Below, one piece after another: positions 1-64,000 of a stretch of 64,000 nt of DNA. The DNA is from Lentzea indica. Its GTDB lineage: Bacteria > Actinomycetota > Actinomycetes > Mycobacteriales > Pseudonocardiaceae. Below the pieces are notes generated by a model. That model ran no database searches, was not told the origin of the DNA, and saw only the letters and a list, made by a program, of their open reading frames with translations. The stretch spans positions 1 to 64,000 of the forward strand of contig NZ_VSRL01000021.1 in assembly GCF_012184385.1 (NCBI RefSeq), read 5' to 3'. The number at the start of each line of letters is the position of its first letter. Position 1 is the first letter of the stretch. The translations under genes were made by a program, and so were the position numbers.

Positions 1-1334
1 AGCGAGGCGGCCTCGGCCAGCACGCCGACGGCCACGCGGTCGCCGGGTGCCGCGGACTCGGCGAGGTGCCAGGCGAGTTGGAGGAGGTCGACGGGCAGGC
101 CGTGGGCGCGGTCTTCCAGCAGGCGTGCCGAGATCAGCGAGTGCAGGTGACGGCGCTGGGCAGGGCCGACCTCGTGGTACAACGCCTCGCCGACGAGGGC
201 GTGGGAGAAGCGGTAGCCGCGGTCGTCGTCGTGCACCACGATGTGTGCGCGCAGAAGCTCGTCGAACGCCGCGACGACGGTCTCCTCCGGGAGTGACGCC
301 ACCCGTGCCAGCAACGAGATCTGGTCCAGGCGCACCCTGCGGAACACCGCGACCGCTCGCGCGACGAGCCGGGTGTCGTTCTCGAGAGGCGCGACGCGGC
401 GCAGCACGGCCTCGCGCCGGGTCAGCCGGATCGCGTCAGGGGACACCGCGAGCCGGGCGCGGTTGCCGTCGACCGTCACCAGGTCGAGCTCCCTCAGCGA
501 GCGCGCGATCTCGGTGACGAAGAACGGGTTGCCGTCGGATCGTTGCTGGACTTCGCGGGCGAGACCCTCGTCCACGGCGGTCTGCAGGACGGCTTCGACG
601 ATGCGGGCGACGTCGGCGCCCGACAGCGGGGCCAGGTCGATGCGCATGACCTCGGCGTGCTGTTCGACGCGGTCGAGCAGGCTCTCCGCACCCGGTTCGC
701 TGGTGTGCGAACGGCTCGCGGTGATCAGCACGAGCGGTGCGGCCGACACGCGCCGCAGAACCAGCGTCAGCAGGGCGAGGGAGTCGTCGTCGACGTGGTC
801 GAGGTCGTCGATCAGCAACGCCGCTGGGCGCGTCGCCGTGAGCTCGGTGAGCAGGCGCACGACCCGGTCGCAGGCGCGGCCGAACCACGCGCCGGAGTCC
901 TCGGTCACCGAGATCTCCAGCGCCGCCAGCGCGTCCGTGCGGATCTTGTCCAGCGGCGGCGGCACGGACAGCGACCGGATCAAGGCGACCACCGCGCCGT
1001 ACGGGATGCGTTTGCCCAGCACGTCCGATGCCGAGGCCAGCACTCCGCGGTGACGCTCCCGCAGCCGGCGCGCGATCTCCGCGAGCAGGCTCGTCTTGCC
1101 GATGCCCGGCTCGCCGCTCACCTGGACCACGACGAGCCCGGTCGCGGGCGCGTGGTCGACGCAGTCGAGCACGGCGCGCAGTTCCGGTTCGCGGCCGTGG
1201 AGCTCGACTCGCTGGGGACTGGCGCGGAGCGGAGTGTCGACGATGACGGCCTCCCGGCGGACTTCGGCGGAGCTGCGCTGAGTCTTCCATGTGGGTGTCT
1301 CGACTCGGCAGGGCCGCTTTCCGTACCGGATCAG
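1..1334 (-). CDS. LAL/MalT-type ATPase transcriptional regulator, partial
   Basis: The minus-strand frame reads into the left edge, so the C-terminus (normally a LuxR-type HTH) is missing. Near the N-terminus is the HGREPEL sequence that opens many large ATP-binding LuxR (LAL) regulators, then a Walker A GEPGIGKTSL and a Walker B-like LLIDDLDHVDDD, then helical sequence of the MalT/AAA_16 type ending in the HALVGEALYHEV stretch common in this family. The frame is open from a stop just above 1335. No ATG or GTG precedes the HGRE motif in frame; the first GTG (about 1172) lies after it, so the start is unresolved (CTG at 1334 or a sequence error). Role in transcription control is inferred from the family. 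Confidence 0.72.
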   Translation of the reverse strand, partial: MIRYGKRPCRVETPTWKTQRSSAEVRREAVIVDTPLRASPQRVELHGREPELRAVLDCVDHAPATGLVVVQVSGEPGIGKTSLLAEIARRLRERHRGVLASASDVLGKRIPYGAVVALIRSLSVPPPLDKIRTDALAALEISVTEDSGAWFGRACDRVVRLLTELTATRPAALLIDDLDHVDDDSLALLTLVLRRVSAAPLVLITASRSHTSEPGAESLLDRVEQHAEVMRIDLAPLSGADVARIVEAVLQTAVDEGLAREVQQRSDGNPFFVTEIARSLRELDLVTVDGNRARLAVSPDAIRLTRREAVLRRVAPLENDTRLVARAVAVFRRVRLDQISLLARVASLPEETVVAAFDELLRAHIVVHDDDRGYRFSHALVGEALYHEVGPAQRRHLHSLISARLLEDRAHGLPVDLLQLAWHLAESAAPGDRVAVGVLAEAAS

Positions 1335-1448
1335 TCACTCTCGGTAGGACGGTTGGGCTGAGTGTGTTAGCCGATAAGTGTTCCCTACTAATCCGTGGTT
1401 CCTCTCGGTGATGCCCTAGAGGTCCAGCCGCCGTGACGAGGAGGGTCA

Positions 1449-2669
1449 ATGTCGATCCAGGGAACGTGTGCCCCGCGCTTCGACGAGGTGCGCACCGAGT
1501 TCGAACGCAACTTCGCTGAGCGCGGCGAGGTCGGCGCCTCCGTGCACGTGACCCTCGACGGCGAGCCCGTCGTCGATCTCTGGGGCGGTGTCGCCGACCC
1601 CGTCACGGGTCAGCTCTGGTCCGAGGAGACCATCGTTCACGTGTGGTCGTGCACCAAGGCCGCCACTGCCCTGTGCGCGCACATCCTCGCCTCGCGCGGT
1701 GTGCTGGACCTGAACGCACCGGTGGTTCAGTACTGGCCCGAGTACGGCGTCGAGGGCAAGGACGCAACGCTGGTCCGGCACGTCCTGTCGCATCAGGCAG
1801 GTCTGCCCGCGGTCACCGAATGGCTGCCCGCCGGCGCCTTCTACGACTGGGACCTGATCACCTCGAAGCTCGCCGCGCAGAAGCCGCTGTGGGAGCCGGG
1901 CACCCGGCACGGCTACCACGGCCTGACGTTCGGCTTCCTGGTCGGCGAGATCGTCCGCCGCGTCACCGGGCTGTCGCTGGGCCAGTTCTTCGAGAAGGAG
2001 GTCTCCGGGCCGCTGGGCCTCGACTTCTGGATGGGCCTGCCGGACGACCTCGAACCGCATGTCGCGCACACGATCCCCGTCGACCCGACACAACCGGGGA
2101 TCCTGCTGCCGTCGCTGTTCATCACCGCGCTGACGCAGCCGGAGTCGGTGCCCGGCCTGATGCTGCTCAACAACGGCGGCTACATGGCGCCCGGCGAGTC
2201 CGACTCCCGCGCCGCGCACACCGCCGAGATGGGCGCGATCGGCGGCATCTCGAACGCCCGCGGACTCGCCGGCATGTACCGGCCGCTGGCTCTCGGCGGC
2301 TCCTACAACGGCGTGCGCCTGGTCGAGGAGTCGCAGATCCCACAGATGTCCGTTGCCGCCGTGTCGGGGCTCGACGCCGTGATCGGCGTGCCGTCGCGGT
2401 TCGCGCTCGGGTTCCAGAAGGCCGTCGACAACTCTCACCTGCCGCCCAACGACGCCGAAGGTCTGCTGATGCCCGAGGAGGCGTTCGGGCACACCGGAAT
2501 GGGCGGCTCGCTCGGCTTCGCCGATCCTCGGGCGCGGATCTCGTTCGGCTACACGATGAACAGGCAGGGGCCTGGGCTCGCCCTCAACGAGCGCGGGCAG
2601 TCGCTGGTGGACGCGGTGTACCGGGCACTTGGCTATCGGCAGACCGGTGGCGGTACCTGGTTCGCCTGA
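1449..2669 (+). CDS. Serine hydrolase, class C beta-lactamase/EstB family
   Basis: A 406-residue protein of the beta-lactamase superfamily, most like EstB-type esterases. The SxxK nucleophile motif is SCTK at residues 67-70 in the context HVWSCTKAATAL. A GYHGLTFG stretch sits where the second catalytic Tyr is expected and FGHTGMGGSLGF supplies the third conserved HTG block. There is no signal peptide, so a cytoplasmic esterase or amidohydrolase is more likely than a secreted antibiotic-resistance beta-lactamase. An ATG follows a GAGGAGGG ribosome site. The gene is divergent from the ATPase regulator upstream, but nothing shows that the two are linked. Substrate unknown. Confidence 0.88.
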   Translation: MSIQGTCAPRFDEVRTEFERNFAERGEVGASVHVTLDGEPVVDLWGGVADPVTGQLWSEETIVHVWSCTKAATALCAHILASRGVLDLNAPVVQYWPEYGVEGKDATLVRHVLSHQAGLPAVTEWLPAGAFYDWDLITSKLAAQKPLWEPGTRHGYHGLTFGFLVGEIVRRVTGLSLGQFFEKEVSGPLGLDFWMGLPDDLEPHVAHTIPVDPTQPGILLPSLFITALTQPESVPGLMLLNNGGYMAPGESDSRAAHTAEMGAIGGISNARGLAGMYRPLALGGSYNGVRLVEESQIPQMSVAAVSGLDAVIGVPSRFALGFQKAVDNSHLPPNDAEGLLMPEEAFGHTGMGGSLGFADPRARISFGYTMNRQGPGLALNERGQSLVDAVYRALGYRQTGGGTWFA

Positions 2670-2766
2670 GAACACGCAGACGCAGGGGCCGGACTCGACG
2701 ACCAGCCGAACAGAAAGACATGGTTGGGGAGCGCTTGTTGGCTTCCTCCAACGCACCTGGTCCCCG

Positions 2767-3111
2767 CTATGGGCTGCCTCTGCCCTCCGGAGTGGTGTCG
2801 TCCTTGTGTTCGTCCGCCGGGGCTTCATCTTGTGCGGCAGCAGGGTCTTCGTTCACAGGCTCAGAGGTACTGGTGGACAGAGCGTTGATCGCTGACTTCA
2901 CGCACTCGTCGGCGATGGCATCCTCCCTTCGTCGCCACCAGGGCATCGACCTTTTGATGACCTTCTCCAGGGCGCGAACCTTCGCCAGCTCGGGATTCAT
3001 CTGCGAGCGGTACTTGTAGATCAGAACGACCGCGATCAGCACGGCGCCCACGAGGAGCGCGGGAAGGCCGACACTGGGCTTGAACAGAACTGCGAGAAGT
3101 GGCGCGAGCAT
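2767..3111 (-). CDS. Small single-span membrane protein, unknown function
   Basis: A 114-residue protein with one N-terminal membrane segment (about residues 5-32, rich in Leu, Val, Ala) followed by YKYRS, a basic region with a PWWRRRED stretch, and an acidic Pro/Ala/Asp tail. The N-in or N-out topology is not decided; the positive charges after the span favour a cytoplasmic tail. The frame stays open well upstream of 3111, but that part reads antisense to the next gene, so I chose the ATG at 3111. It lies 89 bases after the minus-strand gene at 3201-4034 and may be co-transcribed with it. Family not recognised. Confidence 0.6.
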   Translation of the reverse strand: MLAPLLAVLFKPSVGLPALLVGAVLIAVVLIYKYRSQMNPELAKVRALEKVIKRSMPWWRRREDAIADECVKSAINALSTSTSEPVNEDPAAAQDEAPADEHKDDTTPEGRGSP

Positions 3112-3200
3112 TGATGGACTCCTGCCAACTGGGGGGAGTCGAGTCAGCTGCGCTACGCGTGAGCGAACGACATCCCGCGAATGACGATGGGTGCGGTCAT

Positions 3201-4034
3201 TCACGGGGTGTTGGGACCACGAGTGTGCTGGGGCGAGGAGGTGACGAGACGACCAGGGGGCGCAAGCAGGCGACGGGCCGCATGAATGAGACCGTGCAAC
3301 CGCGACAGACGAGTCCGGAGAATCATGCCGAGCCGTTTGACGGCGGCGAGTTTGCACGTCTTCAGACGAAGCGCTTCTACCTCGTCGCGCGCGACGAGGA
3401 CAACAGTGGAGGCATCGTCGTCGCGCGAAACCACCACTCGGTTGTGGACCGACTCGAAGTAGTACCAGGCCGTCGTGAAAAGAGCGGTCTTGCCTGAACC
3501 GCAAGTACCGATGACCAGGGAGTTGTCCCGAGGATTGCCGTCCGACAGAGCCGGGCATGGCTCTTGGACAGCGTGAGTGGCTTCGGTCGGTTCCTCGTAG
3601 AACCCCTCAACGAGGGTCCGAAAATAGTCCTCTACCTGACTCCCGCCGGCTCGGCGGTCCCAATCCAGGCGCAAGCGCTCTTCAACGAACGCTTCCCGTT
3701 CGTCGGCCTCCCTGAACCGGCGCCGCAGCCCTTTGAAGCGCTTGACCTCCATGACAACCCGATCACCTGCCAAGCTGCGCGAGACGAGGTCAGCGGTGGT
3801 GTTTCGCATCTGAGTGGCACCTTGCCCACCAGGACCTACAACCAACCGTGGGGCGTATTCGCCGGCAAGCCACGAGACAACCGCGTCCCGGCGTTCGGGG
3901 AGCGGGGATCGCGGGGGCCGCTCGAAAGCCTTCTGCACGGACTCCCTGGTCTCGAGCTCCAAGGCATGGCGGACCCACCGACCGAGACCCAGCTCGCTCG
4001 GCTCGCAGGCGAATCCGCTCCTGTCCAGAGCCAC
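3201..4034 (-). CDS. Unknown protein; possible PD-(D/E)XK-like region plus a P-loop
   Basis: 277 residues, family not recognised. Two local signatures are visible. First, ADLVSRSL about 12 residues before VVMEVKRFKG gives D82...E96-x-K98, the spacing of a PD-(D/E)XK nuclease core; it is followed by a very basic stretch (GLRRRFREADER). Second, VIGTCGSGKTALF at 174-186 matches a Walker A loop (GxxxxGKT). No clear Walker B follows, and the C-terminal 80 residues look basic and low in structure, so the protein may be truncated or frame-broken after the P-loop. The neighbouring gene at 2767 encodes a small membrane protein on the same strand. A nuclease or NTPase role is inference only. Confidence 0.5.
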   Translation of the reverse strand: MALDRSGFACEPSELGLGRWVRHALELETRESVQKAFERPPRSPLPERRDAVVSWLAGEYAPRLVVGPGGQGATQMRNTTADLVSRSLAGDRVVMEVKRFKGLRRRFREADEREAFVEERLRLDWDRRAGGSQVEDYFRTLVEGFYEEPTEATHAVQEPCPALSDGNPRDNSLVIGTCGSGKTALFTTAWYYFESVHNRVVVSRDDDASTVVLVARDEVEALRLKTCKLAAVKRLGMILRTRLSRLHGLIHAARRLLAPPGRLVTSSPQHTRGPNTP

Positions 4035-4087
4035 CTCACCAGTATGGCAGCAGCCACTGCGGAAAGTGAGGCCTTGCGTTCTCGCTG

Positions 4088-4120
4088 ACGCAGGGGTCCG
4101 TGAGCTGGGAACCCCTGCGT
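4088..4120. terminator. Perfect 10-bp hairpin after the aminopeptidase gene
   Basis: ACGCAGGGGT at 4088-4097 pairs exactly with ACCCCTGCGT at 4111-4120 around a 13-base loop. It lies just past the stop of the minus-strand aminopeptidase gene (4161) and before the next minus-strand gene (4034). No clear T-run follows on either strand, so it is a terminator-like stem rather than a textbook intrinsic terminator. Confidence 0.45.
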
Positions 4121-4160
4121 TTCAACGTACTCACAGGGTCCGACAAGATCGTTCAGACGA

Positions 4161-5731
4161 TCAGAACGGCTTCGTCTCCGCCGCGATCTCGCCCAGGACG
4201 TCGCTCAACGGCCGTGAAGACTGCGCCGTCAGCGAGGCAGCCGCACCCGGAGGCACGTTCTCGGCGATGTCCGTCCCGGCACAGGTCACCCGCGACGCCG
4301 GCAGGATGCCGGACACCAGGTACTTGTTCACCAGCGCGTCCACGCAAGCGTGCGGCGCAACGCGTAGTGGCCATGCTGACCGTCGTTGGACACGTTGATC
4401 AGCGGCTGGTTGAGGTGCTCTGCCATGACCCGCCCGTTGGCCAGCGGGGTCTGGGTGTCGCCGTCGGAGTTCACCACGAGGCCGGCCGGGTACTTGCGCG
4501 TGATCGCCGGGATCTTCTCGGGTCGCTTGAACGCGCGGAACGTGCAGTTGGTCGGCGCCATGTAGTCGACCGTGCCGCCGTAGGGGTTGGTGTCCCGCCA
4601 GCGCTTCATGTCGTTGTAGTAGGTGTTGACGTCGGTGAACCAGTCCCACTCACAGGTGACGGCCTGGTACGTACCGGCGGAGGTCGGCTCGATGTCGCCC
4701 TTCTTCAGCGCCGCCACGATCGCGGAGGCCTCGGCAGGGTCAGCCGCACCGGCCTTGATCGAGGCGATGTGACGCGAGAACGCCGCCCACGAGCGACGGT
4801 AACGGGTGGCCCCGACCGCGTAGTCGAAGGACGACACGTCCGCGTAGCCACCGTACGGGCCGGCCTTCAGCTTCGCGGCGATCGCGTCAAGTTCTCCACG
4901 CACAGCGGCAGGCGTGGTCCCGAGGCCGTACGTGCCGTTGCGCGCGGCCGTCCACTCGGTCCACTTCTTCAGGTTGTCCGTGATGGCGTCCACCACGTCG
5001 ACGTCCTGCTCGTGCCACGTCTTCAGCGGGTCGAGAGCCGAGTCGAGGACGCTGCGGTCGAGCGACTTCGGGAACATCGAGCCGAAAACGGCGCCGAGCT
5101 GCGTGCCGTAGGAGTAGCCGACGTAGGAGATCTTCTTCTCCCCCAACGCACCGCGGATGACGTCCATGTCGCGGGCGGTGTTCATGGTCGAGACGAACCG
5201 GCGCATCTCGCCACCGCCGCGCTGGCAGTTGTCCTCGACGGCGCGGGCGTACTCCGACCAGTTCGCGAGCTGCGAATCCGTTGGACGCGAAGGGAACTCG
5301 TCGTCGGTAGGCGTCGAGATGCATCGCAGCTGCGTGGAACGGCCGACACCTCGCGGGTCCATGCCGATCACGTCGTAGATCTTCAACACCTCGGTCTGGG
5401 CGTTGAACCAGTGCACGGCACCCAGGCCGGAACCGCCTGGCCCGCCGGGGTTGGTCAGCAGCACACCTCTGCGGCGCGCGGGATCCGTGGCCTTCTTCCG
5501 CGAGATGGCGATTTCCAGGTTGCCGTTGTCCGGGTTCTTGTAGTCCATCGGCACGATCACCGTGGCGCACTCGACTCCCGTCGAGGGCGAAACCCAGCCG
5601 GCCGGGCACTCTGCCCACGCCACGGTCTGGGTGTAGTACTCGTCCAACGGCCCCGGTGCCGCCTGGGCCGTTCCCACCAGGGACATGAACAGCGGAGCAG
5701 CCAAAGCCGCCGCACCCCAACGCTTCCTCAC
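4161..5731 (-). CDS. Secreted tripeptidyl aminopeptidase (S33, TAP family), one frame break
   Basis: Exported alpha/beta-hydrolase that removes N-terminal tripeptides. GTG at 5731 follows a GGAGGGG ribosome site and starts a signal peptide (VRKRWGAAALAAPLFMSLVG, cut after AQA). LLTNPGGPGGSG, the nucleophile elbow VGYSYGTQLG, NSDGDTQTPL (Asp) and NDGQHGHYA (His) are in family order. The frame then breaks at about 4350-4356: the next frame carries the expected end (HACVDALVNKYLVSGILP, later CAGTDI) to a stop at 4161. One missing base, C in a CC pair, restores a product of about 523 residues, the usual length. Given the same defect in argS and rho, a sequence error is more likely than a pseudogene. 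Confidence 0.85.
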
Positions 5732-5814
5732 CGCGCACCCCTCCGATTGTTGGTCAGCGACTGACGCTTCCGCAGTCACTGACCCGATCGGAACCCCCGA
5801 AGGTCGGGTGAAAT

Positions 5815-6231
5815 TCACCGCACTTCGCACACCTCGTAGGTCAGGACGAGGCCGTCGAGCACGCCCTTCGCGACTGCCTGGACGCGGTTCAACCAGCGGT
5901 AGCGGTCGTCGCCGGTCTCGAACAAAGGGGCCGCGTACAACGGCGCGCCGAAACCATTCGAGACGTCAACCCGTCCTGAGTAGTGCAGGAACACGAACGC
6001 GTCGTCGTGAGTCCGCAGCACGGAGCGCACGTCCAGCGTTGCCGTGCCGTCGGGGCCGATGGTCAGCCAGTCGGCGCTCGACGTGCCGTGCATGACGCCG
6101 CGCAAACGCTCGCCTTCGAACGAACCGGACTCGACCTCGTAGATCAGACGATCTCCGACGGGAGTTTTCGGGAGCTTGTAAGGCTTTCGCAGCCGCGCGG
6201 TCATGGTTCCGAGTGGAACGAGCTCCATCAC
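5815..6231 (-). CDS. DUF3237 family protein
   Basis: A 138-residue protein matching the DUF3237 pattern: MELVPLGTMTARL at the start, then GDRLIYEVESGSFEGERLRG, the ADWLTIGPDGTATLDVR core and FVFLHYSGRVDVSN near the middle, ending in VLTYEVCEV. The family is a small beta-barrel of unknown activity often found beside oxidoreductases. Its ATG overlaps the stop of the upstream SDR gene by 4 bases (ATGA), so the two are very likely translated together from the same transcript. Confidence 0.85.
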   Translation of the reverse strand: MMELVPLGTMTARLRKPYKLPKTPVGDRLIYEVESGSFEGERLRGVMHGTSSADWLTIGPDGTATLDVRSVLRTHDDAFVFLHYSGRVDVSNGFGAPLYAAPLFETGDDRYRWLNRVQAVAKGVLDGLVLTYEVCEVR

Positions 6232-6995
6232 GCCACCGTCCCGCCGTCGACGACGATGATCGAACCGGTGGTGTAGGCGGCGGCAGCGGAAGCCAGGTAC
6301 GCCACGGCACCGGCGACCTCGGAGGCTTCACCCACCCGCCCCAGCGCGGTCTTCGCGACCACCGAGGCGTGCAGGTCCTCGTTCGCCACGATGGCAGCGG
6401 AGAAATCGGTCCTGATCACGCCAGGAGCGACGGCGTTCACGCGGATCCCGGCAGGACCGAGCTCACGGGCCAGCGTCCTGGTCGCACTGATCATCGCCGC
6501 CTTGGCCGCCGAGTACAGCCCCATGTACGGCTCGGCCTTGAGACCGGCGGCGGACACGATGTTGACGACCGACCCGCCGCCCGAACCCAGCCCCGCGGCC
6601 ACAGCGGCACGGGTCAGCGACAGCGGCGCGCGCACGTTGACGGCCATGATCTTGTCGAACGCCTTGGCGGACACGTCGATCAGCGGACCGAACGGGGGCG
6701 CGGCGCCCGCGTTGTTGACCAGCACATCGATGCGGCCGAAGCGATCGACGACCGACGAGATGATGCCGGGGATCTCGTCGTCGTGGCCGATGTCGGCGAC
6801 GACGGGCAGTGCCTCGATGTGGAACTCGCGCTCGACGGCCGCCGCGACCTCCTTGGTGGTCTCGGCCGTGCGCGCAACGACGGCAACGCTCGCCCCCGCG
6901 CGGGCCAGCGCTCGCACCGACTCCAGGCCAATGCCACGGGTGCCGCCGGTGACCAGCGCGACGTGTCCGATCAGCGAAAACGGGTTGCTCGACAT
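6228..6995 (-). CDS. SDR family NAD(P)-dependent oxidoreductase
   Basis: A 255-residue classical short-chain dehydrogenase. TGGTRGIG at residues 16-23 binds the dinucleotide, NNAGAAPP follows strand 4, a Ser in NIVSAAGL and the YSAAKAA block give the catalytic Ser-Tyr-Lys, and the C-terminus is the usual TGSIIVVDGGTV. I took the ATG at 6995 because the longer reading adds 28 residues ahead of the Rossmann strand. It overlaps the DUF3237 gene downstream and lies 50 bases from the end of the TetR gene, so the three may form one unit with the TetR protein as local repressor. Substrate unknown. Confidence 0.9.
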   Translation of the reverse strand: MSSNPFSLIGHVALVTGGTRGIGLESVRALARAGASVAVVARTAETTKEVAAAVEREFHIEALPVVADIGHDDEIPGIISSVVDRFGRIDVLVNNAGAAPPFGPLIDVSAKAFDKIMAVNVRAPLSLTRAAVAAGLGSGGGSVVNIVSAAGLKAEPYMGLYSAAKAAMISATRTLARELGPAGIRVNAVAPGVIRTDFSAAIVANEDLHASVVAKTALGRVGEASEVAGAVAYLASAAAAYTTGSIIVVDGGTVA

Positions 6996-7045
6996 GGTGG
7001 CGAAATTATTCGACACGGTGTCGAGCGGCAACGAACACCGCTTAT

Positions 7046-7708
7046 CTACTCGGAAACCCCGTACACGGCCCGCAGCCACACAGCGGTCAGCGTGTCGACG
7101 ACCTCGCGATCACGAGCAGCCGACTTCCGCGAGAGCGACAGGCTGTGGCACATGGACTCGTTCATCGTCACCAGCGCGGTCGCGAGAGCACGCGCGGTAG
7201 GCGGCCCTGGTACCGCGATGCCCGCGTCCCGTTCGATCTCGATCTGCTGCGCCGCGGACTCGACGAACTTCCGCGCGACCCCGGTCCAGAACCCGCGCAC
7301 CAGTTCGCTCGTGTCACGGGCACGCACCGCCGCGCGCAGAACAGGGCCGTGTGCCCTCCACAACGCGACGGTTCCCGCGATCGCGCGCCGGATCGAGTCC
7401 GCCGGAGGTTCGCTGCCGCGCCGCAACCACAGCGCCGCGGAGTCGTAGAGGTCGTCCGCGACCCGTTCCGACAACGCGTGCAGAACGGCTTCGCGCGACT
7501 CGTAGTGGAAGTAGAACGTGGATCGGGAGATTCCCGCGCCCGACGTCAGCTCGTCGACGGCGATCTCGTCGAGCGACTTCGTCTCGAGCAGCCGCTCCGC
7601 CGCGTCGAGAATGGCCTGCGAGGTCAGGTCGCCCTTGCTGCGCTTGCGCCGCGAGCCGGCTCCGTTCACCGGCGGGACACCGGCCGGGCGTGGGGACATG
7701 GCCGACAT
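7046..7708 (-). CDS. TetR family transcriptional regulator
   Basis: About 220 residues. The N-terminal HTH is clear: AILDAAERLLETKSLDEIAVDEL then SGAGISRSTFYFHYESREAVL, which is the TetR recognition helix pattern. The C-terminal ligand domain resembles EthR-type regulators (RRAIAGTVALWRAHGPVLRA). There are ATGs at 7735, 7711, 7708 and 7699; none has a strong ribosome site, and 7708 is a compromise. It is the first gene of a minus-strand run with the SDR and DUF3237 genes and likely controls them. The divergent PHP gene starts 65 bases away. Confidence 0.85.
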   Translation of the reverse strand: MSAMSPRPAGVPPVNGAGSRRKRSKGDLTSQAILDAAERLLETKSLDEIAVDELTSGAGISRSTFYFHYESREAVLHALSERVADDLYDSAALWLRRGSEPPADSIRRAIAGTVALWRAHGPVLRAAVRARDTSELVRGFWTGVARKFVESAAQQIEIERDAGIAVPGPPTARALATALVTMNESMCHSLSLSRKSAARDREVVDTLTAVWLRAVYGVSE

Positions 7709-7773
7709 CATCGTGGATCGGCGCGGCTCCAACAACAGAAGGCGTACAGGGAGTGGATGAGGTAGGAAGAGGT

Positions 7774-8760
7774 ATGGATCCGGTCAAGGCGTTGAAGCAG
7801 GTGGCCTTCCACCTCGAACGGGCGGGCGAGCCGACCTACCGCGTCCAGGCGTTCCGCAACGCGGCCGCCGTTCTCGCCGATCTCGACCCCGCGGAGGTCG
7901 AAAAGCGGGCGAAACTGGGCACTCTCACCGACCTGAAAGGCGTGGGGAAGTCCACCGCGGGCGTTGTCCTGGACGCGCTCGCGAACCGTGAACCCGCTTA
8001 TCTCGCGAAGCTGCGGCACGTCGACATCAGCGGCGGCGAGGAGCTGCGGGCGAAGCTGAAGGGCGACTGCCACGTCCACTCGGACTGGTCAGACGGCGGC
8101 AGCCCGATCAGGGACATGGCGGAGGCGGCACGGGATCTCGGCCACGAGTTCATGGTGCTGACGGACCACTCACCGCGTCTGACCGTCGCGAATGGACTGT
8201 CGCGCGAACGCCTGGAGAAGCAGCTCGAGGTCGTCGCCGAGCTGAACGTGGAGCTGGCGCCGTTCCTGATCCTGACCGGCATCGAGGTCGACATCCTCGA
8301 CGACGGCTCGCTCGACCAGGACGAGGACCTGCTGGCACGGCTGGACGTCGTGGTCGCGAGCGTCCACTCGAAACTGAAGATGCCGAGGGCCGAGATGACC
8401 GAACGGATGGTGACCGCAGTGACGAACCCGCACGTCGACATCCTCGGCCACTGCACGGGACGCCTGGTCGTGGGCAAGGGCAGGCCGGAGTCCCAGTTCG
8501 ACGCGGAACGGGTCTTCGAGGCCTGCGCGGCGGGCGGCACGGCGGTGGAGATCAACTCACGACCGGAGCGGCTCGATCCCCCACGCAGGCTGCTCAGCCT
8601 CGCCGTCGACGCGGGCTGCACGTTCTCGATCGACAGCGACGCGCACGCGCCCGGCCAGCTGGACTGGCTGAACTACGGCTGTGCGCGGGCGGAGGACTGC
8701 GGCATCACGCCGGACCTCGTGATCAACACCAGGCCCGCATCCCGGCTGCTGTCCGGGTGA
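7774..8760 (+). CDS. PHP domain metal-dependent phosphoesterase with N-terminal HhH region
   Basis: A 328-residue protein with the layout of the non-polymerase parts of DNA polymerase X. Residues 1-85 hold an HhH-like region (LKGVGKSTAGVV at 54-65) of the Pol X 8-kDa type, followed by a PHP domain: GDCHVHSDWSDG (metal-binding H100, H102), VLTDHSPR, GIEVDIL, VASVHSK, ILGHCTGR and the final IDSDAHAP. The nucleotidyltransferase domain of Pol X is absent, as in many actinobacterial homologues of this size. The PHP family suggests a phosphatase or nuclease acting on DNA-related substrates. ATG follows AGGAAGAGGT. Confidence 0.87.
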   Translation: MDPVKALKQVAFHLERAGEPTYRVQAFRNAAAVLADLDPAEVEKRAKLGTLTDLKGVGKSTAGVVLDALANREPAYLAKLRHVDISGGEELRAKLKGDCHVHSDWSDGGSPIRDMAEAARDLGHEFMVLTDHSPRLTVANGLSRERLEKQLEVVAELNVELAPFLILTGIEVDILDDGSLDQDEDLLARLDVVVASVHSKLKMPRAEMTERMVTAVTNPHVDILGHCTGRLVVGKGRPESQFDAERVFEACAAGGTAVEINSRPERLDPPRRLLSLAVDAGCTFSIDSDAHAPGQLDWLNYGCARAEDCGITPDLVINTRPASRLLSG

Positions 8761-9361
8761 GGTGCTCGTACCAGGAGACCAGGGGCCCGGTGTCGGCCAG
8801 TGCGCGGGACAGCGCGACCTCGCACAGGTCCCTGACCGGTTCGGGATCCCACGAGGCCAGCAGCTCGTCGAGCGAGCCCAGCGAGCCCAGTGAGCCCAGC
8901 GCGTACTGCTCCAGCCCAGCGCAGATCGGCACGACCGTGCCGTCAGGCTTGACCACCAGCGGATCGACTCGCACGAACGCCGACGGGTCCGCCCGCAGCA
9001 GCGCGGCGGACGTGACGTCGAACTGGACCTCGACGGCGTCGTCCTCGGCGACCCGGTTCAGCTCGACGGCCGCGTAGACGAGGTCGACCCGATCGACGCC
9101 GTAGGGCCGCACGCGCACCTTGCGCGCGCCCTCCCCCACCGCGTGGGCGGCCATACTCCGGAGCAACGACACGTTGTCCGGCACCAGGTCGATCAACACC
9201 GTCACCCGGTGACCGCCGGCGGCGCACTCGCTCACCTCGTCCAGCCCGACCACGAGCTCGGCTCCCGGCACGGCGCTGAGCCAGCGAAGATCGTGGACCT
9301 CGACTCCCATATCTGCTAGGAGCATCCATTCGCCGCGGAAATACTTCCGCGGCAGTTCCAC
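8723..9361 (-). CDS. Unknown protein with SPASM-like C-terminal segment
   Basis: 212 residues, convergent with and overlapping the 3' end of the PHP gene by 38 bases. The stretch VVKPDGTVVPICAGLEQYALGSL, followed by SLDELLASWDPEP, looks like the tail of a radical-SAM SPASM or twitch region (PDGTV-P-C...G.L....L.E...). No radical-SAM CxxxCxxC is present upstream in frame, and only one Cys of the SPASM type is seen. A small in-frame repeat (GSLGSLGSL) is encoded by the 9-base repeat at 8871-8897. It could be a truncated enzyme or a stand-alone partner domain. Function unknown. Confidence 0.5.
   Translation of the reverse strand: MELPRKYFRGEWMLLADMGVEVHDLRWLSAVPGAELVVGLDEVSECAAGGHRVTVLIDLVPDNVSLLRSMAAHAVGEGARKVRVRPYGVDRVDLVYAAVELNRVAEDDAVEVQFDVTSAALLRADPSAFVRVDPLVVKPDGTVVPICAGLEQYALGSLGSLGSLDELLASWDPEPVRDLCEVALSRALADTGPLVSWYEHLTRTAAGMRAWC
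8871..8897. repeat. Three 9-bp tandem units
   Basis: AGCGAGCCC, AGCGAGCCC and AGTGAGCCC follow one another without gaps. On the minus strand they encode GSLGSLGSL inside the SPASM-like protein, so changes in copy number would keep the frame. Confidence 0.85.
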
Positions 9362-9479
9362 CCCTGAGGGGGATTTCCCGGCCGTTCACCCAACTGCCGC
9401 CGAACGATCACCGCGTGAAGCTCATTTGAGCCCTAGCCTTCGCGACGGCCCATGTCCGCCAACAAGGAAGTGCGCTGGC

Positions 9480-10841
9480 ATGTCACGTCGCAGGGCTCCA
9501 TTAGCCGTGCTCACCACGGTCGTCGTCACGGCGGCCACCCTCACCGCCTCCACAGCGGCTCACGCAGCCACCACCACGTTCACCCCCACCGCCGACACCT
9601 ACGTCGACAACGCCGCCACCGGTACCAACTACGGCACGTCCGGCCAGCTGGGCGTCGACAACTCGTCGATCAAGCGGACGTTCCTCAGGTTCGCCGTCTC
9701 CGGGATCAGCGGCGCGGTCAGCAACGCCAAGCTGCGCATCCACACCGACGACGTCGCCGGTGCGGAAAGCCCGAACGGCGGCACGTTCCGGTCCATGACG
9801 AACGTCAGCTGGTCCGAAACCGGCGTCACCTGGAACAACCAGCCCGCCGTCGACGGCAGCACGCTCGGCTCCCTCGGGTCGGTCGTGCGCAACGCCTGGT
9901 ACGAGATCGACGTGACGAGCTACGTCACGGGCAACGGCACGTTCAGCATCGGCGTCACGTCGAGCAGCTCGGACGGCGCCGACTACGACTCGCGCGAGTC
10001 CGGTGCCACCACGGCACCCCAGCTCGTGGTCACGAGCGGCACGACAGAGCCGCCCGGCGACCCGGTCTGGGTCGGCGCGGGCGACATCGCCGACTCGGGT
10101 TCCGGTGACTCCGCCACGGCCGCGCTGCTGGACAACATCCAGGGCACGGTCTGGACCACGGGCGACAACGTCTACCCGGACGGCACCGCGTCGCAGTTCG
10201 CGAGCTACTACGAGCCCACGTGGGGCCGGCACAAGGCACGCACGCGGCCGTCGCCGGGCAACCACGACTACCACACCACTGGTGCCACCGGGTACTACAA
10301 CTACTTCGGGGCGCAGGCAGGGCCGTCGGGGCGGGGCTACTACTCCTACGACCTCGGCAACTGGCACATCGTGTCGCTGAACTCCAACATCAGCATGTCG
10401 GCGGGCAGCGCGCAGGAGCAGTGGCTGCGGCAGGACCTGGCGGCGAGCACGAAGCCGTGCACCGCGGCGTACTGGCACCACCCGCTGTTCACCAGCGGTT
10501 CCAACCACGCGCCCTCGACGGCCACCAGGCCGTTGTTCCAGGCGCTGTACGACGCCAACGCCGATCTGGTGCTCTTCGGGCACAACCACCACTACGAGCG
10601 GTTCGCCCCGCAGAACCCCAACGGCGGGCTGGACACGGCACGCGGCATCCGGACGTTCGTCGCGGGCATGGGCGGCGCGGGGGCCTACAGCTTCGGCACG
10701 ATCAAGCCGAACAGCGAGGCGCGCAACACCGGCACCCGCGGTGTGCTGAAGCTGACGCTGCACAGCAACAGCTTCGACTGGCAGTTCGTCCCGGAGGCGG
10801 GCAAGACCTACACCGACAGCGGCACCACGAACTGCCACTGA
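9480..10841 (+). CDS. Secreted DNRLRE/CBM96-type domain plus metallophosphoesterase
   Basis: 453 residues, exported: an Arg-rich start, a hydrophobic core and a cut after AHA near residue 29. Residues 31-185 form a DNRLRE/CBM96-like beta domain (ADTYVDNAATGTNYGTS, LRFAVSGISG, VTWNNQPA, YVTGNGTFSIGV). After a short TTEPPGDP linker comes a calcineurin-like phosphoesterase: GDIAD 201-205, GDNVY 228-232, GNHDY 260-264, WHHP 332-335 and GHNHHYE 367-373, all metal ligands present. I chose the ATG at 9480, preceded by AAGGAAG, because it begins the signal peptide. A role in extracellular phosphate release is inferred. Confidence 0.9.
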   Translation: MSRRRAPLAVLTTVVVTAATLTASTAAHAATTTFTPTADTYVDNAATGTNYGTSGQLGVDNSSIKRTFLRFAVSGISGAVSNAKLRIHTDDVAGAESPNGGTFRSMTNVSWSETGVTWNNQPAVDGSTLGSLGSVVRNAWYEIDVTSYVTGNGTFSIGVTSSSSDGADYDSRESGATTAPQLVVTSGTTEPPGDPVWVGAGDIADSGSGDSATAALLDNIQGTVWTTGDNVYPDGTASQFASYYEPTWGRHKARTRPSPGNHDYHTTGATGYYNYFGAQAGPSGRGYYSYDLGNWHIVSLNSNISMSAGSAQEQWLRQDLAASTKPCTAAYWHHPLFTSGSNHAPSTATRPLFQALYDANADLVLFGHNHHYERFAPQNPNGGLDTARGIRTFVAGMGGAGAYSFGTIKPNSEARNTGTRGVLKLTLHSNSFDWQFVPEAGKTYTDSGTTNCH

Positions 10842-10861
10842 CGGGCTGCTGGAGGCCGATC

Positions 10862-12067
10862 GTGTATCTGTCCACAATAGACAAACCCAGGACGGCGAAC
10901 TGGAAAGGGCTGAGCGGCAACGTCTTCGCGCTCGGCACGGTCAGCCTGATCACCGACGTGTCGTCGGAGATGGTGGCCGCGATCCTGCCGCTGTACCTGG
11001 TCATCGGCCTCCAGCTCAGCCCGGCAGCGTACGGGCTGATCGACGGCGTCTACACCGGCGCCACCACGTTGCTCAGGCTGGCCGGCGGCTATCTCGCCGA
11101 CCGCACCAACAGGCGCAAGGCGGTCGCCGGCTTCGGCTACGGCCTCTCGGCGGTGGCCAAGCTCGGTCTGCTGGCCGCGGGCAACTCCATGACCGCGCTC
11201 GGGTTCGTGATCACCGCGGACCGCGCGGGCAAGGGCCTGCGCACCGCGCCGAGGGACGCGCTGATCACGTTGTCGACGCCCAGCGGTGACCTGGGACGAG
11301 CGTTCGGCGTGCACCGGGCGATGGACGGCATCGGCGCGTTCGCCGGGCCGCTGGTCGCGATGGCCGTGCTCGCCGCGTCGGCACAGTCGTTCGACGCGGT
11401 GTTCGTCACCAGCTTCTGCATCGCCGTGTTCGGCGTGCTGGTCCTGGTCCTCTACGTGCGGGACCGGCCAGAACCCGTGCAGCGCAAAGAACCCCTGAAG
11501 CTCGGCCTGCTGAAAGACCCGGCCGTCCGGAGGATCGTGCTGGCCGCGGCGCTGCTCGGGCTGGTCACCGTCGGCGACGGGTTCGTGTACCTGTTGCTGC
11601 AGAAGCGGGAAGGGCTGGCTTTCGGCTGGTTCCCGCTGCTCGCCGTCGGCACGAGCCTGGTCTACCTGCTGCTCGCCGCACCACTGGGCGCGCTCGCCGA
11701 CCGGGTCGGCAGGCTGAAGATCATGCTGGGCGGCTACGGCGCGCTGACGCTGGTCTACCTGCTGCTGCACGGCCCGATCGGCGGCTGGCCGCTGCTGGTC
11801 GCGGTGGTGCTGCTCTACGGCGTCTTCTACGCGGCCACGGACGGCGTGCTGATGGCGCTCGCCGGCCCGGTCCTGCCGGAACGCCTGCGCACCACCGGCA
11901 TCGCGCTGATCCAAAGTGGACAGGCGATCGCCTACCTCGGCTCGTCCGTGCTGTTCGGGCTCGCCTGGCAGTTCTGGAGCCCCGAGACCGCCACCAGGGC
12001 CGCCGCGGTCGCGGTCGTCCTGGCCCTGATCACCACCGCCGCACTGCTGGGACGCCGACGCTCATGA
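10862..12067 (+). CDS. MFS transporter
   Basis: 401 residues with about 12 hydrophobic spans. The loop-2/3 signature GGYLADRTNRRKAV and its second-half counterpart GALADRVGRLK are the MFS hallmark. Another conserved block is RAGKGLRTAPRDALI. GTG at 10862 follows GGAGG with 7-base spacing. Its last codons overlap the ATG of the next gene by 4 bases, so transport and the TolB-like protein are translationally coupled. Direction and substrate cannot be read from the sequence; an exporter is plausible. Confidence 0.88.
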   Translation: MYLSTIDKPRTANWKGLSGNVFALGTVSLITDVSSEMVAAILPLYLVIGLQLSPAAYGLIDGVYTGATTLLRLAGGYLADRTNRRKAVAGFGYGLSAVAKLGLLAAGNSMTALGFVITADRAGKGLRTAPRDALITLSTPSGDLGRAFGVHRAMDGIGAFAGPLVAMAVLAASAQSFDAVFVTSFCIAVFGVLVLVLYVRDRPEPVQRKEPLKLGLLKDPAVRRIVLAAALLGLVTVGDGFVYLLLQKREGLAFGWFPLLAVGTSLVYLLLAAPLGALADRVGRLKIMLGGYGALTLVYLLLHGPIGGWPLLVAVVLLYGVFYAATDGVLMALAGPVLPERLRTTGIALIQSGQAIAYLGSSVLFGLAWQFWSPETATRAAAVAVVLALITTAALLGRRRS

Positions 12068-13020
12068 ACAACCGCCTGCTGATCACCCTGATCTCCGCCG
12101 TGCTGCTGGGCGGCGTCGCGATCGGCTACACCGTGCTGTCGGGGTCCGCTCCGGAACAGGCCGCGCACTCCGTTCCGACTGGCACGGGCCCGCGGCTGAT
12201 GGTGCTCAGCAACGGCAAGCTCTCCACCGTGTCCCGCGACGATCCGGCCGGATCGCGGCAGGTCACCGAACAACGTTGCGACCGCGCGTACTCCGCCGCG
12301 GGCACCATCTCCTGCCTGCGCCCGGTCGGCGCGCTGAAAGCGAGCGAACTGGCCGTGCTGGACAGCCAGTTGAAGGAGCTGCGCACGGTCCCGCTGACCG
12401 GATTCCCGAACCGCACGCGGGTTTCGGCCAACGGCCGCATGGTGGCGTGGACGCTGTTCGTCGACGGGCATTCCTACGCCGCCAACGGGTTCTCCACGAG
12501 CACCGGCGTCCTCGACACGAAGACCGGAACGCTGGTGGAGTCGCTGGAGGAGTTCGCCGTCGAGGGCATGCCCCAGCGGCCGGTGGACACGAACTTCTGG
12601 GGCGTCACGTTCACCGCCGACGACAACCGCTTCTACGCCACCATGTCCACCGGCGGGCACCGCTACCTCGTCGAGGGCGACTTCGCGGCCCGCAAGGTCC
12701 GCCCGCTCGTGGACGCCGACAACGTCGAGTGCCCGTCGCTGTCACCGGACGGCACCCGCATCGCCTACAAGGCGGCGGTCAACGGTGATCCGCAGCAGGG
12801 ATGGCGGATCTCCGTGCTGGACCTTCAGACGCGCAAGATCACGCCGCTCGCCGAGACCCGCAGCGTCGACGACCAGCCGGTCTGGCTGGACGACAAGACC
12901 GTCGCGTACGGCATCCAGCGCGACGACGGGCTGAACGACGTCTGGGCCGTGCCCTCCGACGGCACCGGCACACCCGCGGTCGTGGTCCCCGAAGCCAGTT
13001 CACCGGCGCCGATCAGCTGA
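12064..13020 (+). CDS. Membrane-anchored TolB/WD40-like beta-propeller protein
   Basis: 318 residues. One N-terminal membrane or signal segment (LLITLISAVLLGGVAIGYTV) is followed by repeats of the TolB-like propeller type: RVSANGRMVAWTLF, TFTADDNRFYATM, PSLSPDGTRIAYKA and QPVWLDDKTVAYGI. There is no lipobox, so a membrane anchor facing outside is likely. Overlap with the MFS gene (ATGA) suggests that it assists or senses the transported compound. Function otherwise unknown. Confidence 0.8.
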   Translation: MNNRLLITLISAVLLGGVAIGYTVLSGSAPEQAAHSVPTGTGPRLMVLSNGKLSTVSRDDPAGSRQVTEQRCDRAYSAAGTISCLRPVGALKASELAVLDSQLKELRTVPLTGFPNRTRVSANGRMVAWTLFVDGHSYAANGFSTSTGVLDTKTGTLVESLEEFAVEGMPQRPVDTNFWGVTFTADDNRFYATMSTGGHRYLVEGDFAARKVRPLVDADNVECPSLSPDGTRIAYKAAVNGDPQQGWRISVLDLQTRKITPLAETRSVDDQPVWLDDKTVAYGIQRDDGLNDVWAVPSDGTGTPAVVVPEASSPAPIS

Positions 13021-13029
13021 AAGCTCCGG

Positions 13030-13632
13030 TCAGGTCCGGATCGCCGTGATCGCGCCCTGCCGCCGTGATCCGGGGTCGACGCGCGCATCACGGCTCGTGA
13101 CGGTGAATCCGGCCTTTTCGACCACGCGGCTGAGCTCGTCGATCGGCCAGAAGTACGCGGTGACGATCTTGTGATCGAACGGGACGAGCTCCGGGCCCTC
13201 GAAGAACCCCAGGAGAAGCCCGCCGCCGGGTTCGACGCAGCGGGCGAACTCGTCGAGGATCGCGGGCACCTCGTGCGGGGGCGTGTGGATCAGCGAGAAC
13301 CAGGCGAGGATCCCGGAGAGGCTGCCGGCGGCGACGTCGAGCGCTTCGGCTCGGCCTGCCCTGAAACGGGCGTCCGGGTACCGGGTTCGGGCGCGGTCGA
13401 GGAACTCCGGTGTCGGGTCGACGCCCGTGACGGTGATGCCCTGTTCCCGCAACCAGTTCGTCCACTGTCCAGGCCCGCACCCGACGTCGAGGATCTGCCC
13501 GCCGGAGTGCTTTCGGGCCCAGGCGCCGACCAGGTCGCGGTCGACGGGTGAGGTGGCCTCCATCGTGCCGACGGCGTCGATGTACTCGTCGGCCCGCTGT
13601 CCGTACGCCCGGCTCGTGTGTTCGATCGTCAC
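13030..13632 (-). CDS. Class I SAM-dependent methyltransferase
   Basis: About 200 residues. Motif I is ILDVGCGPGQWTNWL, motif II contains GVDPTPEFLDRAR, and the later SLSGILAWFSLIH and VEPGGGLLLGFFEG segments match Methyltransf_11/25 proteins. I chose the GTG at 13632 (start VTIEHTSRAYGQRADEY, the usual beginning of this group); ATG at 13680 is possible and would add 16 residues of less typical sequence. It is convergent with the TolB-like gene, with 9 bases between stops. Substrate unknown. Confidence 0.85.
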   Translation of the reverse strand: MTIEHTSRAYGQRADEYIDAVGTMEATSPVDRDLVGAWARKHSGGQILDVGCGPGQWTNWLREQGITVTGVDPTPEFLDRARTRYPDARFRAGRAEALDVAAGSLSGILAWFSLIHTPPHEVPAILDEFARCVEPGGGLLLGFFEGPELVPFDHKIVTAYFWPIDELSRVVEKAGFTVTSRDARVDPGSRRQGAITAIRT

Positions 13633-13760
13633 CCGGCACACAGTGCCGTTTGGCAGGATCGAGCAAGAGACCGGCAGCATTGTTCTCGTGTTTGCCCTGT
13701 TCAGACTGATCTGATTGGTGCATCGCCAGCACGGCAATACCGGATGAGAGGTAGGAACAG

Positions 13761-14066
13761 ATGAGTGTCGAGCACGGTTTCCACGCCACCCTGACCGCAC
13801 GACCCGGCAAGGGCGACGAGGTCGTCGAGTTCCTGCTCGACGCGCCCTCGCTCGCGAACGACGACTGCGTGGTCTTCCTGGTGGGCCGCTCGGCCGCCGA
13901 CCCGGACGTCATCCACGTCACCGAGGGCTGGACGACGGCGGAGGCGCACAGCACGTTCTTCGCGAGCGAGGACGCGCAGACGCTGGTGGCGAAGCTCCAG
14001 ACGTTGCTCGTCGGCGAGTCGCGGTACGTCGACGAGGTGCCGGTCGGCGGCAAGGCGGCCTTCTGA
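13761..14066 (+). CDS. Antibiotic biosynthesis monooxygenase (ABM) family protein
   Basis: 101 residues, the usual length of a ferredoxin-like ABM domain. It starts EHGFHATLTARPGKGDEVVEFL, has a central strand DVIHVTEGWTTAEAHSTFF and ends with the AKLQTLLVGESRYVDEVPVGG stretch. Such proteins act as dimers on quinone-like or small aromatic substrates, or as general stress proteins. ATG is preceded by GAGAGGTAGGAACAG. It is divergent from the methyltransferase gene. Confidence 0.85.
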   Translation: MSVEHGFHATLTARPGKGDEVVEFLLDAPSLANDDCVVFLVGRSAADPDVIHVTEGWTTAEAHSTFFASEDAQTLVAKLQTLLVGESRYVDEVPVGGKAAF

Positions 14067-14111
14067 GGGTGGCTGGCGCGCACGCTCGGCGTGTAGCCGA
14101 GCCGGCGGTGC

Positions 14112-14415
14112 CTACACGGGCAGAGGCCGCATCCTGTCGGGCATGTGCGCGCGCAGGATGTCTCGTAACGCGGACACCTCGTCAGCGTCCAGAAGGACGG
14201 ACCCGCGGGCACGCCAGGACCGCCTCGCCGGTGCGCTGGTCGGGTACGTACCGCAGTGCCACGTCCGGCACCGTGCACGACTCGGCCTGACGAATCGCAC
14301 TCAGCAGCTCCGACACCCGTTCGTACCCCAGCCGCGCGCTCCAGCGCAGCGCGGCCGGGGGACGAACGAACAACCGGAGGCCTCCGGCGGATCGGCGAAC
14401 CTCGACGCACGACAT
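14112..14415 (-). CDS. Small hypothetical protein, possibly frame-broken
   Basis: ATG at 14415 has a good GGAGG about 10 bases upstream and opens a frame of 77 residues (SCVEVRRSAGGLRLFVRPPA..., YVPDQRTGEAVLACP). It ends in a low-complexity tail at 14182. The neighbouring frame continues with natural-looking sequence (SVLLDADEVSALRDILRAHMPD) to a stop at 14112. A frame break near 14200-14210 would join them into about 100 residues. This break needs an extra base or two missing ones, unlike the other breaks in the window, so I am unsure. Family not recognised. Confidence 0.35.
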
Positions 14416-14498
14416 CACCGCTACTACCTCCTGCACTGGCTCACCAGCGAGACTAGCCAGAGATCGCGGTGGTCAGCGGCGGGTGTCACCCGTTCGGT

Positions 14499-15785
14499 TC
14501 ACTGGTAGCAGGGCTTCTCGAACTTGAAATCTTTTGCCGTCGAGCCGGTGAAGAAGTCCTCCACCAGCGTCACTCCGGTCGGAGCGGCGTCGTCCGGGCG
14601 GTAGATGAGTGACTGACGGAACAGTGCGTCCTGGGGCGAAGCGGAGAAATTGCCAGCACCCGAAGGAAGCATGCCCTCGTAGTCCACCGAGCTGAGCTGG
14701 CGCACGGCGGCGAGGACACCGGCACGCGTCAGGTCCTTGTTCTGAGCCGCCTTCTCCAGCGCGGCCTTCAGCGCGTACGCCCACACCCAACCGGCCGTGT
14801 AGCCGTCGTTCGGCGTCACGCCGGGCAGCGCGGCGCGCATCGCGGTGTGGCCGACGGACTCGGTCGCCCACGCCTTCCACGGTGCCGACTGCAGGTACAG
14901 CGCCTTGATCGCGGGTGCGGCCGGCGACTTCAGCAGGCCGGGGTTCCACGTCGGCGAGGTGCCGATGAACTTGCCCTTGTACCCACGAGCCGCGGCCTGC
15001 CCGATGATCACGGCCGCATCGGTCGGACCTGTCGTCAGGACCACCAGGTCAGGCTTCTTGGACACCACGGCGTCGATCGCGCCGCCCTGGTTGTCCTGGC
15101 CCGTCTGCGTCGTCACGTTCTCGAACGACAACCCGCGCTTCTCGGCGGCGATGCGGGCGCCGGCAGCAGCGTCGTCGCCGTAGTCACCGGCGAGGTGCAC
15201 GGCCATCACGGACTTCACGCCGAGCTTCTCGACGGCGTAGTCGACGGTGTTCATCGACTCGACGCAGTAGTTCGTGCCGGACTCCAGCACGACCTCCTCG
15301 AAGCCCCACAACGAGGTCCACGACGCGGGCACCGACACCATCTGGGTGTTCTCGAGGTCCGGCAGGATCGCGGCGGTGGTGGGAGAGCCCAGCGTCTGCG
15401 TCAGAGCCAGGACGTTGCCCTTGATCTCCTGGTAGACCTGGTTGTGGATCTGCGGGTTGTACTTGTTGTCCTTGACGTACTTCGTGACGTCGATCTCGTA
15501 GCCGCCGATGCCGCCCTTGTCGTTCACGCGCTTCCAGAACGCCTTCTGCGCGTCCGTGATCGGCACGGCCAGCGTCTTGAACGGGCCTTCGGTGAGGTCC
15601 GAGATGGTGCCCAGGTAGATGCAGCCCTTGGACTTGTCGACGGCGTTGGGACACGCCTCTTTCGTGACTCCGACGTCGACCTTGATGCCGCCCGCGCCCT
15701 CCTGCGGCGCGGCGCCGTCCCCGCCACGACATGAGGCAAGAGCCAACGCTCCTACGAATATGACTGCGAATCTCTTACCAGACAT
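14499..15785 (-). CDS. ABC transporter substrate-binding lipoprotein, branched-chain amino acid (LivK) type
   Basis: 428 residues. A short signal peptide ends in the lipobox LALASC (Cys at residue 19), so the protein is anchored outside the membrane. The type-I periplasmic binding fold is visible: YLGTISDLTEGPFK, WKRVNDKGGIGGYEIDV, ILPDLENTQMVSVPASW, LVVLTTGPTDAAVIIGQAAARGYKGKFIG and NDGYTAGWVWAYALKAAL. ATG at 15785 has a GAGAGAA ribosome site. It is the last gene of the six-gene operon running from 21160. The ligand may not be an amino acid, because an acyl-CoA ligase sits in the same operon. Confidence 0.87.
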   Translation of the reverse strand: MSGKRFAVIFVGALALASCRGGDGAAPQEGAGGIKVDVGVTKEACPNAVDKSKGCIYLGTISDLTEGPFKTLAVPITDAQKAFWKRVNDKGGIGGYEIDVTKYVKDNKYNPQIHNQVYQEIKGNVLALTQTLGSPTTAAILPDLENTQMVSVPASWTSLWGFEEVVLESGTNYCVESMNTVDYAVEKLGVKSVMAVHLAGDYGDDAAAGARIAAEKRGLSFENVTTQTGQDNQGGAIDAVVSKKPDLVVLTTGPTDAAVIIGQAAARGYKGKFIGTSPTWNPGLLKSPAAPAIKALYLQSAPWKAWATESVGHTAMRAALPGVTPNDGYTAGWVWAYALKAALEKAAQNKDLTRAGVLAAVRQLSSVDYEGMLPSGAGNFSASPQDALFRQSLIYRPDDAAPTGVTLVEDFFTGSTAKDFKFEKPCYQ

Positions 15786-15798
15786 GGGGATTCTCTCC

Positions 15799-16917
15799 TC
15801 AGTACGAGAACGGCCAGGTGCGCCAGTAGTTGCGGATGCGCACCCAGATGCCGAACAACCCGCGTGGCTCGACGATGAGGAACACGATGATGAGCACGCC
15901 GTAGAGAACGGCCTCCAGCTGGAAGACCGTGACCGCGCCGGTCGCGTCACCACTGATGAACGGCAGCACCGCGGGCAGTTCCCTGGTGATGCGTGGCAGC
16001 AGTGTGATGAAGAGCGCGCCCATGATCGCGCCGGAGATGGTGCCCGCGCCGCCGATGAGCACCATCGCGATGTACTGCACTGACAACAGCAGGTTGAACG
16101 AGCCCGGATCGAAGAACCCGTTCACCACGAACAGCAGCGCGCCGGCGACACCCGCGTAGAACGAGGACACCGCGAACGCCAGGACCTTGTACTTCGTCAG
16201 GTCCACGCCGATCACCGACGCGGCCAGATCCCTGTCCCGCACCGCCGCGAACGCCCGGCCGACCCGCGAGCGCACCAGATTCCGTGCCAGCACACCGAAA
16301 ATCACCAGCAGCACGAACATCACCAGATAGAGCTGTTGCGCCGCCGTGAACAACGCGTTGTCCCTGTCCAGCCGCACCCCGAAGAGCTCGGGCACGGCCG
16401 CGGGCCGCCCGACACCCGGCCCGCCGGTCAGCGACGTCCACTCCCGGAACACGTGCTCTCCCAGGAAGACCAGCCCCAGCGTCACGATCGCGAGGTAGAG
16501 ACCCCGCAACCGCACCGCCACCGGCGCCACCAGGACGCCGAAGAACGCGGCCACCAGACCGGAGGCCAGCAGCCAGATCGGCAGCGACGTGATGCCGAAC
16601 CCGATCACCCGCCCGGTCTCTGATCCCGACAGCGCCGCACCCGTGTACGCGCCGATCGCGAGGAAGAACGCGTGCCCCAGCGACACCTGGCCCGCGTAGC
16701 CCGTGACGATGTTCAGCCCGATCGCGCCGATCGCGGCCACGAACCCGGTCGCGAGCAGCTGCAGCAGGTCGTCCGTGATGAGGAACGGGACCAGCAGGGC
16801 GAGCACGACGAGGCCACCCGTCCACGCCCGCTTCGGGCGCGTGTTCAGGAACGCCATGTCCTGCCCGTACGAGGTGTACAGCTCTGGCCTGCCCTTGATG
16901 GTTTTTGGCCCATTCAC
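15799..16917 (-). CDS. Branched-chain amino acid type ABC permease, LivM-like
   Basis: 372 residues. After a short cytoplasmic start, about ten membrane spans follow, with the LivM signatures GLNIVTGYAGQVSLGHAFF and the EAA-like loop RVGRAFAAVRDRDLAASVIGVDLTKYK; IGGAGTISGAIMGALF lies near the end. I chose GTG at 16917 because it overlaps the LivH stop as GTGA. It forms the membrane pore with the LivH-like protein. Confidence 0.9.
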   Translation of the reverse strand: MNGPKTIKGRPELYTSYGQDMAFLNTRPKRAWTGGLVVLALLVPFLITDDLLQLLATGFVAAIGAIGLNIVTGYAGQVSLGHAFFLAIGAYTGAALSGSETGRVIGFGITSLPIWLLASGLVAAFFGVLVAPVAVRLRGLYLAIVTLGLVFLGEHVFREWTSLTGGPGVGRPAAVPELFGVRLDRDNALFTAAQQLYLVMFVLLVIFGVLARNLVRSRVGRAFAAVRDRDLAASVIGVDLTKYKVLAFAVSSFYAGVAGALLFVVNGFFDPGSFNLLLSVQYIAMVLIGGAGTISGAIMGALFITLLPRITRELPAVLPFISGDATGAVTVFQLEAVLYGVLIIVFLIVEPRGLFGIWVRIRNYWRTWPFSY

Positions 16918-17801
16918 AGCCGTTCCACCTCCCTCTTGCCGAACAGTCCATAGGGTCTGACGAGCAACACCAGCAGCATCAACGCGTACGGCGCGACGAG
17001 CGCGAAGTTCGGCCCGAGCCACGGCGCGAAATCACCCTGGTAGGTACCGAAAAGCGACTCGACGATCCCCACCGCGAGTCCGCCCACGACCGCACCGCCC
17101 AGCGACTCGAGTCCACCGAGGATGATCGCGGGCAACGCTTTCAGCGCGACGATCCACAACTGCTGGTCGACTCCGGCGCCGGTCGCCACGAACACGCCGG
17201 CCAGCGCGGCGAGCCCGCCGGCCAGTGCCCACGACAGCGCGAACACCGACCCGACCGAGATCCCTTGCGCCAGCGCGACTTCCTGGTCGTAGGCGACCGC
17301 CCGCATCGCGAGCCCGATCCGCGAGTACCGGAAGAACGCGAACAACGCGGCCGTCACGACGGCGGTGGTCCCGATCATCACCAGGTACCGCTGCTGCACC
17401 TCGGCGCCCAGGAACGACATGGTCGTGAGGCCCCACGGATCACCGACCTGCCGCACGTCCAGGCCGATGAACGCGTTCGTCACGACCCTGACCACGACGT
17501 CCACGCCGATGGTGATGATCGCGACCACGAACACGGGTTTGCCGACCATGGGCCGCAGCACCGTGCGCTCCACGCCCAGTGCCAGCACCGCGATCAGCGC
17601 GGCCGCCACCAGCACCGCACCGAAGAACGACACCGCCGGTGACAGGTAGGAGACCAGCACCGCACCCGCCAGCATGAACGCCGGCTGCGCGAAGCTGATC
17701 ACCTGCGTCGACTTGTAGATGATCACGAAGCCGAGCGCCAGCAACGCGTAGATGGACCCGGTGCCGAGACCCCGGATCAACGACTGGAGAAACTCATCCA
17801 T
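16914..17801 (-). CDS. Branched-chain amino acid type ABC permease, LivH-like
   Basis: 295 residues, the family length. It starts FLQSLIRGLGTGSIYALLALGFVIIYKSTQVISFAQ, a LivH N-terminus, and has the loop RYSRIGLAMRAVAYDQEVALAQGI that contacts the ATPases, then ILGGLESLGGAVVGG and a C-terminal LVRPYGLFGKREVERL. Its start overlaps the acyl-CoA ligase stop by 8 bases and its stop overlaps the LivM start by 4, so the operon is tightly packed. Confidence 0.92.
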   Translation of the reverse strand: MDEFLQSLIRGLGTGSIYALLALGFVIIYKSTQVISFAQPAFMLAGAVLVSYLSPAVSFFGAVLVAAALIAVLALGVERTVLRPMVGKPVFVVAIITIGVDVVVRVVTNAFIGLDVRQVGDPWGLTTMSFLGAEVQQRYLVMIGTTAVVTAALFAFFRYSRIGLAMRAVAYDQEVALAQGISVGSVFALSWALAGGLAALAGVFVATGAGVDQQLWIVALKALPAIILGGLESLGGAVVGGLAVGIVESLFGTYQGDFAPWLGPNFALVAPYALMLLVLLVRPYGLFGKREVERL

Positions 17802-19614
17802 ACATGCTCTCCACGAGGTCGTCGAACATCTTGCCCAGCGCGGATCTCTTCACCTTCTGCGTCGCGGTCAGCTCGCCGTCCTCGTGGTCGAGCTCCTTGG
17901 GGAACATCCTGAACTTCTTGATCTGCTCGACGTTGGCGAACCTGCTGTTCACCTCGGTCACGATCGACTGCACCAGCTCCAGGACCTCCGGCTTCTCCGA
18001 CAGGTCCCGGTAGGTGGTGTAGGTGAGCTTGCGCTGCTGCGCCCAGTGCCCGACCGTCTCGTACTCGATGCCGATCAACGCCACCAGGTACGCCCGCTGG
18101 TCGCCGATCACCACGGCTTCCTTGATGTACGGCGAGGTCTTCAACGCGTTCTCGAGCTCCGAGGGCGCGATGTTCTTGCCGCCCGCGGTGATGATGATGT
18201 CCTTCATCCGGTCGGTGATCTTCACGTGCGTCTCGTCGACCCACTCGCCGACGTCACCGGTGTGCAGCCAGCCGTCGGACACGACCCGTTGCGTGGCCTC
18301 GGGATCGCGCCAGTAGCCCGCGAACGTGCCTGCGTGCCTGGTGAGGATCTCGCCGGTCTCCTCGTCGATCCGCAGCTCGATGCCGGGCTGCGGTTCGCCG
18401 ACCGTGCCGACCTTGACCCGTCCCGGCCTGTTTCCCGTTGCCACGGCGGTGTTCTCGGTCATGCCGTAGACCTCGTGCATCGGAACCCCGATGCCCATGA
18501 AGAACTTCAGCACGTCCGGCGCGATCGGCGCGGCGCCGGACGCGGCGTACCTGACGTGGCGCATGCCGATCCTGGCCTTCAGCGCGCGGAAGCAGAACAG
18601 CCAGCCCAGCGCGTAGATCAGTCTGCTTTGCGCCGTGTGCGTGCCGCCGGTCCTGACGAGCGTCTCGCCGATGCTTTCCGCTCGCTTGAGCCAGAACCGG
18701 GTGACCGAACGCTTGAGCCACGACGCGCTGGACACGCCGATCGTGACGCCCGCCAGCACCTTCTCCCAGATGCGGGGCACGCCGAACAGGATCGTCGGCT
18801 GCACCTCGCGCAGGTTCGCCTGCACCGTCTCGATGGACTCGGCGAAGTGCACCTGCACGCCGCTGGCCGCGCTGAACCACGTGGTGAAGATGCGTTCCGC
18901 GACGTGGCACAGCGGCAGGTAGGACAGCGTCACATCGGTGGAGGACGGCGGTGGCGAAGTGAAACCGCCGCCCTCCACCAGCACGTGAACGGCGAACTCG
19001 ACGTTCGCCACGGTGAGCATCGCGCCCTTCGGCGGCCCGGTGGTCCCGGACGTGTAGATCAACGTCATGACGTCGTCCGGCTCGGTCGCCGCCATCCGTT
19101 CGGCGAGCTCGGCTCCGAACTCGTCGCGATGTGCCGCGCCGAGTGCGAGGAAGTCGTCCCACCACATCAGCTTCGGGTTGTCGTAGCGTCCTTTGATCCC
19201 GCGCGGTTCGAGGTAGACGATCCATTCGAGATCGGGGGTGTCCTCCAGCACCAGCAACGCCTTGTCGACCTGTTCCTGGTCCTCGGCGATCAGGATCCGC
19301 GCGCCCGAGTGCGACAGGAGGTAGGCGACCTCCGAGGCGGGGTTCGTCGGATAGAGGCCGACCGTGATGCCGCGCGCCGCGACGATGCCGAGATCGGCGT
19401 AGAGCCACTCGCGCCGGTTCTCCGAGTGGATCGCGACCCGCTCGCCCGGCTTCAGCCCGAGTGCCAGCAGCGCGTGCCCGACCAGTTCGACGTTCGCCCA
19501 GTAGCAGGCCCAGCTGACCTCCTGCCAGATGCCGAAGTCCTTGGCGCGCAACGCGATCTGGTCAGGCGTGTTGACCGCCCTGTTCTTCACCCGCGTGACG
19601 ACGGTGGTGGTCAT
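17794..19614 (-). CDS. Long-chain acyl-CoA synthetase (AMP-forming)
   Basis: 606 residues. ATP-binding P-loop YTSGTTGPPKG at 187-197, then YLPLCHVAERI, LFGVPRIWEK, the YGMTENTAV acyl-AMP motif, DGWLHTGDVGEWVDE and ITDRMKDIIITAGGKNIAP with the catalytic-Lys region near the C-terminus: a full ANL enzyme of the FadD15/FAA type. It activates a carboxylic acid to its CoA thioester. The frame is open far upstream, but ATG at 19614 overlaps the LivG stop (ATGA) and begins the true N-terminus. Its place between ATPase and permease genes argues that the imported substrate is a carboxylate trapped as a CoA ester. Confidence 0.92.
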   Translation of the reverse strand: MTTTVVTRVKNRAVNTPDQIALRAKDFGIWQEVSWACYWANVELVGHALLALGLKPGERVAIHSENRREWLYADLGIVAARGITVGLYPTNPASEVAYLLSHSGARILIAEDQEQVDKALLVLEDTPDLEWIVYLEPRGIKGRYDNPKLMWWDDFLALGAAHRDEFGAELAERMAATEPDDVMTLIYTSGTTGPPKGAMLTVANVEFAVHVLVEGGGFTSPPPSSTDVTLSYLPLCHVAERIFTTWFSAASGVQVHFAESIETVQANLREVQPTILFGVPRIWEKVLAGVTIGVSSASWLKRSVTRFWLKRAESIGETLVRTGGTHTAQSRLIYALGWLFCFRALKARIGMRHVRYAASGAAPIAPDVLKFFMGIGVPMHEVYGMTENTAVATGNRPGRVKVGTVGEPQPGIELRIDEETGEILTRHAGTFAGYWRDPEATQRVVSDGWLHTGDVGEWVDETHVKITDRMKDIIITAGGKNIAPSELENALKTSPYIKEAVVIGDQRAYLVALIGIEYETVGHWAQQRKLTYTTYRDLSEKPEVLELVQSIVTEVNSRFANVEQIKKFRMFPKELDHEDGELTATQKVKRSALGKMFDDLVESMYG

Positions 19615-20390
19615 GGCGTCACGCTCTTGTGCTGCTCGCCGAGGTAGGCGCGGATGACGTCGGGATCCTGCTGCACCTCGGCGGGCGTGCCGGTGCGGAT
19701 CGGGCGGCCGAAGTCCATGACCATCACCCGGTCGGCGAGGTCCATCACGAGGCCCATGTCGTGCTCCACCATGATCATCGGGATGTTCAGCTCCTCCCGG
19801 ACGTCGAGGATGAACCGGGCCATGTCCTCGGTCTCCTCGACGTTCATGCCCGCGACCGGCTCGTCGAGCAGAAGGAGCTTCGGCTCCATCGCGAGCGCCC
19901 TGCCCAGTTCGACGCGCTTCTGCACGCCGTAGGGCAGCAGTCCGACCGGGTACCGGCGCCACTGCTCCAGTTCCAGGAAGTCGATCACGTCCTCGACCGC
20001 GAACCGGTTCTTCAGCTCCTCGTTGCGCGCTCTGCCGAGCCAGAAGAACGCCGAGAGAGCGCCGTAGTTCATGTGGTTGTGGCGGCCGAGCATGAGGTTC
20101 TCGACCACGGTGAGGTGCGAGAACAGCTCGATGTTCTGGAACGTGCGGGCCAGGCCCCTCGCGGCGATGCGGTGCGGGCGCATGCCGATGAGGTCGTCGC
20201 CCTGGAACCGCACCGTGCCCTGTTGCGGCCGGTAGACGCCGCTCAGGACGTTGAAGATGGAGGTCTTGCCTGCACCGTTCGGGCCGATGATGGCGAAGAG
20301 CTCGCCCTCCTCGACCTCGAACGACACACCGTCGACGGCCACGACCCCGTCGAACGCGAGCCGGATGCCCTCGACTTCCAGCACGCTCAT
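19611..20390 (-). CDS. ABC transporter ATP-binding protein, LivG-like
   Basis: 259 residues. Walker A GPNGAGKT 36-43, a Q-loop in TFQNIELF, Walker B LLLLDEPVAGMN near 172-183 and the H-loop in MIMVEHDMGLVMDL. The ABC signature reads LPYGVQKR at 152-159, a LPYG form common in LivG-type ATPases. The C-terminus IRAYLGEQH is also typical. ATG at 20390 overlaps the LivF stop by 4 bases. Confidence 0.93.
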   Translation of the reverse strand: MSVLEVEGIRLAFDGVVAVDGVSFEVEEGELFAIIGPNGAGKTSIFNVLSGVYRPQQGTVRFQGDDLIGMRPHRIAARGLARTFQNIELFSHLTVVENLMLGRHNHMNYGALSAFFWLGRARNEELKNRFAVEDVIDFLELEQWRRYPVGLLPYGVQKRVELGRALAMEPKLLLLDEPVAGMNVEETEDMARFILDVREELNIPMIMVEHDMGLVMDLADRVMVMDFGRPIRTGTPAEVQQDPDVIRAYLGEQHKSVTP

Positions 20391-21160
20391 GAAAGCCACC
20401 GCTTCCTGCGCTTGTAGTGCTTGACCGCACGGAACGAGGAGGTGCCGAGCCCGAGGTAGAACTCGCGGATGTCGTCGTCGGCGAGGAGCGCCGCGGCGGG
20501 CTTGTCCATGACGACCTTGCCGGTCTCCAGCACGTACCCGTGATCGGCGATGGACAGCGCCATGCTGGCGTTCTGCTCGACCAGCAGGACCGTGGTGCCC
20601 TGTTCGTTGATCTTCACGACGAGGTCGCGGATCTGCTGCACCAGCAGCGGCGCGAGCCCGAGGCTGGGCTCGTCGAGCAGCAGGTAGGCGGGTTCGGACA
20701 TGAGCGCCCTGCCGATCGAAAGCATCTGCTGCTCCCCGCCGGACAGGTAGCCGGCGCTCTGCCTTCGCCGTTCCGCGAGCTGCGGGAAGAGCTCGTAGCA
20801 CCGTTCGAGGTTGCTCTTGAGGCTCTTGGGGCGGGCGTGACCTCCGACCTTGAGGTTCTCGTCGACGGTCAGCTCGGCGAGGATTCTGCGGCCCTCCAGG
20901 GCCTGTTTGATGCCCCTGTCGGCGATTTTCGCTGGTGAAAGGCGGTGGATCGGTTCACCGTCGAGCGTGATCGAGCCCTTGGTGACCTTGCCGTCGTGCA
21001 CGTCGAGCAGGCCGCTGAACGCCCTCATCAGCGTTGTTTTCCCAGCTCCGTTGGCACCGAGCAGGGCGACGACCTTGCCTTTGGGCACCTTGAGGCTCAC
21101 GCCGCGGAGCACCAGCATCACGTCGTCGTAGACAACCTCAAGGTTGTTCGCCTCGAGCAC
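20387..21160 (-). CDS. ABC transporter ATP-binding protein, LivF-like; first gene of the operon
   Basis: 257 residues. Walker A GANGAGKT 35-42, signature LSGGEQQ 139-145, Walker B YLLLDEPSLGLAP 159-171 and H-loop VLLVEQNAS, where Gln-Asn replaces the His region exactly as in LivF proteins. A C-terminal extension (SSFRAVKHYKRRKRW) is basic. It is the promoter-proximal gene of the six-gene unit. The 200-base region upstream is shared with the divergent SRPBCC gene. Confidence 0.93.
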   Translation of the reverse strand: MLEANNLEVVYDDVMLVLRGVSLKVPKGKVVALLGANGAGKTTLMRAFSGLLDVHDGKVTKGSITLDGEPIHRLSPAKIADRGIKQALEGRRILAELTVDENLKVGGHARPKSLKSNLERCYELFPQLAERRRQSAGYLSGGEQQMLSIGRALMSEPAYLLLDEPSLGLAPLLVQQIRDLVVKINEQGTTVLLVEQNASMALSIADHGYVLETGKVVMDKPAAALLADDDIREFYLGLGTSSFRAVKHYKRRKRWLS

Positions 21161-21299
21161 CGGCGCCTCCTAGGGCCTGGAATGCCGATCAGTATGACGT
21201 GGATCACAACCATTTTGACTACTGTGCGCAATTTCGTGATGCGCATGTCGCGATTGGTTCAGCACTCTCCGTGTCCGTCCAGAGTGGACCGGACACGAT

Positions 21300-21324
21300 G
21301 TGTAACGAGCCGTGCCTTGGGTAC
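21300..21324 (+). promoter_or_regulatory. Candidate SigB/SigF-type promoter for the SRPBCC-sigma pair
   Basis: GGGTAC at 21319-21324 matches the -10 of SigB/SigF-class promoters (GTTT/GGTTT, N14-16, GGGTA). The -35 is weaker: GTGTA at 21300-21304, 14 bases upstream. The SRPBCC start is 36 bases further on. If real, the sigma gene at 21838 would be autoregulated. Confidence 0.4.
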
Positions 21325-21360
21325 TCACCTCGTGCAAGCAACTCAGTAGGAGGAGGTTTC

Positions 21361-21825
21361 GTGACCACCATTGAGAAGTCGGTGGACGTCCACGTGCCGG
21401 TGAGCACGGCTTACAACCAGTGGACTCAGTTCGAATCCTTCCCGGCGTTCATGGACGGCGTCGAGAAGATCGACCAGGTCACGCCGACCAGGACCCACTG
21501 GACCACGAAGATCGGCGGGGTCGTCCGCGAGTTCGACGCGGAGATCACCGAGCAGCACCCGGACGAGCGCGTCGCGTGGACCACGGTCGACGGGCCGCCG
21601 CAGGGTGGCGTGGTGACGTTCCACCGCCTCGACAACGACACGACTCGGGTGCATCTCCAGATGGAGTACGACCCCGAGACCATCACCGAGAAGGCGGGTG
21701 CCGCGCTCGGCGTGGTCGGCCACCGGGTCGAGGGCGACCTGAAGCGGTTCAAGGAGTTCATCGAGAACCGCGGCACCGAGACCGGTGCCTGGCGTGGCGA
21801 CGTCACGCCGCCGCCCCAGGTCTGA
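21361..21825 (+). CDS. SRPBCC family (polyketide cyclase/dehydrase-like) protein
   Basis: 154 residues. It starts TTIEKSVDVHVPVSTAYNQWTQFE, the usual beginning of the Polyketide_cyc2/SRPBCC fold, then PAFMDGVEKIDQV, WTTKIGGVVREFDAEITEQ and RVAWTTVDGPPQGGVVTFH. The last helix ends in DLKRFKEFIENR. GTG at 21361 has a strong GGAGGAGG. These proteins bind hydrophobic ligands; many actinobacterial copies are stress-induced. It lies 12 bases before the sigma gene and is probably co-transcribed with it. Confidence 0.85.
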   Translation: MTTIEKSVDVHVPVSTAYNQWTQFESFPAFMDGVEKIDQVTPTRTHWTTKIGGVVREFDAEITEQHPDERVAWTTVDGPPQGGVVTFHRLDNDTTRVHLQMEYDPETITEKAGAALGVVGHRVEGDLKRFKEFIENRGTETGAWRGDVTPPPQV

Positions 21826-21837
21826 TCGCGGTGCCCG

Positions 21838-22557
21838 TTGACGCCAGATCAACACGCGGCGTTCGAGGAACTCGCCCGCACCGCACGTGACTCGCCGCGC
21901 TACTACGCGCTGCGGGATCGGCTGGTGCGCGAATACCTCCCGCTCGCCCGGCACATCGCCCGCCGCTTCAGCGAACGCGGCGAGCCGATGGAAGACCTCG
22001 CGCAGGTGGCCGCGGTCGGACTGATCAACGCCATCGACCGGTACGACGTGAACCGGCAGACGGACTTCCTGTCCTATGCCGTGCCCACGATCACCGGGGA
22101 GGTGCGGCGGCACTTCCGCGACCAGTGCTGGGCGGTGCGCGTGCCGCGCAGGTTGAAAGAGCTGTGTGACTCCATCGACGGCGCGACCGCCGAGCTGTCG
22201 CACAAGACCGGGCGATCTCCCACTCCCTCCGAGATCGCCCGGCACCTGGGGGTGTCGATTTCCGACGTCTACGAGGGCCTGCGCGTGGAGAAGAACGTCG
22301 CGTTCGCGCCCTTGGACTCGCTGGAGGGCTCGACGGTCGACGACCCCGCCCTGGAAGGCGTGGAGATCCACGAGGCCCTGCAGCCGATGCTGCGGGGCCT
22401 TCCGCGGCGTGAACGGACCATCGTCGTCCTGCGGTTCTTCGGACGGCTGACCCAGACGGAGATCGCGCGTCGCGTCGGGATCTCCCAGATGCACGTGTCG
22501 CGCCTGCTCACCAAGTCGCTGGAGCAGCTGCGGCACGACCTGCTGGCGGAGGAGTGA
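21838..22557 (+). CDS. SigB/SigF/SigG-type RNA polymerase sigma factor
   Basis: 239 residues. Region 2 reads REYLPLARHIARRFSERGEP, MEDLAQVAAVGLINAIDRYD and FLSYAVPTITGEVRRHFRDQ, the general-stress sigma pattern; region 3 has HKTGRSPTPSEIARHLGVS; region 4 has RTIVVLRFFGRLTQTEIARRVGISQMHVSRLL. The only upstream start in frame is TTG at 21838, since a stop lies 15 bases before it. A TTG start suggests low translation. No anti-sigma kinase is adjacent, although a STAS antagonist-like gene lies at 25839. Confidence 0.92.
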   Translation: MTPDQHAAFEELARTARDSPRYYALRDRLVREYLPLARHIARRFSERGEPMEDLAQVAAVGLINAIDRYDVNRQTDFLSYAVPTITGEVRRHFRDQCWAVRVPRRLKELCDSIDGATAELSHKTGRSPTPSEIARHLGVSISDVYEGLRVEKNVAFAPLDSLEGSTVDDPALEGVEIHEALQPMLRGLPRRERTIVVLRFFGRLTQTEIARRVGISQMHVSRLLTKSLEQLRHDLLAEE

Positions 22558-22599
22558 AATGGGCGAGCGGGAATGTCGGGTTTTCGCGATACTGGCCGC

Positions 22600-23025
22600 A
22601 TGAACCGGTTGCGGTGGCCCCAGAAGCTGGCGATCAGCACCGGTGCCCTGCTCGCACTCTGGGGGGTGGCGGGGTTCTTCGTGACCGGCTTCTCCCCTTT
22701 TGCCGGCGAGTCCGACATGTGGTTGATCGGGCTGAGGGTGAACCCGTTGCAGAACACCATCCACGTCGTCCTCGGCGTCGCGTTGCTGCTGGCGGTTCCC
22801 CGCTTGAAGGCGTTGAGCGGAGTGGGGCTGCTGACGTCCATGCTGCTGCTGGTGACGTTCGGCCTGGGCACGGCCAGGTACGACGACCAGGTCGTGAACG
22901 TGCTGAACGTCAACCCCGGCAGCAACGCGCTGCACCTGCTGGCCGGGTTCGCCGCTCTGGCGGCGGCGCAGGGCGCCGTCTGGTGCCGGCAGTGTGATCG
23001 GGCGGCGGCGCTCAAGAGCGTGTGA
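22600..23025 (+). CDS. DUF4383 membrane protein
   Basis: 141 residues with four hydrophobic spans. Conserved DUF4383 features: LRVNPLQNTIHVVLGVALLLA, the GLGTARYDDQVVNVLNVNPGSNALHLLAGFAAL block and a Cys pair CRQC near the end. I chose ATG at 22600 (MNRLRWPQKLA); the frame also has an ATG at 22573. A GATACT sits 7 bases before 22600, which would fit a leaderless start. It follows the stress sigma factor and may belong to its regulon. Convergent with topoisomerase IB, overlapping by 14 bases. Confidence 0.82.
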   Translation: MNRLRWPQKLAISTGALLALWGVAGFFVTGFSPFAGESDMWLIGLRVNPLQNTIHVVLGVALLLAVPRLKALSGVGLLTSMLLLVTFGLGTARYDDQVVNVLNVNPGSNALHLLAGFAALAAAQGAVWCRQCDRAAALKSV

Positions 23026-23935
23026 GCAGCTTCCGCACCGCCCGTTCCGGATCGCCGTTGCCGATGACCTCGCCGCGTTCGAACGCTTCGACCAGGCGTG
23101 GGTCGACGTAGGACTTCCGCGCGACGGCCGCCGTGTTGCCCAGGTCTTCCGCCACCTCCCTCATCACCGCGCTGACCGCTCGTTTCGACGGTTTGCCTCG
23201 TTCCAGGAGGGCTCGCGCGAACGCCTGGGCTGCTCGCACCGTGGCGTGCCAGGTGCGGAGGTCCTTCACGCTGAACTCCTCGCCGACCAGTTCGCGGAAT
23301 CGATCGTTGATGTCGTCAGCGGTGAGGTCGAAGACGCGGCAGTCCGGGGGCTGGCCCTGGAGAAGTGACCGGACGGCGCGCGCGAGCATCGCGTCGATGA
23401 TCTCCTCGTCGACCTCGACGCCGTGCTTGGCGGGAAACCGGAACCTGACCCGGTCGCCGCGCACGCTGAGATGCTCACAAAGGAGCGTCGCCACGCCGTG
23501 GGTGCCGTTGTCCTCGGCGTACTCCTCGTGACCGACGCGGAAGACGCCCAGGTCGAGCATGCGCAGCGCGATGGCGAGCAGTCGCTTGCGGCCGCGTGAC
23601 CTCATGTCGTTCACGATCTGCTCGCGGAACTTCCGCAGGCGCTTGGCGAGCTTCAGCACGCGGTCGAACTTCTCGGCGTCGCGGTCGGTGCGCCACCGCT
23701 CGTGGTAGAGGTACTGGCGGCGGCCCGCGTCGTCGTAGCCGACCGCCTGAATGTGGCCGTTGGGGTGCGGACAGATCCAGACCTCGCGCCATGCAGGTGG
23801 GATGACCAGGGCTTTCACCCGCGCGATGTCGTCAGCCGCGAGCGGCCGGCCGTGGGCGTCCAGGTACCGGAAGCCCTTGCCGTGCTTCACGCGCGTCCAG
23901 CCGGGACCGGACGGAGCGCTGCGGCGGAGTCTCAT
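23012..23935 (-). CDS. DNA topoisomerase IB
   Basis: 307 residues, the bacterial/poxvirus-like type IB enzyme, which relaxes supercoils through a 3'-phosphotyrosine. The N-terminal part GFRYLDAHGRPL...VKALVIPPAWREVWICP is diagnostic. The catalytic domain holds RMLDLGVFRVGHEEYAEDNGTHGVATL (active-site Arg), SVKDLRTWHATVRAA and the nucleophile Tyr276 in ARKSYVDPR. Not essential in bacteria and often found beside stress genes. It is divergent from the carboxylate-amine ligase gene. Confidence 0.93.
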   Translation of the reverse strand: MRLRRSAPSGPGWTRVKHGKGFRYLDAHGRPLAADDIARVKALVIPPAWREVWICPHPNGHIQAVGYDDAGRRQYLYHERWRTDRDAEKFDRVLKLAKRLRKFREQIVNDMRSRGRKRLLAIALRMLDLGVFRVGHEEYAEDNGTHGVATLLCEHLSVRGDRVRFRFPAKHGVEVDEEIIDAMLARAVRSLLQGQPPDCRVFDLTADDINDRFRELVGEEFSVKDLRTWHATVRAAQAFARALLERGKPSKRAVSAVMREVAEDLGNTAAVARKSYVDPRLVEAFERGEVIGNGDPERAVRKLLTRS

Positions 23936-23948
23936 GTGGCCACCTCGT

Positions 23949-23974
23949 GGTTGATCAGTACGAAATGCGGGTAC
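23949..23974 (+). promoter_or_regulatory. SigF/SigB-type promoter before the carboxylate-amine ligase gene
   Basis: GGTTG at 23949-23953, 15 bases of spacer, then GGGTAC at 23969-23974 fits the actinobacterial SigF/SigB consensus (GGTTT, N15-17, GGGTA) with one mismatch. The start codon at 23985 is 10 bases beyond, giving a very short or absent leader. The sigma factor at 21838 is of this class. Confidence 0.55.
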
Positions 23975-23984
23975 CCGCTCGCCG

Positions 23985-25051
23985 ATGAACCACTACACGG
24001 TCGGTGTGGAACAGGAGTTCCTCCTCGTTGACCCCGAGTCGCGGCGGCCGGTAGCACTGGCGCCCCGAGTCCGGGAACTCTCCCGCGCCACCGGTGACCT
24101 CGACGTGCAGGGCGAGTTCACGCCGTTCCAGATCGAGATCGCCACCGGGATCACGCACAGCTTCGAAGAGCTGAACGAGCAGGTGCGGTGCTCCCGGCGG
24201 GTGCTGGCCGAGGCGCCGACGAGGCCGGGTGCCGGCTGGTGGCGACCGGCATGCCGCCGATCGGCAAGGCCGGTCCCCCACCCGGAACGGATGAGCCGAG
24301 ATATCACCAGATCGAGTACTCCCACCGAAGACTCGTCCTCGGGCAGGGCGCTTGCGGGCTGCACGTCCACGTGGGCGTCGAGGACAAGGCAGAGGCGCTG
24401 CGGGCGTCGAACAAGCTGCGGGTGTGGTTGCCGACGTTGCTGGCGCTGAGCGCGAACTCCCCGATCTACGGGGGAGAGGACACCGGATATTCGAGCTGGC
24501 GGTCGATGGTGTGGTCGCGCTGGCCGGTGAGCGGACCGCCGCCGTTGTGGGACGGCCCCGAGCACTACGACCGCACCGTCGAGGCGATCATCGCTACCCA
24601 GGCGTTGCTGGACAGGGCGATGGTGTACTGGGACGTGCGGCCGTCTGCGGATCATCCGACGGTTGAGGTGCGCGTGGCGGACATTCCGCAACTGGCAACG
24701 GAAGCAATCGTTCTCGCGGAACTCGTCCGTGCGATCGTCGCGTCCGAACCCTCCGAACAGAGGGTGGACGATCCCGTGCTGCGAGCGGCATATTGGCGGG
24801 CGTCGCGCGACGGGGTCGACGGACTGGCCGCCGATCCACACACCGGAAAACTCTCCCCCGCGTTCGACCGAGCAGAAGACCTGGTTGAGCACGTCGCGGT
24901 CGCGCTGCGCGATCGCGGCACTCTGTCTACTGTGGAGCGCCAGATGGACTGGTTGCGCCACAACGGCAGCGGTGCGGCCCGGCAACGACGCTGCCCGGAC
25001 CCCGAGTCCCTTGTGGACGAGCTGATCGCCCGAACGCGTGAGGAAACCTGA
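23985..25051 (+). CDS. Carboxylate-amine ligase, YbdK/EgtA (glutamate-cysteine ligase 2) family, one frame break
   Basis: An ATP-dependent ligase that would join glutamate or a similar acid to an amine. The N-terminus has the GCS2 signature VGVEQEFLLVDPESRRPV and FTPFQIEIATGI; the second part has RYHQI, CGLHVHVGVEDKAEAL, the SANSPIYGGEDTGYSSWRS block and VEVRVADIPQL. The two parts lie in different frames, changing at about 24212-24218, where GAGGCGCCGAC stands for an expected GAGGCGGCCGAC (Ala-Ala-Asp). One missing base repairs the gene to about 355 residues, a normal length. Probably a sequence error. Its TGA overlaps the next ATG by one base. Confidence 0.85.
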
Positions 25052-25818
25052 TGCGCCTCCCCGCTCCCCGCGGCCACATGAGCTCCGCCCTGGTCACCGC
25101 ACTCCGTCTTCCGCCGGTGCCGCGGCCGGCGTTGCTCGCCGGCGGAGGCACCAGGGAGACCTGGCTCGACGACGATCTGCAGCTGTCGTTGTGGATCTGC
25201 TACGAGCTGCGGATGCGCGGCTTCGACGACGTTCACGCCGGCTGGGAGGACCACCCCGCGCTGACGCAGTTCCACGCCATCCTGGAAGCGCGCTGGGAGG
25301 AAGGGCTGCGGTCGTTGCCGGAGGTGACCCAGCCCGCTTCCCTGTCCGAAAAGGGTCTGGACGAGCTGCGCAAGCACCACGCGTTCTGGCGGCCGCGCCG
25401 GGAGATGCGCTCGGTGCTGCGCGACATCCAGGGCGACGCGTACGGCGCTCGTTCAGAGCGGACGCATTCGGTGCTGTTCACCGTGACGTTGCGCGACCTG
25501 AATTGCGCTGTCGGCGTGGACGAGATGCCCGCGCCGACTTTGGCCCTGGTGAACGCGCTTTCGTTGTTCGGCCTGCACCAGCGCCTGGTGGGGGCTCTGG
25601 TCGGGTTCCTGACCGCCGTCGACACGATCGGCGGTGACCCGTTCGCACAGCTGCTGCCGGTCCAGTGCCCGCCCGACGACGTCCGCCTCGGCTTCACCGT
25701 GTGCCACGAGCTGCACGCACGCTTGACGCACCACGTTCACGCCTGTCTGCAGGCAGGCCGCACCTCGCTGAGGGGCCGTTGGCTGCTCTCGCAGGGCCGC
25801 GTTAACGTGGGGTGCTGA
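25051..25818 (+). CDS. Iron-containing redox enzyme (heme-oxygenase-like) family, apparently lacking ligand segments
   Basis: 255 residues. The N-terminus LRLPPVPRPALLAGG, then DDLQLSLWICYELRMRGFDDV, and later VLRDIQGDAYGARSERTHSVLF, TLALVNALSLFGLHQRLVGALVGFL and the end ACLQAGRTSLRG match the actinobacterial family often paired with CDGSH proteins. As I recall it, that family has about 30 more residues before the IQxDEYG helix and about 50 more after the GALVGHLAAFE helix, which carry most metal ligands; both are missing here. So it may be catalytically dead or have been shortened by in-frame deletions. The start overlaps the ligase stop. Confidence 0.65.
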   Translation: MRLPAPRGHMSSALVTALRLPPVPRPALLAGGGTRETWLDDDLQLSLWICYELRMRGFDDVHAGWEDHPALTQFHAILEARWEEGLRSLPEVTQPASLSEKGLDELRKHHAFWRPRREMRSVLRDIQGDAYGARSERTHSVLFTVTLRDLNCAVGVDEMPAPTLALVNALSLFGLHQRLVGALVGFLTAVDTIGGDPFAQLLPVQCPPDDVRLGFTVCHELHARLTHHVHACLQAGRTSLRGRWLLSQGRVNVGC

Positions 25819-25838
25819 CGTTCTTGAAGGGAGACAGC

Positions 25839-26201
25839 GTGCCCGACCCCACAGCTCTGGCCTCGGTGGTCGTCGACCGGATCGCACCCGACGTCGTCGT
25901 GCTGCACGTGTCCGGAGAGCTCGACACCACGAGCAGCAGCGAGCTGACCACCCCGCTGGACAAGTACGTGGTGGAGGCGAACCGGGCCGTCGTCGTGGAT
26001 CTCGGCGGCGTGAAGTTCCTGGGCTCCGCCGGTTTGGAGGCGCTGGTGCTGGGACAGCAGCGCGCTTCCCAGGCCGAGGTCGACTTCGTCGTGGTCGCTT
26101 CCACTCGGGCCGCCCTGCGGCCGATCGAGGCGACTGGACTGGACTCGGTCTTCACGATCCTGGGTTCGGTGGACGAGGCGGTGGAGCGCTACTCGTCCTG
26201 A
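25839..26201 (+). CDS. STAS domain anti-sigma factor antagonist
   Basis: About 120 residues, one STAS domain: VVVLHVSGELDTTSSSELTTPL, VVVDLGGVKFLGSAGLEALVLGQ (the phospho-acceptor Ser lies in FLGSAGLE) and VFTILGSVDEAVERY. It resembles the SpoIIAA/RsbV class that frees a SigB/F-type sigma factor from its kinase. GTG at 25839 follows GAAGGGAG; a longer frame begins at 25812. The matching RsbW-like kinase is not in the window, but a SigB/F-like sigma factor is 3.3 kb upstream on the same strand. Confidence 0.88.
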   Translation: MPDPTALASVVVDRIAPDVVVLHVSGELDTTSSSELTTPLDKYVVEANRAVVVDLGGVKFLGSAGLEALVLGQQRASQAEVDFVVVASTRAALRPIEATGLDSVFTILGSVDEAVERYSS

Positions 26202-26202
26202 C

Positions 26203-26889
26203 CTACCAGGGCAGGGTGCCCTCGGCGTCGAAGTAGCCGCCGGTCGGCCCGTCCTGCCCGATCTGCGCCATCCGCACGATGATCTCCGCGCCCTGTTCGA
26301 CGGTCTGCTGACCGGTACCACCGTTCAGATCGGTGGCGGTGAAGCCGGGCTCGACCGCGTTGATCCGCATGTTCGGGAACGCCTTCGCGTACTGCACCGT
26401 GACCATGTTGACCGCGGCCTTCGACACCGGATAGGCGACACCGGGATACCCGCTGCCGGCGGCGGCCGTGGCCAGCGAGGCCAGGCGACTGCTGACGTTC
26501 ACCACGACCGGAGAGCCGGACCGTTCCAGCAACGGCAGGAAAGCGTGCAGCACGCGGACCAGGCCGAAGAGGTTGACCTCGAACGTCTCCCGCATCAGGT
26601 CGGCGGTGACGTCCGCGGCGCCGACGACGCCCGACTCCTGCCACTCCGGAGCGATGCCGGCGTTGTTGACCAGCACGTCCAGCTCTCCCACCGCCTCGGC
26701 CGCGGCCGCCACCGACTCGTCGGAGGTGACGTCGAGCTGGACGGGCCGCGCACCCACCTCGGCGGCAGCCGCCTGCCCCAGCTCGGGGTCACGACTGCCC
26801 AAGTACACCGTGTGGCCGGCGAGAACGAGTTGACGGGCGGTCTCGAGGCCGAGGCCCTTGTTCGCGCCGGTGACCAACACAGAAGCCAT
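26203..26889 (-). CDS. SDR family oxidoreductase
   Basis: 228 residues. TGANKGLGLETARQL (cofactor), LDVTSDESV (Asp after strand 3), NNAGIAPEWQ, VNVSSRLASL (catalytic Ser) and YPVSKAAVNM (Tyr, Lys). The C-terminus QTVEQGAEIIVRMAQIGQDGPTGGYFDAEGTLPW is the atypical ending of the carbonyl-reductase-like subgroup. Cytosolic NADPH-dependent reductase of unknown substrate. It is convergent with the STAS gene, with no space for a terminator. Confidence 0.9.
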   Translation of the reverse strand: MASVLVTGANKGLGLETARQLVLAGHTVYLGSRDPELGQAAAAEVGARPVQLDVTSDESVAAAAEAVGELDVLVNNAGIAPEWQESGVVGAADVTADLMRETFEVNLFGLVRVLHAFLPLLERSGSPVVVNVSSRLASLATAAAGSGYPGVAYPVSKAAVNMVTVQYAKAFPNMRINAVEPGFTATDLNGGTGQQTVEQGAEIIVRMAQIGQDGPTGGYFDAEGTLPW

Positions 26890-26930
26890 GCGTCCACGCT
26901 ACGACCTGGAGCGCGCTCCAGGTCAAAGGA

Positions 26931-27377
26931 TCAGTCCTGGCCGATGTCCTCGTACCAGAGCTCCGGCCGCTCCGAGATGAAGTTGCTCATCAGCTCGATC
27001 AGCGAAGGGTCGTCCACGATCGTGATGCCGACGCCGTGCTCGGCCAGCCAGTCGTGGCCGCCGTAGAACGTGGTGGCCTCGCCGATCAGCACGTTTGAGA
27101 TGCCGAACTGGCGGACCAGGCCGCTGCAGTACCAGCACGGCGACAGCGTCGTGACCATGGTCGTACCGCGATAGCTGCGTTGACGGCCGGCGTTGCGGAA
27201 GGCGGAGGTCTCCGCGTGCATGGAGGCGTCACCGTCCTGCACACGACGGTTGTGGCCCCTGCCCAGCAGACGGCCGTCGCCGTCGAAAAGTGCGGCGCCG
27301 ATGGGGATTCCGCCCTCGGCGAGTCCGATCCGCGCCTCTTCGACGGCGACGGCCAGCATGTCTGAAGCAGCGGTCAT
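26931..27377 (-). CDS. Cytosine/guanine deaminase family protein, closest in style to yeast cytosine deaminase
   Basis: 148 residues, a cytidine-deaminase-fold zinc enzyme. SMHAETSAFRNAG supplies His54 and Glu56; SPCWYCSG gives Cys81 and Cys84. The N-terminal EEARIGLAEGGIPIGAALF and the end FISERPELWYEDIG strongly recall fungal Fcy1-type cytosine deaminases. Expected reaction: cytosine to uracil (pyrimidine salvage). ATG at 27377; the longer frame adds an unsupported 24 residues. Confidence 0.85.
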   Translation of the reverse strand: MTAASDMLAVAVEEARIGLAEGGIPIGAALFDGDGRLLGRGHNRRVQDGDASMHAETSAFRNAGRQRSYRGTTMVTTLSPCWYCSGLVRQFGISNVLIGEATTFYGGHDWLAEHGVGITIVDDPSLIELMSNFISERPELWYEDIGQD

Positions 27378-27484
27378 GCCGCCCAAGCTAACGGAGGCGG
27401 GCTTGCCACACCCGGTGGGCCTTTCGGTGGGCGGCCGTTCGGCGTACAACCGACAGCGGGTCGGGGCTGTCCCAGGGAGTCCAC

Positions 27485-28015
27485 ATGAGACGTCTCATCG
27501 CGACTGCCGCCGCCCTGGTGCTGGCCGCTCGGCTGCTTCGGCAGCGCCATCAACGCGGGTGTCGTGTTCGTGGCTTCGGCGGGCAACGAGGGCGACGCGG
27601 GCATGGGCTTCCCTGCCGCCTGCGCGCCGGTCATCTCGGTCGGCGTGGGCGGCTGGACGCGGCAGTGGAACGACTACCCGGACAAGACGTCGTGCCCGAA
27701 GGCCGGTACCTGCTGCCGTACCCGTGCGCGAGGCTCATGAGCGGCACCAGTTTCTCCGGACCCGCTGTGGCCGGTGTGGTGGCGCTGATGCTGGAACGCA
27801 ACCCCGGACTGTCCAATGCGGACGCGCAGACCGATCCCGCGTCGTGGGGACCGGGCGAGCTGGAACGCCGTCTGGAGGCATCGGCGACGCCGTTGGCGCC
27901 CGGCTCGGTGACCGTGACGCACCGGACCGGTGAGCCGTTGGTCGAGACCCGGGGCGCGGACGCCATCGGGCACGGGTGGGTGTTCGCGAACGACGCGGTG
28001 ACCGCGGCCGGTTGA
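27485..28015 (+). pseudogene. Remnant of a secreted subtilase (S8) with internal deletion
   Basis: The frame starts with a signal peptide (MRRLIATAAALVLA) but jumps within about 20 codons to the middle of an S8 protease. In the +1 frame, SAINAGVVFVASAGNEGDAG (oxyanion Asn region) and GFPAACAPVISVGVGGWTRQ are readable; the original frame then resumes with RLMSGTSFSGPAVAGVVALML (catalytic Ser) and a 70-residue tail. The Asp and His blocks, over 150 residues in an intact subtilase, are missing, and a further frame change lies near 27685. A multi-hundred-base deletion cannot be a one-base sequence error, so this gene is dead unless the region was misassembled. Confidence 0.8.
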
Positions 28016-28078
28016 CCGAGTGCCCGGCACGTCGGGAGAGTGGGAGCTTCCGTTCCCCGACGTGTCGGGAGGTCGACA

Positions 28079-29566
28079 GTGTCGTCGATGCAAATCGGAG
28101 TGAGCAGGCCACCGTTGGACGTGGCTGACCTGCCAGAACCCGAGGAAGTGTTCAAGGTTCGCAAGCTGGGGCCGCTGCAGGTGGTCCAGTTCGTCATCGG
28201 CCCGAGCCTGATCGCGCTCGGCATCTCGATCGGCAGCGGCGAGTGGTTGCTCGGTCCGCAGGCGGTCGGCAAGTTCGGCTTCGTCGGCATCGGCTGGGTG
28301 ATCACCGTGTCGGCGTTGCTGCAGACGTTCTACAACGTGGAGGTCGCCCGCTACGTCGTGGCGACGGGCGAGGTCCCGATCGTGGGCTGGGGCCGCGTGC
28401 CGCCGGGCTGGAAGTTCTGGGTGCCAGTCTCGCTGGCGGTCTTCTACTTCGCGTTCATCTTCGGCGGCTGGGCGGCGGGTGCCGGTCAGGGACTCTTCGC
28501 GCTGATCGCGGGACGCGGCTACCGGCCGGACGAGATCGAGTACGTGCGGCTGCTCGCGATCGGCCTGCTCATCGTCGTCTTCGCGATCACGGCGGGCGCC
28601 CGCAAGGTGTCACGGGCCCTGGAGCTCACGAACTGGGTGCTCGTGGGCACGCTGCTGCTGGTCCTGATCGTGGTGACGGTCCTGATCGTGCCGTTCTCCG
28701 TGTGGTCGGAGGGAGTGCGCGGTCTCGTGACGCCCGCCGCGCCGCCCGCGGGCATCACGGCGACACAGCTGGGAGCGCTGGCCGGGTTCACGGCGCTGGC
28801 GTCCGGGCTGAACTGGTACGCGATGAGCCACTACCGCGACAAGGGTTACGGGATGGGACACCGCGTCGGGTTCATCTCGGGCCTGCGCGGGGGCAAACAG
28901 GAGGTGCGACCGGTCGGCGTGACCTTTGTGGACACTCCGGCGAACGCGTCGTTGTGGCGCCGCTGGTACAGGTTGCTGCTGATCGACCAGTGGGCGGTGT
29001 TCTTCGTCGGTGCCATGCTCGGCATGCTGCTGCCGACCGTGCTCATGGCACACGTCGTGGCGGTGTCCGGCCAGCAACCGACCGCGGCGAACGTGCCGAC
29101 GTTCTCGGCCGAACAGCTCGGGATCCTGTACGGCCAGGGCATGTTCTACCTGATGCTGGTGGTGGGCGTGCTGGTGCTGTTCTCCACTCAGCTCGGCATC
29201 TTCGAGGCCCTGGTGCGGAACTTCACCGATGCGGTGCACGCGGTCTCTCCCCGGCTGCGCAAACGGATCGAGGGCGACCCCCGGCGGTTCTACTACCCGT
29301 TCATGCTGCTGGTGCTGGTGATCATCGCCGGCGCGTTGCACCTCGCGTTGCCGGTGGAACTGGTGCAGATCTCGGCGAACATGTCGAACCTGGGCGCGCT
29401 GATGTTCCCGTTCGCGTTGATGTACCTGAACTCCCGGCTGCCGCGACCTGCTCGGCCGCGGTGGTGGCACTACGTGATCTTGGGGCTGAACGTGGTGTTC
29501 TTCGGGTTCTTCTTCGTGAACTTCGTCTACGAGTTCCTCACGGGAGGTCCGTTGGTGCGGTTCTGA
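28079..29566 (+). CDS. Nramp-like divalent-metal transporter family protein
   Basis: 495 residues with about 11-12 spans. The first span reads GPSLIALGISIGSGEWLLGP: it aligns with the Nramp TM1, but the metal-binding DPGN is replaced by GSGEW, as in Nramp-related carriers of uncertain cargo. The TM6 region has ALASGLNWYAMSHYRDKGYGMGH instead of the classical MPH. GTG at 28079 has GGGAGG six bases upstream; ATG at 28088 is an alternative. No metal regulator is adjacent. Cargo unknown; manganese transport should not be assumed. Confidence 0.82.
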   Translation: MSSMQIGVSRPPLDVADLPEPEEVFKVRKLGPLQVVQFVIGPSLIALGISIGSGEWLLGPQAVGKFGFVGIGWVITVSALLQTFYNVEVARYVVATGEVPIVGWGRVPPGWKFWVPVSLAVFYFAFIFGGWAAGAGQGLFALIAGRGYRPDEIEYVRLLAIGLLIVVFAITAGARKVSRALELTNWVLVGTLLLVLIVVTVLIVPFSVWSEGVRGLVTPAAPPAGITATQLGALAGFTALASGLNWYAMSHYRDKGYGMGHRVGFISGLRGGKQEVRPVGVTFVDTPANASLWRRWYRLLLIDQWAVFFVGAMLGMLLPTVLMAHVVAVSGQQPTAANVPTFSAEQLGILYGQGMFYLMLVVGVLVLFSTQLGIFEALVRNFTDAVHAVSPRLRKRIEGDPRRFYYPFMLLVLVIIAGALHLALPVELVQISANMSNLGALMFPFALMYLNSRLPRPARPRWWHYVILGLNVVFFGFFFVNFVYEFLTGGPLVRF

Positions 29567-29568
29567 CG

Positions 29569-30084
29569 TCAACAGCGGGTGAACTGCTCGATGTCCCCGA
29601 GCGCGTCCTCGGCTCTGCCGCCGACCTCAGGATCGTCGAGCAGTTCGCGAAGGCGAGGCACGACCTCGGGCAGCACCTCGCCGTCGAGCCTGCCCACGTG
29701 CCCCAGGCAGGTGACGGCGAGCTGACGCAGCGCGGGATGGTGCGTGTGGTCGAGCAGGATCCGTTGCAGCTGCTCGCGGTCCGGCTCGTGGTGGACGAGG
29801 CCGAGCATGGCCTGGGAGGCCTCGAAACCGCCCGCGCGGAGTTGGTCGTGCCAGCGCACCACACACTCCGCGATCACCACCTCGGACGAGCGTTCGAGCC
29901 AGTCGGCGACGTCACCGGTCACGGCTGCCCAGCCACCTCCAGGAACGCGCACCATCAGCTCGTCGTTCACGACGCCGACGAGCGGATCGCCGCCCCACTC
30001 GAACACCACACCGCCGAGCGCCGATGTCTCACTGACGTACCGGTAGCCGTCCAGCGCCGCCCGGACGCGGTCCAGAAGGGTCAC
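29569..30084 (-). CDS. Unknown protein: TfoX-N-like segment plus HEAT-like helices
   Basis: 171 residues. Residues 15-50 (ETSALGGVVFEWGGDPLVGVVNDELMVRV) look like the TfoX N-terminal fold of the neighbouring gene (KKMFGGIAFLWHGNMLVGVIGDDLIARV): the pattern of GG, W, G, LVGVV/I, D-L and R-V is the same. The C-terminal half has HEAT-like helical repeats (HPALRQLAVTCLGHVGRLDGEVLPEVVPRLRELLDDPEV). Its start overlaps the end of the TfoX gene by 4 bases. A duplicated and diverged partner is likely. Function unknown. Confidence 0.65.
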   Translation of the reverse strand: MTLLDRVRAALDGYRYVSETSALGGVVFEWGGDPLVGVVNDELMVRVPGGGWAAVTGDVADWLERSSEVVIAECVVRWHDQLRAGGFEASQAMLGLVHHEPDREQLQRILLDHTHHPALRQLAVTCLGHVGRLDGEVLPEVVPRLRELLDDPEVGGRAEDALGDIEQFTRC

Positions 30085-30410
30085 TTCGGCGGCAGCGCTT
30101 CCACGAACTCGCGGGCGCGCGCGATCCAGTCCTCCAGGGCCTCGTCCTCGGACACTGCGGCCCCGTCGACGATCACCCAGCCCTTCATCGGGCGACCGGT
30201 GAAGTCGAAGACGCGGGCGCCCGGCTGGGTCAGCGCGTCTTCCTGGGCCTCCGGGCCAACGCGGGCGATCAGGTCGTCGCCGATCACTCCTACCAGCATG
30301 TTTCCGTGCCAGAGGAACGCGATGCCGCCGAACATCTTCTTCGAGCCCATGCCAGGTAGGCCGCCCAGCGCGTCGCCCAGGCGGTGGGCCAAACCTTCGT
30401 CGTACGCCAC
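30081..30410 (-). CDS. TfoX/Sxy family N-terminal domain protein
   Basis: 109 residues, a stand-alone TfoX_N domain: MAYDEGLAHRLGDALG, KKMFGGIAFLWHGNMLVGVIGDDLIARVG, then DFTGRPMKGWVIVD and EDWIARAREFVEALPPK. In proteobacteria TfoX/Sxy controls competence; in actinobacteria these short forms have no shown role, so the name is by homology only. It is translationally coupled (ATGA) to the following TfoX-HEAT protein. Confidence 0.88.
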   Translation of the reverse strand: MAYDEGLAHRLGDALGGLPGMGSKKMFGGIAFLWHGNMLVGVIGDDLIARVGPEAQEDALTQPGARVFDFTGRPMKGWVIVDGAAVSEDEALEDWIARAREFVEALPPK

Positions 30411-30494
30411 ACGCTGAATACTGTCTCAGCGAGTTGCCAGGCGCCTCTCAGATTCATGTGGCTTCATGGACGTACAGGACATTAGGAGGCCATC

Positions 30495-30767
30495 TTGTTC
30501 GGCTTGGTCGGCTGGGTGCTCGGTTGGCTCTTGACGCTGTTCATCCTCGTGATGATCGGCCGGATGATCGTGGACTGGGCGGTCACCTTCCAGGCGAGAG
30601 GTGACTGGGTGTGGAAGGTGCGCCGGGTGACGCACGCGGCGACCGAGCCCGTGCTGGCGCCGGTGCGCAAGGTGTTGCCGCCGGTGCGGTTCGGCGGGTT
30701 CGGGCTGGATCTCGCGTTCACGGTGGTGTTCATCGCGGCGCTGATCCTCAGGTCGATCGTGTGGTGA
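30495..30767 (+). CDS. YggT-like small membrane protein
   Basis: 90 residues with two spans. The YggT pattern is visible: an N-terminal span with a WxxTLFILVMIGRMIVDW stretch, RVTHAATEPVLAPVRKVLPPVRFGGFGLDLAFTVVF and a second span. In divIVA/sepF regions YggT helps cell division or osmotic stress, but this copy stands alone. TTG at 30495 has AGGAGG upstream. Convergent with the FAD oxidase gene, overlapping by 20 bases. Confidence 0.82.
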   Translation: MFGLVGWVLGWLLTLFILVMIGRMIVDWAVTFQARGDWVWKVRRVTHAATEPVLAPVRKVLPPVRFGGFGLDLAFTVVFIAALILRSIVW

Positions 30768-32283
30768 GGACGCCGGGGTTGAGCACGCCCTGAGGATCCA
30801 GCGCGGCTTTGGCTCCGGCCAGCGCCGCGCCGAACACGTCCGGACGTTGGCGCGTGTACCAGGGCATGTGGTCGCGGCCGACGGCGTGGTGGTGGGTGAT
30901 CGTGCCGCCGGCGTTCAGCAACGCCTCGGACACCGCGGCTTTGATCTCGTCCCACTGCGCGGTCAGGCTGCCCCACCGGCCCGGCGCGTAGATGCCGTAG
31001 TAGGGCGCGGGGCCGTCCGGGTAGACGTGGGTGAAGCGGCACGTGACGACGCCGATTCCGCACACCTCGCGCAGTGCTGTGGTCGCCGCCTCCACCACCG
31101 CCGCGTGCAGGTCGAAGAAGCGGTCCCAGGTGCAGGCCGTCTCGAACGTCTCGGTGATCATCGCGTGCTGGGCCATCGCGTCACGTTGATAAGGCATGCG
31201 CAGGAACGACTTCCGCCACTGCTGCGCCGCGCCCTCGACGACCTCGCCGTCGCCGCAGAGTTCCAGCGCTCGGGCCAGTTGCGCGTCGACCGGGTGGTCG
31301 GCGGACTCGAAAGCCAGCACCAGCACGAAAGACTGCGCACCGGCGTTGAGGAACGCTTCCGCCGGGTCCAGCAGACGGCAGTTCGCCGGGTGAAGCCCGG
31401 ACTGAGCGATCAGCCGCGTCGCCTCGACGGCACGTTCCCACGACGCGAACCGCACCGAAGCCCCCGCGCGGTGGACCGGCGGTGACTGCAGGCGCATCCA
31501 CGCCTCGGTGATCACACCCAGAGTGCCTTCGGAGCCGAGGAAAAGCCGGTCGGGCGACGGCCCCGCGCCCGACCCTGGCAGGCGACGCGACTCGGAGATC
31601 CCGTTCGGTGTTACCACGCGCAGCGACTCGGTCAGGTCGTCGATGTGCGTGTAGAGCGTGGCGTAGTGGCCGCCGGCGCGCGTGGCGAGCCAGCCGCCGA
31701 GGGTCGAGAACTCGAACGACTGCGGGAAGTGCCGCAACGTCAACCCGTGCGGCTTCAGCTGTGCTTCCAGCGACGGCCCGAACACGCCCGCCTGGATGCG
31801 AGCGGCACGGCTCACCGGATCGACCTCCAGCACCTGGTCCAAGTGCTGAAGATCCAGCGTCACAACACGATCCAGGTCGCGAGGCTCGACACCGCCGACC
31901 ACGGAAGTGCCGCCGCCGAACGGAATCACGGCAACGTCGTTCGAGCCGCACCAGTCGAGCACGTCGACGACGTCCTGCTCGGTGCGCGGGCGGGCAACGG
32001 CGTCCGGCAGCGGGCCGACGTCGCCGACGAGGTTGCGGGTGACATCGCGATAGGCCTGACCACGCGCGTGGCTGAGCCGATCGACCACATCAGTCGAGTA
32101 AAGATCGCCGGGTGGCTTGATCCGGGACGGTGGAACGTCCAGCGAGGAAGGATCCGGCGGCGAGTGGAACGTCAGGTCCGCGTCCGGCAGGACAGCGCGG
32201 ACACGGTCGACCAGCGCACGGCGTTCATCCGGGGTGACGGCGTCCTCGACGTTGCCCCAGCCCCACCACGACCTCGTTGTCAT
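30748..32283 (-). CDS. FAD-binding oxidase, alkyl-DHAP synthase-like
   Basis: 511 residues, VAO/PCMH family. Starts TTRSWWGWGNVEDAV, the usual opening of actinobacterial alkyldihydroxyacetonephosphate-synthase-like proteins. FAD site: VIPFGGGTSVVGGVEP and FPQSFEFSTLGGWLATRAGGHYATLYTHID; then GSEGTLGVITEAWMRL and the C-terminal TITHHHAVGRDHMPW. It is probably an oxidase or dehydrogenase of hydroxy-acid or ether-lipid type. I chose ATG at 32283; ATGs at 32295 and 32325 are in frame. Confidence 0.88.
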   Translation of the reverse strand: MTTRSWWGWGNVEDAVTPDERRALVDRVRAVLPDADLTFHSPPDPSSLDVPPSRIKPPGDLYSTDVVDRLSHARGQAYRDVTRNLVGDVGPLPDAVARPRTEQDVVDVLDWCGSNDVAVIPFGGGTSVVGGVEPRDLDRVVTLDLQHLDQVLEVDPVSRAARIQAGVFGPSLEAQLKPHGLTLRHFPQSFEFSTLGGWLATRAGGHYATLYTHIDDLTESLRVVTPNGISESRRLPGSGAGPSPDRLFLGSEGTLGVITEAWMRLQSPPVHRAGASVRFASWERAVEATRLIAQSGLHPANCRLLDPAEAFLNAGAQSFVLVLAFESADHPVDAQLARALELCGDGEVVEGAAQQWRKSFLRMPYQRDAMAQHAMITETFETACTWDRFFDLHAAVVEAATTALREVCGIGVVTCRFTHVYPDGPAPYYGIYAPGRWGSLTAQWDEIKAAVSEALLNAGGTITHHHAVGRDHMPWYTRQRPDVFGAALAGAKAALDPQGVLNPGVLTTRST

Positions 32284-32376
32284 GCCGAGCAACATAAGCG
32301 AAACGTCACCGTTCTGGAATGACATGAGTACAACTACTCGCGCGCTCGCGACGGCCGCGGCGCTAGCGTCGCCGTC

Positions 32377-33171
32377 ATGAAGCGTGGGGGGATCGCACTT
32401 CTGGCAACGGCCGTTGTCGCGGCGGGCATCACGACGTACGTGGTCACCCGTCCGGACGGCAACGGCGACACCGACAAGAAGGCCGCGGAGGTGGCGGACC
32501 GCATCGGCTACCCGGTCGGTACCGACGGCAACTCCTACGCCCGCTCCGCACTGGAGGGCAACACCGACCCGAAGTACTTCGCGGTTCTCGAGATCACCGA
32601 CAGCCCGACGAACGACCCGCAGAAGATCCGCACCAGCCTGGTGTTCCGCGTCTACGACCCCGGCACCAGCGAGTCCCCGCCGAGCTGGCGGCTCTGGGAG
32701 GAGGACCCGGTGACCGCGTGCTACCGCGCGGACTTCAACTACTACGGCGTCACGGACGGCGGACCCGAACGCATCCGCTGCCCGCAGGACGCCAGACCGA
32801 TCACTCCGCCACCAGCCCAGCGCACCGGCGTGCCGGACACCTACCTCGAAGCCTTCAAGACGATCCTCGCCGAGCTGCCGCCCGCTCCCACGCAGGACGA
32901 GGTGCTCGCCGCGTTGCGCGCGAAGCTGCCACCGGTGCCGGTCGACGAACAGACCAAGCTGCCCTGGGTCGAGCCCCGCCTCGACGCCTTCGTCAAGGAC
33001 GGCAACGTCGGCATCATCGCCGGGGGCGGTGGCTCGTGCCTCAACGGCGTGCGCCTGACCAACGGCACCGTTGCAGCGTGGTACCCGCCTCGCGTGCAGA
33101 CCCAGCCCGGCGAGTACGGCTGCTCCGGCCAGAGCGCGCTGGCGCTTTACAACGTGCCGCCGCCGAAGTGA
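32377..33171 (+). CDS. Membrane-anchored hypothetical protein
   Basis: 264 residues. A single N-terminal span (IALLATAVVAAGITTYVV) is followed by an extracellular part with KYFAVLEITDSP, LVFRVYDPGTSESPPSW, ACYRADFNYYGVTDGGPERIRCP (a Cys pair that may form a disulfide) and, near the end, GGGGSCLNGVRLTNGTVAAWYPPR and EYGCSGQSALALYN (two further Cys). No catalytic motif seen. Its 3' end overlaps the convergent DUF397 gene by 25 bases. Family not recognised. Confidence 0.65.
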   Translation: MKRGGIALLATAVVAAGITTYVVTRPDGNGDTDKKAAEVADRIGYPVGTDGNSYARSALEGNTDPKYFAVLEITDSPTNDPQKIRTSLVFRVYDPGTSESPPSWRLWEEDPVTACYRADFNYYGVTDGGPERIRCPQDARPITPPPAQRTGVPDTYLEAFKTILAELPPAPTQDEVLAALRAKLPPVPVDEQTKLPWVEPRLDAFVKDGNVGIIAGGGGSCLNGVRLTNGTVAAWYPPRVQTQPGEYGCSGQSALALYNVPPPK

Positions 33172-33320
33172 CCGCTCTTGGCCGAGGAGAGGAACGCCTC
33201 CCAGGCCGACGGTGACACCGGCATGTGGGCGGCGGGAGCCTTGCTGTCCCGGACACCGACTCCCACACCGATCTCCACGCAGTTGTTGCCATCCGGGCTG
33301 TAGCTGCTCTTGCGCCACAT
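33147..33320 (-). CDS. DUF397 family small protein
   Basis: 57 residues, read by hand: MWRKSSYSPDGNNCVEIGVG, then a VRDSK block, PVSPSAWEAFLSSAKSGHF and a short Gly tail. This is the standard DUF397 sequence. DUF397 genes almost always sit beside a DUF5753 XRE regulator, as here (12 bases after its stop), in the bldB/whiJ-like developmental pairs of actinomycetes, where the small protein is thought to counteract the regulator. ATG at 33320 ends a TGGCGC-rich start; no strong ribosome site but GAGG is nearby. Confidence 0.85.
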   Translation of the reverse strand: MWRKSSYSPDGNNCVEIGVGVGVRDSKAPAAHMPVSPSAWEAFLSSAKSGHFGGGTL

Positions 33321-33332
33321 GGCGTGGCCTCC

Positions 33333-34163
33333 TCAGGAGACGATGTCGGTGATCAACCTCCTCGATTCTTCCTCATCCAGAGCCACACCGGCCAGCGACT
33401 TGAGAATCTCCGAGTAGAGGTCGACTGACGCGTCGTCCTCCATGAAGAGGCCGGAGTTCATCGTGTCGGCGTAGACGACCGGCGAGATCTTCTTGAACTT
33501 CATCAGGCTGAACTCGCCCATGGTTCCGGCGTGTGCGCCGATCCGCGTCGGAACCACCCGGATCGAGATGTACGGCCGCACCGACAACCTCAACAGGTGG
33601 TGAAGCTGGTCCCGCCAAACGGTTTCGCCACCGACCGGCAGCAGCAGCGCCTGTTCGTGCACATAAAAGAAGAACTTGTGCCCTGGCTCCAGAATCCGCT
33701 GCCTACCGACTCGTGCCTCCACACGCTTGTCGATGTCCTTGGTCTCGATCTTCGGCCAGACCTCGAACAGCGGCCGGATGTACTCTCGAGTCTGCAACAG
33801 GCCCGGCACCAGTGTCAGGTGCCAGCTGTGGATCTCGCTCGCCACGGTCTCGTGCTCGATGAGCGTCCGCATCTTGATGGGCAGGACGCCTTTGTAGTGC
33901 TGCCACCAGCCCTTCTCTCTCGACACCTTCAACAGGGCCATGAGGTGGTTGAACTCCTCCTCCCGCACACGACAAAGGCCCAACAGCCGGGCGAAGTCGA
34001 TCTCGTCGACCCCGCCCTTCCCGGTCAACAGGTCCGAGATCTTCTGCGGGTCCCATCCCAACAGTTCCGCAATGGCGCGGTGCGACATACCGGTCGCGTC
34101 GACAACAGCGCGGACACTCGCTCCGAACTCGCGACCGCGCACCGTGGAAGCTCTAGCTGGCAT
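33333..34163 (-). CDS. XRE family regulator with DUF5753
   Basis: 276 residues. HTH: FGASVRAVVDATGMSHRAIAELLGWDPQKISDLLTGKGGV. The rest is a DUF5753 domain: WQHYKGVLPIKM, EHETVASEIHSWHLTLVPGLLQTREYIRPLF, RVGRQRILEPGHKFFFYVHEQALLLPVGG, ISIRVVPTRIGAHAGTMGEFSLMKF and VVYADTMNSGLFMEDD. It forms a WhiJ-like pair with the DUF397 gene. It is divergent from the NACHT gene at 34296 with a 132-base gap, so it may also control that gene. ATG at 34163 chosen; ATG at 34184 is possible. Confidence 0.9.
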   Translation of the reverse strand: MPARASTVRGREFGASVRAVVDATGMSHRAIAELLGWDPQKISDLLTGKGGVDEIDFARLLGLCRVREEEFNHLMALLKVSREKGWWQHYKGVLPIKMRTLIEHETVASEIHSWHLTLVPGLLQTREYIRPLFEVWPKIETKDIDKRVEARVGRQRILEPGHKFFFYVHEQALLLPVGGETVWRDQLHHLLRLSVRPYISIRVVPTRIGAHAGTMGEFSLMKFKKISPVVYADTMNSGLFMEDDASVDLYSEILKSLAGVALDEEESRRLITDIVS

Positions 34164-34295
34164 GCGCACGAACGTAAGCCGCATTCCACCGCACCGAACA
34201 CAGTTTCGGGCCAGGTCCAACCGAAAAGGCGGTCGTTGGACACCCTCCATCACGTTCATAGGGTCCGTGTGCGCATATCCGGTAGAAAGTGCCCC

Positions 34296-37200
34296 ATGCA
34301 CAACGAGGTCCAGGGCAGCACAGTGCACGGCCACGTCGTCCAGGCGCAGGAAATCGGCGAGCTGCACCTGCACGGCAACGAGGTCCCGCACCCACCGCTG
34401 ACCTCGTGGCAGGACCGCCCAGCACTCACGGAGGAGCTCGAAGACCTCCTCCACGTGCAACGCGACGCGGCGGAAACGCTCCCCTACCGCCTCCTCGGCG
34501 TGCGGCAGCCCGAACTGACCCGCGTCTACGTCCAGCAGAGCGTCCGCGAAACCGAACGCAAGCAGGGCGACCGCCCGTTCCCGATCGGCGAGGCTCTGTC
34601 CCGCGGCAAACACCTTCTGATCACCGGCGAACCCGGCGCCGGCAAGTCCACCCTCGGCCAGATGTACGTGCAGCGCCTGGCCACCGAGTGGCTCGAAGCC
34701 AGCGCCGACCCGCCACTGCCGGAACCCGTGATGCCCCTGCGCATCCCGGCGAAGGCGCTGGCCGACGACCTGCCGTGGAGCGAGCTCCTCGCCAACGCCG
34801 TTCGCAGCAGCCGCCTGAACTCCACCCTCAAACCGGAGCTCTTCGCCAAGCGCGCACTGGGCGCCCGCTGGCTGGTCTTCGTCGACGGCCTGGACGAGAT
34901 CGCCGAGCCAGAACGTCGCGACCGCGTGATCGACGCGCTGGTCAGCCGCATGCGCCGGGGTAGCGACCACCGCCTGGTCATCACCACCCGCCCGCTCCCG
35001 CCAGACGAACTCCAGAAGCTGCACGGCCAGGACATCGACCTCTTCACCATCCAGCCGTTCGGGCCGGTCGAGCTGCAGGACTTCGCCTCCGCCTGGTTCC
35101 GCGCCCAGAACCCGACGAACTCGAAGGACCGCGCCGCGGAGTTCGTCAGCCAGGTCCACGACGGCCGCCTTCGTGAGCTCGTCCGCAACCCGCTGCTCGC
35201 CACGATCGCGGCCATCGCGAACACCTTGGAACCCCACCGCAAACTCCCCCACAACCGCGCGGACCTCTATGAGCGGTTCATGAGCTACCTGCTCGACGAC
35301 AAGGCCAGCGGCCGCAACACCCTCGCGGAGCTTCGCAAGGCACACGCCGACGACCCGGCCCGCGTCGAACAGATCGAGTGGCTCTACGAACGCCGCAAGG
35401 ACCTCGTAGAACAGCTGGCAGTGAAACGCCTGGAGTCCGAACGGGCCCTGCTCGACATCGCCGCGACTTGGGACCACGAGGCCCAGCCCGAAGACGTTCT
35501 GGCGGTCCTGACGAGCACCGGGTTGTTCGTGCACAGCGACGCGGGGCTGAAGTTCCTGCACCACTCGTTCGCGGAGTTCCTCGCCGCACGCGTGCGGGCG
35601 GCGACCATCCCCGCCGACTTCCCGAACCTCGACGAGTGGGTCGAGCTGGGCACCCAGCAGGCCCGCGAGACCTCTGTGCTCTTCACGTTCGTCCTGTGGG
35701 GCCGCAAACCCGGCCACGACCTCGATCTGGTGATCGAGCCGCTGCTGGAAGGCGGCGTCGAACACGCGCTGCTCGCGGGACGGCTACTGGCCGAGGACGT
35801 CTCCATCACCTCCGCACGGGCGGCCGAGGTCGTCGACCGCCTCGTGAAGTTGTTGCTCGCCAACGGAGTCAGAGAGATCCCCTGGGACGACGCCCGCGAG
35901 ATCGGTCGCGTGCTGGCCGGTCTCGACAACGACGCCATCGCCCACCTGCTCATCCCGAAGCTGCGCGGACTGCGGGACAACGGTGACCTCCCGGACGTGG
36001 TGCGGATCGGTTGCACGGTGGCGCTCGGGCACCTCGAATCGCCGGAGAACGCCGCCACCTGGTTGCAGGAGTACGCGGACGTACGCCGCTCGCACGCGTT
36101 GGCCGCTATCGCGACGGGACTCGCGGAGATCCTGCCGAACGGCGCCGACCTGGCGGAGGAACTCCTGTTGCGGCTGGCGAAGACCACCGACAGCTACAGC
36201 CTCGTCATCGCGGTGATCGACACGCTGAGGTTCGACATCGAACGCCGCGAGCCCGCCCGCCGGTTGTTGCGCGACCTGGTGCGGCGGCTCAAGACCGACG
36301 AGGCCGCCAGGCCGGGTAGCCCACACGTCCCGCACTTCGGCGCGCTCTCGGACACCACTCCGTTCAGCTGGGACACCCTCTGCGTTCACGCGATCGAACT
36401 GGAGTGCCCCGACGAAGCCACGTGGCTGGCCGAACGGATCCTCACACAGTCCTCTGTGGACATAGATGAATGGGCGACTGCGGTCGGCGTCCTGCTGAGG
36501 CACGGCAGCGAATCCTCGCTCGACGGCGTCATAACCCGTGCTCGGTCGTTGACACCGGAACACGTCCTGATCGTCGCCGAGCACAGTCTCGTCGACCACC
36601 GCGTGACGGTCGAACTCGCGCGCTCCGTCGTAACGCGTCCGACTGCGGACGACGACCAGTTCGTCCGAGCTTGCCAACTCATGGTTCTGTTCGAGCCGAA
36701 AGAAGTGCACAAGTTGGTCGCGGACCGCCGGTCACTCGACCTGAACGACCTGATCCGGCTGGCCGACATAACATCACTCCAGGACCTTTCCCAGGTGGGA
36801 AAACTCCTCCAGCGGGTCGAGGTGGCCCAGGTCGACGGTGAACAGCGGTCGGCAGAGCTGATGGCCGGCATGCTGCGCCTGGGATTCGACGGCGACCGCC
36901 TGCACACCGAAGTCGTGAACGGCCTGCCCGTACAGCGCGCCACGGCAGCGGCGGCGCTCTTCAAGACCGGCCACACCACCCAGGCCGAACACCTCGTCGG
37001 CACGTTGCTCACCGAACCGCTCGACGCCATGTCCGCTGTCATCTGCCTCGACAGGATGATCGCCAAGAAGGTCCCAAGGGAAGCCCAACGGTTGTACGAC
37101 CATCTGCGCGTCGTGGTCGGGCAGCACGATCCTGCGGTCGCACGGCGGTTCGCGCCGATCCTGCACCGGGTCGGCCAACCGGAGAAGGCGGCCGAGGTCG

Positions 37201-37541
37201 CGCTGGACGCGTTCCTGCGGTCGCTCGGCGACTACGAGGTGGACAACTGCGTCGGCACGCTGCTCGACGTCAGCGGGTCCGCTCACGCGGACGTCGTGGT
37301 ACAGAAGGTCAGGGAGTCGAACCTCAGTGTGTGGCAGCGGATGAACATCGCGGACCTGTTCATCAACGACGGCCTGCTCGACCACGCCGTGATGCTGTGG
37401 CTGGACGTCGTGCGGCACCACGACCTGGAGATCGCAAAGGGAGTGGAGGCGGCGGCCAAGTTGGTGCAGGTCGGTCAGCGTGCCCAGGCGATCGAAGCGG
37501 CCGCCGGCCACAGAGCGCTGCTGGCCTGGCTCCAGGCCTAA
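34296..37541 (+). CDS. NACHT-type STAND NTPase with short N-terminal effector-associated motif
   Basis: 1081 residues. Residues 2-30 (EVQGSTVHGHVVQAQEIGEL and the HGN that follows) fit the short Gly/Val/Gln motif (G..hG.vvQA..I) at the front of many actinobacterial conflict NTPases. Walker A GEPGAGKST is at 111-119, Walker B WLVFVDGLDEI at 192-202, sensor VITTRP near 228. After the winged-helix part (NPLLATIAAIAN, LFVHSDAGLKFLHHSFAEFLAARV), about 600 residues of helical repeats probably act as sensor. No TIR, nuclease or protease is fused. Related bacterial NACHT proteins can protect against phage; that role is inferred. It ends 4 bases inside the convergent CHAT gene. Confidence 0.85.
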   Translation: MHNEVQGSTVHGHVVQAQEIGELHLHGNEVPHPPLTSWQDRPALTEELEDLLHVQRDAAETLPYRLLGVRQPELTRVYVQQSVRETERKQGDRPFPIGEALSRGKHLLITGEPGAGKSTLGQMYVQRLATEWLEASADPPLPEPVMPLRIPAKALADDLPWSELLANAVRSSRLNSTLKPELFAKRALGARWLVFVDGLDEIAEPERRDRVIDALVSRMRRGSDHRLVITTRPLPPDELQKLHGQDIDLFTIQPFGPVELQDFASAWFRAQNPTNSKDRAAEFVSQVHDGRLRELVRNPLLATIAAIANTLEPHRKLPHNRADLYERFMSYLLDDKASGRNTLAELRKAHADDPARVEQIEWLYERRKDLVEQLAVKRLESERALLDIAATWDHEAQPEDVLAVLTSTGLFVHSDAGLKFLHHSFAEFLAARVRAATIPADFPNLDEWVELGTQQARETSVLFTFVLWGRKPGHDLDLVIEPLLEGGVEHALLAGRLLAEDVSITSARAAEVVDRLVKLLLANGVREIPWDDAREIGRVLAGLDNDAIAHLLIPKLRGLRDNGDLPDVVRIGCTVALGHLESPENAATWLQEYADVRRSHALAAIATGLAEILPNGADLAEELLLRLAKTTDSYSLVIAVIDTLRFDIERREPARRLLRDLVRRLKTDEAARPGSPHVPHFGALSDTTPFSWDTLCVHAIELECPDEATWLAERILTQSSVDIDEWATAVGVLLRHGSESSLDGVITRARSLTPEHVLIVAEHSLVDHRVTVELARSVVTRPTADDDQFVRACQLMVLFEPKEVHKLVADRRSLDLNDLIRLADITSLQDLSQVGKLLQRVEVAQVDGEQRSAELMAGMLRLGFDGDRLHTEVVNGLPVQRATAAAALFKTGHTTQAEHLVGTLLTEPLDAMSAVICLDRMIAKKVPREAQRLYDHLRVVVGQHDPAVARRFAPILHRVGQPEKAAEVALDAFLRSLGDYEVDNCVGTLLDVSGSAHADVVVQKVRESNLSVWQRMNIADLFINDGLLDHAVMLWLDVVRHHDLEIAKGVEAAAKLVQVGQRAQAIEAAAGHRALLAWLQA

Positions 37542-40131
37542 CCGGCCCCGAAGCAGACAAAGCCAACGGCAGCGGCGTAAGCAGCGTCATCGGCAGCGGC
37601 CCGCTGCACAGCGGCGAGAGCCTCGGCGGGCGCCATCCCCGCTGCCAGCTTCTGGTGCAGCTCCACCATCACCGGAGCCGTGCCGTCGGTCGGCACCGGC
37701 ACAACAGGCGCGATCAAGGTACGAGTACCGAGCCCGAGAAGCGCCGCCGTGAAGCCCATCAACTCATCACCGGGCCGGACAGCGGACTGACCGGTGTCGC
37801 ACGCCGACAGCACCACGACGGTCGGCGGGGTGCGCAGACGTTCGATGTCGTAGACGGTCAGCGGCCCGTCGGCCAACTCCAGAGCCGAGAAGAGCGGGTT
37901 GTCGACGCGGAACGACCCGTGCGCGGCGATGTGGGCAAGCGCAGCACCGTCCATTGCGGACGCAACGGCGCTCACCGTCGCTTCCGAGTCAACGAGAACG
38001 CGGCCGGGCACGTGCGAGCTGATCGCCTTGATCTCCGCGGGCGCGGCGGCCATCCGGGGTCCGGCGGCCAGCACCGCCTCCCCCGAGGCATCGGCAACCG
38101 AACAAGCCCGCAACCACACCGAGGCCGAGGGCGCGACGGTCACCTGGCAGTTCAGCACCGACCACGGCAGGCCGTTCAACGCGCCCGTCGGCACCACGAC
38201 CAGCGGCCGGCCGTCGATCCGCGAAGCCAGCGGCGCCAGCAGTCGTTGAGCCAGCAGCGAAGCGGCGTGTGCGGCCGAAGACCGCGCCACGGCGAGGTTC
38301 GGCAGGTGCGGCGGCAACGTCACGAGACGGTGCAAGGCGAAGCGCAGGAGCCGGATCTCGCGGACCACACCCTCCACGGCGCCCAAAGAATGCAGAGAAG
38401 CGCGACCACCCGCCAGTACGACGGCCATCAGCACACCGTCGTACTCGACGAACTCGATCAGCGCCGACGAGCCCAAAGCCGCGGCCAGCGACCCGACCGG
38501 CGGTGGCTTGAACACCGAGACCTCACCGGACACCTGCCGGGTGAGGTCGCGGACGCGCTGCTCGGCACGGATCAGCTGCACGCGCAGGGCACCGGCGGGT
38601 TTTCCCGCCAGCACAGCGGATTCCACGTCCGCTGCCACCGCGCGCAACGACGCCAGAGCGTCCTCCAGCCGAGGGTCGTCAGGTGGCGACACGGACTTCA
38701 TCCGCAGCGCCCCGGCCCGCCAGCTCTCGGTCCACGACAACACGCGCGCGGCGTTGCCCGAGGCCACGGCGAGCCGCAAACCCTCCAGCGCCAAGGCCTG
38801 GCCCTGCACACCGGTCGACGCCCGCAGTTCGGCCGCCCCCAGCGACACCCGGTACTCGTCCAGCAGCCCGATACCGCGACGAAGAGCGGACGAAGTCCCA
38901 CGAACATCGCCGGAAAGCTTGCGGCGCAACGCTTCCGCGTACCAGCCACGCACTCGCAGCCCGGCAGGGCCCCGAAAACGCGAAGCAGCGGCGACAGACA
39001 ACTCGGCAACGGCACGGGCGCGATGACCGAGATCGGCGGCGACCAGGCCGGCGTCGATCCTGGCTTCCAGTGCGGGCAGCCGCCAGTCCATCGCGTCCAG
39101 CTCAGAAGCAACCCGCGACAACGCCAGTCGCAACGGCCGGGTGCGGTCACCGCGCAGCACGGCTGCGTGCAGCTCCAGATACCGCGCACCGGCAGCCCAC
39201 AGCAGGCGTTGCTCGCGGCGGAACCGGCGACGCGCCTCGGCCGCGAAGCCATGGGCGGCATCGGGATCGTCGTCCAGCAGGGCGATGCGCGCCCGGAAGT
39301 ACAGGGCCTCCGAGACGCCCAGCGGGTTCTTCAACGCCTTCAGCTCGGTGATCGCCCTGTCGGCCGCGGCGCGCGCCTCGTCCAGCAGCGGCACCGAGAC
39401 GAGCAGCTCCAGCCTGTTCACCAGCAGCACCGGGCGCATCACGTCGAGCCGCCGGTACACCTCTTCCGCCTTGTCGAACAAGGTCAGCGCGGCAGGGACG
39501 TCGCCGCCGCGGGTGGCCATGATGCCGGCGTTCCAGTGCACGTCGGCGACACCGAGCTCCTGGCCGAGCTCCCCGAGCAACGAGGCCGCCAGCTCGAAGT
39601 CCGCCGACGCCTCACGCATGTTCCCCACGTACGCGCGCACGAGGCCCCGGTTGTTCAGGGCGCGCGCTCGACGAGCTGGTCGCCGACGCGGCGCGCACCG
39701 GCAATGGCCGCCGTGTAGTCGCGCTGCGCGTCGTCGTACCTCGTCAAATAGTGGAAGACGACGCCGCGTTGCATCAGCGCGGCCACCGCGTCGGCGCCGG
39801 TCAGCTCCGGCATCGCGTCGTCGAGCGCCTTCAACGCCTGCTTCTGCTTGCCCGTGTAGGCGAGCACCCACGCCAGACTCATCTGCGCCAAAGCGGACAA
39901 ACGCGGCAGCGAAGCGTCGGAGGCGATCCTGATCGAGCGGCGCAGATGCCGGGCCGCTCCGCTGAAGTCGTGCATCTCGCGCAACGCGAGACCGATCGCG
40001 CGCTCGGCGATCGACCATTCCGCTCGATCTTCCGTCGTGCGGAGGACGGCGCGGGCCATCTCGACGGCCTCGCGCGGGTTGCGCTGCCTGGCCTCCAGCG
40101 CGTCCTCCGCACAAAAGTCGGTCACGGGCAT
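37538..40131 (-). CDS. TPR-CHAT caspase-like protease, one frame break
   Basis: About 864 residues once one frame break is repaired. The N-terminal 450 residues are TPR-like helices (DRAEWSIAERAIGLALREM, ARHLRRSIRIASDAS, QRDYTAAIAGARRVGDQ, LNNRGLVRAYVGNM). The CHAT domain has ALAHIAAHGSF (His about 738) and VVVLSACDTGQ (Cys about 778), both catalytic residues of a caspase-like protease. The TPR frame stops at 39655; GAGCGCGCGCCCTGAAC reads on if one base is missing near 39658-39668 (ERA then LNNRG). ATG at 40131. No signal peptide, so it acts in the cytoplasm. Divergent from the subtilase-sigma operon. Confidence 0.85.
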
Positions 40132-40149
40132 CACTTTATCCGCTGTGGT

Positions 40150-40163
40150 AGCTTGATCAAGCT
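40150..40163. promoter_or_regulatory. Perfect 14-bp palindrome in the CHAT/S8 divergent promoter
   Basis: AGCTTGATCAAGCT reads the same on both strands. It lies 18 bases before the CHAT start and 37 before the S8 start, in a 69-base region that must carry both promoters. A dimeric regulator site controlling both transcripts is likely; it could also overlap a -10 (TAGCTT at 40149-40154). No matching regulator gene is adjacent except the sigma factor and the XRE protein. Confidence 0.55.
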
Positions 40164-40200
40164 CGGTCGGGGTGCCCGTCAACGCTGCTTTAGTGAGGCC

Positions 40201-41401
40201 GTGGTGTCGAAGTCGCCAGAAAGCGCAGAGCTTTACCAAAGAGCTTTTCTGCAGCTCATCGCCGAGGACAAGAACATCAGCTTCCACGCCGAACGAGGGC
40301 GTGAATTCCTTTATCGACCCGGCCAGCTGGTCGTCGGCATCGACGACCAAGAACGCGTGATCGCAAAGCTGCGTGAAAACAACATCGTCGCCCGGCCCGT
40401 CGACGGATTCGCCGGATTGGCTCGACTGATCCTGCCGAACAACGCGGAGGACGTTCCGCGGATTGTCCGCCTGTTGCGCGACCAGCGGAACTGGCCGAAC
40501 CAGCGAGTGCCGCTCGTGCAGCCGCACCACGTGATCGTCGGCCACGGCGGCCTCGTCATGGGCAACCCCGGCGACCGGCCGTACCCCACCGACCCGGTCT
40601 CCGTCCCCAAGTCGGACGAGCGCCTCAAGAACGTCAGGGTCGGCATCATCGACACCGGCATCTCCTCCGGCGCCGACAGCGAGCACTCCGACTGGTTCGC
40701 CGGCCGCTACGACAAGGAGACGGACGACGTCGACCCCGCCTACAGCAGCGGCCACATGTTCGCGTTGCAGGGCGGGCACGGCACGTTCGTCGCCGGCGTG
40801 ATCCAGAACGCGGCGCCCGGCGTCACGTTCGACCCGGAGGTCGCACTCGACCAGAACGGGTTCGGTGACGAAGAAGGGCTCTGCCGCAAGATCTCGGAGC
40901 TGGGCCAGAAGAAGATCAACCTGCTCAACCTGTCGCTGGGCTGCTTCACCGAGGACGACGTGGCCTCAGAACCGCTGCGGCGCGCGATCGACGAGCTGCC
41001 GGCGGACGTCGTCGTGGTGGGTTCTGCGGGCAACCAGGGCACGCAGCGGCCGAGCTGGCCTGCCGCGCTGTGCAGGGTCACCGCCGTCGCCGCCGCCGAG
41101 CAGAACCGGGACGGCTCCGTGGGGCCCGCGTCGTACTCGAACTGGGGTCATTGGGTGGACGCGTGCGCGATCGGCAACCGGGCGTCGACCTACCTCAAGG
41201 GTGAGTGGCAGCTGCCGGGCGAACCGCCGCGACGCCGTTCGCGCTGTGGGCGTACTGGTACGGCACGTCGTTCGCCGCGCCCTGGTCACCGGCCGGATCG
41301 CCGCCACGATGGTGGCGGACGGCATCAGCGCAGCTCAGGCACGTGACAAACTGTTGAGCGGGCCGGAGTTCCATCCCGGCTACGGTGTTTTCGTCAAATA
41401 G
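40201..41401 (+). CDS. Intracellular S8 (subtilisin-like) serine protease, two frame breaks
   Basis: About 400 residues when repaired. An N-terminal domain of about 140 residues has no signal peptide, so the enzyme is cytoplasmic. Catalytic residues by hand count: Asp151 in VGIIDTGI, His193 in GGHGTFVAG, Asn278 in VGSAGNQG, Ser357 in YGTSFAAP, all present. Two one-base gaps interrupt the frame: at about 41224-41231 (GAACCGCCGCGACG, one base short before GCG ACG CCG) and 41275-41283 (GCCGCGCCCTGG, one C short). With both restored the protein runs to GYGVFVK at 41401. GTG at 40201 follows TGAGG. It is 54 bases upstream of the sigma gene and on the same strand. Confidence 0.83.
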
Positions 41402-41455
41402 TTGTATCTGGGGAGCAACCTCGGCCTCCGCAAGTTGTGACCGCAAGGAGTCGAC

Positions 41456-42073
41456 GTGACCTCTGGATCCCCGATCGCCGCGCTCGTGAGCGCGGCGGCC
41501 GAGGGCGACCAGTCGGCGTGGAACGAGATCGTGGACCGTTACACGCCGCTGGTGGTGTCGGTGATCTACAAGCACCGGCTGCGCCCAGCGGATGCGTCCG
41601 ACGTGAACCAGACGCTGTGGCTTCGGCTCGTGGAGCAGATCGGAAGGCTGCGCGAGCCGGAGGCGTTGCCCGGCTGGATCATGACGACCACCCGGAACGA
41701 GTGTCTGCGCGTGCTGCGCGTGCAGCAGCGGACGCACCTCTACGACCCGTTGTCCGAGTCCGACGCGCTGGAGTCGGAGCAGACGGACGCGGACGTGGAG
41801 TCGGACCTGCTGGCCGTGGAGCGGCGCCAGGCGCTGCGGGACGGGTTCGCCGAGCTCACGGACCAGTGCAAGCGGTTGCTGACGAAGCTGATGACCGATC
41901 CGCCGCCGAGCTACCAGATCGTGAGCGAAGAGCTCGCGATGCCGGTAGGCAGCATCGGCCCGACGCGGATCCGTTGCCTCGAGAAGTTGCGCAAGACCCC
42001 TGCGATCGCAGCATTCCTGGGATCGCCGGTGCAGAGAGGAGGTGTGCTGGGTGCGGCACGACTGGGACAGTGA
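41456..42073 (+). CDS. Sigma-70 family (ECF-like) RNA polymerase sigma factor
   Basis: 205 residues. Region 2: DQSAWNEIVDRYTPLVVSVIYKHRL, DASDVNQTLWLRLVEQIGRLREPEALPGWIMTTTRNECLRVLR. Region 4 is present but divergent: LTDQCKRLLTKLMTDPPPSYQIVSEELAMPVGSIGPTRIRCLEKLRK. This subgroup is common in actinobacteria beside CHAT and S8 genes. GTG at 41456 has AAGGAG five bases upstream. Its last 23 bases overlap the start of the next gene, whose ribosome site lies inside it, so the two proteins are made together. No classical zinc anti-sigma factor is adjacent. Confidence 0.88.
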   Translation: MTSGSPIAALVSAAAEGDQSAWNEIVDRYTPLVVSVIYKHRLRPADASDVNQTLWLRLVEQIGRLREPEALPGWIMTTTRNECLRVLRVQQRTHLYDPLSESDALESEQTDADVESDLLAVERRQALRDGFAELTDQCKRLLTKLMTDPPPSYQIVSEELAMPVGSIGPTRIRCLEKLRKTPAIAAFLGSPVQRGGVLGAARLGQ

Positions 42074-42494
42074 CGAAGTACTGCTCGATGCCTTGCGGGA
42101 CGCGTTGAGCACACCTTCGGAGGAGGTTCCGCCGGAGTTCGTCGAGGCCGCGAAGGCCGCGTTCACCTGGCGGAACATCGACGAGGAGCTGCTGCTGATC
42201 ACGTCGTACGACTCCGTGCTGGACGACACGCTGTTCGCCCGTGCGCGGTCGACGGCGACGGCGCGGCAGCTCGTGTTCGACGCGGACGGCGTGATGCTGC
42301 AGGTGGAGGTGTCGGCGGCGGGGATCACCGGTCAGCTGATGCCGGCGTCCGGGTCGGTCACGCTGGTGACGCCGAACGGCGACCACGAAACCGCGCCCGT
42401 CGACGAACTGGGGACGTTCGTGATGGGGGTAGCACCGCGAGGACCGGTGAAGTTCCGGTTCGCAAACGGGTGCACCGATTGGTTTATCCTCTGA
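42051..42494 (+). CDS. Small acidic protein with carboxypeptidase-regulatory/beta-sandwich-like C-terminus, sigma-linked
   Basis: 147 residues. The N-terminal half is acidic and helical (DSDEVLLDALRDALSTPSEEVPPEFVEAAKAAFTWRNIDEELLLI). The C-terminal half is beta-rich: ARQLVFDADGVMLQVEVSAAGITGQLMPA, GSVTLVTPNGDHETAPVDELGTFVMGVAPRGPVKFRF, like a carboxypeptidase regulatory or CnaB-type sandwich. No membrane span. GTG at 42051 has GGAGG eight bases upstream within the sigma gene. The coupling suggests a partner or inhibitor of the sigma factor, possibly a target of the S8 or CHAT protease; that is inference. Confidence 0.72.
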   Translation: MRHDWDSDEVLLDALRDALSTPSEEVPPEFVEAAKAAFTWRNIDEELLLITSYDSVLDDTLFARARSTATARQLVFDADGVMLQVEVSAAGITGQLMPASGSVTLVTPNGDHETAPVDELGTFVMGVAPRGPVKFRFANGCTDWFIL

Positions 42495-42596
42495 CTCACC
42501 ATTCGAGTGACAGTGGAATTCATTCGTTCGGCCCACATCTGCGGCCAGTAGGGTTGTCGACGCTCAGAATTCACATCGCGAGAGGTGTGTGCTGCT

Positions 42597-43397
42597 GTGG
42601 TCGATCGAGTCAGCTGGGTCCCGGAAGGTGTCAACGTCGACGTCCCGAGTTCCGCCAGGATCTACGACTACCTCCTCGGCGGCGGGCACAACTTCGAAGC
42701 GGACCGCGAGACGGCTGAGGCCCTGATCAAGGTGCTGCCGGTGCGGGACATGGCGCGGCGCAACCGCGCCTATCTGCGCCGTGTCGTCCTGGAACTGGCT
42801 GGCCTCGGCATCCGGCAGTTCCTTGACCTCGGTTCGGGCATCCCGACCGTCGGCAACGTGCACGAGGTGGCGCACGAGGTCGCACCCGAGTCGAAGATCG
42901 TGTACGTCGACTTCGAGCCGGTCGCGATCACGCACGCCGAGCTGATGCTGGCCGGCGAGCCGAACGTGACGGCGTTGCTGGGCGACCTGCGCGAGCCGGA
43001 GAAGGTGGTGGCTCAGGCTCGGGAACTGCTCGACTTCTCGCAGCCGATCGGCCTTCTGGTCGTGGGTGTCCTGCAGTTCATCCCGGACTCCGACGACCCC
43101 TGGGGCGTGTTGTCCCGTTACGTGGAATCGCTCTCGTCCGGTTCGTACCTGGCGCTGTCGCACTTCACCGCGGACAGCATGCCGGCGGCCATGGCGGCCG
43201 GTAAGGAGATCTTCGCCAAGACCGCCGAGCCGATCACGCCGCGCACCAAGGCTCAGGTCGCGGACATGCTGGCGGGCCTGGAGGTCGTGGAGCCCGGCAT
43301 CGTGTTCACGCCCGAGTGGCGGCCGGAGACGCCGGAGGACGTCGGCTCGGATCCGTCGAAGGCCAACCTCTACGCCGCGGTGGGCCGCAAACTCTGA
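42597..43397 (+). CDS. DUF574 (Methyltransf_19) SAM-dependent methyltransferase
   Basis: About 266 residues. The N-terminal SSARIYDYLLGGGHNFEADRETAE is diagnostic for DUF574, followed by NRAYLRRVVLELAGLGIRQFLDLGSGIPTVGNVHEVA (SAM site) and VYVDFEPVAITHAELML. LLVVGVLQFIPDSDDPWGVL comes later. GTG at 42597 with GAGAGG nine bases before; GTG at 42585 is possible. In actinobacteria this gene is often followed by a PAS/GGDEF/EAL gene, and its TGA overlaps such a gene here. Substrate unknown. Confidence 0.9.
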   Translation: MVDRVSWVPEGVNVDVPSSARIYDYLLGGGHNFEADRETAEALIKVLPVRDMARRNRAYLRRVVLELAGLGIRQFLDLGSGIPTVGNVHEVAHEVAPESKIVYVDFEPVAITHAELMLAGEPNVTALLGDLREPEKVVAQARELLDFSQPIGLLVVGVLQFIPDSDDPWGVLSRYVESLSSGSYLALSHFTADSMPAAMAAGKEIFAKTAEPITPRTKAQVADMLAGLEVVEPGIVFTPEWRPETPEDVGSDPSKANLYAAVGRKL

Positions 43398-43873
43398 TGG
43401 CCACTTCGCCCTTCGCGAAGCGCTGGGCGGCTGTTCTGATCGAGAGCGCGTACTCGCCGATGTCGCGGCGAAGGCTGACGCAGCATCTCGAGGAACATGC
43501 CGTCCGGCTGCGTGCTGGGCGGACCAGTGTCGATGGGGGTGCACCCGCCGTCGGCGAATGGCTGGTGCGCAACCACTTCACCGGGCCCGACTCGTTGCGG
43601 CGCACGCTGGAGGTGCTGTCCGGTGAGTTCCCAGCCGAGGTGCTCGGCGGGCTGGCGGCCGGGTACGTGCGGGCGACGCGCGACCAGCTGTTCGCCGAGC
43701 AGGAGAAGGTCAAGAACGCCCTGCTGAAGGCAGTCGAGGACGCCCAGCGCGACCTGCACGACAGCGAGGCGCGCTTCGCCCAGGTCTTCGCGTCGACGGC
43801 GATGGGCATCGCGATCTTCGACGTGCACGGCACGGTCGTGGAGGCGAACGAGGCCCTGGCCACCATCCTGGGT
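43397..43873 (+). pseudogene. 5' fragment of a PAS/c-di-GMP-type signalling protein
   Basis: Only about 159 codons remain. The reading begins FAKRWAAVLIESAYSPMSRRRL, has GEWLVRNHFTGPDSLRRTLEVL, a helical linker LFAEQEKVKNALLKAVEDAQRDLHDSEARF and the beginning of a PAS domain (FDVHGTVVEANEALATILG). This is the usual N-terminus of actinobacterial PAS-GGDEF-EAL proteins, which are over 600 residues. After about 43873 the same frame reads antisense to the GH92 gene and the family likeness ends at once. No GGDEF or EAL motif exists anywhere nearby. Confidence 0.8.
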
Positions 43874-43886
43874 CCGCACGTCCCGC
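43862..43886. other. Junction joining two truncated convergent genes
   Basis: Left of about 43874 the plus strand encodes a PAS domain; right of it the minus strand encodes GH92 up to IEARDVR. Both genes lose their 3' parts at the same point. This is either one deletion that removed both 3' ends or a wrong assembly join. No direct repeat, target duplication or IS end was seen at the point. Confidence 0.7.
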
Positions 43887-46831
43887 GCCTCGATCATCTC
43901 GTGGATCACGCCGCCGTAGCCGCCGGGGAACTTGGCCGTCTCCGGCAACGTGAAGAACTGGTCGAGCTTGGAAGCCAGCTTGTCCCGCCCGCCGTACAGG
44001 TTCGCGAGGCCCTGTCCGTCGTGCGGCACCGTGAACGCCATGTTCCAGCCGTTCGTCTCGGTGTAGTCGTAGCGCCAGTCCTGCGGGTTGTACTTCGCCG
44101 GGTCCTCGACGCGCCACGAGCCGTCGACGTTGCGGCCCTGGAAGAAGTCGATCCGCTTGTCGAACGTCAGCACGTAGTTCTGGGCTCGGTTGAGGAAGTA
44201 CTCGTACTCCTCGGCGTACCGCTTCTCGCCCGTCTTCTCGTGCAGCGCCTTCGCCATCGACGCGATGCCGAAGTCGTTCAGGTAGCCCTCGATCGCCCAC
44301 GACCACGCCTCGTGGAGCTGGTCGTTGCCGGTCCAGCCGAGGAAGATCGACCGGTCCATGCCCTTGCGGCCGACGTTGTTGCTCGGCGGCACCACCGAAG
44401 CGTTCTTCACCGCGGCGTCGTAGGCGGCCTTGATGTCGAAGTTGCTGACACCCTTCAGATAAGCGTCCGCGAACGCCACGTCGGAGCTCGTGCCCGTCAT
44501 CAGGTCCGCGTAACCGGGGGAGGACCAACGCGAGATCCAGCCGCCGTCCTTGTACTGCTGGACGAAGCCCTCGGCCATCTCGCCCGCCTTGGACGGGGTG
44601 AAGAGGCTGTAGGCGGGCCAGGTCGTGCGGTAGGTGTCCCAGAACCCGTTGTTGACGTAGATCTTGCCGTCCACGATCTTGGCGCCCGTGCGGGTCGGCG
44701 AGTTCTCACCGACGAGCGGCGCCACCGGGGACGCGTACTGGATCTTGTCGCCGACCTTCTCGTAGCCCGAGTTCGGGTAGAGGTAGAGCCGGTACATGTT
44801 GGAGTACAGCGTGATCAGCTGCTCTTCAGACGCACCCTCGACGGTGAGGATGCCGAGCACCTTGTCCCACGCGGCCTGCGCACGGTCGCGCACGGCCTCG
44901 AAGGTGTCCGAGCCGCTGATCTCCTGGTCCAGGTTCGCGCGAGCCTGATCGACCGAGATCAACGAGGTGGCGATCCGCAGCTGGACCGTCTTGTCCGCGA
45001 ACGAGAAGTAGCCGCCGACCGCGTCACGACCGGCGCCCGTCAGGCGACCGCTGCCCGTGACGGCCTTGTCGACCTTGCCGTAGACGAACAGGCGCGTCGC
45101 ACCCGTCGACAGGCCGCTCTTCACGTCCGAGAAGCCCGTGACGACACCGTTTTCCGCGTCCAGGGTGAGACCACCCAGGTTGCTGACGTTGTCGAACACC
45201 AGGTTCTTCTGGCCCTCGTCGGTGAACGTGAACCGGAACATCGCCGCGTGGTCGGACGGCGCGATCTCGGTCTTCATGCCGTTCTCGAAGGTCACGCCGT
45301 AGTAGTGCGCCTTCGCGATCTCGTTGTCGTGCTTGAACGGCAGCGACCGCAGCGCGCGGTCCTGCGTCGGAGCCTTGTCCGACGGCATGACCTGGAACGT
45401 CTGGCGGTCACCCATCCACGGGCTGGGTTCGTGGGACGCGGTGAACGCCTGCAGCGTCGGCAGGTTCTGCGCGTTGTTGCGCTGCTGGTACTCGTAGAGC
45501 CACGAGATCGAGCCCGCGTTGGTCATCGGGGACCAGAAGTTGAAGCCGTGCGGCACCGCGGTCGCCGGGAAGTTGTTGCCCCGCGAGAACGAGCCGTTCG
45601 AGTTGGTGCCGCGTGTGGTCAGCACGTAGTCAGAGGGCTTCGCGTACTGCTTCCTGACGACATCGCCGATCTTGATGTCGTCGAACCAGGCACCGAACTC
45701 CGTGGGGCCCTTGGGGCCGTCGTAGGCGACCAGGATCCGCTTGATCGTCTTGCCGGCCGCGACCCCGCCGATCGTGGACGCCACCTTGTTCCACTGGTTG
45801 GAGTACAGGAACTTGCCCGCGCCCTGGCCCTGCGGCGACAGCACAGCGCCGTGCTGGTCCACCGCCTTGAGGTCGCTCAGGTACGTGCCGTCGGAGAACG
45901 CGAGGTCCACCGACGAGTACGTGCTCGGGTAGTTCAGGTTGTCGGTCACGAAGTCCGGGAAGATCATGTACGACAGCTCGGTCTGCGGCTCGACCTTGAC
46001 GTCGACGTCGAAGACCTTGTTGTAGCTGTAGGCGCGACCTTCGGTGGTGTGCTTGCCCTGGGTCCGGAACGCCTTCACGCCCGTCCAGCCGACGCGCGAC
46101 TTGGACGTGTAGCCGCCCGTGGGGCCGTTGCCGACGATGCTGCGCATGTTCGGCGACGGCGGGTTCGTGGAGCCGTCGGAAAGCTGCACCTCGGCGAGCT
46201 GCACGATGTTCGAGGAGCCGTTGTTCAGCGTGATGTCGAGCTTGTACCAGGTGAACGACTGCGGCGCCGCGATGTCGTAGAGCTTGGTCTGGAAGCGCTC
46301 GGCGAACGTCTCGCCGGTGCGGGTGTCGAGCACGGTCCAGTCGGTGCCGTCGTTCGAGCCCTGCAGCGTCCAGTTCTTGGGGTCGCGCCCCGGCTCGTCG
46401 TTGGCGGAGGACAGCGCGTACTTCCTGATGGTCTGGGCGCCGTGCTTGGTGAAGTCGAACTTCGCCCAGCCGGTGGTGGCGAAGACCAGCCACTTGGTGT
46501 TGACGCTGCCGTCGGTGAGGTTCGTCGCGTACTCGCCGGCTTCCGCGTACTCACCGTTGGCCGTCACCGTCGCATGTTCGGCGACGTTGCCGGGGATGCC
46601 CGTGCCGTCCGAGCCGATCACGCCCGCCGACTTCGGGTTGCCCGCCGCGTCGGTCTCGACGGTGCTCACCCATGATGGTTGCGGTTGACCGTCCTCAAAG
46701 GACGACGAAAAGCCCACGCCTTGCTCCTCTGGTGCGGCGGCCGCAAGGCCGTTGGTGACGCCGCACACCAGTGTCGCAGTGATCGCAACGCTCAACAGAG
46801 TTCTGGTTCGTCTCTTCCCCAGTTGCCTCAT
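43874..46831 (-). pseudogene. GH92 alpha-1,2-mannosidase-like, secreted, missing its C-terminal part
   Basis: About 985 residues remain. ATG at 46831 after GGAAGGG starts a signal peptide (RTRTLLSVAITATLVCGVTN). Residues about 60-190 form an F5/8-type (CBM32) module (NLTDGSVNTKWLVF, WTLQGSNDGTDWTVLDTRTG, YKLDITLN). The GH92 part is clear: HGFNFWSPMTNAG, LYSNMYRLYLYPN, VNNGFWDTYRTTWPAYSLFTP, SWAIEGYLNDFGIA, GGYGGVIHEMIEARDVR. A normal GH92 goes on for a few hundred residues, including a GDEDNG-MSAW-type block with catalytic acids, absent here. So the protein ends at the junction and is predicted inactive. Confidence 0.85.
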
Positions 46832-46970
46832 TGCAACCCTTCCGCCGCCTTGCCTGCCCCGTTCGCGAGGGAGCGTTTCGGCACGTGACATCGTTGTCAA
46901 GAGATCAGGCGGAAACTGTCTTCGAACCTGTCCTCTCCACGGTCGCGGGCACGGAACACCGGTCAAGATC

Positions 46971-46985
46971 TAGACTCGATCGGTG
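46971..46985 (+). promoter_or_regulatory. TAGACT -10 box for a near-leaderless ROK transcript
   Basis: TAGACT at 46971-46976 is six bases before the GTG at 46983, and no ribosome site precedes the GTG. This spacing suggests leaderless translation. No good -35 was found. The argS gene has the same TAGACT box (52044-52049) with eight bases to its GTG. Confidence 0.4.
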
Positions 46986-48152
46986 ACCGACCGCAAGCCG
47001 CCAGAGGTGGGCACACCAGCGGGCATGCGCGTGCTCAACCAACGCGCTGTGCTGGACCGGTTGCGCCGTCTGGGTGCCGCCACCCGGCCTCAGATCGCGA
47101 AGGACACCGGGCTGTCCAAGCCGACGGTCGGGCAGGCGCTGGTGGATCTCGAACGCCACGGCCTCGTGCGCCCGATCGGCCGCACCACAGCGGGACCCGG
47201 CCGTTCCGCGGTGGTCTACGAGCCGAATCCGGCCGCGGGGTACGTGCTGGGCGTCGACATCGGGCGGGAACGGATCCGGGCGGCTGTGGCCGATCTGGGC
47301 GGGTCCGTGGTCGCGCGCGTGGACGAGCGCAACCGCAGCCGGTCGGCTGCCGCTCTGGTGCGCACGGTGACGGAGCTGGCTTCCCGGACCGTGGCCGACG
47401 CGGGGATCGCGTTGGCGGACGTCGTGGTGAAGGTGATCGGCAGCCCCGGCGTGATCGATCAACGCTCGCGCGTCGTGCGGCACGCGCCCAACCTGCCGGG
47501 CTGGGAGTCCGCCGGGGTGCTGGACGGGCTGGAGTCGTCGCTCGGGCCCGTGGTGCTTGTGGAGAACGACGCCAACCTGGCTGCGCTGGGGGAACACGTC
47601 TACGGCGCGGCTCAGGACGTTCGTGTGTTCGTGTGCGCGACGGTCGGCACTGGCGTCGGCATGGGCATCGTGGTCGACGGCGTGCTGTTCCGCGGTGCGC
47701 ACGGGGCTGCGGGCGAGGTCGGCTTCCTGCCGTTCGGCAAGTCCGCTTCGGACGTCCAACGTGGACAGTTCGAGGAGGCTGCGGCGGCGGAATCCGTTGT
47801 GGCACTGGCTCGTGAGCGCGGACTGTCGGCGCGCTCGGCTCGTGAGGTGTTCACGGCCGCGCGTTCCGGTGACGCTCAGGCACTCGAGGTCGTGCGGGTG
47901 GAGGCGGAACGGCTCGCGTTCCTCGTGGCCTCGGTGTCCGCGGTGATCGACCCGGAGCTGGTCGTGCTGGGCGGCGGCGTCGGGTCGAACGTGGACCTGC
48001 TGCTGTCCCCTTTGGAGGCCGCGCTGCGCACGATGACGCCGCTGGCGCCCCGGATCGTGGCGGGTTCGCTGGGTGACGGCGCGGTGCTCTCCGGAGCACT
48101 CGCGATGGGCCTGGAGGCGGCCCGTCAAGTGGTCTTCGAAGTTACTCTCTGA
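46983..48152 (+). CDS. ROK family transcriptional regulator
   Basis: 389 residues. Winged HTH first: LNQRAVLDRLRRLGAATRPQIAKDTGLSKPTVGQALVDLERHGLV. The ROK sugar-kinase-like domain follows: YVLGVDIGRERIRAAVADLGG, VVLVENDANLAALGEHVYG, VCATVGTGVGMGIVVDG, and AHGAAGEVGFLPFG. The usual ROK zinc motif (CxCGxxGCxE) is absent, replaced by an acidic stretch, so the zinc site is lost. Divergent from the GH92 gene with 151 bases between, so it likely represses the glycosidase in response to a sugar. Confidence 0.9.
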   Translation: MTDRKPPEVGTPAGMRVLNQRAVLDRLRRLGAATRPQIAKDTGLSKPTVGQALVDLERHGLVRPIGRTTAGPGRSAVVYEPNPAAGYVLGVDIGRERIRAAVADLGGSVVARVDERNRSRSAAALVRTVTELASRTVADAGIALADVVVKVIGSPGVIDQRSRVVRHAPNLPGWESAGVLDGLESSLGPVVLVENDANLAALGEHVYGAAQDVRVFVCATVGTGVGMGIVVDGVLFRGAHGAAGEVGFLPFGKSASDVQRGQFEEAAAAESVVALARERGLSARSAREVFTAARSGDAQALEVVRVEAERLAFLVASVSAVIDPELVVLGGGVGSNVDLLLSPLEAALRTMTPLAPRIVAGSLGDGAVLSGALAMGLEAARQVVFEVTL

Positions 48153-48274
48153 GAGTAATTGAGCGACCCCCACCTGGTAGTTCACTCAATTGTCGTAACT
48201 GTTAACGGCGTTTTGTGGCTTAGCGTTACGGAACCTCCACCTGGAGGGTGTTGTGTCCTTCCGTTGCAAGGGGA

Positions 48275-48313
48275 GTCGGTAGGGGGATGCGGGGGACGTA
48301 GCCCCCTACCGAC
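48275..48313. terminator. Perfect 12-bp hairpin between convergent genes
   Basis: GTCGGTAGGGGG at 48275-48286 pairs with CCCCCTACCGAC at 48302-48313 around a 15-base loop. It lies between the ROK stop (48152) and the acyl-CoA dehydrogenase stop (48372). No T-run follows, so it may be a strand-neutral termination or mRNA-end structure. Confidence 0.55.
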
Positions 48314-48315
48314 CG

Positions 48316-48362
48316 TGCACTGGGCAGGTGCCGCGCCCGCACCCATCAGCCTGCCCAGTGCA
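48316..48362. terminator. Perfect 13-bp hairpin between convergent genes
   Basis: TGCACTGGGCAGG at 48316-48328 pairs with CCTGCCCAGTGCA at 48350-48362 around a 21-base loop, two bases after the previous hairpin. The two stems together would end transcripts coming from both sides. Confidence 0.55.
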
Positions 48363-48371
48363 GTAACGGGC

Positions 48372-50246
48372 TCAGCGCGGTGTGGGCCTGTGGACGTTCG
48401 GCACGGACGCCGCGCGATGAGTCGAGTCCGCGATCCACCTGCCGGGGATGGACGCGTCCAGCACGCCCTCCTCCAGCCACGTGAAGTCACCGTCCATGAC
48501 CTGCTTGGCCAGCACCTGGTCGCTGTCGTCGGTGTTCTTCCACAGCTTCTCGAACAGCTCGTCGACCCGGATGCGCGCCTGCTTCGCGAACGCGTCCGCC
48601 AGCAGCCGCGAGTTCGGGTTCTCGTCCTGGGCGGCCCGCACGCAGGCGGCGCTGATCGCGAACAGCTCGGCGCCGATGTCCACGATCCGGCTGAGGAACC
48701 GCTGCTTGCGCTCCATCTTCCCTTGCCACCGCGACATCGCGTAGAACGTCTGCCGCGCCAGCTTGCGCGCCGACCGTTCCACGAACCGCAGGTGCTTCGC
48801 GAGAGGGCCGAACTCCGTGTACCCGGCAGGGCTCTGGCCCTTGCCGACGACGAGCGTGGGCAGCCACTTCGCGTAGAACCCACCGGCCTTGGCCGCCGCC
48901 TTCATCTTCTTCTGGCGGTCAGCGTCGGGGTCGATGATGTCGCCGGCGACGCTGAGGTGGGCGTCCACCGCTTCGCGCGCGATCAGCAGGTGCATGATCT
49001 CCGTGGAGCCCTCGAAGATCCGGTTGATGCGGAGGTCCCGCAGGACCTGCTCGGCCGCGATGCCGCGTTCTCCGCGCGCCGCTTGGCTTTCCGCCGTCTC
49101 GTAACCGCGCCCGCCGCGGACCTGCACGAGCTCGTCCGCCACCAGCCAGGCCTTCTCGCTCGCGTAGAGCTTGGCCAGCGCGGCTTCGATGCGGATGTCG
49201 TGGCTGCCGGCGTCCGCGAGCTCGGAGCTGAGGTCCAGCACGGCTTCCAGAGCGTAGGCCGTCGCCGCGATGTAGGCGATCTTGCCGGAGATGGCCTCGT
49301 GCTTGCCGACCGGCAGACCCCACTGGATGCGTTCGGTGGACCATTCGCGTGCGATCTTCAAGCACCACTTGGCACTGCCCGCGCACAGTGCGGGAAGGCT
49401 GAGGCGGCCGGTGTTGAGGGTGGCCAGTGCGATCTTGAGACCGGCGCCCTCCTTGCCGATGACGTTCTTCTTGGGCACCCGGACGTTGTGGAACCTGGTC
49501 ACGCCGTTCTCCAGGCCGCGCAGGCCCATGAACGCGTTGCGGTTCTCGACGGTGATGCCTTCCGCGTCGGCTTCGACCACGAACGCGGTGATGCCCCTGT
49601 CCGGTACCTGTGCCATGACGACGAGGAGGTCGGCCACGACACCGTTGGTGGTCCAGAGTTTGACGCCGTTGAGGACGTAGTCGTCGCCGTCGGCCACGGC
49701 TGTGGTGCCGAGCCGGGCGGGGTCACTGCCGACGTCCGGTTCGGTGAGGAGGAACGCGGTGATCTCGCCCTTGGCGCACCTCGGAAGGAACTCGGCCTTC
49801 TGTTCAGGGCTGCCGAACATCGCGACGGGTTGCGGGACGCCGATGGACTGGTGCGCGCTCAGCATGGCGCCGAGCGCCGGGCTGGCACTGCCGACCAGCA
49901 TGAGGGCCTTGTTGTAGTAGACCTGCGTGAGGCCGATGCCCCCGTACTCGGGCTTGATCTTCATGCCGAACGCGCCGAGGTCCTTCAGGCCCTTGAGCAC
50001 GTCGTCGGGGATCTGCGCGTCCCGCTCGATCACGGTGTTGTCGATGTGGGACTCGGTGAATTTTCGGAGTTTTTCGAGGAAGGCCTCGCCTCGCTCACGG
50101 TCCTCGGCCGTGCCACTCGGATGTGGGTGGATGAGGTCGATGCGGAAGTGACCGAGGAAGAGCTCTTTGCCGAAGCTCGGTCGCTGCCAGCGGGTTTCCC
50201 GTGCTTGTTCGGCGACCTGCCTGGCCGCGCGCTCGTCGACGGTCAT
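48372..50246 (-). CDS. Acyl-CoA dehydrogenase family protein, long (VLCAD-like) form
   Basis: 624 residues, longer than the usual 380-400 because of a C-terminal extension as in very-long-chain enzymes. FAD/substrate motifs: FLLTEPDVGSDPARLGTTA, LNGVKLWTTNGVVADLLVVMA, GLENGVTRFHNVRVPKKNVIG, GRGYETAESQAARG (catalytic Glu region) and IFEGSTEIMHLLIAREAVD. The extension (AKHLRFVERSARKLARQTFYAM, VDIGAELFAISAACVRA) is helical. First step of fatty acid beta-oxidation is expected. It stands alone on the minus strand between terminator-like hairpins. Confidence 0.92.
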   Translation of the reverse strand: MTVDERAARQVAEQARETRWQRPSFGKELFLGHFRIDLIHPHPSGTAEDRERGEAFLEKLRKFTESHIDNTVIERDAQIPDDVLKGLKDLGAFGMKIKPEYGGIGLTQVYYNKALMLVGSASPALGAMLSAHQSIGVPQPVAMFGSPEQKAEFLPRCAKGEITAFLLTEPDVGSDPARLGTTAVADGDDYVLNGVKLWTTNGVVADLLVVMAQVPDRGITAFVVEADAEGITVENRNAFMGLRGLENGVTRFHNVRVPKKNVIGKEGAGLKIALATLNTGRLSLPALCAGSAKWCLKIAREWSTERIQWGLPVGKHEAISGKIAYIAATAYALEAVLDLSSELADAGSHDIRIEAALAKLYASEKAWLVADELVQVRGGRGYETAESQAARGERGIAAEQVLRDLRINRIFEGSTEIMHLLIAREAVDAHLSVAGDIIDPDADRQKKMKAAAKAGGFYAKWLPTLVVGKGQSPAGYTEFGPLAKHLRFVERSARKLARQTFYAMSRWQGKMERKQRFLSRIVDIGAELFAISAACVRAAQDENPNSRLLADAFAKQARIRVDELFEKLWKNTDDSDQVLAKQVMDGDFTWLEEGVLDASIPGRWIADSTHRAASVPNVHRPTPR

Positions 50247-50336
50247 GGTTACCTCCGAGTAGGGGTGTGACCCACGTTACTCAGCGGTAGGCGGATGTCC
50301 ACAGGCTCGGCGGGTGAAAGCTTCGCCGCAAAGCAA

Positions 50337-50364
50337 AGGGCCGCCCCCACCTGGGGACGGCCCT
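50337..50364 (-). terminator. Intrinsic terminator after the DUF305 gene
   Basis: AGGGCCGCCCCC and GGGGACGGCCCT form a stem with a short loop (50337-50364); one mismatch. In the minus direction it is followed by TTTGCTTT. It lies 17 bases past the DUF305 stop and 90 bases before the acyl-CoA dehydrogenase start. Confidence 0.7.
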
Positions 50365-50380
50365 CACGACGGACACCGGG

Positions 50381-51064
50381 TCACGGCAGCGGGGCGGCTC
50401 CGCGCTTGGCCAGGTAGTCCTTCATCAGCTCGGTCTCGGCGGACTGCGACTTCAGCATGTTGTCGGCCAGGGTCCTGACGACGGACTGCCCTGCCCGCGT
50501 CGCCGCGTACTCGGCCATCGGCGCCCCGCCCGTGTGGTGGCGGAGCATGAGCTGCAGGAAGTACACGTCGAACTCGCCTCCGGACAGCGTCCGAAGCTTG
50601 GTCAGTTCCTCGGTCGTGGCCATGCCGGGCATGAGCGGCTTGCCGGCCTCGGGCGTGGTGGCGCCGTGGCCGTGGATGCCTGCGTCGTTCATCCACGCCA
50701 TGTAGACGCCGGACACGTTCTGCTCGTGCTCGTTCCACATCATCAGCCAGCCCTTCATGCGCCCGACCTGCTCGAGCTGGGTGGAGGCGATGTCGAAGGC
50801 CAGCTGGCGGATCTCCGGATCGGCCGAGCGATCACGGGCGATGTTGGCCATCTGGATGCCTTGCAGGTGGTGCATGGACATGTCCTGGCAGAAGCCGACG
50901 TCCGCGGAACCGGAGGCAGGGGCCGCGGACGAGGTCGAGCCCGGCAGCTTCACCAGCAGGCCGACGGCCGCGCCCAGCAGGAGCACGGCCAGCACCGCGG
51001 CGCCGATCACGAGGGTCCGAGCGACCCCGGAAGGACGCTCGGACACGGTCTCGTCAGAACTCAT
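50381..51064 (-). CDS. DUF305 membrane-anchored protein
   Basis: 227 residues. An N-terminal span (TLVIGAAVLAVLLLGAAVGLLV) then two ferritin-like DUF305 helical units: FCQDMSMHHLQGIQMANIARDRS and FLQLMLRHHTGGAPMAEYAATRA, with MSMHHL and LMLRHHTG as the typical Met/His motifs that may bind copper. The reading frame runs on far upstream, but ATG at 51064 overlaps the stop of the DUF3105 gene by one base. The pair DUF3105-DUF305 is common in actinobacteria. Metal binding is inferred from the motif only. Confidence 0.88.
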   Translation of the reverse strand: MSSDETVSERPSGVARTLVIGAAVLAVLLLGAAVGLLVKLPGSTSSAAPASGSADVGFCQDMSMHHLQGIQMANIARDRSADPEIRQLAFDIASTQLEQVGRMKGWLMMWNEHEQNVSGVYMAWMNDAGIHGHGATTPEAGKPLMPGMATTEELTKLRTLSGGEFDVYFLQLMLRHHTGGAPMAEYAATRAGQSVVRTLADNMLKSQSAETELMKDYLAKRGAAPLP

Positions 51065-51888
51065 CAGCTCGATGGCGGCGTCGAGGCGGAGCCCGATGTC
51101 GGAGGCGTGCTCGCGTTCGGCTGGGCCTCGGTCTTCGACTCGTCCTGGCCGCCGTCCATCGGCACGGCGTCGGCGCCCGGCTTCTCGGCCACGAACGGCG
51201 CCGGGTTCGACAGGAACTGCGCGTTCTCGCAGGACGCGCCGACCTCGGGGTAGGTGTTCGGGTTGCGCAGCAGCGACGAGATGAACTGGTCGACGCGCTC
51301 GTCCTCGGCCTTCTCGAGCTTCAGCTGGTGGCCCCAGGACTGCAGCGAGATCGGCTTGTCGAGGCCGGGGAATGGCGACAGCATCATGTACGGGATGCCC
51401 TCGACCTTGGCCTTGAGCTTGGCCAGCTGGTCGTCCTTGACCTGGTCGGGGTTGTAGGCGATCCAGACGGCGCCGTGCTCGAGGCCGTGGACCATGTTCT
51501 CCGTGCGCACGGCCTTGTCGTAGACGACGCCGGTGCAGTCGGCCCACGTCCCGTCGTGCGGGCCGCCGAAGGCAGGGGTCTGGTCGTACGCGACGCGCTG
51601 CGTCGGCTGAACGTGGCGGGAGCCCTTGTACTCCTTGGTCACGATGCCGGCGAGCTGCTGCGACGGATCCTTGTTCGTGTCCGAGGGCTTCCACTTGGCC
51701 AGGGCGGCCTCTTTGACGTTGTTCGCGTGGATCTGCGTGTACGCATATCCGAACACGCCGCCCGCGAGGCCCAGCACGGCGATCACCGCGATGATCGTGC
51801 CCCACGGCTTCGGCTTGCTCGCCACCACCGAGGAACGGGCTGCGGCCACGCTGTTGCGTGTGGCCTTCGTCTTCTTGCCGCTGGTCAT
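51064..51888 (-). CDS. DUF3105 membrane-anchored protein
   Basis: 274 residues. Basic N-terminus, one membrane span (PWGTIIAVIAVLGLAGGVFGYAY), then the DUF3105 core: RVAYDQTPAFGGPHDGTWADCTGVVYDKAVRTENMVHGLEHGAVWIAYNP, and LSPFPGLDKPISLQSWGHQL. The HxxEHG motif and the Cys in WADC and SCEN are conserved. A disordered Thr/Pro/Ser tail ends the protein. ATG at 51888 follows GAGGCGG; ATG at 51915 would add nine residues. Divergent from argS. Confidence 0.88.
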   Translation of the reverse strand: MTSGKKTKATRNSVAAARSSVVASKPKPWGTIIAVIAVLGLAGGVFGYAYTQIHANNVKEAALAKWKPSDTNKDPSQQLAGIVTKEYKGSRHVQPTQRVAYDQTPAFGGPHDGTWADCTGVVYDKAVRTENMVHGLEHGAVWIAYNPDQVKDDQLAKLKAKVEGIPYMMLSPFPGLDKPISLQSWGHQLKLEKAEDERVDQFISSLLRNPNTYPEVGASCENAQFLSNPAPFVAEKPGADAVPMDGGQDESKTEAQPNASTPPTSGSASTPPSS

Positions 51889-52043
51889 GTCCGCCTCAGA
51901 TGTCGTCCTGGTCAACCGGCGCCAGTGTAGGGACTTCGTGTCTGATCACTGTCAGCGCGTAGCGATACCACGTGGCCATTAACACTTGCCGTCTCACCCT
52001 CCGAGACCCGGTAACCCGGTCGAGACCTGCGACAACGCTTCTC

Positions 52044-52060
52044 TAGACTCTCGGGGCGTG
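52044..52060 (+). promoter_or_regulatory. TAGACT -10 box upstream of argS
   Basis: TAGACT at 52044-52049, GTG at 52058. The distance leaves a leader of a few bases at most, and no Shine-Dalgarno is seen. It resembles the box before the ROK gene. Confidence 0.45.
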
Positions 52061-53685
52061 ACCCCTGAAGCGCTCGCCGATCTCGTCAGGACCACGGTTG
52101 CCCAGTTGCTGGCCGACCGAGGTCTGGACGCCGCCGCTCTCCCCGAGCAGGTGACGGTCGAGCGACCCAGGAACCCCGAGCACGGGGACTACGCCACGAA
52201 CATTGCGCTCCAGCTCGCCAAGAAGGCCGGCGTCGCGCCGCGCGACTTCGCCACGTGGCTCGCGGAGGCTCTGCTGACCAGGGCCGCCATCGCCAAGGCC
52301 GACGTCGCCGGACCGGGCTTCCTCAACCTCACCATCGCGACCGAGGCCCAGGGCGCGATCGTCGAGGACGCGCTGAAGGACGGCTACGGCACCGGCGCGG
52401 AGCTGGCCGGTCAGAAGATCAACCTGGAGTTCGTCTCCGCGAACCCGACCGGCCCCATCCACCTGGGTGGCGCGCGCTGGGCGGCCGTCGGCGACGCGCT
52501 CGGCCGGGTCCTCGAAGCCCGTGGCGCCGAGGTCACCCGCGAGTACTACTTCAACGACGCCGGCGCCCAGATCGACAGGTTCGTCCGGTCGCTGATCGCC
52601 GCCGCGAAGGGCGAGCCGGCCCCCGAGGACGGCTACGCGGCACCTACGTGAGCGACATCGCCGCCGAAGTGCTGCGCCGCGAGCCGGGCGCACTGGGCGA
52701 CCAGGAGACGGTGCGCAGGGTCGGCGTCGGGCTGATGTTCGAGGAGATCAAGAGCAGCCTGCACGACTTCGGCACCGACTTCGACGTCTTCTTCCACGAG
52801 GACTCGTTGCACCAGAGCGGCCGCGTCGACGAGGCGGTCGCCAAGCTCAAGGCGAACGGCTCGCTGTACGAGAAGGACGGCGCCTGGTGGCTGCGGTCGA
52901 CGGACTTCGGTGACGACAAGGACCGCGTCGTCATCAAGAGCGACGGCAACCCGGCCTACATCGCCGGTGACATCGCGTACCTCGTCGACAAGCGCGCCCG
53001 CGGTTTCGACCTCTGCATTTACATGCTCGGCGCGGACCACCACGGCTACATCGCGCGCCTCAAAGCCGCGGCGGCCGCCCTGGGCGACGACCCGGACACG
53101 GTCGAGGTGCTGATCGGCCAGCTCGTGAACCTCGTCAGCGAGGGCCAGCCGGTGCGGATGAGCAAGCGCGCGGGCACCGTGATCACGATGGAGGACCTGG
53201 TCGACGCGGTCGGCGTGGACGCGGCCCGCTACGCCATGATTCGGTCGAGCGTCGACTCCGGCCTCGACATCGACCTCGACCTGCTGCGCAAACACAGCAA
53301 CGACAACCCGGTCTACTACGTGCAGTACGCCCACGCGCGCACGTCGTCGATCCTGCGCAACGCCGCCGACCTCGGCATCACCCCGGGCGAGGACTTCGCG
53401 CTGCTCACCCACGAGCGCGAAGGCGACCTCATCCGCACCATCGGCGAGTTCCCGCGAGTGGTGGCCACCGCCGCCGAGCTCCGTGAACCGCACCGCGTCG
53501 CTCGTTACCTCGAGGAGCTCGCGGGCACGTACCACCGCTTCCAGCAGGACTGCCGCGTGCTGCCGCGCGGCGACGAGGAGACGACTCCGTTGCACCAGGT
53601 CAGGCTTCAGCTCGTCAGCGCCACCAGGCGCGTCTTCGCCGCGGGCCTCGGCCTGCTCGGCGTGACCGCCCCGGAGCGCATGTGA
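52058..53685 (+). CDS. argS: Arginyl-tRNA synthetase, one frame break
   Basis: Charges tRNA-Arg. The N-terminal additional domain ([36 protein letters not shown]) leads into [24 protein letters not shown] (HIGH motif HLGG). The second part has [66 protein letters not shown] (KMSK equivalent) and an anticodon-binding domain ending VTAPERM. The frame breaks at about 52637-52642: GGCTACGCGGCACCTACGTG lacks one base before ACC TAC GTG. An organism with no intact argS could not live, so this is almost certainly a sequence error. Product about 542 residues. Confidence 0.95.
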
Positions 53686-55103
53686 TGCGCGCGCATCCGG
53701 CCGGACCCCGGCACGCCGACGTCATGGTCCCCGGCACCACCGCCGGTGACCGCCCATCGACCGCCGACCAGCTCGACTACCTGCACCCGACGGTGTGGCC
53801 GCGCAACGCCTCCAGGAACGCCTCTGGCGTCGTGGAGCTGGCGGGCGTGGACGTGCGCGGACTCGCCGAGCAGTACGGCACGCCGCTGTTCGTCATGGAC
53901 GAGCAGGACTTCCGCGCACGCTGCCGTGAGCACGCGGAGGCGTTCGGCGACCCGACGCTCGTGCACTACGCCTCGAAGGCGTTTCTGAGCGTCCAGGTCG
54001 CGAAGTGGGTCGCGGAAGAGGGCCTCTCGATCGATGTCTGCAGCGGCGGCGAGCTCGCCATCGCACTGCGGGCGAACTTCCCGGCCGAGCGAATCGCGTT
54101 GCACGGCAACAACAAGAGCGTTCCCGAGCTGATCGCGGCCGTCGAGGCAGGCGTTGGCGGGGTCGTGCTCGACTCGTTCCACGAGATCGCGCGTCTCGAC
54201 CAGATCGCGCGTGAACGCGGTGTGGTGCAGCCGGTGCTGATCCGCGTGACGGTCGGTGTCGAGGCACACACGCACGAGTTCATCGCGACCGCGCACGAGG
54301 ACCAGAAGTTCGGCTTCTCGCTGTCCTCCGGCGACGCCGCCGAGGCCGTGCGCCGCGTGCTCAAGGCGAGCGGACTCAAGCTCGTCGGCCTGCACAGCCA
54401 CATCGGCTCGCAGATCTTCGACGCCAGCGGCTTCGAGGTCGCGGCCCGTCGCGTGATCGGCCTGCTCGCCGACGTCCGCAAGGAGCACGGCGACATCGCC
54501 TCGCTGACCGTCGTCGACCTCGGGGGCGGTCTCGGCATCGCGTACACGCCGGACGACGACCCGCCCCCGCCCGCGGAGCTGGCGCGGCAGCTGCACAACA
54601 TCGTGCAGAAGGAGTGCGAGCACAACGGCCTGGAGATGCCTCGCATCGCGGTCGAGCCGGGTCGCGCGATCGTCGGCCCCGGAACGGTCACCGTGTACGA
54701 GGTCGGCACCATCAAGGACGTCGAGCTGGACGGTGGCGCGCGGCGCCGGTACGTCAGCGTCGACGGCGGGATGAGCGACAACATCCGCACGGCGCTCTAC
54801 GACGCGGTCTACGACTGCAAGCTCGTCTCACGCGCCGCGGAGCCCGAATCGCGCGCCGTGCTGTGCCGCGTCGTGGGCAAGCACTGCGAGTCAGGTGACA
54901 TCGTGGTTCGCGACTGCTGGCTGCCGGACGACCTCGCACCGGGAGACTTGGTGGCGATCGCTGCGACCGGGGCCTACTGCTACTCGATGGCGAGCGGGTA
55001 CAACCGACTTCCGAGGCCCGCGCTCGCCGCGGTGACCGACGGTGAGGCGCGGCTGCTGCTGCGTCGTGAGACCGAGGACGATCTGTTCCGTCTGGAGGTA
55101 TGA
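53685..55103 (+). CDS. lysA: Diaminopimelate decarboxylase
   Basis: 472 residues. Last step of lysine synthesis, PLP-dependent. PLP Lys in [15 protein letters not shown]; then [64 protein letters not shown] and [18 protein letters not shown]; Cys in HCESGD near the C-terminus. The start is next to the argS stop (TGATG); GTG three bases earlier is an alternative. Operon order argS-lysA-hom-thrC-thrB is conserved in actinobacteria. Confidence 0.96.
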
Positions 55104-55104
55104 G

Positions 55105-56409
55105 GTGTCGGACGTAGTGAAACCTATTCGGGTCGCCCTGCTCGGTTGTGGCACGGTGGGCACGGAGGTAGTCCGGCTGCTGACGGACCAGGCTGAGGAC
55201 CTCACCCAGCGCGTCGGCGCGCCGGTTGAGCTCGCGGGCATCGCCGTGCGCAGGCCGAACAAACACCGAGAGGTGCCGGAGCACCTGCTCACCACGGACG
55301 CCGCCGCGCTGGTGGCGTCGGACGACGTCGACGTGATCGTCGAGGTCATCGGTGGTATCGACCCGACGCGCGGGCTGCTGCTGGACGCGTTGAAGGCGGG
55401 CAAGTCCGTCGTCACCGCGAACAAGGCGCTGCTGGCGGAGTACGGGCCTGACCTCTTCGAGGCAGCCGACGCGTCCGGTGCGGACCTCTACTTCGAGGCC
55501 GCCGTCGCCGGCGCGATCCCGTTGCTGCGCCCGTTGCGGGAATCCCTTGCGGGAGACCGGATCACGCGCGTCATGGGGATCGTGAACGGCACCACGAACT
55601 TCATCCTGTCCGCGATGGACGCCACGGGCGCCGGTTACGCCGAGACGCTCGAGGAGGCCTCGCGCCTGGGTTACGCCGAGGCGGACCCGACCGCCGACGT
55701 CGACGGGTTCGACGCGGCCTCGAAGGCCGCAATCCTTGCGTCCCTTGCGTTCCACACGCGCGTGACGGCAGCGGACGTGTACCGCGAGGGCATCCGTTCG
55801 GTGTCCGCCGCGGACATCGCGGCGGCCAAGGGCCTCGGCCGCACGGTGAAACTGCTCGCGATCTGCGAGCGCGTCACCTCCCCGTCCGGCCAGGAGTCAG
55901 TCGCCGTTCGAGTTCACCCGGCCATGATCCCCAGGACGCATCCGCTGGCGAGCGTGAACGGTGCGTTCAACGCGGTGTTCGTCGAGGCAGACGCGGCGGG
56001 GGAGATGATGTTCTACGGGCAGGGCGCCGGTGGCGCCCCCACGGCGAGCGCGGTCGTCGGCGACCTGGTCGCCGTGGCGCGCAACAAGGTCGCGAGCGGA
56101 CGTGGTCCGCGCGAGTCGGCCTACGCCGCGCTTCCCGCGCAGCCCATGGGAAACACGCCCACGCGCTACCACATCAGCCTCGACGTGGCGGACAAGCCCG
56201 GTGTCCTCTCGCAGGTCGCCGCGGTGTTCGCCGAGCACCACGTGAGCATCGCCGCGGTGCGCCAGGAAGGCCGCGTCGAGGACGCCAGTCTGGTGATCGT
56301 CACGCACGCGGCGACCGACGCCGCGCTGCGGTCCACTGTGGACAAGATCGGTGGCCTCCCCGTCGTGCGGGACGTCGTCAGTGTGATGAGGGTGGAGGGC
56401 GAAGAATGA
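55105..56409 (+). CDS. hom: Homoserine dehydrogenase
   Basis: 434 residues. Reduces aspartate semialdehyde to homoserine for threonine and methionine. NAD(P) site [32 protein letters not shown]; catalytic region [14 protein letters not shown] and [28 protein letters not shown]-terminal ACT domain ([35 protein letters not shown]) allows threonine feedback control. GTG at 55105 with GGAGGT upstream, one base after the lysA stop. Confidence 0.97.
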
Positions 56410-57461
56410 GCGGTGCGTCCAGAGCAGGCTGGCCCGGTCTCATCCACGCGTACCGCGACAGGATCGAGATCCCCGAGGGCGCGGAGATCGTGACGCTGCA
56501 CGAAGGCGGCACGCCGCTGGTGCACGCGAAGCGGCTCTCGGCGCTCACGGGTTCCGAGGTCTACGTGAAGGTCGAGGGCGCGAACCCGACCGGCTCGTTC
56601 AAGGACCGCGGCATGACGGTCGCCATGACGTACGCGCTCGCGTCCGGCATCAAGGCGGTCATCTGCGCCTCCACCGGCAACACGTCGGCGTCCGCTGCCG
56701 CCTATGCGGCGAAGGCGGGTCTGACCGCCGCGGTGCTGGTGCCGAGCGGCAAGATCGCGATGGGCAAGCTCGCGCAGGCCGTGATGCACGGCGCGAAGAT
56801 CCTGCAGATCGACGGCAACTTCGACGACTGCCTGGAACTGGCGTCCAAGACCGCGGCCGAGTACCCGGTGACGCTGGTGAACTCGGTCAACCCGGTGCGG
56901 CTGATCGGTCAGCGGACCGCGGCGTGGGAGATCTGCGACGTGCTCGGCCAGGCGCCGGACTTCCACTGCCTGCCGGTCGGCAACGCGGGCAACATCACCG
57001 CGTACTGGCAGGGTTACAAGGCGTACGAACAGGGCCTGCCGAAGATGTACGGCTTCCAGGCCGCGGGCGCTGCGCCGCTCGTGTCCGGCGTGCCGGTGAC
57101 GAACCCGGAGACGATCGCGACCGCCATCCGGGTCGGCAGCCCGGCGTCGTGGACCGGCGCCATCACCGCGCGGGACGAGTCCGGCGGCCTGATCGACGCC
57201 GTGACCGACGACCAGATCCTCGCGGCGTACCGCCTGCTGGCCGGCAGCGAGGGCATCTTCGTCGAGCCCGCTTCGGCCGCGTCCATCGCCGGTCTGCTGA
57301 TGACCGCCGAGGACGGGCGGCTCCCGAAGGGGTCGACGGTTGTGTGCACCGTCACTGGTCACGGTCTCAAGGACCCCGACACCGCGTTGCTCGGTGTCAC
57401 CGAGGTCGAGCCGGTCCCGGTCGACCCCGGTGCGGTCGCACACGCGCTGGAGCTCGCGTGA
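56406..57461 (+). CDS. thrC: Threonine synthase
   Basis: 351 residues. Makes threonine from O-phosphohomoserine. PLP Lys in [59 protein letters not shown]; the [14 protein letters not shown] end block. ATG overlaps the hom stop (ATGA). It is the short, class II-like type found with hom and thrB in actinobacteria. Confidence 0.97.
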
Positions 57462-58303
57462 GGTTTCTCGTTTCCGTGCCCGCGTCGACCGCGAACCTCG
57501 GTTCGGGGTTCGACGCGCTGGGCATGGCGCTCGGGCTGTACGACGAGATCGAGGTGGCCACGGCTGATGGCCTCTCGATCGTCGTGGAGGGCGCCGGATC
57601 GGGTGAGGTTCCGCTCGACGAGACCCATCTCGTCGTGCGGGCCGTCCGAGCAGCCGGATACACCGGTGGGCTCGCCCTGAGGTGCCGCAACGTCATTCCG
57701 CACGCACGCGGGTTGGGCTCGTCGGCCGCGGCGATCGTGGCGGGTGTCGCAGCCGGATTCACCCTGACGGGTCGCGAGTTGGACACGGACGCGTTGCAAA
57801 TCGCTGCTGAGTTTGAAGGTCACGCGGACAACGCGGCGGCCTCTTTGTTCGGCGGCGTTGTCGTTGCATGGTCAGAAGGAGAGCGCTACCGCGCGGTTCG
57901 GATGGAGCCCGACGCACGGGTGCGCCCTGTCGTGCTGATTCCGTCCCAGGAGTCGTCCACCAAGACCACGCGCGGCCTGCTTCCGGCCGAAGTGCCGCAC
58001 TCGGACGCCGCGCACGCCGCGGGACGGGCGGCCCTGGCGGTGCACGCGTTGACGACGGATCCGTCGGTTCTCCTTGCTGCGACTGAGGATCGCCTCCACC
58101 AGAACTACCGCGAGCCCGCGTGGCCCGACACCGTCCGGGTGATCAACGATCTTCGCAAGCTCGGTGTTCCCGCCTGCGTGTCCGGAGCGGGACCCACCGT
58201 GATCGCGTTCGGCGACCTCCCGGCCGAGGTGGACGTGCACGGCTTCGACGTGCGGAGACTCGACGTCGACACCGCCGGCGTGCGCGTTCGTCCATTGGAC
58301 TGA
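57458..58303 (+). CDS. thrB: Homoserine kinase
   Basis: 281 residues, GHMP kinase. [27 protein letters not shown] at the front, ATP-binding [21 protein letters not shown], and [18 protein letters not shown]. The C-terminal [11 protein letters not shown] loop completes the fold. GTG overlaps the thrC stop (GTGA). Phosphorylates homoserine for ThrC. Confidence 0.97.
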
Positions 58304-58625
58304 CACGCCCGACCCCGGTTGTTGCATGCCGGGGGACCGGCGTCTACCCTCGGGGGCGATCAGTCACCGCGCGCACGGGCGCCGGTGTCGCGCTCGGACA
58401 CTCGTTCCGAGTCGCAATCCTTTTGTGTTCCGGCTCTGTGCCGTGCGGGCGGGGCGGACGCAAAAGAGGCACCCGATCGCCGTGTGACCTGAGAAAAGTC
58501 CCGTGCTTGCCGGAAGCGGTTCATGCTTCCGTCTGCATCGGACTTGACCGTCGTTCCCCAGTTGAAGCGGGAAGACGGGTCCGCTGGGCCGCGTAGGAGG
58601 CGGGGCCTGGTCAGGAAGGACTTGT
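58304..58625 (+). promoter_or_regulatory. rho upstream region with sigma-70-type promoter
   Basis: 322 bases without a gene. TTGCAT at 58322-58327, 17 bases, TACCCT at 58345-58350 is a good housekeeping promoter candidate, giving a leader of over 260 bases before the rho GTG. Long rho leaders are known sites of autoregulation by Rho itself; no riboswitch or clear intrinsic terminator was seen in this one. Confidence 0.5.
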
Positions 58626-60603
58626 GTGAGCAACACCGATTTGCTGAGCAGCGACGTCGCAGCTGCATCTGGTTCTGGAGCCGAGGAGAACGCTCTGTCC
58701 ACCCCTTCGAACGGCACGACGCCGCGCCGCCGCGCGGGTCTGTCCGGCATGGTGCTCGCGGAGCTGCGTGAGCTCGCCGGCCAGCTGGGCATCACCGGAA
58801 CCGCAGGCCTGCGCAAGGGCGACCTGATCGCGGCCATCAAGGAGAAGCAGGGCTCTGGCGCCCCTGCCAAGGCCGAGAAGCCCGCGAAAGCCGAGAAGGC
58901 CGCCGCGAAGGCTGAGGCTCCCGCCGAGAAGCCGGCAGCCAAAGTGGCTGAGAAGGCCGCCGAAAAGCCTGTTCAGCAGCAGCTCGAGGTAGCGGAGAAG
59001 CCCGCTGCCGCAGCTGCTCCCGCCGACTCCGGCTCGCGTCGGAGGACGGCGGCCGCCGTGGCAACCGCCGCCGCCGTTCCGGCCGCCGGTGGCGGCACGC
59101 CGAGGCGGGCGAAGGCCAGCAGGAACAGCGCTCCGAGCGGCCTGACCGGGGGGAACGCCAGGAGCGTTCCGACCGCGGTGAGCGTCCCGGGCGCCAGGAT
59201 CGCGGCGAGCGCGCTGAGCGTTCGGAACGCCAGGACCGTGGCGAGCGCACCGAGCGTTCCGACCGCGGTGAGCGTTCTGACCGCCAGGACCGTGGCGACC
59301 GCAACGAGCGCGGCGGCCGTGACCGCAACCGCGACCGCCAGGGCGGCCAGCAGAACGACGACGACGGCGATGGCCGTCGTGGCCGGTTCCGCGACCGTCG
59401 CCGCCGCGGTGGCCGTGGCGAGGGCGGCGAGCGTCCGGACCGCGAGACCGAGGTCCGCGACGATGACGTCCTGCTCCCGGTCGCGGGCATCCTGGACGTG
59501 CTGGAGAACTACGCGTTCGTCCGCACCTCCGGCTACCTGGCCGGCTCGAACGACGTCTACGTCTCGCTCTCGCTCGTGCGCAAGTACGGCCTGCGCCGCG
59601 GCGACGCCATCACCGGCGCCGTGCGCCAGCCGCGCGACGGCGAGCAGCAGCGCCAGAAGTTCAACCCGCTGGTCCGCGTCGACAAGATCAACGGCCTGGA
59701 CCCGGAAGAGGCGCGCAACCGCCCGGACTTCACCAAGCTGACGCCGCTCTACCCGAACGAGCGTCTGCGCCTGGAGACCGAGCCGCACATCCTCACGACC
59801 CGTGTCATCGACCTGGTGATGCCGATCGGCAAGGGCCAGCGCGCCCTGGTCGTGTCGCCTCCGAAGGCCGGTAAGACCTCGGTTCTGCAGTCGATCGCCA
59901 ACGCGATCACGAAGAACAACCCCGAGTGCCACCTGATGGTGGTCCTCGTGGACGAGCGTCCTGAAGAGGTCACCGACATGCAGCGCTCGGTGAAGGGCGA
60001 GGTCATCGCCTCGACCTTCGACCGTCCGCCGTCGGACCACACCACCATCTCGGAACTCGCGATCGAGCGCGCCAAGCGCCTGGTCGAGATGGGCCACGAC
60101 GTGGTTGTGCTTCTGGACTCGATCACGCGTCTGGGTCGTGCTTACAACCTGGCGGCGCCGGCTTCCGGCCGGATCCTGTCCGGTGGTGTCGACTCGACCG
60201 CGCTGTACCCGCCCAAGCGTTCCTGGGTGCTGCCCGGAACATCGAGGGTGGCGGTTCTTTGACCGTCATCGCGACGGCGCTGGTCGAGACCGGTTCTGCC
60301 GGTGACTCGGTGATCTTCGAGGAGTTCAAGGGCACGGGTAACGCCGAGCTCAAGCTCGACCGGAAGATCGCGGACAAGCGGACGTTCCCGGCTGTCGATG
60401 TGGACTCTTCCGGTACTCGTAAGGAAGAGCTGCTGCTGTCGCCGGACGAGATGGCGGTCACGCACAAGCTGCGCCGGGTGCTGCACGCGCTCGACGGGCA
60501 GCAGGCCATCGATCTGCTGCTGGACCGGCTGCGGAAGTCTCGCACCAACATCGAGTTCCTGATGCAGGTGGCCAAGACGACGCCTGGGGCTGAGCAGGAC
60601 TGA
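58626..60603 (+). CDS. rho: Transcription termination factor Rho, two frame breaks
   Basis: About 659 residues when repaired. N-terminal SAP-like helices (AGLSGMVLAELRELAGQLGI), an Ala/Lys/Pro-rich linker, a long Arg/Glu/Asp-rich disordered insertion, then the RNA-binding domain (GILDVLENYAFVRTSGYLAGSNDVYVSLSLVRKYGLRRGD) and the helicase (PPKAGKTSVLQSIANAI, VVLVDERPEEVTDM, LLDSITRLGRAYN). Breaks: about 59036-59043 (GGCTCGCGTCGGAGGACGG, one base short) and about 60219-60222 (AAGCGTTCCTGG, one T short). The true frame reads RRGRFRDR then PPKR(F)LGAARNIEGGG. GTG at 58626 with AGGAAGGA. Probably sequence errors. Confidence 0.93.
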
Positions 60604-60615
60604 TCGGCTTCGTTC

Positions 60616-60629
60616 GTTTCACGTGAAAA
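60616..60629. other. parS-like palindrome after rho
   Basis: GTTTCACGTGAAAA at 60616-60629 contains the perfect 12-mer TTTCACGTGAAA. The actinobacterial ParB site parS is GTTTCACGTGAAAC, so 13 of 14 bases match. It starts 13 bases after the rho stop and just touches the terminator stem. A chance resemblance or an E-box-like operator are the alternatives. Confidence 0.45.
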
Positions 60630-60665
60630 GATCCCCGGTGCTGGTCGCCGGGGGTCTTTTTGCTT
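60629..60665 (+). terminator. Intrinsic terminator after rho
   Basis: AGATCCCCGG (60629-60638) pairs with CCGGGGGTCT (60648-60657) allowing one G-U, and is followed by TTTTTGCTTT. The geometry is textbook. Confidence 0.82.
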
Positions 60666-61015
60666 TGGTTCACTCGAATGCCGAGGTGCGGTTGGCGCGT
60701 CGGTTGGGTGGGTCGTCTCCCTGTTGGGTTGGCGGGTGCCGGTTTCGTGTCCGTAGGTGGTTGGGTTGCGTTGGTTAGCTGGCGGTTGCTTGCGTTTCTG
60801 GGGCTCCGCCCCAGACCCCGCCAATCTGATCAAAGACCTGTCCAGCGCCGCGCGCGGGTTGATGGCACGCCTGTTGCTTTTGGCGGCTTGCGGCTGCGTA
60901 GGTGGTGCTGTTGTTGGTGACGGGACCACCCCACCAGATGGGTGTGTGAAGGGCGGGCTCGGCTGCGCCTTCGCGGGGGCTCGGCTTCGCCTTTGCCGTT
61001 GTGTGAAACTGCTGG
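60666..61015. repeat. Non-coding spacer with GC-rich repeats
   Basis: 350 bases with no supported gene. It holds TCTGGGGC-TCC-GCCCCAGA, an 8-bp stem hairpin at 60797-60815, and two near-identical 17-mers, GGGCTCGGCTGCGCCTT (60955-60971) and GGGCTCGGCTTCGCCTT (60977-60993). Such GGGGCTCCGCCCC and CTCGGCTTCGCC units resemble the short repeats scattered in genomes of this family. Possible frames here are not supported. Confidence 0.6.
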
Positions 61016-61378
61016 TCAGCGGCAGTCTGAGGCTGGCGCGCTCTCGTCGTTCTGCACCAGGCACTGGAACACCAGCCCCAGCAGCACCGGCAGGCCCACC
61101 ACGGTCGTCGCTAGCGCGGGGATCTCCACCGCGCCCACGAACACGCCGAACGCCAGCACTGCGGCTAGGTACGGCCAGCGGAGCCAGATCCGTTGCCAAG
61201 AGTGTCTCCACCGGACTCCGCTTGACACGGCGGCGGCCACGGCTACTCCGGCTCCGGATACGACTGGAGACAGGGGCACGGTGGTCCAGGATGCCGTGAT
61301 CAGCCCTGCCGACCCCATCAGGCCGAACACGGCGGCGGAGAAGAGGAACGGCACTGCGAGCCACAGTTTGGGGCTCAT
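61016..61378 (-). CDS. Small membrane protein, unknown function
   Basis: 120 residues with three to four spans: LWLAVPFLFSAAVFGLMGSAGLI, VVSGAGVAVAAAVSSGV, WLRWPYLAAVLAFGVFVGAVEIP, ATTVVGLPVLLGLVFQCLV. I used ATG at 61378; the frame is open further, but the upstream 36 residues are Cys/Trp-rich and unlikely. Oriented against rho and rpmE. Family not recognised. Confidence 0.55.
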   Translation of the reverse strand: MSPKLWLAVPFLFSAAVFGLMGSAGLITASWTTVPLSPVVSGAGVAVAAAVSSGVRWRHSWQRIWLRWPYLAAVLAFGVFVGAVEIPALATTVVGLPVLLGLVFQCLVQNDESAPASDCR

Positions 61379-61642
61379 CGGCCGTTCGGCGGTGCAGAAC
61401 ACGGCACACAGTCTGATGGACAGCCACCAACAACACGGAGCCGTATGTGGTCGAACGGCGTCACCTTGCGCCGAACGGCCTATCACAGAGGTTGAGCGGT
61501 TGTGACTTCAGCCACGCCGAGGCGTCGGGAACAACCGCGTTTTTGCACGTGTTGAAGGGTCTGGCAAACTAAACGGTCGAGTCCGGCTCCGGTTCACCCA
61601 TCATCGAGGGACCCGGCGGCCATCCTTGAAAGGGACAAGATC

Positions 61643-61855
61643 TTGAAGACTGGCATCCACCCGGAGTACGTGACCACTGAGGTCACCTGCGGCTGCGGCA
61701 ACACCTTCACCACCCGGAGCACCAAGACCTCCGGCTCCGTGCACGTCGAGGTCTGCTCGAACTGCCACCCGTTCTACACGGGCAAGCAGAAGATCCTGGA
61801 CACCGGTGGCCGCGTCGCGCGCTTCGAGGCGCGTTACGGCAAGCGCAACAAGTAG
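61643..61855 (+). CDS. rpmE: 50S ribosomal protein L31, zinc-binding form
   Basis: 70 residues. [25 protein letters not shown], then [19 protein letters not shown] and [13 protein letters not shown]. Four Cys in CGC and CSNC make it the C+ (zinc) form, so the Zur-controlled C- paralogue would be elsewhere. The start is TTG at 61643, seven bases after AAAGGG. Between rho and prfA as in other actinobacteria. Confidence 0.96.
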
Positions 61856-61862
61856 CTGCGTT

Positions 61863-61906
61863 AACGGCGCCTGACCTCGGCAAACATGCCGAGGTCAGGC
61901 GCCGTT
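61863..61906. terminator. Perfect 20-bp hairpin between rpmE and prfA
   Basis: Bases 61863-61882 pair exactly with 61887-61906 around the 4-base loop AACA. The stem centre is GGCGCCTGACCTCGG. The T-run is missing, but a stem this long, eight bases after the rpmE stop, should end or protect the rpmE transcript and separate it from prfA. Confidence 0.7.
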
Positions 61907-61944
61907 GTCGTCTGTACTACCTACCTAACAGGGAGTCGAAGACC

Positions 61945-63009
61945 GTGTCGCAGTCGCTGGACAGCTTGCTCGCCGAGTACGACGAGCTCGAGAAGAAGCT
62001 CGCCGATCCGGGTGTTCACGCTGACCAGGCCGGCGCGCGCAAGCTCGGCAAGAGGTATGCCCAGCTCGGGCCGATCGTGCAGACGGCTCGGGAGATCGAG
62101 CAGGTCAAGAGTGACCTCGGGGCGGCCAAGGAGCTCGCCGCCGAGGACCGGTCCTTCCAGGAAGAGGTCGAGCTGCTCGAGGAGCAGCTCCCCAAGCTGG
62201 AGGAGAAGCTCACCGAGCTCCTGCTGCCGCGCGACCCGCACGACGGTGACGACGTGCTGCTGGAGATCAAGTCCGGTGAGGGTGGCGAGGAGTCCGCGCT
62301 GTTCGCCGGCGACCTGCTGCGCATGTACACGCGGTATGCCGAGCGGCAGGGCTGGAAGGTCGAGATGCTCGACGGCACCGACTCCGACCTGGGCGGCTTC
62401 AAGGACGTCACCATCGCCATCAAGGCCAAGAGCACGACCCCGGACGGCGTCTGGAGCCGGCTGAAGTGGGAGGGCGGCGTGCATCGCGTGCAGCGCGTGC
62501 CCGTCACCGAGTCTCAGGGGCGCATCCACACGTCGGCTGCCGGTGTTCTCGTCTTTCCGGAGACCGAGGAGACCGCCGCGGTCGAGATCGACGAGAAGGA
62601 CCTGCGCATCGACGTCTACCGGTCCTCCGGCAAGGGTGGGCAGTCGGTCAACACCACCGACTCCGCGGTCCGCATCACCCACCTGCCGACCGGCATCGTC
62701 ACCTCCTGCCAGAACGAGCGCAGTCAGCTGCAGAACAAGGCTCGCGCCATGCAGGTCCTCCAGAGCCGCCTGGTGGCGCTCGCCGAGGAGCAGAAGGCGC
62801 AGGAGCAGAGTGACGCACGTCGCACCCAGATCCGCACGGTCGACCGGAGTGAACGGGTGAGGACCTACAACTTCCCCGAATCGCGAATTTCTGATCACCG
62901 GGTTGGGTACAAAGCGCATAACCTGGACCAGGTGCTCGACGGCGACCTGGACGCGGTGGTGGACGCGCTGGCCGCCGCCGACCGGGCAGAACGGCTCGCA
63001 GGCGGTTGA
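61945..63009 (+). CDS. prfA: Peptide chain release factor 1
   Basis: 354 residues. Reads UAA and UAG through the PVT tripeptide at 186-188 (RF1 has PxT) and cuts peptidyl-tRNA with GGQ at 231-233 ([18 protein letters not shown]). The N-terminal coiled part, [19 protein letters not shown] and the end [17 protein letters not shown] match the family throughout. GTG at 61945, preceded by a weak AGGGAG. Confidence 0.97.
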
Positions 63010-63031
63010 TCCGACGTGAGAGGGGCGCGTT

Positions 63032-64000
63032 GTGGCCGAGATCCTGGTGAACCCGCAGATCGCGCCCCTCGACCAACCGGTCGACATCGTCGTTGTGGGC
63101 CTGCCGCCCGGCGACGAGGTCACCGTTCAACTGTCCACAGGTGACCGTGCGTCCCACGGCGTCTTCACCGCCGATGAGCGCGGCGTCGTGGACCTCACCC
63201 GGCACGCCCCGCGCGAGGGCACCTACCGCGGTGTCGACCCGATGGGGTTGTTCTGGTCGCTCGAACGCACCGGCGGCAAGCCCGGGCCGATGTGCCTGTC
63301 GGTCGAAGGCGCCGGCGAGGTCGAGCTCAAGCGGCTGACCGTCCCCGAAGGCGTCGAGCGCGTCGAGGTGCGTGAGAACGGTCTGGTGGGCACTCTCTTC
63401 GCCCCTGAGGACGACGGAGGCGAGCTGCCGGGCGTCATCGTGCTCGGCGGCTCCGAAGGCGGTCTCCACGAGACGGACGCGGCTCTCCTGGCCGCGCACG
63501 GGTTCGTCGCTTTCGCGCTCGGCTACTTCGGCATGAAAGGGCTGCCGGAGCGCCTCGTGGACATCCCGCTCGAGTACTTCGGCACCGCGATCGACTACCT
63601 CTCGGAACGATCGGGCGAGATCGGCGTGATCGGCGGCTCGCGCGGTGCGGAGTTGGCGTTGCTGATCGGTGCGACGTTCCCCCAGGTCAGGGCCGTGGTG
63701 AGTGTGGTGGGCAGCGGCGTGGTGACCCAGGGCATCGGTCCTGGCGCGAACCTGCTGCAGAAGCTCTCGTACGAGGCGGCGTCGTGGACTTGGAAGGGTG
63801 AGCCGCTGCCGTACCTGCCGTACTACGTGAGCGGCGAGCTGCGGTCGAAGATCGTGAACGACGAACCGGTGCCGCTCAGGCTCGCGTTCGACCTGAGCGA
63901 CGGCATCCCCGAGGACACCGAGATCCGGGTCGAGAACATCGTCGGGGGTGTGTTGCTCATCTCGTCCGGGCACGACGACGGGTGGCCGAGCACGGAGCTG
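63032..64000 (+). CDS. BAAT/acyl-CoA thioesterase family hydrolase, partial
   Basis: Read by hand; it runs off the right edge, with 323 codons present. GTG at 63032 follows GAGAGGGG. N-terminal beta domain (PLDQPVDIVVVGLPPGDEVTVQLST, FTADERGVVDL, YRGVDPMGLFWSLER) is of the Bile_Hydr_Trans type. The alpha/beta-hydrolase part has VIVLGGSEGGLHETDAALLAAHGF, then the nucleophile elbow IGGSRGAELAL (Ser) and LLISSGHDDGWPS (acid Asp). The catalytic His would be beyond the edge. Intracellular acyl-CoA thioesterase or N-acyltransferase is likely; it may be coupled to prfA. Confidence 0.85.
   Translation, partial: MAEILVNPQIAPLDQPVDIVVVGLPPGDEVTVQLSTGDRASHGVFTADERGVVDLTRHAPREGTYRGVDPMGLFWSLERTGGKPGPMCLSVEGAGEVELKRLTVPEGVERVEVRENGLVGTLFAPEDDGGELPGVIVLGGSEGGLHETDAALLAAHGFVAFALGYFGMKGLPERLVDIPLEYFGTAIDYLSERSGEIGVIGGSRGAELALLIGATFPQVRAVVSVVGSGVVTQGIGPGANLLQKLSYEAASWTWKGEPLPYLPYYVSGELRSKIVNDEPVPLRLAFDLSDGIPEDTEIRVENIVGGVLLISSGHDDGWPSTEL

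What the first reader, a model, noticed from the sequence alone, without database searches (positions are those of the whole stretch)
43862..43886. Tail-to-tail junction that truncates a PAS/c-di-GMP gene and a GH92 mannosidase at one point
Both genes lose their 3' parts at about 43874: one lacks the GGDEF/EAL part, the other its catalytic C-terminal block. A single point joining two convergent fragments means either one deletion removed both ends or two contigs were wrongly joined.
Basis: seen in the sequence. Interest (0 to 1): 0.6.

Follow-up and report, generated by a model that had tools for sequence, protein, structure and literature searches.

The report
Assembly misjoin splitting two intact genes
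The point where two genes seem to be cut off together is very probably an error in joining short DNA reads of a soil bacterium's draft genome: the missing halves sit at the ends of two other contigs and both genes are whole in related species, so it is ordinary.

Summary
The window is bases 1-64000 of contig C133 in a 634-contig draft whose relatives are Lentzea. C133 changes locus at 43873/43874, with two shared bases (TC). The missing GGDEF/EAL part is at the end of contig C49, the missing GH92 C-terminus at the start of C369. Each overlaps C133 by exactly 99 identical bases, one up to the junction, one from it, as expected of a de Bruijn branch at k=99. Of 6 ends of three other contigs, 2 show the same 99-base overlap. 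Read across the contigs both genes are whole, 615 and 1411 aa. Among 23 same-genus genomes GH92 is full length in 23, the PAS gene (nearly) full length in 19. Of 26 relative loci tested none crosses the C133 junction; 13 of 13 and 13 of 13 cross the true joins. In one complete relative the halves lie 931 kb apart with both genes on one strand, which excludes a simple deletion. No reciprocal junction was seen.

The parts
43873..43874 (.). False junction: the two bases (TC) common to both parent loci
   Evidence: 99-base exact overlaps with C49 and C369 meet here and share these two bases; 0 of 26 relative loci tested align across it
43776..43971 (.). 196-bp stretch, equal to 2 x 99 minus 2, the length expected for a chimeric edge between two branch k-mers at k=99
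   Evidence: Left 99 bases = end of C49, right 99 bases = start of C369; the graph reading is inference
43397..43874 (+). N-terminal part (start into the PAS domain) of a 615-aa PAS-GGDEF-EAL protein; the rest is on contig C49 (C49:22266 down to about 20897)
   Evidence: Open frame continues into C49; Pfam PAS, GGDEF, EAL on the joined protein
43873..46831 (-). N-terminal two thirds of a 1411-aa GH92 glycosidase (GH92N and part of the GH92 catalytic domain; a possible F5/8-type domain just below Pfam's cut-off); the rest is on contig C369 (bases 100-1373)
   Evidence: Open frame continues into C369; Pfam
42585..43397 (+). S-adenosyl methyltransferase (Methyltransf_19) just upstream of the PAS gene, part of the left-hand locus
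   Evidence: Pfam E 1e-84; within the block 37542-43872 that maps to G002 near 5.04 Mb
46983..48152 (+). ROK-family protein with N-terminal HTH, next to GH92 in the right-hand part of the contig
   Evidence: Pfam ROK E 1.2e-47; G002 has no match of 200 bases or more to it at this place

Best explanation
A misassembly. In the real chromosome the left part of the contig (ending at 43874) continues into contig C49, and the right part (from 43873) is preceded by contig C369. In a de Bruijn-type graph with k=99 both true paths and a false connecting path were present; the assembler followed the false path and left C49 and C369 as separate contigs that each keep the 99-base branch k-mer. The false path most likely came from a chimeric library molecule or read joining the two loci at a 2-base match. 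Shown: where the halves are, the exact 99-base overlaps, open frames across the contigs, whole genes in relatives, and colinear flanks in one complete relative. Inferred: the assembler type, its k, and the chimeric molecule as source of the false path.
For: Missing halves on C49 and C369, each overlapping C133 by exactly 99 identical bases up to or from the breakpoint. Reading across the contigs gives a 615-aa PAS-GGDEF-EAL protein and a 1411-aa GH92 protein. Among 23 same-genus genomes GH92 is full length in 23 and the PAS gene full or nearly full length in 19. The C133-C49 join aligns unbroken in 13 of 13 PAS loci tested and the C369-C133 join in 13 of 13 GH92 loci tested, the C133 junction in 0 of these 26; also 8 of 8 against 0 of 8 in the named Lentzea GH92 loci (some of these are the same genomes as). 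In the complete relative G002, window 9430-43872 (8 blocks) and C49 lie on one line from 5.083 down to 5.016 Mb; C369 and window 43873-63988 (4 blocks) on one line from 4.106 up to 4.128 Mb. The same 99-base overlap of a contig end with another contig's interior occurs at 2 of 6 ends of three other contigs (C408 with C63, C411 with C601). Within 300 bases of the breakpoints the parents share no more than chance: longest common word 10 bases direct and 10 inverted, against mean 9.69 and maximum 12 in 200 shuffles.
Against: No read data were available, so depth and spanning pairs are unchecked. The junction was strong enough to survive assembly, which one stray chimeric read often is not. The overlaps show that the normal joins exist in the data; they do not by themselves show that the C133 junction is absent from every cell. 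Four of 23 same-genus genomes lack a close PAS gene copy. A survey of 55 readable contig ends against about 1% of the genome found no further 99-base overlap.
Confidence: 0.95

Rival explanations
1. A real inversion of about 0.9 Mb, fixed or in part of the culture, with breakpoints inside the two genes; the assembly mixes both arrangements.
For: In G002 the loci lie 931 kb apart with the genes on one strand, so an inversion would give exactly this convergent join. The normal joins (as 99-base overlaps) and the C133 junction are both represented in the assembly.
Against: No reciprocal junction (C49 side to C369 side) among the matches listed for C49's last 2 kb and the whole of C369 (40 of 546 and 40 of 356 first-look candidates were scored). 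No common word above chance length at the breakpoints. 0 of 26 relative loci tested carry the junction. Limit: the readable data leave out short contigs (all those under 3 kb that I fetched read as N), so a short contig with the reciprocal junction would be invisible.
Confidence: 0.03
2. One deletion removed both 3' ends.
For: Two truncated genes meet at one point.
Against: The missing ends, with sequence downstream of them, are on C49 and C369 of the same assembly. With both genes on one strand, as in G002, a deletion would join them in the same direction, not convergently.
Confidence: 0.005
3. The assembly mixes two very close strains, one with the C133 arrangement and one with the normal arrangement.
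For: Would also leave both the junction and the normal joins in the data.
Against: Contamination is given as 0.7. The overlaps stop exactly at 99 bases on both sides. Searches with window 1-20000 and 24001-64000 list no near-identical second copy of the flanks (each scored 40 of 876-986 candidates; 20001-24000 mostly not searched).
Confidence: 0.015

Closest known systems
Chimeric connection (relocation/inversion misassembly) in short-read de Bruijn assemblies
   Same: Joins two distant loci at one base, gives truncated genes there, leaves the true continuations as contigs with an overlap of fixed length. PMC6736328 (six passages seen) describes chimeric reads as concatenations of distant regions that cause incorrect junctions in contigs.
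   Different: Nothing notable; assembler and k are inferred from the overlaps, not documented here.
Intact Lentzea orthologues of the two genes
   Same: GH92 full length in 23 of 23 and PAS-GGDEF-EAL full or nearly full length in 19 of 23 same-genus genomes; 8 of 8 named Lentzea GH92 loci cross the breakpoint unbroken
   Different: Only contig C133 shows them cut.

Membership tests
Short-read assembly misjoin | Missing continuations present elsewhere in the same assembly | tested here: met
   C49 and C369
Short-read assembly misjoin | Overlap of one fixed length at the branch, recurring elsewhere in the assembly | tested here: met
   99 and 99 bases here; 99 bases also at 2 of 6 ends of three other contigs. 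A separate comparison of the 55 readable of 106 contig ends with about 1% of the genome found only the two overlaps of this case.
Short-read assembly misjoin | Junction absent from relatives, true joins present | tested here: met
   0 of 26 against 13 of 13 and 13 of 13 loci tested
Short-read assembly misjoin | Low or discordant read support across the junction | not testable with these tools
   No reads available
Deletion | Removed DNA absent from the genome | tested here: not met
   Both halves and sequence beyond them present
Deletion | Joined loci keep their relative orientation | tested here: not met
   Same strand in G002, convergent in C133 (one complete relative only)
Inversion | Reciprocal junction present | tested here: inconclusive
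   None listed, but short contigs could not be read here
Inversion | Inverted repeats at the breakpoints | tested here: not met
   Longest common word within 300 bases 10 in either orientation, as in shuffles (mean 9.69, max 12). Recombinase sites as such were not searched for.

The most novel reading that the evidence does not exclude
A fraction of the cultured cells carries a genuine inversion of about 0.9 Mb between the PAS-GGDEF-EAL gene and the GH92 gene, inactivating both, with the reciprocal junction hidden in short contigs not readable here.
Probability: 0.03. Interest if true: 0.3.

Novelty: not a real feature. Interest (0 to 1): 0.04.

Why it matters
It does not matter biologically. 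Practically, the GH92 and c-di-GMP genes of this strain should not be called pseudogenes on this evidence, contig C133 should be split at 43873/43874, and other contigs of this draft may hold similar misjoins.

Tried and rejected
Deletion: rejected, the halves are present and the orientation is wrong. Inversion through repeats: no common word above chance at the breakpoints and no reciprocal junction listed.

A survey of contig ends for 99-base overlaps told little: 55 of 106 ends could be read, the others being N, and only about 1% of the genome was in hand; it found no overlap besides the two of this case. Searching three whole short contigs against the genome instead gave 2 of 6 ends with 99-base overlaps (where identity ends was rechecked base by base for C408/C63, not for C411/C601). 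Whether those two are also misjoins was not tested. One end of the third contig (C409) is a dispersed repeat, so that end is uninformative.

Papers: two searches (listings with the starts of abstracts only); of PMC6736328 I saw six passages. The two further ids I tried are not held. That contig ends overlapping by k are typical of such assemblers is recalled, not taken from a paper read here.

Full report
Observation. The window is bases 1-64000 of contig C133 in a draft genome of 9.97 Mb and 634 contigs (C133 is 68,224 bp). At 43873/43874 the + strand PAS gene and the - strand GH92 gene both stop being themselves. The PAS protein as read in the window matches only PAS_8 positions 1-38 of 65, and GH92 only positions 1-316 of 464 of its catalytic domain; beyond the point both frames stay open by chance.

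The missing halves. A search of the same genome with 1,201 bases around the junction gave, besides the contig itself, two exact 99-base matches and three weak ones at 65-68% identity. The exact ones are the end of C49 (22,365 bp) and the start of C369 (4,175 bp). The C49 overlap covers window 43776-43874 and the C369 overlap 43873-43971; identity ends exactly there, and they share two bases, TC. Continuing from C133 into C49 gives one open frame for a 615-aa protein with PAS, GGDEF and EAL domains; continuing from C133 into C369 gives a 1411-aa GH92 protein. C369 carries profile positions 304-464 of the GH92 domain.

Relatives. each searched 40 genomes: the own genome, 23 of the same genus and 16 of other genera. 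GH92 is full length in 23 of 23 same-genus genomes (query 1-1411, in one 5-1411) at 77-94% identity without internal stops. Of the 16 others two have a match at E <= 0.001 (one at 58% over residues 14-1302, with three internal stops; one over residues 1266-1408 only). For the PAS gene 19 of 23 same-genus genomes have a full or nearly full-length copy at 67-90% identity (in G002 from residue 31); the best matches of the other four (G003, G008, G013, G018) are paralogues near 40%.

At DNA level I tested 12 of the 18 other-than-G002 PAS loci and 12 of the 22 other-than-G002 GH92 loci (those returned as loci), plus both loci of G002. The C133-C49 join aligns without break in 13 of 13 and the C369-C133 join in 13 of 13; the C133 junction aligns across in none of these 26 (one fetched G002 piece begins about 60 bases past the PAS breakpoint, so there the span is just met, and one search shows the longer colinearity). 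In the 8 Lentzea loci among the 80 the C369-C133 join is unbroken in 8 of 8 and the C133 junction in 0 of 8; some of these are the same genomes as.

Geometry. In G002, a single-contig genome of 9,997,872 bp, window 9430-43872 maps in eight blocks from 5,082,885 down to 5,040,060, and C49 continues that line from 5,040,156 down to 5,015,670, with some extra matches among paralogous stretches. C369 bases 3-2878 map to 4,108,948-4,106,081, and window 43873-63988 continues in four blocks from 4,108,852 up to 4,128,095 (matches of 200 bases or more). The two loci are thus 931 kb apart, and C133 joins them in opposite directions. A deletion cannot do this; an inversion could, but should leave a reciprocal junction between the C49 and C369 sides. 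Searches with the last 2 kb of C49 and the whole of C369 list only C133 at those ends (40 first-look candidates scored in each). All contigs under 3 kb that I fetched read as N, so this is strong but not complete.

Signature of the assembler. Exact overlaps of one fixed length at contig ends are what a de Bruijn assembler leaves at graph branches (recalled). The 196 bp from 43776 to 43971 equal 2 x 99 minus the two shared bases, as expected for an edge created by a chimeric read (inference). The same 99-base overlap between a contig end and another contig's interior occurs for C408 with C63 and C411 with C601, 2 of 6 ends of three contigs tested. The rnaSPAdes paper says that chimeric reads concatenating distant regions trigger incorrect junctions in contigs (PMC6736328, passages). 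The two parent sequences share nothing beyond chance near the breakpoints, so recombination through homology is not suggested.

Verdict. The junction is a misassembly (0.95). Both genes are very probably intact in the organism.

Noticed in passing
window 60682-61004: A dispersed repeat: parts of it match more than 30 places in the same genome, the stronger ones at about 76-99% identity; at least 14 of these begin within 220 bases of a contig's first base, so it is probably one cause of the breaks in this draft. It includes GGGGCTCCGCCCCAGACCCC. G002 does not align here; no Rfam family at gathering score.
   Followed up: partly
contigs C408/C63 and C411/C601 of the same genome (L152, L173, L150): A contig end overlaps the interior of another contig by 99 bases, as at the C133 junction; these may mark further misjoins in this draft.
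   Followed up: partly
window 1-9430: No alignment of 200 bases or more to the 100 kb of G002 fetched around the left-hand locus, although 9430-43872 is mostly colinear there; strain-specific DNA, a rearrangement or another join.
   Followed up: no
window 46934-48130: The ROK-family gene next to GH92 has no counterpart of 200 bases or more at this place in G002, where the flanking blocks are only about 86 bases apart.
   Followed up: no
window 61583-61621: Actinobacterial L31 ribosomal protein leader (Rfam RF03158, 44.5 bits), the only Rfam hit at gathering score in the window.
   Followed up: no
window 37538-41346: TPR plus CHAT-domain protein on the - strand (37538-40114) beside a + strand ORF (39751-41346) whose later part reads by eye like a subtilisin-type serine protease; a pairing that might be worth a look.
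   Followed up: no
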